The notes beneath the pieces were generated by a model. The model saw nothing but the letters and a program-made list of their open reading frames with translations. It was not told the DNA's origin and ran no database searches. This document shows, one piece after another, positions 1-20,371 of a stretch of 20,371 bases of DNA (position 1 is its first letter; each line of letters begins with the position of its first letter). The DNA is from a virus: the IMG/VR virus record IMGVR_UViG_3300025869_000133, positions 1 through 20,371 of that record; one strand, given 5' to 3'. Both the position numbers and the translations under genes were made by a program.

Positions 1-2
1 GT

Positions 3-338
3 ACAGAAATCGTTGGTAATATCATTCACTGTAAAAATGCAAAGTCAAGATTGACTGTTGAGAACAGAGTGGTTGATGTTAGATTATCATACGACAAAGG
101 ACTGGACAGGTACTATGGTCTATTAGATATGGCACTTGCATTCGGAGTATTTGAGAAATCATCTACAAGAGTTAAACTTCCAAATGGTAAAACCGAGTTC
201 GGAAAAACCATTAACAACAATCCCGAAAAATACTTCACACCCGAAGTAATGGATTTATTAGAGACACACGCACAGGAATATTTTAAATATGGAAGCAAGA
301 CTAGAACAGACGATACTGAAGAATCTGATACAGAGTGA
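3..338 (+). CDS. uvsX: UvsX-like recombinase, C-terminal part (5' end outside window)
   Basis: RecA-family recombinase of T4-like phages, which loads on single-stranded DNA and drives strand exchange for recombination-dependent replication and repair. Only the last 111 codons are present; the reading frame is open from the left edge and no start codon is needed inside the window. Recognisable stretches are the SRLTVENR segment, the DKGLDRYYGLLD segment and GKTINNNPEKYFTPE, which I know from the C-terminal part of marine T4-like UvsX proteins. The Walker motifs lie upstream and cannot be checked. The 3' end overlaps the next gene (gp41-type helicase) by 50 bases, so the two are probably co-transcribed and translationally coupled. 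The uvsX-gp41 neighbourhood supports the call. Confidence 0.88.
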   Translation, partial: TEIVGNIIHCKNAKSRLTVENRVVDVRLSYDKGLDRYYGLLDMALAFGVFEKSSTRVKLPNGKTEFGKTINNNPEKYFTPEVMDLLETHAQEYFKYGSKTRTDDTEESDTE

Positions 339-1692
339 GGAATTTGCACGAAAGTGTGTTCCATTCATTAAATCAGATTACTTTACAGACCCCGAGGAAA
401 GAGTAGTATTTCAAGAGATTACAAAATATTTTGAATCTTATACTAAAAATCCAACAGTAGAAGCATTACTTATCAATCTTGATAATTCAAGTAATCTTAG
501 CGATACCGTTCTTAAGAACGCTAAGGGGATTGTTGCAAAAGTTAAAACAGATACCGAAGAGACACCACAAGATTGGTTGGTCACTGAAACTGAACAGTGG
601 TGTAAAGACCGTGCAGTTTATATTGCAGTGATGGATTCCATAGAAGTTTTAGATAAGAAGTCTCAAAGGTCAACAGGTGAAATACCCGAACTCCTTAAGG
701 ATGCACTTTCAGTTTCCTTTGATACCAATATTGGTCACGATGTCTTAGAAGATGCAGAAGCACGATTTGAGTTCTACAATATGGAAGAAGAGAAGATTCC
801 ATTTGACCTAGAATACTTTAACAAGATTACTAAAGGTGGTTTACCTAACAAGACTTTAAACATTTGTCTTGCAGGAACTGGTGTTGGTAAGTCATTGTTT
901 ATGTGTCATCAAGCTGCAAGTTGTCTTATGATGAACAAGAATGTATTATACATTACACTTGAAATGTCAGAGGAAAGAATTGCAGAAAGAATTGATGCAA
1001 ACATTATGAATATCCCTATGAAAGATATTCCCGAAATGAATAAGAAACTCTATGATAAGAAAATTGACAAGTTAAAGAGTAAGACAAAGGGTAAACTTAT
1101 TGTCAAAGAATATCCTACTGCATCTGCTCACGTTGGACACTTCAGACATCTATTACAAGAGTTAGACATTAAGAAAGACTTTCAACCCGATATAATATTT
1201 GTTGATTACTTAAACATATGTTCAAGTGCAAGAGTCAAGCCAGGAAGTGGTGCAAACTCTTATACACTTGTTAAGAGTATTGCAGAGGAACTTAGGGGAC
1301 TTGCAGTAGAGTTTGATGTCCCATTAGTAAGTGCAACACAGACTACAAGAAGTGGTTACGGTTCTACTGATATTGGACTCGAAGACACTTCAGAATCATT
1401 TGGATTACCTGCAACTGCAGATTTAATGTTTGCACTGATTACATCCGATGAACTAGAAGAACTAGACCAACTCGTAGTCAAACAGTTGAAGAACAGATAC
1501 AATGACCCAACTATATTCAAAAGGTTTATCATTGGTATTGATAGAAGTCGTATGAAACTCTATGATTGTGAACAAGATGCACAAGAAGAACTGGTCGATA
1601 GTGGTATGAATGTCGATGATGATGTACCAGTATTTGATAGAGGAAGGAACGATGGTCAAAAAAGAGATTACAGTGCATTTAAGGTAGAATAA
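289..1692 (+). CDS. 41: Replicative DNA helicase, DnaB family (T4 gp41-like)
   Basis: Hexameric 5'-3' helicase that unwinds the fork and works with the gp61-type primase (gene at 15564). Length 467 residues, close to T4 gp41. The N-terminal domain (about 1-115) is helical. The RecA-like ATPase domain starts near 165, with Walker A GTGVGKS at 196-202, TLEMSEERIAERI just after (the DnaB-type segment) and Walker B IIFVDYLN at 302-309. The later segment with SATQTTRSGYGSTD matches the DnaB H3/H4 region. The start at 289 is the only good one: it gives the typical beginning MEARLEQTILKNLI and lies inside the uvsX end, overlapping it by 50 bases. A weak AGGA lies about 13 bases upstream. In T4 gp41 and gp61 act as one primosome; here about 14 kb separates them. 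Confidence 0.93.
   Translation: MEARLEQTILKNLIQSEEFARKCVPFIKSDYFTDPEERVVFQEITKYFESYTKNPTVEALLINLDNSSNLSDTVLKNAKGIVAKVKTDTEETPQDWLVTETEQWCKDRAVYIAVMDSIEVLDKKSQRSTGEIPELLKDALSVSFDTNIGHDVLEDAEARFEFYNMEEEKIPFDLEYFNKITKGGLPNKTLNICLAGTGVGKSLFMCHQAASCLMMNKNVLYITLEMSEERIAERIDANIMNIPMKDIPEMNKKLYDKKIDKLKSKTKGKLIVKEYPTASAHVGHFRHLLQELDIKKDFQPDIIFVDYLNICSSARVKPGSGANSYTLVKSIAEELRGLAVEFDVPLVSATQTTRSGYGSTDIGLEDTSESFGLPATADLMFALITSDELEELDQLVVKQLKNRYNDPTIFKRFIIGIDRSRMKLYDCEQDAQEELVDSGMNVDDDVPVFDRGRNDGQKRDYSAFKVE
496..525. repeat. Nested inverted repeat inside the helicase gene
   Basis: CTTAGCG (496-502) is matched by its exact reverse complement CGCTAAG (519-525). The 12-base perfect palindrome GTTCTTAAGAAC (508-519) lies between and partly overlaps the right arm. 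The two structures compete, since base 519 belongs to both. It lies in coding sequence for the N-terminal domain. No function is known to me and chance is possible. Confidence 0.5.
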
Positions 1693-1698
1693 ATGCAC

Positions 1699-1705
1699 TA
1701 AATAG
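1699..1705 (+). promoter_or_regulatory. Late-type promoter box CTAAATA
   Basis: CTAAATA resembles the T4 late -10 element TATAAATA, which is read by the phage sigma factor gp55 and has no -35 box. By T4 spacing, transcription would start near 1711, five bases before the ATG at 1716. It is followed by GTAGTA, as at 2304 and 5202. Confidence 0.55.
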
Positions 1706-1715
1706 TAGTAATATT

Positions 1716-1889
1716 ATGAAATCTTTAAAACCCAAAGAAGTATTATCACTAATACAACAGAAAGTAGACCTCAAAAGAACATTACGTTCTGCTAAAAAGA
1801 ACGGTGAAGATTCAACAGTAGACAATATATCTAAAAAAATTCACAAAATTGAGTCGAAACTACACAAGTCCCACCTCCAAAAACCCTAA
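1716..1889 (+). CDS. Small hypothetical protein, 57 residues, coiled-coil-like
   Basis: I do not recognise this protein. It begins MKSLKPKEVLSLIQQ and is basic and helical throughout, with leucine/isoleucine spacing suggestive of a short coiled coil (residues 8-50). It has no membrane segment. The reading frame fills most of the 224-base interval between the helicase gene and the next gene and is read in AT-rich sequence whose codon choice resembles its neighbours. A late-type box CTAAATA lies 10 bases before the start, and the ATG sits in TAATATTATG with no Shine-Dalgarno sequence, a start context shared with several genes here. It could be a structural or regulatory small protein. That it is a real gene rests on the promoter and context, not homology. 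Confidence 0.55.
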   Translation: MKSLKPKEVLSLIQQKVDLKRTLRSAKKNGEDSTVDNISKKIHKIESKLHKSHLQKP

Positions 1890-1916
1890 ATAACTGTATA
1901 AATTTAGGAGACATTT
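1886..1916 (+). promoter_or_regulatory. Late promoter and strong ribosome site of the 1917 gene
   Basis: CTAAATA (1886-1892) is followed by TATAAAT (1897-1903) and the Shine-Dalgarno sequence TTAGGAGA (1904-1911), six bases before the ATG. Nearly the same order of elements stands before the gene at 15303. The first box overlaps the stop codon of the 1716 gene. Confidence 0.6.
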
Positions 1917-2279
1917 ATGACATTTGCAGCACAAATAGTAGATTTAGATGCAAGAATAGCAAACGAACAAAAACACATTGATTGGTTCAACAATGTTAAT
2001 GGTTCATATGGCTTTATGGAGGTTGCTTCTTTACCAACTTATACTAATGTTGATGGTAAGAATGGATATTGGGCTCAATGGAGACTAGACAATCCTTCCT
2101 TAGATGGGTCAAATGGTACAGATGATGAAAATATGCAACATTTTATGTGGGATGAACACCAAAATGACACTACGGATTGGACTTCAGTAAAAACAACAAT
2201 GCAAGCATCCATTGACTCAATGACTGCAGATAGAAACCATCTACAGTCTAACATAGACAACGGAAATCCTGGCCCTTAA
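1917..2279 (+). CDS. Hypothetical protein, 120 residues, probably late-expressed
   Basis: I do not recognise a family. The protein begins with a helical stretch (MTFAAQIVDLDARIANEQKH) and ends in another (about 85-112), both with heptad-like spacing. The middle (25-80) is rich in Trp, Tyr, Asn, Asp and Gly, giving an acidic, aromatic-rich core. This layout resembles small phage virion proteins with helical ends, but that is only a guess. There is no signal peptide or membrane segment. The start is well fixed by the Shine-Dalgarno TTAGGAG six bases upstream. It is followed by a 61-base gap holding the regulatory repeat of the 2341 gene. Its promoter and ribosome site resemble those of the 71-residue gene at 15303, so the two may be expressed at the same time. 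Confidence 0.8.
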   Translation: MTFAAQIVDLDARIANEQKHIDWFNNVNGSYGFMEVASLPTYTNVDGKNGYWAQWRLDNPSLDGSNGTDDENMQHFMWDEHQNDTTDWTSVKTTMQASIDSMTADRNHLQSNIDNGNPGP

Positions 2280-2296
2280 CTTAAAAAGAAAAATAC

Positions 2297-2304
2297 CATA
2301 AATA
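2297..2304 (+). promoter_or_regulatory. Late-type promoter box CATAAATA
   Basis: CATAAATA differs from the T4 late consensus TATAAATA in one base. By T4 spacing the transcript would begin near 2310, at the end of the left arm of the inverted repeat described next, leaving a leader of about 31 bases. Confidence 0.6.
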
Positions 2305-2342
2305 GTAGTAATACTCACATAAATGTGATATAATACTACTAT
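2302..2342. promoter_or_regulatory. Inverted repeat over the start of the 2341 gene, with an extended -10 box inside
   Basis: ATAGTAGTA (2302-2310) pairs perfectly with TACTACTAT (2334-2342), and the last two bases of the right arm are the AT of the ATG. Inside is a second perfect repeat, TCACAT-AA-ATGTGA (2315-2328). Between the inner repeat and the right arm is TGATATAAT, an extended -10 promoter (TATAAT at 2329-2334). In mRNA coming from upstream the start codon would be paired. Transcripts from the 2297 late box would lack the left arm. The inner palindrome could also be an operator. Confidence 0.6.
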
Positions 2343-3540
2343 GGGCGCAAAGAATCTACATTTAGAACACTTAGAAGACGAGATTATCAATCAAGGGATT
2401 GATGGTGGTCGTGGTGCTATAAACTTCTTACGAGGTCTTAGAGATATGCTGAAGGGTAGTTCTAAGAAGTCTGTTAATATGACCGTCAAATGGGATGGTG
2501 CTCCTGCAATCTTTTGTGGTAAACATCCCGAAACCAATCAATTCTTTGTTGCAAAGAAATCACTATTCAATAAAGACCCACTATATTATACTTCAGAACA
2601 ACAAATAAAAGATGCACCCGAACTAAGTGGTACACTAGAGTCTAAATTCTTAGATTCATTCAAGTATTTGTCTGCACTATCATTTTCAGATATCTTACAG
2701 GGTGACTTAATGTTCACTGATGATAAAAAGATGGAAGATATAGATGGAACCCAATGTGTGACCTTTCAACCAAATACAATAATGTATGCTGTCGATATCA
2801 ATTCAGAACTTGGTGGAAAGATTGCAAACGCAAAACTAGGAATAGTGTTTCACACTACTTACACTGGTACAACAATTGATGACTTAAGTGCATCCTTCGG
2901 TGCAAAACTTCCAAGTGGAAGTAGCACAGATGTGTGGATGGATGATGCATCGTATAAAGATGTCAGTGGTAAAGGGTCGATGACTGCAAAGGAAACAGTT
3001 TCACTTACACAAGAACTATCTAAAACAGGTAAAGCATTTCACGGTATCAAAAGAAACGACTTACAGAAGTTTACTAAGATACAGGATACTATTGCAATGA
3101 AAGGTGCAGGTGCATCTTATAAAACATATTGCAACACTTTAATAAGACAAGGGAAGTTTAATCCAACATATAATGGATACATAAAACACTTTGAAAACTA
3201 TTGGAAAGATAAAGTAGTCGCAAAGGTCAAGATGGAAAAGACTAAAAAAATTAAAACAGAGATTGGACAACAACTCCTTGCAGAACTTCGTGGTCTTAAA
3301 TCCTTTATTGTAAATCTAACTGCATTTATGGGATACCTAGTGTCTGCAAAACAGATGATTATAACCGTACTAAATAGAGTAAAGAGTATAGGAACTTTTA
3401 AAAAAACTGCAACAGGATTTGAAACAGTAAACCCCGAGGGATATGTTGCAATTGATAATGATGGTAAAGCAGTCAAACTCGTAGATAGAATGGAGTTTGC
3501 ATTTAATAACTTTACTGCAATCAAAAACTGGGATAAGTAG
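2341..3540 (+). CDS. Conserved phage protein with nucleotidyltransferase/ligase-like motifs (DUF6267-like)
   Basis: I recognise the overall pattern as a conserved protein of marine T4-like phages that I recall as DUF6267; its function is not established. Length 399 residues. The segment VNMTVKWDGAPAIFCG carries K50-W-D-G53, matching motif I (KxDG) of covalent nucleotidyltransferases such as DNA and RNA ligases, where the Lys takes AMP. Downstream, LQGDLMF (119-125) is placed like motif III, and GIVFHTTYTG (167-176) like motif IIIa. I cannot assign motifs IV and V with confidence, so activity is inference. The C-terminal third is basic and helical. The stop codon TAG directly abuts the ATG of the basic protein at 3541, and the nucleotidyltransferase-kinase follows, suggesting a co-expressed set. 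Translation start is set in an inverted repeat. Confidence 0.85.
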   Translation: MGAKNLHLEHLEDEIINQGIDGGRGAINFLRGLRDMLKGSSKKSVNMTVKWDGAPAIFCGKHPETNQFFVAKKSLFNKDPLYYTSEQQIKDAPELSGTLESKFLDSFKYLSALSFSDILQGDLMFTDDKKMEDIDGTQCVTFQPNTIMYAVDINSELGGKIANAKLGIVFHTTYTGTTIDDLSASFGAKLPSGSSTDVWMDDASYKDVSGKGSMTAKETVSLTQELSKTGKAFHGIKRNDLQKFTKIQDTIAMKGAGASYKTYCNTLIRQGKFNPTYNGYIKHFENYWKDKVVAKVKMEKTKKIKTEIGQQLLAELRGLKSFIVNLTAFMGYLVSAKQMIITVLNRVKSIGTFKKTATGFETVNPEGYVAIDNDGKAVKLVDRMEFAFNNFTAIKNWDK

Positions 3541-3915
3541 ATGAAATCTTTTATAGAAATATTTAAAGAAATGCAAGAAGCAGACTCTATGCAAACTCGT
3601 CTTAAGAAAAAGAAAGCATTCAGAAAAAACAAACATAAAATTCTTCAGAAACGCAAAAAGGCAATGAAGAGGAAAAACCTAGACCCTGTAAAACTTGCAA
3701 AACGTGCTAAGAAACAAGCAAGAGATATGGTTGCAAAGAAAATGTTAAAGGGTCAATCAAAAGCAAAATTAGGTATGAGTGGTAAAGAAGCACTCGAAAA
3801 GAAATTAGATAAGAAAAAGGGTGCAATAGCAAAACTTGCTAAAAAACTTCTACCATTAATACGCAAAAAAGAAGCATCAAAAACTAAGAAAGTGAAGAAA
3901 GAAGATGACAAATAA
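3541..3915 (+). CDS. Very basic small protein, candidate head-internal DNA-binding protein
   Basis: 124 residues, more than a third Lys or Arg, with almost no aromatic residues after position 27. It is predicted to be helical and likely binds nucleic acid by charge. It begins MKSFIEIFKEMQEADSM, which resembles the T4 capsid-targeting sequence MKTYQEFIAE in its M-K-x-aromatic opening and E at position 10, but lacks a perfect [L/I]-x-E site. The segment RAKKQARDMVAKKMLKG (55-71) and the C-terminal KKGAIAKLAKKLLPLIRKK look like a recurring phage module known to me only as hypothetical. The gene starts at the base after the preceding stop codon and overlaps the next gene by 11 bases, so coupling is likely. 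A role in packing DNA in the head is inference from charge and context. Confidence 0.8.
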   Translation: MKSFIEIFKEMQEADSMQTRLKKKKAFRKNKHKILQKRKKAMKRKNLDPVKLAKRAKKQARDMVAKKMLKGQSKAKLGMSGKEALEKKLDKKKGAIAKLAKKLLPLIRKKEASKTKKVKKEDDK

Positions 3916-5203
3916 AAATTTTACAAGTTGGTTATCAGAAGCAAAGGGTAAAGGTGCAGTATTTACTTTCGGTAGATTCAATCCACCCACAACAGGACAC
4001 GAAAAACTTGTTAACAAACTAAATGGAGTTGCAAAAGGATATGGAGATGCACTCCTATTCTCATCTCATTCAAATGATAAAGTTAAAAATCCATTATCCC
4101 ACAAAGATAAGGTTAAATATCTAAAAGCATTTTTTGGTAAAAAGGTAACAGTTATAGACACAGATGTTAAACAAGTGTTCCAAATCTTAGTGTTTCTTTT
4201 TGATAAAAAATATACAAAAATTAGAATGGTTGTTGGGTCAGATAGAGTAAGAGAGTTTGATACACTTCTAAACAAATACAACTCGGTTAAAGCACGACAC
4301 GGTTTCTACAAATTTGAGGAAATAGAAGTAATCTCTGCAGGTGAAAGAGACCCCGACTCAGATGATGTCAGTGGAATGTCTGCAAGTAAGATGAGAGAGT
4401 TCGCAGAGAAAGGTGACTTTGATTCATTCAAACAAGGAGTTCCTTCTACTGGTGTAAGATTTGCAGAGAAACTATATAAATCAATCCGTAAAGGAATGGG
4501 TATTGCAGAAAGTACACTACCGTCATATATGCTGGAAGATTTGATACAAGAAGGAGTCTATGACCCTGGCACATTCAAAGCAGTATTTCTTTCAGGTGGG
4601 CCAGGAAGTGGTAAATCTGCAGTAGTCAAAAAGTTGGCATTAACTGCACTTGGTTTAAAAATGGTCAACACTGATAGAGCATTTGAGAACGGATTAAAGA
4701 AAGCAGGAATGTCACTTGACCTTAGAGGTGCAGACTTTAGTAAAGTAGACCCTATCCGTGCAAAAGCAAAAAAGATTACAGGTAAAAACTTAGATGGATA
4801 TATCGATGGAAGACTAGGTCTTATCTTTGACACTACAAGTGCAAAGTCGGATAAGATTAAGTCCTACAAAAAACTGTTAGATACATTAGGATATGAATAC
4901 AAAATGGTATTTGTTAATGCAAGTCTAGACAATGCACAAAAAAGAAATGACTTAAGGTCTAGAAAACTACCATCTGCAATTGTAAAGAAAGATTGGGACG
5001 CTGCACAAAAAAATGCAAAAGAGTATCGAACAATTTTTGGTAAAGACTTTGTAGAGATTACGAATGACGATGACCTTGCAAGTCTTGACAAAAAGGCAAA
5101 TTCACTATACAGTAAACTGTTAGGTTGGTCTACTTCATTCCCTAAAAACAAAATTGCACTACAATGGAAACAACGAGAGTTGGATGCAAAACGAACTAAA
5201 TAG
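3905..5203 (+). CDS. Bifunctional nucleotidyltransferase and P-loop kinase-like protein
   Basis: 432 residues with two enzyme domains. Domain 1 (about 18-195) is a HIGH-superfamily nucleotidyltransferase: GRFNPPTTGH at 23-32 is the nucleotide-binding motif, VVGSDR at 109-114 is conserved, and MSASKMR at 158-164 matches the ISSTxxR motif. Domain 2 (about 224-405) is a P-loop kinase: FLSGGPGSGKS with Walker A at 231-238, then VNTDRAF (the Asp-Arg seen in zeta-toxin-like kinases) and IFDTTSAK. The arrangement recalls NadR (NMN adenylyltransferase plus ribosylnicotinamide kinase), but the substrate is unknown. The N-terminus MTNKNFTSWLSEA has L-S-E at 10-12, and the linker has IAE (200-202) and IQE (214-216), all possible prohead-protease sites. 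The start overlaps the preceding gene by 11 bases. Confidence 0.87.
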   Translation: MTNKNFTSWLSEAKGKGAVFTFGRFNPPTTGHEKLVNKLNGVAKGYGDALLFSSHSNDKVKNPLSHKDKVKYLKAFFGKKVTVIDTDVKQVFQILVFLFDKKYTKIRMVVGSDRVREFDTLLNKYNSVKARHGFYKFEEIEVISAGERDPDSDDVSGMSASKMREFAEKGDFDSFKQGVPSTGVRFAEKLYKSIRKGMGIAESTLPSYMLEDLIQEGVYDPGTFKAVFLSGGPGSGKSAVVKKLALTALGLKMVNTDRAFENGLKKAGMSLDLRGADFSKVDPIRAKAKKITGKNLDGYIDGRLGLIFDTTSAKSDKIKSYKKLLDTLGYEYKMVFVNASLDNAQKRNDLRSRKLPSAIVKKDWDAAQKNAKEYRTIFGKDFVEITNDDDLASLDKKANSLYSKLLGWSTSFPKNKIALQWKQRELDAKRTK

Positions 5204-5210
5204 TAGTATG
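5196..5210 (+). promoter_or_regulatory. Late promoter box predicting a leaderless transcript
   Basis: CTAAATA (5196-5202) overlaps the stop of the preceding gene and is followed by GTAGT and ATG at 5208. In T4 late promoters the last A of the box is at -6, so +1 falls exactly on the A of this ATG. The identical spacing occurs at 13106-13120. Confidence 0.55.
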
Positions 5211-6347
5211 TTAGATTTAATAAGAAATAAGATAAAAACTCTAAAAGAAGATGCAGTCTCAGATGTTAAAGCAAAACACGTAGACGAATTAGAGAGACTA
5301 AAGACTAGACAGGAAAGAGAACTAGAACAATTAAAATCAAGACAAGTACGACAAACAGATACTGCAAAATCCAATGTAGATGCAGAAAAGGAAAGAGAGA
5401 AACAAAGAAAGTCAGTATCATCTGAAGAGACATCGGTAAAACAAGACAAAGATGTTAAGGATAAAAAAGGCACTCAACCTGCAAAATACTATGCAGGAGA
5501 TATGTCTAAGTCTACAAAAGACAAAAGAGATGCACACTTCAAAGCAAAAAAGAGTGGCCCAGCACCTGGCGACCACGATGCAGAAACAAAACCATCTCAA
5601 CATACTATAAAGTTTAAGAAAATGTTTGGTGAAGACAGTTTAGAAGAAGATAACGGTCTCCAAGCAAAAGCAGATAAGTCGGGTATATCAAAAGGTATAT
5701 TACAGAAAGTTTACAACAGAGGACTTGCTGCATTTAAGACTGGTCATAGACCTGGCGCAACTGCACCTCAATGGGCAATGGCAAGAGTTAATTCATTCAT
5801 CACTAAAGGTTCGGGAACTTGGGGTGGTGCAGATAAAGACCTTGCTAAACAAGCAGGTGGTAAATCAGAGTCAATAGAAGAAGGAACTGATATCAAAAAA
5901 CAACTCAGCAAGATTAAGGGGTTAAGTAAGAAACAACTAGAAACATTGTCAACAATGAACACTTCACAACTAACAGTTTTAGTTCAACAGTTATCTTCAT
6001 TAGTAATGGGTGAACAAGACGAGTGTTGGGACGGATACACACAAAAAGGTATGAAAAAGAAAGGGGACAAAATGGTTCCTAATTGTGTTCCCGAAGAAAG
6101 AGACTATAAAAAAGAGTACGAAAACTACCAAGGTAAACCTGAACAAATTAAAAGACGTGCAAAGAGAAATGAAGCACGAAGAAGTTTAAAGGACAGAAAG
6201 GATATTAAAGGAAAGGATGTTCATCACAAGGATAACAATCCTATGAACAACGACAAATCAAATCTTTCCATAGTTAGTAAAAATTTTAATAGAAAAGAAC
6301 CTAGACTTAGGGAATTAAAGAACAAAGGAGCATTACCAAAATGTTAA
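5208..6347 (+). CDS. Modular phage protein: coiled coil, three conserved modules and a C-terminal HNH motif
   Basis: 379 residues from the ATG at 5208; an upstream TTG at 5154 would run into the preceding gene. Modules in order: N-terminal segment MLDLIRNKIKTLKE with an LKE site at 12-14; a charged coiled coil (15-75); a short module with KYYAGDMSKSTKDKRDAHF (from about 92); a module from about 149 to 220 with GILQKVYNRGLAAFKTGHRP, which I recall as a DUF5824-like phage domain; a Cys module (C273-W-D-G-Y to N-C293-V-P-E); and an HNH-type end with DVHHKDNNPMNN (337-348) and NLSIVSKNFNR. The paired His and Asn fit an HNH nuclease, though activity is unproven. LEE and IEE sites lie between modules. 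The stop overlaps the next gene by 7 bases. A head-internal nuclease is one possible role. Confidence 0.85.
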   Translation: MLDLIRNKIKTLKEDAVSDVKAKHVDELERLKTRQERELEQLKSRQVRQTDTAKSNVDAEKEREKQRKSVSSEETSVKQDKDVKDKKGTQPAKYYAGDMSKSTKDKRDAHFKAKKSGPAPGDHDAETKPSQHTIKFKKMFGEDSLEEDNGLQAKADKSGISKGILQKVYNRGLAAFKTGHRPGATAPQWAMARVNSFITKGSGTWGGADKDLAKQAGGKSESIEEGTDIKKQLSKIKGLSKKQLETLSTMNTSQLTVLVQQLSSLVMGEQDECWDGYTQKGMKKKGDKMVPNCVPEERDYKKEYENYQGKPEQIKRRAKRNEARRSLKDRKDIKGKDVHHKDNNPMNNDKSNLSIVSKNFNRKEPRLRELKNKGALPKC

Positions 6348-6874
6348 AAGAATATCACGAAATAGGAACAGACTCATATAGAAACTATCTTCAGAGAACA
6401 ACTCCTGAACAATCTATAGAAGAGTACGTCAAAGAATCGCAAAAGAATCTAAAAAGTCAAAAACAAAAACACTTTAGTCAAGTGTTCCAAAACCCTTTAA
6501 AAGGATTCCCTTACAACGAAGAGATTGAAGTAAGGAAAATTGAAGAGAAGTATAAACCTTACATAATGAAAGGTTTTGAAAGAGTTACAGACTTGTACGT
6601 CCAATTCAGAGGAAATGGAGAAGAGAAAGACTTCGCAAAAGCAAAGAAGATGGTTATGGATTATTCTAAGAAACATAAACTAGATATCAAAGACAATCCA
6701 AGAAACAAAGTATTCGGAACACCTCAAGAAGGTTCAAGTGCATATAAAATAAGTCTTTTTGCAAAGTTCACTAAAGATAAAGACCACGATTTTGCACCAT
6801 TATACAAACAATTATCTACATTAAAGACTGCAGAAGACCACGGTGGTGGTTATGCAGAACCAATTAAAAAATGA
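6341..6874 (+). CDS. Hypothetical protein, 177 residues
   Basis: I do not recognise this protein. It is hydrophilic, rich in Lys, Glu, Tyr and Phe, with no membrane segment, signal peptide or clear catalytic motif. The first third (1-50) is helical and charged. The middle part (about 75-150) alternates beta-like stretches such as VTDLYVQF and AYKISLFAKF with a helix DFAKAKKMVMDYSKKH, suggesting a small alpha/beta domain. It ends with HGGGYAEPIKK. The start overlaps the preceding HNH-motif gene by 7 bases, and the last codons overlap the next gene by 4 bases (ATGA type), so it is embedded in a translationally coupled run. The opening MLKEYHE has an L-K-E but is too short to be called a targeting sequence. 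Confidence 0.8.
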   Translation: MLKEYHEIGTDSYRNYLQRTTPEQSIEEYVKESQKNLKSQKQKHFSQVFQNPLKGFPYNEEIEVRKIEEKYKPYIMKGFERVTDLYVQFRGNGEEKDFAKAKKMVMDYSKKHKLDIKDNPRNKVFGTPQEGSSAYKISLFAKFTKDKDHDFAPLYKQLSTLKTAEDHGGGYAEPIKK

Positions 6875-7419
6875 AGACATTAAAGGAACAAGCACTAGAT
6901 ACAGTTATTCTTGACCTACAAGAATCTAATACAAATTTTATTGATAATCCTTTCAGATTGGGTTCATATATGTATTTTGCAACTATTAAAGAAGTGCGTA
7001 ACCTAGTTGCAGAACAAAGATATAGATTAACAGAAATTGATAAAAATATTTTAGAAACAGATTTAGGTGAGTATGAAGTTTATGAAGGAGATTTAGTTCC
7101 ACTTGATTGTCCTATGATGGATATAGTTGAAGAGGACGATAAGAAAGAACCTGAATTAAATAAACCTAAAGCAGGTGGTTCTAAGAAGTACTATGTGTAT
7201 GTTCGTGACCCTAAAACAAAAAATGTTAAGAAAGTTTCTTGGGGAGATACTACAGGACTTAAAGTTAAGATAGACGACCCTAAAGCACGAAAATCTTTTG
7301 CTGCAAGACACAATTGTTCTTCTGCAACTGATAAAACTAAAGCATCATATTGGGCGTGTAGACTTCCTCATTATGCGAAACAACTCGGATTATCGGGTGG
7401 TGGAAACTTTTTTTGGTAG
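6871..7419 (+). CDS. Two-module conserved phage protein (DUF5872-like C-terminus)
   Basis: 182 residues. The N-terminal segment MKTLKEQALDTVILDLQES has L-Q-E at 16-18, a possible prohead-protease site. Module 1 (about 20-95) contains FRLGSYMYFATIKEVRNL and YEGDLVPLDCP. Module 2 (about 105-182) contains KKYYVYVRD, VSWGD, DDPKARKSFAARHNC and SYWACRLPHYAK. I recall this as the DUF5872-type phage domain of unknown function; its two cysteines (149 and 162) and His residues could bind metal, but this is a guess. The protein ends in the Gly- and aromatic-rich GGGNFFW. It overlaps the preceding gene by 4 bases and is followed by a 28-base gap with the ribosome site of the next gene. Codon use is like the neighbours. 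Confidence 0.83.
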   Translation: MKTLKEQALDTVILDLQESNTNFIDNPFRLGSYMYFATIKEVRNLVAEQRYRLTEIDKNILETDLGEYEVYEGDLVPLDCPMMDIVEEDDKKEPELNKPKAGGSKKYYVYVRDPKTKNVKKVSWGDTTGLKVKIDDPKARKSFAARHNCSSATDKTKASYWACRLPHYAKQLGLSGGGNFFW

Positions 7420-7424
7420 ACCTA

Positions 7425-7447
7425 TATAATTAGGAAGGAAATATATT
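7425..7447 (+). promoter_or_regulatory. Ribosome site and possible promoter of the 7448 gene
   Basis: AGGAAGGA (7432-7439) is a strong Shine-Dalgarno sequence eight bases before the ATG. TATAAT (7425-7430) just upstream could be a -10 box, but a transcript starting there would include only part of the Shine-Dalgarno sequence, so promoter function is doubtful. Confidence 0.4.
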
Positions 7448-7702
7448 ATGAAAGAATTATATCACACTTATGCGAGGGATGGTAAGTACGCAGAGGTCTT
7501 TAAGACTTCTCAAGGTTGGGAGGTAGACCTATACACTGGTGACACCTTAATAGAGACTAGAGAAGTACATAATCACTCAGAAAGTTATGCAGAAGATGTT
7601 GCAGATAACTGGGTTCACAATATATTAAAAATCGAGAAGGAAGGTTCCTTCTATGGGTACAACCAAAAGGATGATAACTTCTATCCTGGCTTAGATGACT
7701 AA
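7448..7702 (+). CDS. Small hypothetical protein, 84 residues
   Basis: I do not recognise a family. The protein starts MKELYHTYARDGKYAEVFK and looks like a small beta-rich domain: short strands around EVFKTSQGWEVDLYTGDTLIETREV, then a helix (SESYAEDVADNWVHNILKI) and an acidic tail. This strand-strand-helix pattern is common in small soluble phage proteins and says little on function. There is no membrane segment. A strong Shine-Dalgarno sequence (AGGAAGGA) fixes the start. It overlaps the cupin-like gene by 8 bases, and the two are probably translated together. There is no capsid-targeting-like N-terminus, unlike the flanking genes. Confidence 0.75.
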   Translation: MKELYHTYARDGKYAEVFKTSQGWEVDLYTGDTLIETREVHNHSESYAEDVADNWVHNILKIEKEGSFYGYNQKDDNFYPGLDD

Positions 7703-7976
7703 CCCATATACAGAAAAAGTTTTAGAACAACACGGGACAGGTAAGAAATTTATTTTAAGAACCTTTGATGAGACCGTTGACGAAAAGGATTTAATATGGC
7801 ATCGTGATAAAAAATCACGAACAATTCATATTTTAGATGGGATTGGATGGAAATTGCAAATGGAAGATAAACTTCCAGTAGAGTTATGTGTTGGTCAAGA
7901 CCACTTCATAATGAAAGACAGTTACCATAGAATCATAAAAGGTGAGAGGAACTTGACTATTCGTATAGAAGAGTAA
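7695..7976 (+). CDS. Small cupin-like protein, 93 residues
   Basis: The pattern LIWHRDKKSRTIHIL, then GWKLQMEDKLPVELCVGQDHFIMKDSYHRIIKG, matches small cupin-like proteins I know from marine phages: two short beta motifs with His residues (WHRD at about 34-37 and YHRIIKG at about 77-83) and the turn before the second motif. It is expected to form a single beta-barrel domain that might bind a metal or small ligand. The usual cupin metal ligands are only partly present, so enzymatic activity is uncertain. The N-terminus MTNPYTEKVLEQHG is not a clear targeting signal. It overlaps the preceding 84-residue gene by 8 bases and is followed by tandem late promoters for the next gene. Confidence 0.75.
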   Translation: MTNPYTEKVLEQHGTGKKFILRTFDETVDEKDLIWHRDKKSRTIHILDGIGWKLQMEDKLPVELCVGQDHFIMKDSYHRIIKGERNLTIRIEE

Positions 7977-7984
7977 GTATCAAA

Positions 7985-8013
7985 CATAAATATATTATAA
8001 ATAATAGTACTAT
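7985..8013 (+). promoter_or_regulatory. Tandem late promoter boxes with a palindrome at the start codon
   Basis: CATAAATA (7985-7992) and a perfect T4 late consensus TATAAATA (7996-8003) lie 11 bases apart. By T4 spacing the second would start transcription at about 8009, three bases before the ATG at 8012. ATAGTACTAT (8004-8013) is a perfect 10-base palindrome that includes the AT of the start codon. Confidence 0.65.
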
Positions 8014-8590
8014 GAGTTATAAATCAGAAAACTGGAAAGACAAATTAGACCAAGTGCGTGGACACATTGCACTAAAAGAAGGTTCTGTAGCACAAACTGC
8101 AGATGAAATCATCAATCAACAGATTGAAGAGGAACTTAACAATTCATTCAACGAAGTAATAGAAGAAGATGTTCTATTAGAAGCATCTGCTGGTGCAATG
8201 ATTGATAAGTTGTTCAATCTTAAAGGTGATAAAGATTCACAATACGGTGTTGCAAAGATGCTATCTATGACTGGTGTCAAAGTAGTCCAATCAATGCAGA
8301 AACAAAACCCAAAAGGATTCGAAAAGTTAATTGTTCAGTTAGGTAAAGAGAAAAAGATTACACTACCTACCAACAATAAACTAATGGCAATGTTCAAAGA
8401 TGCAGGTGTTAAACCTCTCAAAGATGAAATTGACCTAACCAAAGAAGAAAAACTTTCAGTAGAGAAATCTGCAGAAAAACTAACAGAAAGAAATATGTTA
8501 GGTAGACTTGCGAAACAATTACAATTAAACGAAGAAGGTAAACAAAAAATGTTTGATTACTTCGAAAACGGGAAAATTACAAATGATTAA
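8012..8590 (+). CDS. Hypothetical late protein with protease-site-rich N-terminus
   Basis: 192 residues, no recognised family. The first 57 residues are acidic and helical and contain [L/I]-x-E triplets at 21-23 (LKE), 38-40 (IEE), 50-52 (IEE) and 55-57 (LLE, followed by A). This resembles a removable pro-region of the kind the T4 gp21 protease trims, but some triplets are expected by chance. The remaining part (58-192) is helical, with AGAMIDKLFNLKGDKDSQYGVAKM and VKVVQSMQKQNPKGFEKLIVQLGKEKK. No catalytic motif is visible. Two late-type promoter boxes precede it, the second a perfect TATAAATA, supporting late expression. The end overlaps the next gene by 8 bases. It may be a head-internal or scaffold-type protein; this is inference. 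Confidence 0.8.
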   Translation: MSYKSENWKDKLDQVRGHIALKEGSVAQTADEIINQQIEEELNNSFNEVIEEDVLLEASAGAMIDKLFNLKGDKDSQYGVAKMLSMTGVKVVQSMQKQNPKGFEKLIVQLGKEKKITLPTNNKLMAMFKDAGVKPLKDEIDLTKEEKLSVEKSAEKLTERNMLGRLAKQLQLNEEGKQKMFDYFENGKITND

Positions 8591-8915
8591 TGAACTCTCA
8601 AAAGACCTACTTGCTGATGTCAAAGCAATAATGGAAAAGAAATTAGACCCTGTCAATGACAAGGAAAACGATAAGAAATTTAAAGACCGTAAAGACAAAG
8701 ACATCGATAACGATGGTGATGTAGATGGTTCAGATGAATATCTTCATAAGAAACGTGCTGCAACTGATGATGCAATTGATGGTGGCAAGAAACCTGCAAA
8801 GAACGAAGACCAAGGACAATTTATTTACGCTGCTAAACAAGCAAAGAAAAAAGGTGAAAAGGAATTTATGTTTGCAGGGAAAAAATATTCCGTGGATGTA
8901 AAAGACGAGGAGTAG
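8583..8915 (+). CDS. Small protein with an EF-hand-like calcium-binding loop
   Basis: 110 residues from the ATG at 8583; a TTG at 8553 is open upstream but lies deep in the preceding gene. The loop DIDNDGDVDGSD at 40-51 has Asp at positions 1, 3, 5 and 12 and Gly at 6, as in EF-hand and dockerin calcium loops, followed by EYLHKKR. I know this arrangement as a recurrent one in marine phage proteins. The C-terminal part (about 78-105), with FIYAAKQAKKKGEKEFMFAGKKY, is a second small module seen in other phage proteins. The N-terminus MINELSKDLLADVKAIME ends in I-M-E at 16-18, a possible prohead-protease site. Only one EF-hand is present; pairing would need a partner or dimer. The overlap with the preceding gene is 8 bases. 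Confidence 0.82.
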   Translation: MINELSKDLLADVKAIMEKKLDPVNDKENDKKFKDRKDKDIDNDGDVDGSDEYLHKKRAATDDAIDGGKKPAKNEDQGQFIYAAKQAKKKGEKEFMFAGKKYSVDVKDEE

Positions 8916-8919
8916 TTCT

Positions 8920-10653
8920 ATGAACCTATTTCAACAATTAAAAGAAACTGCAAGAAAAGAATCTCTTAACGAGATATCTCAACAAGCAAAGATTCAAAAA
9001 GCGATAGATATTGCAACCTCAATGGGTGGTAATATGACAGGTGCTGTTAAAAGAATCGAACAAATCAAAAAAGGTTTATCCAAAAATAAGAATGTTGCAA
9101 ATGCATTAAGATTAGCAAACGAAGAAACAATCTCAGAAGATTACAAAAAAGTAATCAAAATGTTCCCAAGAGATAACGACTGGAAAAAACTTATCACAAA
9201 ACATAGACGTGCAATTGATGATTTCAGAAACAATAACAAAGATTTACCTTCTAAAGTAGAAGATGAATTACTTACTTGGGCATCACAAACTGGTGAAGTC
9301 AGTGGTAAACACGATGCAGAAGACTTCATAATGTCAATCCTTGATGAAAGTACTATATCAGAGAACTATAGAAAACTTGCAAAACACGGTATGGGAACAG
9401 AGACACCCAAGTCAGTCAAAGTTGGAACAGAGATTGATTACTACCAAAAAGATGGTGCAAAATATATGGGTAAAGTTGTTAAGATGGATAAACAATCTTA
9501 CACTGTAAAGGACGACAAGACTAGTAAAACACATAAGTTTTTCTACCACGACAGAATTAAAGCTGCAAAACTTCTTAAACAAGGTGATAACATACAAGAA
9601 AAAGTAGAGTATGCAGAATACAAATTCAGAAACAAGGGAGATGCTCAGAAAGCATTAAACTACTTTAAAAGTCAACAGTTAATCAAACTAGACATCAACG
9701 ATGATGGATTGAGTCAAGGTGAACTTGCAATCGATGCTGGTAAGAAAGATATGACTAAACAACACAAAGAAGTGTTAAAGAACTTCAAACCAAAAGTCCT
9801 CACAACAGAACAAACTATTTCAGAGGGTACTTGGGCAGTTCCCGATTCATATCCAAAATTAGTTGCATTACAAAAGTTCTTAAGAAAACCACATAAAGCA
9901 AAAACTGCTAAAGATGTAGAGAAGTTTACAAATGATGTATACGATTTCTTTGGAGACGATTCGTTCTTTGACGATTTAGGTGCATATGGAACTACATTGC
10001 CAGGTGGAGAAAAGGACGAAGACGGAAAACCACATTCTGCAGAGTATTTAAAACGTGCAAACCAATACAATAAAATTAAAAAGGGAACAGACTTAAATTT
10101 AGTTCTTATTAAACAATTAGGTGATTGGACTGGTAATGTCCTTAAGTTTAAAGGAGTAGAAATGGTACAATTCCCAAGAGATTGGTATCTAAAAGACAAC
10201 CCTAAACACAAAGATGATGATGCACAAATTAAAGCAAAACTAGAAAGTGTTCAAGAAGGTAAAGGTATGAAAAGAGGACGTGGTAATCTTAAATTCAAAA
10301 GACAAGATTCAATCAAAGCAGAAGCAGTATCAAGTGACCAACAAGCCGCAATTGCAATCGCAAAGAAAAAGAAAAATGAATCTGTTATGGATGCATACAG
10401 AGAAATGTGGGAAGAAAACTTAAAAGAAGAGATGATTACCTACAGAGTTAAAGGAATGCAGAGACCTGAAGAAGACAAATTCAAAAAATCTGCAAAGATG
10501 ATGGGTTTAAAGATTACTATGGACAAAGGTAGAGACGATACAGTAATCGTTATGAGTGGAACTAAGAAGAAACTCAGAGACTTTGATTCAGTTGCAAGAG
10601 GTAAATCTTCATACGGTGACCCTTCAACAATCAAACACTTTGACGAGAAGTAG
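8920..10653 (+). CDS. Modular 577-residue protein, candidate head-internal polyprotein
   Basis: No enzyme motif is recognised. The protein is a string of hydrophilic modules. It opens MNLFQQLKETARKESLNE with LKE (7-9) and LNE (16-18). The short motif (T)ISE recurs at 71-73 (preceded by EET, followed by DY), 146-148 (preceded by EST, followed by NY) and 300-302 (preceded by EQT, followed by GT). IQE is at 225-227 and VQE at 444-446. Modules between them are 19-73 (ATSMGGNMTGAVKRIEQIKK), 74-148, 149-227 (a beta-rich small domain), 228-302, 303-446, and a C-terminal part with AVSSDQQAAIAIAKKKK (469-485), a second targeting-like stretch (490-503) and a final basic module (506-577). [L/I]-x-E is the cut site of T4 gp21. 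GAGGAG seven bases upstream fixes the start. Confidence 0.85.
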   Translation: MNLFQQLKETARKESLNEISQQAKIQKAIDIATSMGGNMTGAVKRIEQIKKGLSKNKNVANALRLANEETISEDYKKVIKMFPRDNDWKKLITKHRRAIDDFRNNNKDLPSKVEDELLTWASQTGEVSGKHDAEDFIMSILDESTISENYRKLAKHGMGTETPKSVKVGTEIDYYQKDGAKYMGKVVKMDKQSYTVKDDKTSKTHKFFYHDRIKAAKLLKQGDNIQEKVEYAEYKFRNKGDAQKALNYFKSQQLIKLDINDDGLSQGELAIDAGKKDMTKQHKEVLKNFKPKVLTTEQTISEGTWAVPDSYPKLVALQKFLRKPHKAKTAKDVEKFTNDVYDFFGDDSFFDDLGAYGTTLPGGEKDEDGKPHSAEYLKRANQYNKIKKGTDLNLVLIKQLGDWTGNVLKFKGVEMVQFPRDWYLKDNPKHKDDDAQIKAKLESVQEGKGMKRGRGNLKFKRQDSIKAEAVSSDQQAAIAIAKKKKNESVMDAYREMWEENLKEEMITYRVKGMQRPEEDKFKKSAKMMGLKITMDKGRDDTVIVMSGTKKKLRDFDSVARGKSSYGDPSTIKHFDEK

Positions 10654-10654
10654 T

Positions 10655-11209
10655 ATGAGAGACTTTTTCAAAACCTATCGAGATATGCATTTAGTTGAAA
10701 TCAAACAACAAGAAGTTGATGCACTAAAGAAATTATCTAAAGAAATGCAATCAGTTCTAAAAGGTTATCAGAAGATTGTTGGAATGGGTGATAAAGAACT
10801 CAAAGATAAGAAGTACAACAAAGACTATGAAGCAGTTCTTAAAGCAAGAGATGTTATCTTACAACTTATTGGTAAAGTAAACACTCAAAAGATTCTCAAT
10901 AAAGAAGAGACAACAGTAGAGTTAGACGAAGGTCTAATACCAATGTATAAGAAAACTAAGTTTGAAGGTAAAGAGTTCGACAGAAAGAAAGAAATTGCAA
11001 TGATTAAGAAGATGATACAAGCAATTCATAAAGTTTCAAAGATGCAAGATAATATGCAATACACTGCTGAAACAGGTGGTGGAACTACAGGTGGAAACCC
11101 AAATAAAGTTTGGGAAAATCTAAGAGATGCAGAAAGAGCATTGATTGATTATATGGGTGGTGTTGAAAGAGGTAATTATGATGGTGTCATTGATATGGAC
11201 AGAGACTAA
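10655..11209 (+). CDS. Hypothetical protein with capsid-targeting-like N-terminus
   Basis: 184 residues from the ATG at 10655, which follows the preceding stop codon by one base; a longer frame opening at 10556 lies within the preceding gene and is unlikely. The N-terminus MRDFFKTYRDMHLVEI is amphipathic with L-V-E at 13-15, resembling the T4 capsid-targeting sequence. The rest is helical and charged: KKLSKEMQSVLKGYQKIVGM, then ARDVILQLIGKVNTQKIL and a region with IAMIKKMIQAIHKVSKM. A Gly-Thr-rich linker (ETGGGTTGGNPN, about 140-151) separates a C-terminal helix. The helical hairpin pattern suggests a coiled-coil structural protein; I do not recognise a family. The last base of its TAA is the first base of the next gene's ATG. 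Confidence 0.8.
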   Translation: MRDFFKTYRDMHLVEIKQQEVDALKKLSKEMQSVLKGYQKIVGMGDKELKDKKYNKDYEAVLKARDVILQLIGKVNTQKILNKEETTVELDEGLIPMYKKTKFEGKEFDRKKEIAMIKKMIQAIHKVSKMQDNMQYTAETGGGTTGGNPNKVWENLRDAERALIDYMGGVERGNYDGVIDMDRD

Positions 11210-11754
11210 TGGATAGAGTAGATGCAAGGTTTAAACTCTTTAAAGAAAAATTAAAGAAACTGGGATATGCAAAGAAAGATGCAAAAGAAGTCAACAAAAT
11301 TGTAGAGAAACAAGGTGACTTCGGAATGATGTCTGATGCAGGTAATAAAAAGATTGCTCGTGCAGTTTCCCAATCAAAGAATGAGAATGACCTTCGTGCA
11401 AAGTTAGAGAAAATCTCTAAAATGGCAGGTGGTAAGTATGCAGAAGCAGGAGAAGATGCAGTAATAGATTCAGCACTAGGTGCATTGAATGATAAATCTA
11501 CTGGTTCACAATCTTGGGCAGACAAGAACATAATGGTTCAACTAGGAAATTACAGAGACCTAACCAAAGATGGAGAGGTTTCAACAAACGATAACAAAAA
11601 AAGTAAAGTGAAAGCAAAGGACGCTGCACTAGTTTACAACACTTTAATGAAAGTTAAAGCACCTGTTCGTACTAAATACATACAGATGTTACAGAAAGAC
11701 TCCAAGTCTTTCAAAAAGACTTTTGATACTATATTAAAAGTCGCAAATAAATAA
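11209..11754 (+). CDS. Hypothetical protein, 181 residues
   Basis: I do not recognise a family. The protein is helical, basic in the first 40 residues (MDRVDARFKLFKEKLKKLGY) and mixed later. Two blocks are visible: residues 1-85, with KKIARAVSQSKNENDLRAKLEKISKMAGGKYAEAG, and 86-181, ending in a region with YNTLMKVKAPVRTKYIQMLQ followed by a basic tail. There is no membrane segment, signal peptide or metal motif, and no targeting-like N-terminus. It shares one base with the stop codon of the preceding gene, the tightest coupling in the region, so the two proteins may act together. The 3' end carries AATAAATA (11746-11753), one mismatch from the T4 late box, which could serve the next gene. Confidence 0.78.
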   Translation: MDRVDARFKLFKEKLKKLGYAKKDAKEVNKIVEKQGDFGMMSDAGNKKIARAVSQSKNENDLRAKLEKISKMAGGKYAEAGEDAVIDSALGALNDKSTGSQSWADKNIMVQLGNYRDLTKDGEVSTNDNKKSKVKAKDAALVYNTLMKVKAPVRTKYIQMLQKDSKSFKKTFDTILKVANK

Positions 11755-11769
11755 AGAGAGGAAAACAAA

Positions 11770-12054
11770 ATGGCATTATGGGGATTATTAGACAACGAAG
11801 CTTCTAAACCAAAATATCTTAACGATGGTGATAAAGCAGAATGTTATGGTGCTGATACAGCTGAGGTCGGTGCATCTAGTGGTGTAACTTCAGAAGGTTG
11901 GGTCTTAAGAAAAGCAGTAGGGTCAAGAACTCAATTTGAAACATTGGTTGCAATGTCTTCAGGTTCAATGGGTGCTGACGTTGCAGACTTTGATGACGAT
12001 TCAGACGTAGCAACACCTGATGTTGATGACGATACAGTATTAGCAGATAGTTAA
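11770..12054 (+). CDS. Small acidic protein, possible virion protein
   Basis: 94 residues. The first 70 contain LNDGDKAECYGADTAEV and EGWVLRKAVGSRTQFETLVAMSS; I recall the pattern GWVxR...ETLVAM from small marine phage proteins often found near structural genes, but no function is known to me. The last 25 residues are strongly acidic, almost only Asp, Val, Ala, Ser and Thr (VADFDDDSDVATPDVDDDTV), and likely disordered. There is no signal peptide or membrane segment. The start is set by GAGAGGAAAA nine to fourteen bases upstream. A late-like box AATAAATA (11746-11753) ends 16 bases before the ATG. By T4 spacing the transcript would begin near 11759, leaving an 11-base leader. Confidence 0.75.
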   Translation: MALWGLLDNEASKPKYLNDGDKAECYGADTAEVGASSGVTSEGWVLRKAVGSRTQFETLVAMSSGSMGADVADFDDDSDVATPDVDDDTVLADS

Positions 12055-12078
12055 GATTTAAACGCATAGGAAAAAATT

Positions 12079-12513
12079 ATGAAAAATTTTAGAGATTTCA
12101 TTACAGAACTTTATAGACCATCAACATTCTTTGGTGCAGGTCTTTCTTCAATGAAAGTACCACACGATATAACTGATGCTGATGTTAAGTCAACAGTGAA
12201 TGCTATACTTGGACACACCGCTGTATCCGAGTTTTTAAATCCAAGTGCTGCAATAGGTCAAGTAGAATCTAAACTTGCACAAATAGGAATTAACAGAGTC
12301 AGAACTGCAGAATACGGTGAGATGCCAGTTGACGAAGAAATTACTGGAAATGGTGAAACAACAGTTTCCTTTTCGCAATTTGGAGAAATCACAGGTAAAT
12401 CAGTTGATACACCTCACGATGAGTTCGAAAAAGAAGAAAAGGTAATTGATGTTAAATTCAAGTACGAACAACTAAAAACTGGTTCATTTAAAGTTTACGG
12501 TTCACTAGTGTAA
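12079..12513 (+). CDS. Hypothetical protein with the best capsid-targeting-like N-terminus
   Basis: 144 residues. It opens MKNFRDFITELYRPSTFFG. The first ten residues match the T4 internal-protein III targeting sequence MKTYQEFIAE at M1, K2, F7, I8 and E10, with aromatic F for Y at 4, and I-T-E (8-10) is a perfect prohead-protease site. The rest (about 11-144) looks like a small mixed alpha/beta domain: helices in DADVKSTVNAILGHTAVSEF and AIGQVESKLAQIGINR, then strands TTVSFSQFGEITG and the C-terminal KVIDVKFKYEQLKTGSFKVYGSLV. I do not recognise it. TAGGAAAAA precedes the ATG. It is the last gene of the late block and is followed by a hairpin-forming repeat. Confidence 0.8.
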   Translation: MKNFRDFITELYRPSTFFGAGLSSMKVPHDITDADVKSTVNAILGHTAVSEFLNPSAAIGQVESKLAQIGINRVRTAEYGEMPVDEEITGNGETTVSFSQFGEITGKSVDTPHDEFEKEEKVIDVKFKYEQLKTGSFKVYGSLV

Positions 12514-12518
12514 TACTC

Positions 12519-12535
12519 GGGGATGTCTCATCCCC
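12519..12535. terminator. GC-rich hairpin, possible terminator or RNA-stability element
   Basis: GGGGATG (12519-12525) pairs perfectly with CATCCCC (12529-12535) around a three-base loop. It is the most GC-rich stem in the window and lies between the last gene of the late block and the next gene. There is no run of T after it (ATTACACC follows), so intrinsic termination is doubtful; it could protect mRNA ends. Confidence 0.4.
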
Positions 12536-12559
12536 ATTACACCTACATACTATTATATT

Positions 12560-12931
12560 ATGGGTCTTTTTGACAAACTAACAAATAAAAACTTCCAAGC
12601 ATTTGCTTTGAAACACTACGATGACCCTCAATGTGAGGATGTAGCAGATTTTCAAGAAGACTTGAGAAGGATTCGATATCTCAAACGATTGCTCTTCAGA
12701 CATCACGAATATGGTGAAATCAGAGAGCGACTTATGTTGAATCATCTTATATGTCTATTCAATGTTTTTGGATACGACGCTTGTATGAGGATGTTGCAGT
12801 TTAAGATACAAGAAGATGCATATTGGTCATCTATCAAAACTATGTTATTGTATATGGGATATGTGGGAGAAGATTTCTATCCATCTCTTAAATTAGATGA
12901 AGTTTTAAATGAGAGATTAAAGGATATATAA
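12560..12931 (+). CDS. Conserved phage hypothetical protein, 123 residues
   Basis: I recognise this as a small protein common in marine phages whose function is unknown to me. It is almost wholly helical, with FQEDLRRIRYLKRLLFRH, RERLMLNHLICLFNVFGYDACMRML and YWSSIKTMLLYMGY. The helices are amphipathic with many Leu, Phe and Arg residues; residues 58-72 and 94-102 are hydrophobic but too short for clear membrane spans. There is no targeting-like N-terminus. It stands apart from the late block, behind the hairpin at 12519, and two bases before tRNA-Thr. The ATG sits in TATATTATG with no Shine-Dalgarno sequence, a start context shared with genes at 1716, 13118 and 14455. Confidence 0.8.
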   Translation: MGLFDKLTNKNFQAFALKHYDDPQCEDVADFQEDLRRIRYLKRLLFRHHEYGEIRERLMLNHLICLFNVFGYDACMRMLQFKIQEDAYWSSIKTMLLYMGYVGEDFYPSLKLDEVLNERLKDI

Positions 12932-12933
12932 AC

Positions 12934-13009
12934 GCTGGTTTAGCTCAGTAGGTAGAGCAACTGATTTGTAATCAGTAGGTCGTCAGTTCGATTCCGACAA
13001 TCAGCACCA
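12934..13009 (+). tRNA. tRNA-Thr(TGT)
   Basis: Full cloverleaf of 76 bases including an encoded CCA. The acceptor stem is GCTGGTT/AATCAGC with one G-T pair. The anticodon stem is ACTGA/TCAGT around the loop TTTGTAA, so the anticodon is TGT, reading the Thr codon ACA. The T-loop TTCGATT is standard; the T-stem GTCAG/CCGAC has one mismatch. It starts two bases after the preceding stop codon. Confidence 0.93.
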
Positions 13010-13019
13010 TTTTAACCGT

Positions 13020-13095
13020 GGGGTTATAGCTCAGTAGGGAGAGCGACTGGTTTGCAATCAGTAGGTCGTGGGTTCGATTCCCTCTAACTCCACCA
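13020..13095 (+). tRNA. tRNA-Ala(TGC)
   Basis: Full cloverleaf of 76 bases including an encoded CCA. The acceptor stem is GGGGTTA/TAACTCC with one G-T pair. The anticodon stem is ACTGG/TCAGT around the loop TTTGCAA, so the anticodon is TGC, reading the Ala codon GCA, by eye the dominant Ala codon in this window. It lies 10 bases after tRNA-Thr and its sequence from AGCTCAGTAGG onward is much like that tRNA. Confidence 0.93.
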
Positions 13096-13105
13096 CTTAA
13101 AACAC

Positions 13106-13120
13106 CTAAATAGTATTATG
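13106..13120 (+). promoter_or_regulatory. Late promoter box predicting a leaderless transcript
   Basis: CTAAATA (13106-13112) is followed by five bases (GTATT) and the ATG at 13118. With the T4 late spacing (last A at -6) +1 falls on the A of the ATG. The box lies 11 bases after tRNA-Ala, so the gene has its own late start independent of the tRNAs. Confidence 0.55.
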
Positions 13121-13705
13121 AGAGTTGTAGACACATTAATAGTATTCCGTATCCTTAAGATGTTAACCACACCTTTTGATAAGCATCCAGCATATAAGTT
13201 CGGGTTTATTGACGATAGAGGTAAAAGAATAAAACTAAAATCAGTTAAGGGTTCAAATCAGAAAGTAGAGAACAACCCAAAAACTGCAGAAGAAAAAGCA
13301 TCCCTCACTCCTTTACATAGATTAGTATTTAACCTCAAGAAGATAATAGAGAAGGTTCCTTTTGGTAAGAGTTCATTTGCATCTTATGCTGTTGCACTTG
13401 CACTGTTAAAGGAGAACCAAGTGTTATCTAATGACCAAATGTTATCATTAGAAGAACAGTTTTACCGTTGGTTAAAGGATAATGATAAAGTCTCTGTAGA
13501 TATGATTACCGAGTCAGCAGAACTCAATACACTTGAAAGAGGTTCATATAGACTCAGAAGAAAACACATTCAAAATGAAACTGAATATAGTCCTAAGACA
13601 GAAGTATTTGTAAATAACGAACACTCCAAGTATTTTGGTGTCTCAGTATATGCAGGTGTTTGTCAGAACGATAGGATATTGGTAACAGCAGATGATGTTT
13701 ATTGA
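13118..13705 (+). CDS. Conserved phage hypothetical protein, 195 residues
   Basis: I recognise the opening (VVDTLIVFRILKMLTTPFDKHPAYKFGFID) as that of a conserved protein of marine T4-like phages, but not a proven function. Two parts are visible. The first (1-115) has a hydrophobic N-terminal helix, a short Gly/Lys-rich loop (FIDDRGKRIKLKSVKG) and a helical segment with LHRLVFNLKKIIEKVPFGKSSFASYAVALALLKE. The second (116-195) is charged and ends in FGVSVYAGVCQNDRILVTADDVY. The N-terminal helix is amphipathic, not clearly membrane-spanning. The end overlaps the PAP2 gene by 14 bases. Late expression is supported by the promoter box placed directly before the start, without any Shine-Dalgarno sequence. 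Confidence 0.8.
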   Translation: MRVVDTLIVFRILKMLTTPFDKHPAYKFGFIDDRGKRIKLKSVKGSNQKVENNPKTAEEKASLTPLHRLVFNLKKIIEKVPFGKSSFASYAVALALLKENQVLSNDQMLSLEEQFYRWLKDNDKVSVDMITESAELNTLERGSYRLRRKHIQNETEYSPKTEVFVNNEHSKYFGVSVYAGVCQNDRILVTADDVY

Positions 13706-14450
13706 AGAAATCCAAACGATTAATAACCTCAAGTACTCGGACTACCAAGACCATAAGAAAGTCAAATATAAAGAGATAGAAATCTTTAGTGGAGACTGGA
13801 AGGACATAGTACTACCCACCCCACCGAAAAATGATAGTAAGCAGGTTCGTATGGAACTTGACGAGATAAAAAAGGCACGAGACAATACTACAAAATTGCA
13901 GGAACTAGAATATCTCAACACGGATGAGAATCCATATTATTATATCCAAGACTATATGGAAAAGGAAGAACTCTACTATGATGAGGAGAGAATGGTTTAC
14001 TTAGGAGAACAAGTAAGACCCATCATACGACACTACAAAAACTTATTCGATAGACCTAGACCATATCAAATTGCAGAAAAACTTGGTATTGATTTTGATA
14101 GATATATAACAAAAACATCAAAGACACCATCCTATCCTTCAGGACATACAGTTCAACCTAAGATTGTTGCTAACTATTACGCAACTATCTATCCCGAACA
14201 TAAAGATGGATTATACAATGGTGCAATAATTAGTGGAATGGGAAGAATGAGAATGGGAGTTCACTTTCCATCAGATATTACTGCAGGTCACGAACTTGCA
14301 AATAGACTTATGAAATATCTTAAATTTGATATGATGGAAGATGCACCAGTCAACGCAACAGGAAGTGCTGTCGTAGGAACTGGTAATGATGTCGCAACTT
14401 GGAGACCTAAGAAACGCAGGTCATTCAATGATGTGATGAAACGAAGATAA
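13692..14450 (+). CDS. PAP2-family phosphatase (acid phosphatase/lipid phosphatase superfamily)
   Basis: 252 residues. All three PAP2 motifs are present: KX6RP as K116-NLFDRP-R123-P124; PSGH at 149-152; and (S)RX5HX3D as R185-x5-H191-FPS-D195, with Gly in place of the usual Ser before R185. The residues that bind phosphate (K116, R123, S150, G151, H152, R185) and the catalytic His pair (H152, H191) are kept, so an active phosphatase is likely. No membrane helix or signal peptide is visible, unlike lipid phosphatases of this family, so a soluble enzyme acting on small phosphates or haloperoxidase-like chemistry fits better; the substrate is unknown. Two adjacent ATGs (13692 and 13695) could start it. 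It overlaps the preceding gene by 14 bases and ends 4 bases before the membrane protein gene. Confidence 0.88.
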   Translation: MMFIEEIQTINNLKYSDYQDHKKVKYKEIEIFSGDWKDIVLPTPPKNDSKQVRMELDEIKKARDNTTKLQELEYLNTDENPYYYIQDYMEKEELYYDEERMVYLGEQVRPIIRHYKNLFDRPRPYQIAEKLGIDFDRYITKTSKTPSYPSGHTVQPKIVANYYATIYPEHKDGLYNGAIISGMGRMRMGVHFPSDITAGHELANRLMKYLKFDMMEDAPVNATGSAVVGTGNDVATWRPKKRRSFNDVMKRR

Positions 14451-14454
14451 TATT

Positions 14455-15273
14455 ATGATAAAATTCTTAAACTATTTGGCTTTATTTACCTCTCTTACTA
14501 TTGCAGGAATCGCTGCATACTTTTCAGTTATCGGAATGGCAACTATATTTGCAGGTGCATATCTCGGAACAATAGTTATGATGACTGCATTGGAAGTTGG
14601 TAAACTTGTCACTGCTGCATATCTACACTTAGTGTGGGAAAAACTTAATTATCTAAAATGGTATCTTTTAACTTCTGTTGGGGTGTTAATGTTAATTACA
14701 TCTCTCGGTATATTTGGATACCTATCTAAAGCAAACATTGAAGTGTCTCTTGTAGGAGATGGAAACAACTTAGAACTATCTATACTTGACACTAGAATAA
14801 ACGCAGAGAAAGGTAAGATAGAAAGATACCAAGACAGAGTTGCAAACTTAGACCTAGTGTTATCTACTGGTAGACCACAAGATAGAAACTATATCAACAG
14901 ACAACAGAGAGACGAGAGAACGCAAATTGCAGAAGACATAGACACTTCAATCAATCTGATTACGGAATACACTGAAGATAAATTACCAATACAACGCAAA
15001 CAACTTGAACAGGATTCTAAAATAGGGCCAATTAAGTATGTTGCAGAGGTAATCTATGGTCAAGAAGACAGTGTCAAGTACCTTGACAACGCAGTGAGGT
15101 GGGTCATATACGCACTTATCTTTGTGTTTGACCCACTTGCAGTGTTACTCCTAGTGTCATCAGCAGGACTTATTGCACGAAAAGTTGAAGAAGACAAACC
15201 CAAAGTAGTTGAAAATAGGTATGTAATTCAAGTCCCAAAAAAACGAGTTAAAGACTTGTCAAATACTAAATAA
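14455..15273 (+). CDS. Membrane protein with three N-terminal helices, a periplasmic or cytoplasmic coiled coil and a fourth helix
   Basis: 272 residues. Hydrophobic segments lie at about 5-32, 35-57 (AYLGTIVMMTALEVGKLVTAAY), 68-91 (KWYLLTSVGVLMLITSLGIFGYL) and 213-240 (VRWVIYALIFVFDPLAVLLLVSSAGL). Between 100 and 195 is a charged, heptad-rich segment, probably a coiled coil (ERYQDRVANLDLVLSTG and following). The tail is basic (VPKKRVKDLSNTK). I know this architecture as a widespread marine phage protein of unknown function. It could act in the host membrane, for example in superinfection exclusion or lysis control, but nothing in the sequence proves this. The ATG lies 4 bases after the PAP2 stop, in TAATATTATG, with no Shine-Dalgarno sequence. 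Confidence 0.85.
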   Translation: MIKFLNYLALFTSLTIAGIAAYFSVIGMATIFAGAYLGTIVMMTALEVGKLVTAAYLHLVWEKLNYLKWYLLTSVGVLMLITSLGIFGYLSKANIEVSLVGDGNNLELSILDTRINAEKGKIERYQDRVANLDLVLSTGRPQDRNYINRQQRDERTQIAEDIDTSINLITEYTEDKLPIQRKQLEQDSKIGPIKYVAEVIYGQEDSVKYLDNAVRWVIYALIFVFDPLAVLLLVSSAGLIARKVEEDKPKVVENRYVIQVPKKRVKDLSNTK

Positions 15274-15302
15274 CCTTGTATAATTAATTTTAGGAGATTA
15301 AA
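15266..15302 (+). promoter_or_regulatory. Late promoter and strong ribosome site of the 15303 gene
   Basis: CTAAATA (15266-15272), then TATAAT (15279-15284), then TTTAGGAGA ending at 15298, and ATG at 15303. The order and much of the sequence match the 1886-1916 element, suggesting two genes under the same control. The first box overlaps the stop of the membrane protein gene. Confidence 0.6.
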
Positions 15303-15518
15303 ATGGCAGCACCCGAAGGATATGATACCCCGACTATACCTTTAATGGACGACCTTGCAGGAAGAAAAGCTTGGTTTGAAACTGGAGATGGATTACCACC
15401 AGTACCAGCTGGATATGCAGAAATGGAATCAGATGACCCACAAAAAGTGGCATATGATGCTAGTGTAGTTACTAATAATGCTACAATTGCAGAGATTCAA
15501 GCTCTTATAGACGGATAA
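15303..15518 (+). CDS. Small hypothetical protein, 71 residues
   Basis: I do not recognise it. It is acidic, opens MAAPEGYDTPTIPLMDDLAGRKAWFETGDGLPP and ends in a helix with NNATIAEIQALIDG. Pro- and Gly-rich loops in the first half suggest an extended segment, and the last 20 residues an amphipathic helix. There is no membrane segment. The strong Shine-Dalgarno TTAGGAG and the late-type promoter indicate high, probably late, expression, which in phages often marks virion proteins; that role is inferred from expression signals only. It shares its upstream signals with the 120-residue gene at 1917. The stop is followed by the promoter of the primase gene. Confidence 0.72.
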   Translation: MAAPEGYDTPTIPLMDDLAGRKAWFETGDGLPPVPAGYAEMESDDPQKVAYDASVVTNNATIAEIQALIDG

Positions 15519-15527
15519 AAAACCCCC

Positions 15528-15568
15528 TTGTAAATAACATTAGTATCGTGTATAATGGTACTAATGTT
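15528..15568 (+). promoter_or_regulatory. Sigma-70-type promoter with an inverted repeat around its -10 box and over the primase start
   Basis: TTGTAA (15528-15533), a 17-base spacer, then a perfect TATAAT (15551-15556) form a host-type promoter, expected for a phage early gene. AACATTAGTA (15536-15545) and TACTAATGTT (15559-15568) are perfect 10-base inverted arms with a 13-base loop that holds the -10 box. The preferred primase ATG (15564-15566) lies in the right arm. Transcription from this promoter would begin at about 15563, leaving out the left arm. Confidence 0.65.
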
Positions 15569-16613
15569 ATGGTTAGAACGAAAATACTTGAGTATGGTCG
15601 TGTCCTCATTGGATATGGCAAAATGGAAGGGAGATACTACCCTTAATCATCGTTGTCTCTATTGTGGAGACTCATCAAAAAACACTTACAAAGCACGTGG
15701 ATACCACTTTGCAGTCGAGCAGAGTTATATCTACAAATGTCATAATTGTGGTAAATCCACATCATCAGTAAATTTCATCAAAGACCACTTTCCAGTTATT
15801 CACAAAGAATATGTAAAAGAGTGGTTGAAAGAGAGTGGTCGTAAACCTAAGAGAAGTGCAAGTAGTCATAAGATGCCATCTTCTAATGAGTTTAAGTTTA
15901 AATCGAAAACAAAAGAGATAAATACAAAAGATATTATGACTGTTGATAATCTAAAATTCTTAATGAAACCGTGTAGTGAAGTTGCAGTTGCAAAGAAATA
16001 TCTAGAAGATAGAATGATTCCCGAAGTACATTTCAAAGATTTATGGTATACAGAACACCCACAATCTTTAAGTATGTTGTCTTCTAAATACAAAGACCGT
16101 GTCCTTGGAAATGACCCAAGAATCGTATTACCTTTCTTTAATGAGGAAGGGGAACTCATAGGAATCAGTGGAAGAGCAATCAATGACTCACCACTAAGAT
16201 ACTTAACTATGAGATTCCAAGATGAACTTCCACTCATCTTTAATCTCAATAAAGTGGACAAAACTAAAACTATCTATGTGACTGAAGGCCCAATAGACAG
16301 TTTATTCCTACCGAATGCAATTGCAGTTGCAGGTAGTGACTTCAAAAAAATAGATGAGACGATAAAGAATAATTCAGTACTCATATTTGATAATGAACCA
16401 AGAAACAGAGAGATATTAAAAAAGTTAGAAGAGGTTGTTGACCTTGGATATTCAGTATGTATTTGGAATGACAAACGAATAACTGAATACAAAGATATCA
16501 ATGAAATGATTGTTAATGGATTGACAGCAGAAGAAGTTAAGAGTATAATAGATAGATGCACATTCACGGGTCTTAGTGCAAAGTTAAAGATTAAGGAGTA
16601 CAAGAAGATATGA
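15564..16613 (+). CDS. 61: DNA primase (T4 gp61-like)
   Basis: Makes RNA primers on the lagging strand with the gp41-type helicase. 349 residues from the ATG at 15564. Domain 1 is a zinc-binding domain: C31-LY-C34 and C59-HN-C62, with KARGYHF between, as in T4-like primases. Domain 2 is a TOPRIM fold: TIYVTEGPIDSLFL with the metal-binding Glu, then LIFDNEPRNREI with the Asp and Glu, and later YKDINEMIVNG. An in-frame ATG at 15555 would add three residues; I prefer 15564 because the encoded MLWLERKY fits the usual start of these proteins. Neither has a Shine-Dalgarno sequence. The upstream inverted repeat holds the start codon in its right arm, so translation may depend on where the mRNA begins. 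It overlaps nrdA by 4 bases (ATGA). Confidence 0.9.
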   Translation: MLWLERKYLSMVVSSLDMAKWKGDTTLNHRCLYCGDSSKNTYKARGYHFAVEQSYIYKCHNCGKSTSSVNFIKDHFPVIHKEYVKEWLKESGRKPKRSASSHKMPSSNEFKFKSKTKEINTKDIMTVDNLKFLMKPCSEVAVAKKYLEDRMIPEVHFKDLWYTEHPQSLSMLSSKYKDRVLGNDPRIVLPFFNEEGELIGISGRAINDSPLRYLTMRFQDELPLIFNLNKVDKTKTIYVTEGPIDSLFLPNAIAVAGSDFKKIDETIKNNSVLIFDNEPRNREILKKLEEVVDLGYSVCIWNDKRITEYKDINEMIVNGLTAEEVKSIIDRCTFTGLSAKLKIKEYKKI

Positions 16614-18919
16614 ATGCAGATATAAGAGTTCTAAAGACAGACGGGTCAAAGGTAGAGATAAACTTAGAGAAGATTCACAGAATGGTAGAGAAAGCGTGTA
16701 AAGGAATTACAGGTGTTTCTGAATCATTAGTTGAGATGAATAGTGGTTTACAATTCTATGATGGTATAACCACAAAAGAAATACAAAAGATTTTAGTCAA
16801 GTCTGCAAGTGATTTAATATCCTTAGAGAATCCTAATTATCAATTCGTTGCTGCAAGACTACTACTGTTTGGAATACAGAAACAGGTATTCAATACCAAA
16901 TGGAAAGACAGCGAGATATATCCACCACTCAAAGAACTCATTGAAAGAAATATTAATAAAAGAGTATATGATTCAGAGATTTTATCTCTATATTCAGATG
17001 AAGAGATATCTAAGTTAGAGGGATATCTAAAACACGGAAGAGATTTAGACTTCACTTATGCAGGTCTTCAACAAGTTGTTGACAAATACTTAGTTCAAGA
17101 TAGAAGTAATGGAGAGGTATTTGAAACACCTCAATTTATGTATATGTTAATTGCAATGACTCTGTTTAGAAGCTATGGCGAGAATAGATTAGAATATGTT
17201 AAAAAATATTATGATGCAATCTCTACATTCAAAATTAATATTCCAACACCAATTATGTCGGGAGTGAGAACACCTTTAAGACAATTTGCATCTTGTGTTC
17301 TTATTGATTCCGATGATTCACTCGATTCAATCTTTAGTTCAGATATGGCAATCGGAAGATATGTTGCTCAAAGAGCAGGTATTGGAATCAATGCAGGAAG
17401 AATCAGAGGAATGGGTTCAAAGATTAGAGGAGGAGAAGTTCAACATACTGGAGTCATACCTTTCCTTAAGAAGTTTGAGACCACTGTTAGATGTTGTACT
17501 CAAAATGGAATTAGAGGTGGAAGTGCAACAGTTCATTTCCCTATCTGGCATCAAGAGATAGAAGATATCATAGTTCTGAAGAACAACAAAGGAACTGAAG
17601 ACAACAGAGTTAGAAAGTTAGATTACTCTATACAGATATCAGAGTTGTTCTATAAAAGATTCCTTGCAAACGAAGAGATAACATTGTTCAGTCCACATAA
17701 CGTGCCAGGATTATATGATGCATATGGAACAGAAGAGTTTGATGAGATGTATGAGAAGTATGAACGTGCAACTTCTATACCTAAGACTAAAGTAAGTGCA
17801 AGAGAACTGTTTACTGATATCTTAAAGGAAAGAGCAGAGACAGGAAGAATCTATATTATGAATATTGACCATTGTAATACTCATAGTTCATTCACTGATA
17901 AAGTTTATATGAGTAATCTATGTCAAGAGATAACATTACCAACAGACCCTATCGACCATATTGACGGAGAGGGAGAGATTGCATTATGTATTTTATCTGC
18001 AATCAACATTGGACTTGCAAGAGAGGATGAACTGGAATTATTATGCGACCTTGCAGTTAGAGGATTAGAAGAATTAATTGATTATCAAAAATATCCAATC
18101 AATGCAGCACAAAGGTCAACACTTGCAAGAAGGTCACTTGGAATAGGATACATTGGTCTTGCACATTATTTTGCAAAGAATAAGGTCAAGTATGACGACC
18201 AAGATGCTTGGAACTTGATACACGAACTAACAGAAAAATTCCAATACCATCTTCTAAAATCATCAAATGATATTGCAAAGGAGAAAGGTGCTTGTGAGTA
18301 TTTTGACAGAACAAAATATGCAGAAGGACAATTACCAATTGACCACTACAAGAAAGAAGTAGATGAACTAGTAAAACCAGTTTATAAAATGGATTGGGAA
18401 CAACTAAGAAAAGATATCAAAATACACGGTTTAAGACATTCCACATTGACTGCACAAATGCCATCTGAGAGTTCCTCAGTCGTCTGTAATGCAACGAATG
18501 GAATAGAACCACCTAGAGACTACCTTAGTGTCAAGAAGAGTAAGAAGGGTACATTGAAACAAATAGTTCCTCAATACACTCATCTTAAGAACTCTTACAC
18601 ATTACTATGGGATATGAAAGATAACACTGGATATATCAATGTGGTTGCAGTGATGCAGAAGTTTTTTGACCAAGCGATTAGTGGTAACTGGTCTTACAAT
18701 CCCGAGAACTATGATAATGGAGAAGTTCCAGTGTCAGTTATGGCAAAAGACTTATTAAACACTTACAAATATGGTTGGAAGACATCGTATTATCAAAATA
18801 CTATGGATGGTAAAACAGAAGATGTTGTTAAGGACGAGAACTCTGCAATGAATGACTATATACCACCTATGATGGATTCACCAAACGATGAGGAGGATTG
18901 CGATGCCTGTGCCATTTGA
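16610..18919 (+). CDS. nrdA: Ribonucleotide reductase class Ia, alpha subunit
   Basis: Reduces ribonucleoside diphosphates to deoxyribonucleoside diphosphates for phage DNA synthesis, with the NrdB radical subunit (gene at 19835). 769 residues, close to the E. coli 761. An N-terminal ATP-cone-like region (1-90) begins with RVLKTDGSKVEINLEKI. Active-site cysteines are C229 (ASCVLI) and C460 (ALCILSAINIG), the pair oxidised in each turnover. N436, C438 and E440 (SNLCQE) are the catalytic set with the thiyl-radical Cys. Y727-Y728 (TSYYQNT) carry the radical relay. The C-terminal CDAC supplies the shuttle cysteines. AAGGAG lies 12 bases before the start, and the gene overlaps primase by 4 bases. 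The 3' end overlaps the oxygenase-like gene by 17 bases. Confidence 0.96.
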   Translation: MNADIRVLKTDGSKVEINLEKIHRMVEKACKGITGVSESLVEMNSGLQFYDGITTKEIQKILVKSASDLISLENPNYQFVAARLLLFGIQKQVFNTKWKDSEIYPPLKELIERNINKRVYDSEILSLYSDEEISKLEGYLKHGRDLDFTYAGLQQVVDKYLVQDRSNGEVFETPQFMYMLIAMTLFRSYGENRLEYVKKYYDAISTFKINIPTPIMSGVRTPLRQFASCVLIDSDDSLDSIFSSDMAIGRYVAQRAGIGINAGRIRGMGSKIRGGEVQHTGVIPFLKKFETTVRCCTQNGIRGGSATVHFPIWHQEIEDIIVLKNNKGTEDNRVRKLDYSIQISELFYKRFLANEEITLFSPHNVPGLYDAYGTEEFDEMYEKYERATSIPKTKVSARELFTDILKERAETGRIYIMNIDHCNTHSSFTDKVYMSNLCQEITLPTDPIDHIDGEGEIALCILSAINIGLAREDELELLCDLAVRGLEELIDYQKYPINAAQRSTLARRSLGIGYIGLAHYFAKNKVKYDDQDAWNLIHELTEKFQYHLLKSSNDIAKEKGACEYFDRTKYAEGQLPIDHYKKEVDELVKPVYKMDWEQLRKDIKIHGLRHSTLTAQMPSESSSVVCNATNGIEPPRDYLSVKKSKKGTLKQIVPQYTHLKNSYTLLWDMKDNTGYINVVAVMQKFFDQAISGNWSYNPENYDNGEVPVSVMAKDLLNTYKYGWKTSYYQNTMDGKTEDVVKDENSAMNDYIPPMMDSPNDEEDCDACAI

Positions 18920-19838
18920 GAATAGAACTGTACACTTCGTCAATGAGGATGGTGTTTCGGGAAAAACTAATCCCGAGACTTGGTCTTTGATGAAGGATAG
19001 GTTTGTCGTATTAAGAAACTTTATACCCAAAGAGATTATAAATATGACACTAGATTCTTGGAAGACAGTTGAGTCAAATCCAAAATGGGATGAATCAATC
19101 TTATATCGTGAAATGAATGATATAACGAGTCATTCACCTAAAAACTCTATAGGTAAATCTAAAGCAGGTTATTGTACACCTTGGGGTGTAGCAATGCATA
19201 GATGGTTAAAGGATGCATTGGATACAGTTATTGATATGCAACTAAGAGAAACCTATTCGTATACTAGAAAATATGACAGGGGTGCATACTTAACTTCACA
19301 TTTAGATAGACCTTCTTGTGAAATAAGTGCAACAATATGTTTAGACTATAAGTCTGATGATAATACACCTTGGAAGATATGGGTGCAGAACGATAGAGAT
19401 TATGTTGATGAGACAGACAGAGAATGGATTATAAATAACACGCAGAATGTTCCCATTAGAAAAAGAAATTCAATTGCAGTTTCGTTAGAAGTTGGAGATG
19501 TTCTCTTATATCAAGGGCCAAACATCCCTCATTGGAGAGATACATTTTTAGGAGAGTATAGTTATCATATCTTCTTACACTTTTATAATAACAATTCTAG
19601 GATAATGAATATACCAAGTGCTCAATTTGCAAGAAAGGACTGGTTAAAAGGAAATGGAAGAGATGTTCCAGTATTAGAATTTGATGGGAGACGAGATAGG
19701 TATTCAGTAAAAGAAGGCGAGAGTGAATACAATAAAAGGATGCAAGAGTTTTCAGAAGAGTGGAATCAAATACCAAATAAAACAGACCTTGCTAATGCAT
19801 ATGAAGGGTTGACTAGAGTAGAGAAAAAAGGAAAATGA
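18903..19838 (+). CDS. 2-oxoglutarate/Fe(II)-dependent oxygenase-like protein
   Basis: 311 residues from the ATG at 18903, chosen because AGGAGG (18891-18896) lies six bases upstream; an in-frame ATG at 18888 would add five residues and have no such site. The core resembles 2OG/Fe(II) oxygenases: YTRKYDRGAYLTSHLDRPSCEIS gives the H133-x-D135 iron ligands, and LLYQGPNIPHWRD gives the distal H210 with R212 nearby. A double-stranded beta-helix pattern surrounds them. R212 is close to H210 for the usual 2OG-binding Arg, so cosubstrate binding is uncertain. The target is unknown; phage members may hydroxylate proteins or modify nucleic acids. The gene is wedged between nrdA and nrdB (overlaps of 17 and 4 bases), so it is co-expressed with nucleotide metabolism. 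Confidence 0.85.
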   Translation: MPVPFENRTVHFVNEDGVSGKTNPETWSLMKDRFVVLRNFIPKEIINMTLDSWKTVESNPKWDESILYREMNDITSHSPKNSIGKSKAGYCTPWGVAMHRWLKDALDTVIDMQLRETYSYTRKYDRGAYLTSHLDRPSCEISATICLDYKSDDNTPWKIWVQNDRDYVDETDREWIINNTQNVPIRKRNSIAVSLEVGDVLLYQGPNIPHWRDTFLGEYSYHIFLHFYNNNSRIMNIPSAQFARKDWLKGNGRDVPVLEFDGRRDRYSVKEGESEYNKRMQEFSEEWNQIPNKTDLANAYEGLTRVEKKGK

Positions 19839-20371
19839 CCGTATTTAATAAGAACAAAGTTGACTTCACAAAGAATAAGATATTCTTTGGAGAGGAGTTA
19901 AACACACAAAGATTTGATGAGTTCAAGTATCCTATATTTGATAAACTTACTCAAACACAATTAGGATTCTTTTGGAGACCCGAAGAGGTATCTCTACAAA
20001 AAGATAGAGCAGATTATCAGAATCTTAATGATGCACAAAAACACATATTTACCTCTAACTTGAGGTATCAAACTTTACTAGACTCGGTTCAAGGTCGTGC
20101 TCCATCCATAGCATTTTTACCGTTTGTGACACTTCCCGAACTCGAGTCTTGTATTATTACTTGGGATTTTATGGAGACAATACATTCACGAAGTTATACA
20201 CATATCATTAAGAATGTGTATAGTAATCCTAGTGATATCTTTGACACTATACTTGACGAAGAAGCAATCGTAAAACGTGCAGAGATGGTCACTGAAAAGT
20301 ATGACGAGTTTATTGCACTTGGTCGTAGAAGATTACTTGGTCTTAAAGTAGATGATTACGATTTATATAAG
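19835..20371 (+). CDS. nrdB: Ribonucleotide reductase class Ia, beta subunit, N-terminal part (continues past the window)
   Basis: Holds the diiron-tyrosyl radical that starts catalysis in NrdA. 179 codons are present and the frame is open at the right edge. Visible diiron ligands and radical site are D83 (LLDSVQG), E114 and H117 (METIHSR), and the radical tyrosine Y121 (SRSYTHII), matching E. coli D84, E115, H118 and Y122 with an offset of one. The remaining ligands lie outside the window. The start overlaps the stop of the oxygenase gene by four bases (ATGA), with AAAGGAAA just upstream, so translation is likely coupled. The order nrdA, oxygenase-like gene, nrdB shows one transcription unit, probably with the primase. 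Confidence 0.95.
   Translation, partial: MTVFNKNKVDFTKNKIFFGEELNTQRFDEFKYPIFDKLTQTQLGFFWRPEEVSLQKDRADYQNLNDAQKHIFTSNLRYQTLLDSVQGRAPSIAFLPFVTLPELESCIITWDFMETIHSRSYTHIIKNVYSNPSDIFDTILDEEAIVKRAEMVTEKYDEFIALGRRRLLGLKVDDYDLYK

Follow-up and report, generated by a model that had tools for sequence, protein, structure and literature searches.

Gene content of the block

The window is a 20,371-nucleotide genome fragment from a T4-like marine myovirus, an uncultured relative of phage T4. The block analysed here (2341-12513) comprises 15 genes, with the gp41 helicase gene on one side and a primase-like gene on the other. It includes the nine genes singled out in an earlier sequence-only reading, all of which are present as open reading frames, the starts at 5208, 8583 and 10655 being internal starts within longer listed frames. 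These genes had been called late; since the surrounding genes are replication genes and late-promoter sequences are not in excess (TATAAATA, 3 found vs 2.06 expected; TATAAAT, 7 vs 7.74), that designation is unsupported. As that reading had stated, eight of the nine proteins carry an N-terminal [LI]xE triplet, the exception being 3541. Numbered by the Glu, these sites are 3905 LSE12, 5208 LKE14, 6871 LQE18, 8012 LKE23, 8583 IME18, 8920 LNE18 (with an additional triplet, LKE9), 10655 LVE15 and 12079 ITE10. Genes are named by their start, and a slash marks an actual or predicted cut.

The gene at 2341..3540 (plus strand, as for all features below) encodes a 399-residue DUF6267 protein (Pfam PF19782, E 5.9e-99) without a leader in the window, homologues of which begin with leaders in Melnitz (MLTLINFSKYITE/D) and HTVC008M (MYNDLLVE/D). 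It is followed by a Lys-rich protein of 124 residues (3541..3915) with a leader-like N-terminus (MKSFIEIFKEMQE) lacking [LI]xE, some homologues of which begin MKSFKEFIGE or similar.

The 3905 protein opens with an IPIII-like leader (MTNKNFTSWLSE, 3905..3940), with a predicted cut after E12, and continues with a CoaD/NMNAT-like nucleotidyltransferase module (3941..4510; phrog_3041, E 9.8e-62; PPAT, TMt 0.68) ending at IAE/S (E202), an inter-enzyme linker (4511..4552) ending in LIQE/G (E216), with cuts predicted on either side of it, and a P-loop kinase module of the polynucleotide-kinase or zeta-like type (4553..5203; PF13671, E 3.7e-9; PF06414, E 5.6e-9; bacterial polynucleotide kinase, TMt 0.71). 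Both E202 (alignment A1) and E216 are invariant in 47 aligned sequences, and [LI]xE is found near the aligned place in 36/45 homologues for E12 and in 39/40 for E202. The kinase is a separate gene in HTVC008M, starting MIPFILKE/G, and a fused domain in the window, so that a site heads both; a kinase relative in Melnitz begins MKTFAELQE/GVYDP. In the structural model of 3905, stretches with pLDDT <50 occur only at residues 1-13 and 203-218, which hold or adjoin all three sites.

Among the remaining single genes there is a 379-residue multidomain protein (5208..6347) with the order LKE14, charged stretch, SLEE147, DUF5824, SIEE225/GTDI and a weak HNH match; homology is interrupted close to sites 147 and 225, and [LI]xE at SIEE225 is kept in just 3/8 contexts. 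The 182-residue protein at 6871..7419 has the leader MKTLKEQALDTVILDLQE, with LKE6 besides LQE18 among its triplets; the site position shifts among homologues, with [LI]xE at about the aligned position in 10/24. In the 192-residue protein at 8012..8590, with LKE23/GS and LLE57/AS, the triplet lies near the aligned place in 11/17 homologues for E23, 12/18 for E52 and 14/18 for E57, and a cleaved leader is doubtful because the N-terminus itself is conserved. The leader is also doubtful in the 110-residue protein at 8583..8915 (phrog_22379, E 1.5e-14), in which IME18, recovered near the aligned place in 2/3 homologues, precedes a stretch that we read as EF-hand-like. Finally, the 144-residue protein at 12079..12513 carries an IPIII-like leader, MKNFRDFITE, and at its E10 the [LI]xE triplet is kept, shifted by gaps, close to the aligned position in 4/12 homologues.

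The longest chain of modules, of 577 residues (8920..10653), begins with the leader MNLFQQLKETARKESLNE (8920..8973), ending at E18, and has further sites after E73, E148, E227, E302 and E503 (E codons at 9136, 9361, 9598, 9823 and 10426). A sister of this leader (MNLFQSLKESARLEE) stands before a different module at locus L080, and the modules of 8920 are found again behind unlike sequence, in most cases with [LI]xE or a V/M variant once more in front of them. In its model, pLDDT falls below 50 at residues 69-86, 221-229 and 297-309, covering sites 73, 227 and 302, while site 148 lies within a block of mean pLDDT 63 and site 503 beside a block of 53; site 18 lies inside a confident helix, which argues against cutting there. 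A fold search with this model matched nothing at E 0.001. The 3905 sites and several 8920 sites thus lie in or next to low-confidence stretches of the models, which are probably disordered. The two-module chain at 10655..11209 has its leader end at LVE15/IKQQ and its junction at LDE92/GLIP (E codons 10697 and 10928), and at locus L030 a relative of its second module is preceded by a short leader, MSKNLFETYKDMNQLEE/A. The recurrence of the triplet inside these chains, at the junctions of shuffled domains, had escaped the sequence-only reading.

N-terminal triplets and leaders

An [LI]xE triplet ending at residues 6-25 was found in 8/15 block genes and in 1/11 other genes of the window (Fisher p 0.024), and shuffling of the 15 block N-termini gave 3.8 expected vs the 8 found (p 0.012). 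The enrichment over shuffled sequences and other genes is therefore present, and taken alone it is weak evidence. In Melnitz the triplet was found in 9/13 block genes vs 42/208 others (p 0.0003; the count omits a gene spanning the start of the record), and in HTVC008M it was not enriched (4/14 vs 46/184, p 0.49).

The homologues strengthen the leader reading for some families and not for others. Compared across homologues, the N-termini of the 3905 and 12079 families resemble MKTYQEFIAE/A of T4 IPII/IPIII. A strict IPIII-like pattern, designed after the homologues had been seen and free, at the loci, to begin at any Met up to residue 70 of an open frame, matched 68/75 frames of the 3905 family, 14/14 of the 12079 family and 3/8 of the 3541 family at loci L001-L080. 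At the same loci it matched 1/59 helicase-family and 1/20 10655-family frames, none in the remaining families (5208, 6871, 8012, 8583 and 8920) and 0 of 436 unassigned plus-strand frames. Genome-wide the pattern is rare, matching 1/13 block genes and 0/208 others in Melnitz, 0/198 in HTVC008M, 2/15 block genes and 0/11 others in the window, and 1/9 and 1/136, respectively, in the relative G001; an earlier version matched 3/15 block genes of the window and none in Melnitz or HTVC008M. The capsid-targeting-like N-termini proposed for all nine proteins therefore hold for the 3905 and 12079 families and partly for 3541, and a clear leader is not seen on each listed protein.

The triplet at domain junctions

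The occurrence of [LI]xE at junctions between shuffled domains is a stronger and newer signal than the N-terminal triplets. From 21 window sites first tried, ten were carried into a count of contexts in relatives, in which the P1 residue of the ten modules was Glu in 58/64 contexts and [LI]xE was present in 52/64 (48/54 and 42/54 without the ten window rows). Among the eleven sites left out, [LI]xE was near the aligned place in 16/21 homologues for E14 and 12/23 for E147 of 5208, and in 1/28 for E28 of 6341. The three clean modules among the ten were sought anew in viral contigs, giving 169 loci; after removal of 4 partial matches and of 119 contexts at least 40% alike to earlier ones, the 46 left were merged to 20. 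In these 20 contexts, unlike the earlier ones, P1 was Glu in 20/20, [LI]xE was found in 17/20 and [LIVM]xE in 19/20, against a mean of 0.67 and a maximum of 4 in shuffled controls (5000 runs). With a looser filter, dropping only junctions of identical DNA and hence retaining many contexts that resembled earlier ones, the counts were 41, 34 and 39 of 41 (shuffles, mean 1.5, maximum 8). These proteins are modular, and [LI]xE or its V/M variant stands before the same module in unlike contexts.

Positions where homology breaks gave the same picture. In the five window proteins with internal breaks, the sites fall at the breaks (p 5e-5, for 14 internal sites; nine sites in the break-free proteins 2341, 3905, 6871 and 7448 lie outside this test), and in a set of breaks defined without the motif [LI]xE was present at 44% vs 26% when shuffled in place (z 10.7).

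It could be supposed that such junctions simply join the domains of ordinary multidomain proteins as flexible acidic linkers of a preferred composition, with no cutting. In keeping with this, Glu in general (p 5e-4) and [VMF]xE (p 0.009) are both enriched at the window breaks, which points to acidic linkers; P5-P6 are rich in Glu, [VM]xE and Ex[LI] also exceed shuffles in the motif-free set (z 5.6 and 6.1), and [FYW]xE is commoner than at random positions (z 4.1). However, the preference is specific to position, with P1 and P3 held in the 20 unlike contexts and P2 and P4 variable, no excess was found for [LI]xxE or [LI]E in the motif-free analysis or for [LI]xK, [LI]xD or Ex[LI] at the window breaks, and the same triplet closes the N-terminal leaders. 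We therefore regard plain linkers as an unlikely explanation, and protease sites as the better one.

The strength of the junction signal varies: it is strong in the uncultured lineage and weak in a cyanophage-like set, and neither Melnitz nor HTVC008M shows an excess of sites. Strict internal sites numbered 10 vs 3.4 expected in the window, 2 vs 3.2 in Melnitz and 4 vs 3.4 in HTVC008M. The cyanophage-like set, consisting of 40 loci obtained with the S-SM1 DUF6267 protein and of stretches of S-SM1 and S-CREM2, under looser filters and with several breaks that are contig ends, gave 19% vs 14% (z 2.2), with [VM]xE at least as good (z 2.7). For two modules, a search of isolated phages at E 0.01 gave no match.

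Prohead protease and virion proteins

The sequence-only reading had named a gp21-like protease gene as something to look for, and a protease of this type (PF03420) was found in 11/12 related records searched (5/5 and 6/7, chosen records); it is also annotated in Melnitz, HTVC008M and S-CREM2. No match to this family was found within the 20-kb fragment, and Pfam scans of 13/15 block proteins gave no peptidase domain. The motif of gp21 is given as L/I-X-E in the available text of PMC9026906. The sites of the relatives' major capsid protein gp23 are of the same form (FLSE/A, FLGE/I, LLTE/A, TLEE/A or TLSE/A), the T4 position reading FLTE/A.

In the isolate S-CREM2, four block proteins are reported from virions in the accessible part of that study; an N-terminal [LI]xE is present in 4/4 of these and in 0/4 undetected block proteins. 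Outside the block, the triplet is no marker of virion proteins in the S-CREM2 stretch (2/9 detected vs 5/21 undetected). Virions of S-SM1 and S-SCSM1 are likewise reported to contain cytidylyltransferase or NMNAT-like proteins; the available text of the reports on these three phages makes no mention of leader removal.

Alternatively, the proteins could act in the host cytoplasm in an early or middle function, with or without cutting by a different protease there, and appear in virion preparations by carry-over, which the S-CREM2 authors name as possible in the accessible text. The location of the block among replication genes, without a late-promoter excess, fits this explanation. Nevertheless, we consider it highly unlikely, given that the motif agrees with the one given for gp21 and with the gp23 sites of the relatives themselves, that leaders of some families resemble those of T4 IPII/IPIII, and that related proteins are reported in virions of more than one phage. 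Hardly credible is a preferred recombination site, by which modules, clearly shuffled among phages, would be exchanged at a conserved DNA sequence, since P1 codons follow background (GAA 0.78 vs 0.77), P3 uses Ile as well as Leu codons and 9-nt junction stretches of different modules share a mean identity of 62%; the constraint therefore acts on the protein.

Proposed head-targeted precursors and their processing

We consider it likely that the block encodes head-targeted precursors, partly polyproteins, which are cut in trans by the prohead protease. A short N-terminal leader, similar to the T4 capsid-targeting sequence in some families, would bring the precursor into the prohead core, where the gp21-type protease would cut after [LI]xE and so both take off the leader and split the domains apart. 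One targeted precursor may thus yield several small in-head proteins, such as the nucleotidyltransferase, the kinase and the pieces of ~55 to 200 residues from 8920 and 10655, and the released proteins would probably reach the host together with the DNA; cleavage, its execution by gp21 and injection are what we infer. The arrangement suggests that head-internal cargo is carried as a protein kit on a few carriers and later cut loose. The head-internal location proposed earlier is thus supported in part, by the virion reports, the leaders of some families and the gp21-type protease of relatives.

With a chance slightly better than even, this is a DNA phage with polyproteins in the style of RNA viruses, in which a string of interchangeable domains is imported by one leader and then cut in trans into a matched set by the head-maturation protease. 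With [LI]xE as the universal connector in such polyproteins, cargo domains could therefore be exchanged freely while targeting and release are kept. If this is true, the virion cargo of a marine phage group could be read from sequence as a leader followed by domains bounded by [LI]xE sites, the hypothetical genes of the block would acquire a testable function, trans-processed polyproteins would be added to DNA phage biology, and the new small domains would become candidate host-takeover or anti-defence proteins.

Relation to known systems

The proposed precursors resemble IPI, IPII, IPIII and Alt of T4, which are cut by gp21, in the MKTYQEFIAE/A-type leaders of some families, the [LI]xE motif and the gp21-family protease of relatives. 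They differ in that, according to the available accounts, each T4 protein is trimmed at its N-terminus (and Alt at its C-terminus as well), whereas here several shuffled domains would be present per precursor, with a site at most junctions. Inner-head proteins of phiKZ and SPN3US (PMC5694885, PMC10052503) are likewise processed by a gp21-like protease at a short motif ending in Glu, some of them at multiple sites; however, in the accessible sections of these papers the cuts remove propeptides, the SPN3US motif is AxE and multi-domain release from one chain is not described.

Like the polyvalent proteins of phages and conjugative elements (PMC5512222), thought in the available text to enter the host with DNA and likened there to RNA-virus polyproteins, the block proteins combine several unlike domains per chain in architectures that are mosaic across phages. 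In contrast, release of polyvalent proteins is ascribed in that text to embedded peptidase domains, whereas here the sites match a separate head protease, with no peptidase domain in the 13 proteins scanned. The word cyanophage is absent from the available text of PMC5512222, and in open-licence PMC papers we found no report of cyanophage or pelagiphage proteins that have prohead-protease sites where their domains meet.

Finally, there are the cytidylyltransferase and NMNAT-like virion proteins of T4-like cyanophages (T4-GC190 and others), which are related nucleotidyltransferases, detected in virions and encoded in a similar genome neighbourhood. The accessible parts of those reports propose a role in NAD metabolism and make no mention of targeting leaders or protease sites; delivery as processed head cargo, if true, would help to account for nucleotidyltransferases in cyanophage virions.

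Genomic setting of the block

The record, a virus fragment of 20,371 bases, has its nearest named relatives among the T4-like marine myoviruses of the Kyanoviridae, including Methylophilales phage Melnitz, Pelagibacter phage HTVC008M and cyanophages. The block of 15 genes considered here (2341-12513; genes are named by their start coordinates) lies between a gp41-type helicase gene (289-1692) and a gene at about 15588-16613, interpreted as the gp61 primase gene on the basis of its cysteine pattern and its place in the gene order; nrdA occupies 16610-18919. Genes for gp41 and primase also flank the block in Melnitz, HTVC008M and S-SM1, and gp55 and primase flank it in S-CREM2. Relatives of the DUF6267 gene at 2341 occur in 402 phage records. 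Within the block, a short protein (11770-12054) beginning MALWGLLDNEASKPKYLNDGDKAECYG carries no [LI]xE site, matches phrog_11617 (E 5.2e-5) and resembles proteins labelled 'S-layer' in Melnitz, HTVC008M and S-SM1. Shortly downstream of the block there are a DUF7207/phrog_407 protein (12560-12931), represented by a relative in 18 compared loci, a tRNA-Thr (TGT) and a tRNA-Ala (TGC) gene at 12934-13095, and a PAP2-superfamily gene (13692-14450; PF01569, E 1.3e-11).

N-terminal triplets and leaders

The sequence-only reading had noticed that nine block proteins open with a capsid-targeting-like stretch, most of them ending in [LI]xE. The proteins and triplets are as it described, with the triplet in eight of nine (3541 lacks it), and the excess over shuffled sequences is modest when all 15 block genes are included (8/15 vs 3.8 expected, p 0.012). 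Among window genes outside the block, 1/11 has such a triplet. The excess is repeated in Melnitz (block 9/13 vs 42/208 other genes, p 0.0003) and is not repeated in HTVC008M (4/14 vs 46/184). The sequence-only reading had picked up a genuine, if weak, trace of a stronger signal.

Among IMG/VR relatives the leader sequence varies while the triplet is mostly kept. N-termini of the 3905 family read MKTFGKFLTEAK, MKSFNKFLTEAK and MKTFNGFLVEAK, and those of the 12079 family MKTFKDFITEG and MKKFRQFIAET, to be compared with MKTYQEFIAEA in T4 IPII and IPIII, the first ten residues of IPIII having a role in targeting according to the text of PMC9026906. A strict IPIII-like pattern, drawn up after the 3905 and 12079 leaders had been viewed, matched 68/75 ORFs of the 3905 family, 14/14 of the 12079 family, 3/8 of the 3541 family, 1/20 of the 10655 family and 1/59 of the helicase family, and none of the remaining ORFs compared, including 436 unassigned plus-strand ORFs. 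It is rare across whole gene sets, inside and outside the block (Melnitz, 1/13 vs 0/208; HTVC008M, 0/198). Leaders are also exchangeable: MNLFQQLKETARKESLNE precedes ISQQ in the window and MNLFQSLKESARLEE precedes NYRT in another compared locus (L080). The DUF6267 protein, leaderless in the window, begins MLTLINFSKYITE/D in Melnitz and MYNDLLVE/D in HTVC008M (slash, predicted cut).

The triplet at domain junctions

The same triplet stands between domains. In 3905, GIAE/STLPSYMLEDLIQE/GVYDPG stands where a nucleotidyltransferase gives way to a P-loop kinase; HTVC008M encodes the kinase in a gene of its own, with the N-terminus MIPFILKE/GLYDPG, and a Melnitz relative reads MKTFAELQE/GVYDP. The junctions of the 8920 chain are TISE/DYKK, TISE/NYRK, NIQE/KVEY, TISE/GTWA and NLKE/EMIT, and its pieces reappear in other ORFs after dissimilar sequence, mostly again immediately after [LI]xE. 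For ten recurring window modules in 64 dissimilar contexts, E occupies P1, the residue before the predicted cut, in 58 and the full triplet is present in 52 (48/54 and 42/54 without the ten window rows); the poorest module, 5208 site 225, scores 3/8.

Under a rule fixed beforehand, three modules were sought in viral contigs (47, 63 and 59 loci). When only identical-DNA junctions were dropped, 41 mutually dissimilar contexts remained, all 41 having E at P1 and 34 the full [LI]xE. A stricter count, leaving out contexts at least 40% alike to any earlier context of any module, retained 20, with E at P1 in 20/20, [LI]xE in 17/20 and [LIVM]xE in 19/20; these contexts are unlike in sequence, although some may stem from related phages and so need not be independent events. 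Shuffling residues P12-P1 (5000 runs) gave a mean of 0.67 and a maximum of 4, against the 17 observed.

Junctions were also defined independently of the motif. All-against-all comparison of IMG/VR ORFs yielded, after merging, 495 sharp homology breaks, 44% of which lie near [LI]xE, vs 19% of random positions and 26% after in-place shuffling (z 10.7). Relative to random positions, [VM]xE (z 11.9), Ex[LI] (z 9.0) and [FYW]xE (z 4.1) were also in excess, [LI]xK and [LI]xD were not; relative to in-place shuffling, [VM]xE (z 5.6) and Ex[LI] (z 6.1) remained in excess, and [LI]E and [LI]xxE showed none. The signal therefore partly reflects acidic linkers, with [LI]xE the strongest motif. Five window proteins have internal breaks, and their 14 sites have 11.6 breaks within 10 residues vs 3.7 expected (p 5e-5); [VMF]xE (p 0.009) and any E (p 5e-4) were also associated with breaks, and [LI]xK, [LI]xD and Ex[LI] were not. 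According to a codon test of 85 junctions, the constraint acts at the protein rather than the DNA level.

Predicted structures

Protein 3905 was modelled with AlphaFold2 (47 sequences, mean pLDDT 78.9, pTM 0.47). In this model pLDDT falls below 50 only at 1-13 and 203-218, around the leader site and the junction sites, and the domains are similar to phosphopantetheine adenylyltransferase (TMt 0.68) and to a bacterial polynucleotide kinase (TMt 0.71). The 8920 model (39 sequences, mean 72.9, pTM 0.32) is below 50 at 69-86, 221-229 and 297-309, which contain sites 73, 227 and 302. Four further stretches below 50 (256-266, 420-470, 484-487 and 575-577) hold no strict sites. Site 18 of 8920 lies within a confident helix, so cutting there is not favoured.

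Head protease and virion proteins

The gp21 motif is given as L/I-X-E in PMC9026906. T4 gp23, from which gp21 removes 65 residues as stated in PMC9958956, reads FLTE/AEIGG at residue 65; the matching place reads FLSE/AAPTN in Melnitz, FLGE/IANV in HTVC008M, LLTE/APTQ in S-CREM2 and TLEE/AAPL or TLSE/AAPL in IMG/VR relatives, and gp23 is presumably cut there in all of these phages. A gp21-like protease gene was found in relatives (PF03420 in 5/5 and 6/7 chosen long ones); the window itself has no PF03420 match, as can happen in what is only a 20-kb piece.

Four S-CREM2 block proteins, gp154, gp155, gp156 and gp160, appear in virion Table 3 of PMC10665884 with 3, 5, 6 and 7 unique peptides, respectively, a list for which its authors caution that carry-over is possible. 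Each of the four carries an N-terminal [LI]xE at residue 6-25 (gp154 begins MKNFSSFLTE/A), vs 0/4 for the unlisted gp157, gp158, gp159 and gp161, a comparison of small numbers. Elsewhere in the examined stretch, listed (2/9) and unlisted (5/21) proteins are not told apart by the triplet. A putative cytidylyltransferase (T4-GC190) was detected in S-SM1 virions according to the text of PMC3037559, and MKKFSAFLNEA is the N-terminus of the S-SM1 protein with this label.

Most likely, the block encodes head-internal cargo, partly as polyproteins with the head protease's cutting motif at both leaders and domain junctions. It has its place beside the T4 internal proteins and polyvalent proteins. The modular build and the motif are seen directly; the head protease would presumably cut the chains at both kinds of site, and the products would presumably be injected. 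We found no earlier report of this junction arrangement in the literature searched. S-CREM2 (L088) gp160 (16343-17236), one of the virion-listed proteins, itself looks like a string of short pieces containing Cys, among which are the internal sites LEE/KKNCWPGY and ISE/GKKDACYHKV, and a CW..GY piece like its own is also present in window protein 5208.

Follow-up and report, generated by a model that had tools for sequence, protein, structure and literature searches.

In bacteriophage T4, the prohead protease gp21 cleaves after the glutamate of L/I-X-E, cutting the core proteins gp22, gp67 and gp68 into several fragments and Alt at both ends (PMC9026906). In phiKZ and SPN3US, a trans-acting prohead protease (gp175 and gp245, respectively) that recognizes a short x-E motif processes many internal head proteins, with several cuts per propeptide (PMC10052503). 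Polyvalent proteins are multidomain mosaics of large, mixed enzyme domains that are delivered with the phage DNA; Iyer et al. (2017) drew a polyprotein analogy and proposed release via embedded metallopeptidase domains (PMC5512222). Precedents thus exist for internal proteins processed by gp21, for core proteins cut several times, and for injected proteins with multiple domains (PMC9026906, PMC10052503, PMC5512222). In the literature searched, most subscription papers lying outside the search, we found no description of payload modules that are linked into one chain and shuffled at sites of the prohead protease.

We analyzed a 20,371-base virus record (hereafter, the window) from a T4-like marine myovirus, in which the ORF at 8920-10653 on the plus strand encodes a 577-aa protein. 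We consider it likely that this protein is a modular, head-internal polyprotein processed by gp21; its cleavage, packaging, ejection and payload function are what we infer from the comparisons below.

Similarly to T4 IPI, IPII, IPIII and Alt, the protein starts with a leader of the ~10-20-residue kind that ends in L/I-x-E and is predicted to be cut by a PF03420 protease, and a head location is known for cyanophage proteins encoded in the same genomic slot. However, each T4 IP gives one mature product, whereas a single leader here precedes as many as seven modules, which are swapped between genes; neither Pfam nor PHROGs revealed a sequence relationship to the IPs. The first-pass annotation had set the release of several proteins from one precursor against the single trims of T4 internal proteins, a contrast that is true of the IPs but breaks down for the multiply cut gp22, gp67 and gp68 and for Alt (PMC9026906). 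These core proteins also carry several L/I-x-E sites per chain, but their fragments are mostly discarded, whereas the segments described here are conserved, separately mobile and, in part, predicted to be folded. The 577-aa protein has no Pfam or PHROG match to gp22, gp67 or gp68, although a distant kinship is conceivable. The head proteins of phiKZ and SPN3US share the trans-acting protease, the x-E motif and the multiple cuts in one chain, but there the cuts remove propeptides, the phiKZ motif is S/A-x-E, and we found no description of module shuffling at the sites. Unlike in polyvalent proteins, no peptidase domain was found, and the joins fit a separate prohead protease. The 'cytidyltransferase' proteins of Kyanoviridae (S-SM1 T4-GC190, S-SZBM1_140, HTVC008M gp130 and Melnitz_18) are encoded in the same slot after the gp41 helicase, share some of the modules, have leaders of the same type and, in S-SM1 and S-SZBM1, are detected in virions; in the publications consulted, they are described as a metabolic gene or a virion structural protein, not as a protease-processed polyprotein.

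The interval between the helicase and the primase of the window encodes a series of proteins with leader-like N-termini, many of unknown family, the 577-aa protein among them (Table 1). Cyanophages and Methylophilales phage Melnitz are among the annotated phages that give the top helicase matches (60-62% identity); Melnitz, like HTVC008M, is assigned to Kyanoviridae. The 577-aa protein is charged and partly helical, and searches of Pfam and PHROGs yielded no match at inclusion level, nor any embedded peptidase or other named effector domain. In a tblastn search of 50,697 phage records, there was no match at E 1e-5; at a loose cut-off, the sole matches to stand out were to module A and came from C48C1 and Melnitz, the many from staphylococcal phages being at chance level. 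Below, PhixE denotes [ILVMF]-x-E, and a slash in a sequence marks the join.

Table 1. Genes of the window and predicted parts of the 577-aa protein (positions in the window; residue numbers refer to the respective protein).
Feature	Position	Strand	Description
gp41-type DnaB helicase	289-1692		
Nucleotidyltransferase-kinase	3905-5203	+	LSE leader 10-12; nucleotidyltransferase ~14-200; linker with IAE202, LED212, IQE216; P-loop kinase/zeta-like ~224-432
DUF5824 protein	5208-6347	+	LKE leader, DUF5824, short Cys cassette, HNH-like C-terminal module; FGE142, LEE147, IEE225, MGE269, VPE296
KYKPY-module protein	6341-6874	+	KYKPY behind IEE69; breakpoints: 34 starts at residue 67, 17 ends at 69
Same-build protein	6871-7419	+	breakpoint at 68 behind LGE67
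N-terminal leader, residues 1-18	8920-8973	+	MNLFQQLKETARKESLNE, ends LNE; capsid-targeting-sequence-like; predicted helix, then L-x-E
Module A, residues 19-73	8974-9138	+	ends ISE; at least 287 IMG/VR loci
Predicted gp21 site ISE 71-73	9130-9138	+	
Module B, residues 74-148	9139-9363	+	DYKKVIKMFPRD..., ends ISE; PhixE in 13/14 unrelated upstream contexts
Predicted gp21 site ISE 146-148	9355-9363	+	
Module C, residues 149-227	9364-9600	+	small SH3/Tudor-like barrel (predicted), ends IQE; PhixE in 18/18 unrelated upstream contexts
Predicted gp21 site IQE 225-227	9592-9600	+	
Module D, residues 228-302	9601-9825	+	ends ISE; PhixE in 6/6 unrelated upstream contexts
Predicted gp21 site ISE 300-302	9817-9825	+	
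Module E, residues 303-446	9826-10257	+	GTWAVPDSYPKL..., ends VQE 444-446; PhixE in 5/5 unrelated upstream contexts
Module F, residues 447-503	10258-10428	+	short helical QQAAIAIAK... segment, ends LKE 501-503
Module G, residues 504-577	10429-10650	+	ferredoxin-like alpha/beta domain (predicted); PhixE in 14/14 unrelated upstream contexts
Same-build protein	10655-11209	+	leader with LVE15; module join LDE92; breakpoints 13, 88-97
Two adjoining tRNA genes, Thr(TGT) and Ala(TGC)	12934-13095		directly downstream of the cluster
ORF reading as primase	15555-16613		
ORF reading as NrdA	16610-18919		
NrdB start, ORF reading	19835 onward		

All the sites that the first-pass annotation had noticed in the 577-aa protein, namely, ISE at 71-73, 146-148 and 300-302, LNE at 16-18 and IQE at 225-227, are present, and two more at module joins, VQE and LKE, had been missed. 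The full repeat, TISE, is found at residues 70-73, 145-148 and 299-302, following EE, ES and EQ (ANEETISEDY, LDESTISENY and TTEQTISEGT). A recent DNA duplication is ruled out because the three copies use different codons (ACA ATC TCA GAA, ACT ATA TCA GAG and ACT ATT TCA GAG), so the repeat exists at the protein level. Three TISE copies did not occur in any of 20,000 shuffles of the protein, but some 4-mer was found three times in 5.2% of the shuffles; the [IL]xE count is mildly high (8 vs 4.6 +/- 1.9 expected), and the [ILVMF]xE count is at expectation (11 vs 9.1). The claim that the repeats are unlikely by chance is thus weak when judged from this protein alone, whereas the position of the sites across homologues, to which we turned for this reason, is far from chance. 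Each of the eight [IL]xE is located either within the first 18 residues or at most 7 residues ahead of a join defined by homology; because the motif played a part in the choice of these joins, it is the non-homologous upstream contexts that provide the independent test.

A first scan of IMG/VR identified 59 related loci, and three further scans followed. The segments between the sites behave as exchangeable modules in ~200 related viral loci, where they are found permuted, fused to unrelated partners, encoded in neighbouring genes, or placed directly behind a short leader. The local matches of relatives break near residues 17, 65-71, 143-151, 227-232, 297 and 486-504. Module B precedes module A in L034, L035 and L058, directly follows a minimal leader in L058 (MKFKELRE/DYKK) and L056 (MKQFKAIRENIEE/DYKK), and belongs to an adjacent gene in L003, L025 and L030, the same three loci that retain the leader of the 577-aa protein. 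The KYKPY module, which in the window belongs to a separate gene (6341-6874), forms part of the 577-aa protein homologue in L003, where it sits between modules A and C, and in L025.

We ran module profiles over all loci and reduced the upstream contexts to mutually non-homologous ones. For modules B, C, D, E and G, PhixE closes exactly one residue before the module in 56 of the 57 contexts and occurs only sporadically at other offsets. For module A, PhixE is located four residues before the start of the profile in 13 of 31 contexts; the homologous segment of module F begins at residue 457 in 15 contexts, and its start is not sharply marked (PhixE in 1 of 15). Across 102 distinct junctions, P1 is E (.99), P2 is free, and P3 is L (.54), I (.32) or V (.08); the linkers are E-rich, with E at ~0.44 in both P5 and P6. 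As read from sequence, this L/I-x-E logo equals the published specificity of T4 gp21. Both the placement of the sites at junctions between distinct modules, noted in the first-pass annotation, and their retention where the flanks vary, which it put forward as a check, are borne out: the modules are exchangeable and, with unrelated flanks, P1 is E in 99% and P3 is L or I in 86% of the junctions.

The same tendency is apparent in bulk statistics. The 163 proteins compared contain 1,190 internal alignment breakpoints, of which 449 have [IL]xE within 8 residues compared with 217 +/- 13 expected, whereas the control motifs [IL]xD, [IL]xK and [IL]xQ are not enriched (1.04, 0.89 and 1.00 times the expectation). 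The 1.37-fold excess of E.[IL] at breakpoints indicates some general acidity of the linkers. The enrichment of [IL]xE is 2.13-fold in cluster-related proteins (1,099 breakpoints) and 1.65-fold in the other proteins of these loci (91 breakpoints); given the increase in the latter, we use the breakpoint statistic as supporting evidence only and rest the case on the exact-position test.

The AlphaFold2 model of the 577-aa protein (27 rows) has a mean pLDDT of 56, with minima below 50 at 1-43, 52-84, 142-159, 211-235, 253-278, 292-306 and 433-482. Five of these low-confidence stretches (52-84, 142-159, 211-235, 292-306 and 433-482) cover the joins, as expected had the junctions been disordered; given the low mean and the poor modelling of modules A and D, the linker reading is weak there. 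A single continuous domain is not supported because pLDDT is low at the joins. Module E is modelled best (pLDDT 76-85 over most of 311-420). For module C, Foldseek retrieved Tudor/SH3-like barrels (rmsd 1.3-1.6 over 42-45 residues, with weak E-values), and VIA-align matched module G to acylphosphatase 4hi2 (Z 9.8, rmsd 2.1 over 75 residues). The predicted ferredoxin-like fold of module G is common and shows no function; the catalytic Arg/Asn motif of acylphosphatases is not seen in its sequence, so we make no enzyme claim for G.

At least five other proteins encoded in the window share this design, and in five of these (3905-5203, 5208-6347, 6341-6874, 6871-7419 and 10655-11209), breakpoints coincide with PhixE. 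One of them is the nucleotidyltransferase-kinase, in which Pfam and PHROGs identified the domains. Its breakpoints lie at 202-204 and 214-216, and E12, E202 and E216 are invariant in 17 homologues. In the predicted structure (17 rows, mean pLDDT 71), the nucleotidyltransferase and the kinase form separate domains; pLDDT drops below 50 in the leader (1-13, with E12) and at 201-223 (with E202 and E216), the main low-confidence stretch between the domains. The kinase, whose join reads LIQE/GVYDPG in the window, is a stand-alone gene in HTVC008M (MIPFILKE/GLYDPG) and other loci. A relative of this protein in cyanophage S-SZBM1 has been classed as an auxiliary metabolic gene, yet was detected in virions. 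The counterpart of the 6871-7419 protein is joined to the cytidyltransferase gene in Melnitz and separate in HTVC008M; Melnitz_18 is a fusion of cytidyltransferase, DUF5824-type and 6871-7419-type modules.

In the DUF5824 protein, Pfam recovers DUF5824 and, weakly, HNH_3, and the breakpoints lie at 142-148, 226, 269-273 and 294-297. The ORF matches 216 phage records, mostly cyanophages; among the matches listed, that in P-SSM5 (82% identity) covers only the ~28-residue cassette CWDGYTQKGMKKKGDKMVPNCVPE (window 6015-6095, residues ~270-296), located between MGE and VPE. Judging by its sequence, this cassette may be released as a two-Cys peptide. The HNH-like module (window 6150-6347) matches regions annotated as HNH endonuclease or as scaffolding/internal virion protein in pelagipodophages HTVC011P, HTVC041P and HTVC204P, hinting at exchange between phage types.

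The gp21-type protease (PF03420) is not encoded in the 20-kb window, which is too short to hold it, but 8 of the 10 large contigs carrying the modules encode it. The sites of the major capsid protein gp23 in these contigs, predicted by position (N-terminal, before the mature start), are ISE/AAAP, LEE/AAPL, LSE/AAPL (two), LDE/AAPL, LNE/TAAN, MTE/NAAS and IGE/DVAA. PhixE is found in the first 25 residues of 11 of the 11 cluster proteins vs 5 of the 15 others, although the two groups were in part defined post hoc.

Virion proteomics of S-SZBM1 detected SSZBM1_136, _139 and _140, the last a cytidylyltransferase (PMC9146016); the respective genes occupy the same slot, flanked by the helicase and primase/NrdA. 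The virions of S-SM1 held cytidylyltransferase T4-GC190 (PMC3037559). These proteomes support a head location for the proteins of the slot, as distinct from the 577-aa protein itself.

Comparison of the relatives thus reveals several distinct units per chain separated by predicted protease sites. The idea, put forward in the first-pass annotation, that a prohead protease releases several small proteins from one precursor gains support from the exchangeable modules, the exact joins, the L/I-x-E logo, the gp21 genes and matching gp23 sites in relatives, and the predicted linkers, from all of which we infer cleavage. Most likely, the entire chain would be carried into the prohead core by the leader, acting as a capsid-targeting sequence. 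As the head matures, the gp21-type protease would probably cut after the glutamates of LNE18, ISE73, ISE148, IQE227, ISE302 and LKE503 and, less surely, VQE446. The released modules, which probably are injected payloads, would remain alongside the DNA and pass into the host with it. Because each join carries the same cleavable tripeptide, recombination could swap, reorder, split off or fuse modules and still leave their processing intact. This build would be explained by the use of one leader for several payloads and by modules small enough to pass through the portal.

The main rival is core clearing as in T4 gp22, gp67 and gp68, whereby the modules would simply build a scaffold or core, and the pieces cut by gp21 would leave the prohead as waste. 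T4 core proteins are, after all, multiply cut by gp21 (PMC9026906), and the proteins considered here are charged and partly helical; but modules C, E and G are predicted to be folded, two of them with recognizable folds, the neighbours of the same build hold enzyme domains, proteins of the slot are kept in mature cyanophage virions, and the module content is highly variable between relatives, so that we regard this explanation as unlikely. We see still less reason to favor a single multidomain head protein that is trimmed at the leader only, similarly to the T4 IPs that are trimmed once, with the inner PhixE being uncut flexible linkers where shuffling happens. The high E content of the linkers would raise the PhixE frequency by composition, in line with the E.[IL] excess at breakpoints, but composition cannot fix a residue at one exact position, as P1 and P3 are fixed around a free P2 between unrelated flanks; besides, [IL]xD and [IL]xK show no such excess. 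That the TISE repeats are incidental in a K/D/E-rich protein, a notion compatible with the near-expected motif count and the thrice-repeated 4-mers of the shuffles, is hardly credible because it is contradicted by the exact site position in the independent contexts.

If the polyprotein reading is correct, the head protease of a DNA phage splits multi-payload precursors, going beyond trimming and discarding, much like the processing of RNA-virus polyproteins. We lean, if only slightly, towards the broader view of a combinatorial payload system in marine T4-like phages, in which a pool of small cassettes bounded by the prohead-protease tripeptide recombines behind one targeting leader, and the injected cocktail can be reshuffled with no redesign of packaging or release. 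The rule module-PhixE-module would make readable many anonymous proteins in this slot of cyanophages and pelagiphages, the 'cytidylyltransferase' classed as a metabolic gene included, and from it the precise ends of the mature products can be predicted. The arrangement further points to a natural way of packing several proteins into a T4-like head with a single leader at the front.

Two other genes of the window are worth mentioning. The DUF6267 protein (2341-3540) is without a leader here, whereas Melnitz_16 (LINFSKYITE/DKGG) and HTVC008M gp127 (MYNDLLVE/DKNT) have one; in the window, loss or relocation of the leader is a possibility. Finally, the region 8583-8915 encodes an EF-hand/dockerin-like stretch, DKDIDNDGDVDGSDEYLHKKR, seen also in HTVC008M gp133 and Melnitz_21, which, from its sequence, is a possible calcium-binding module among the head-internal proteins.
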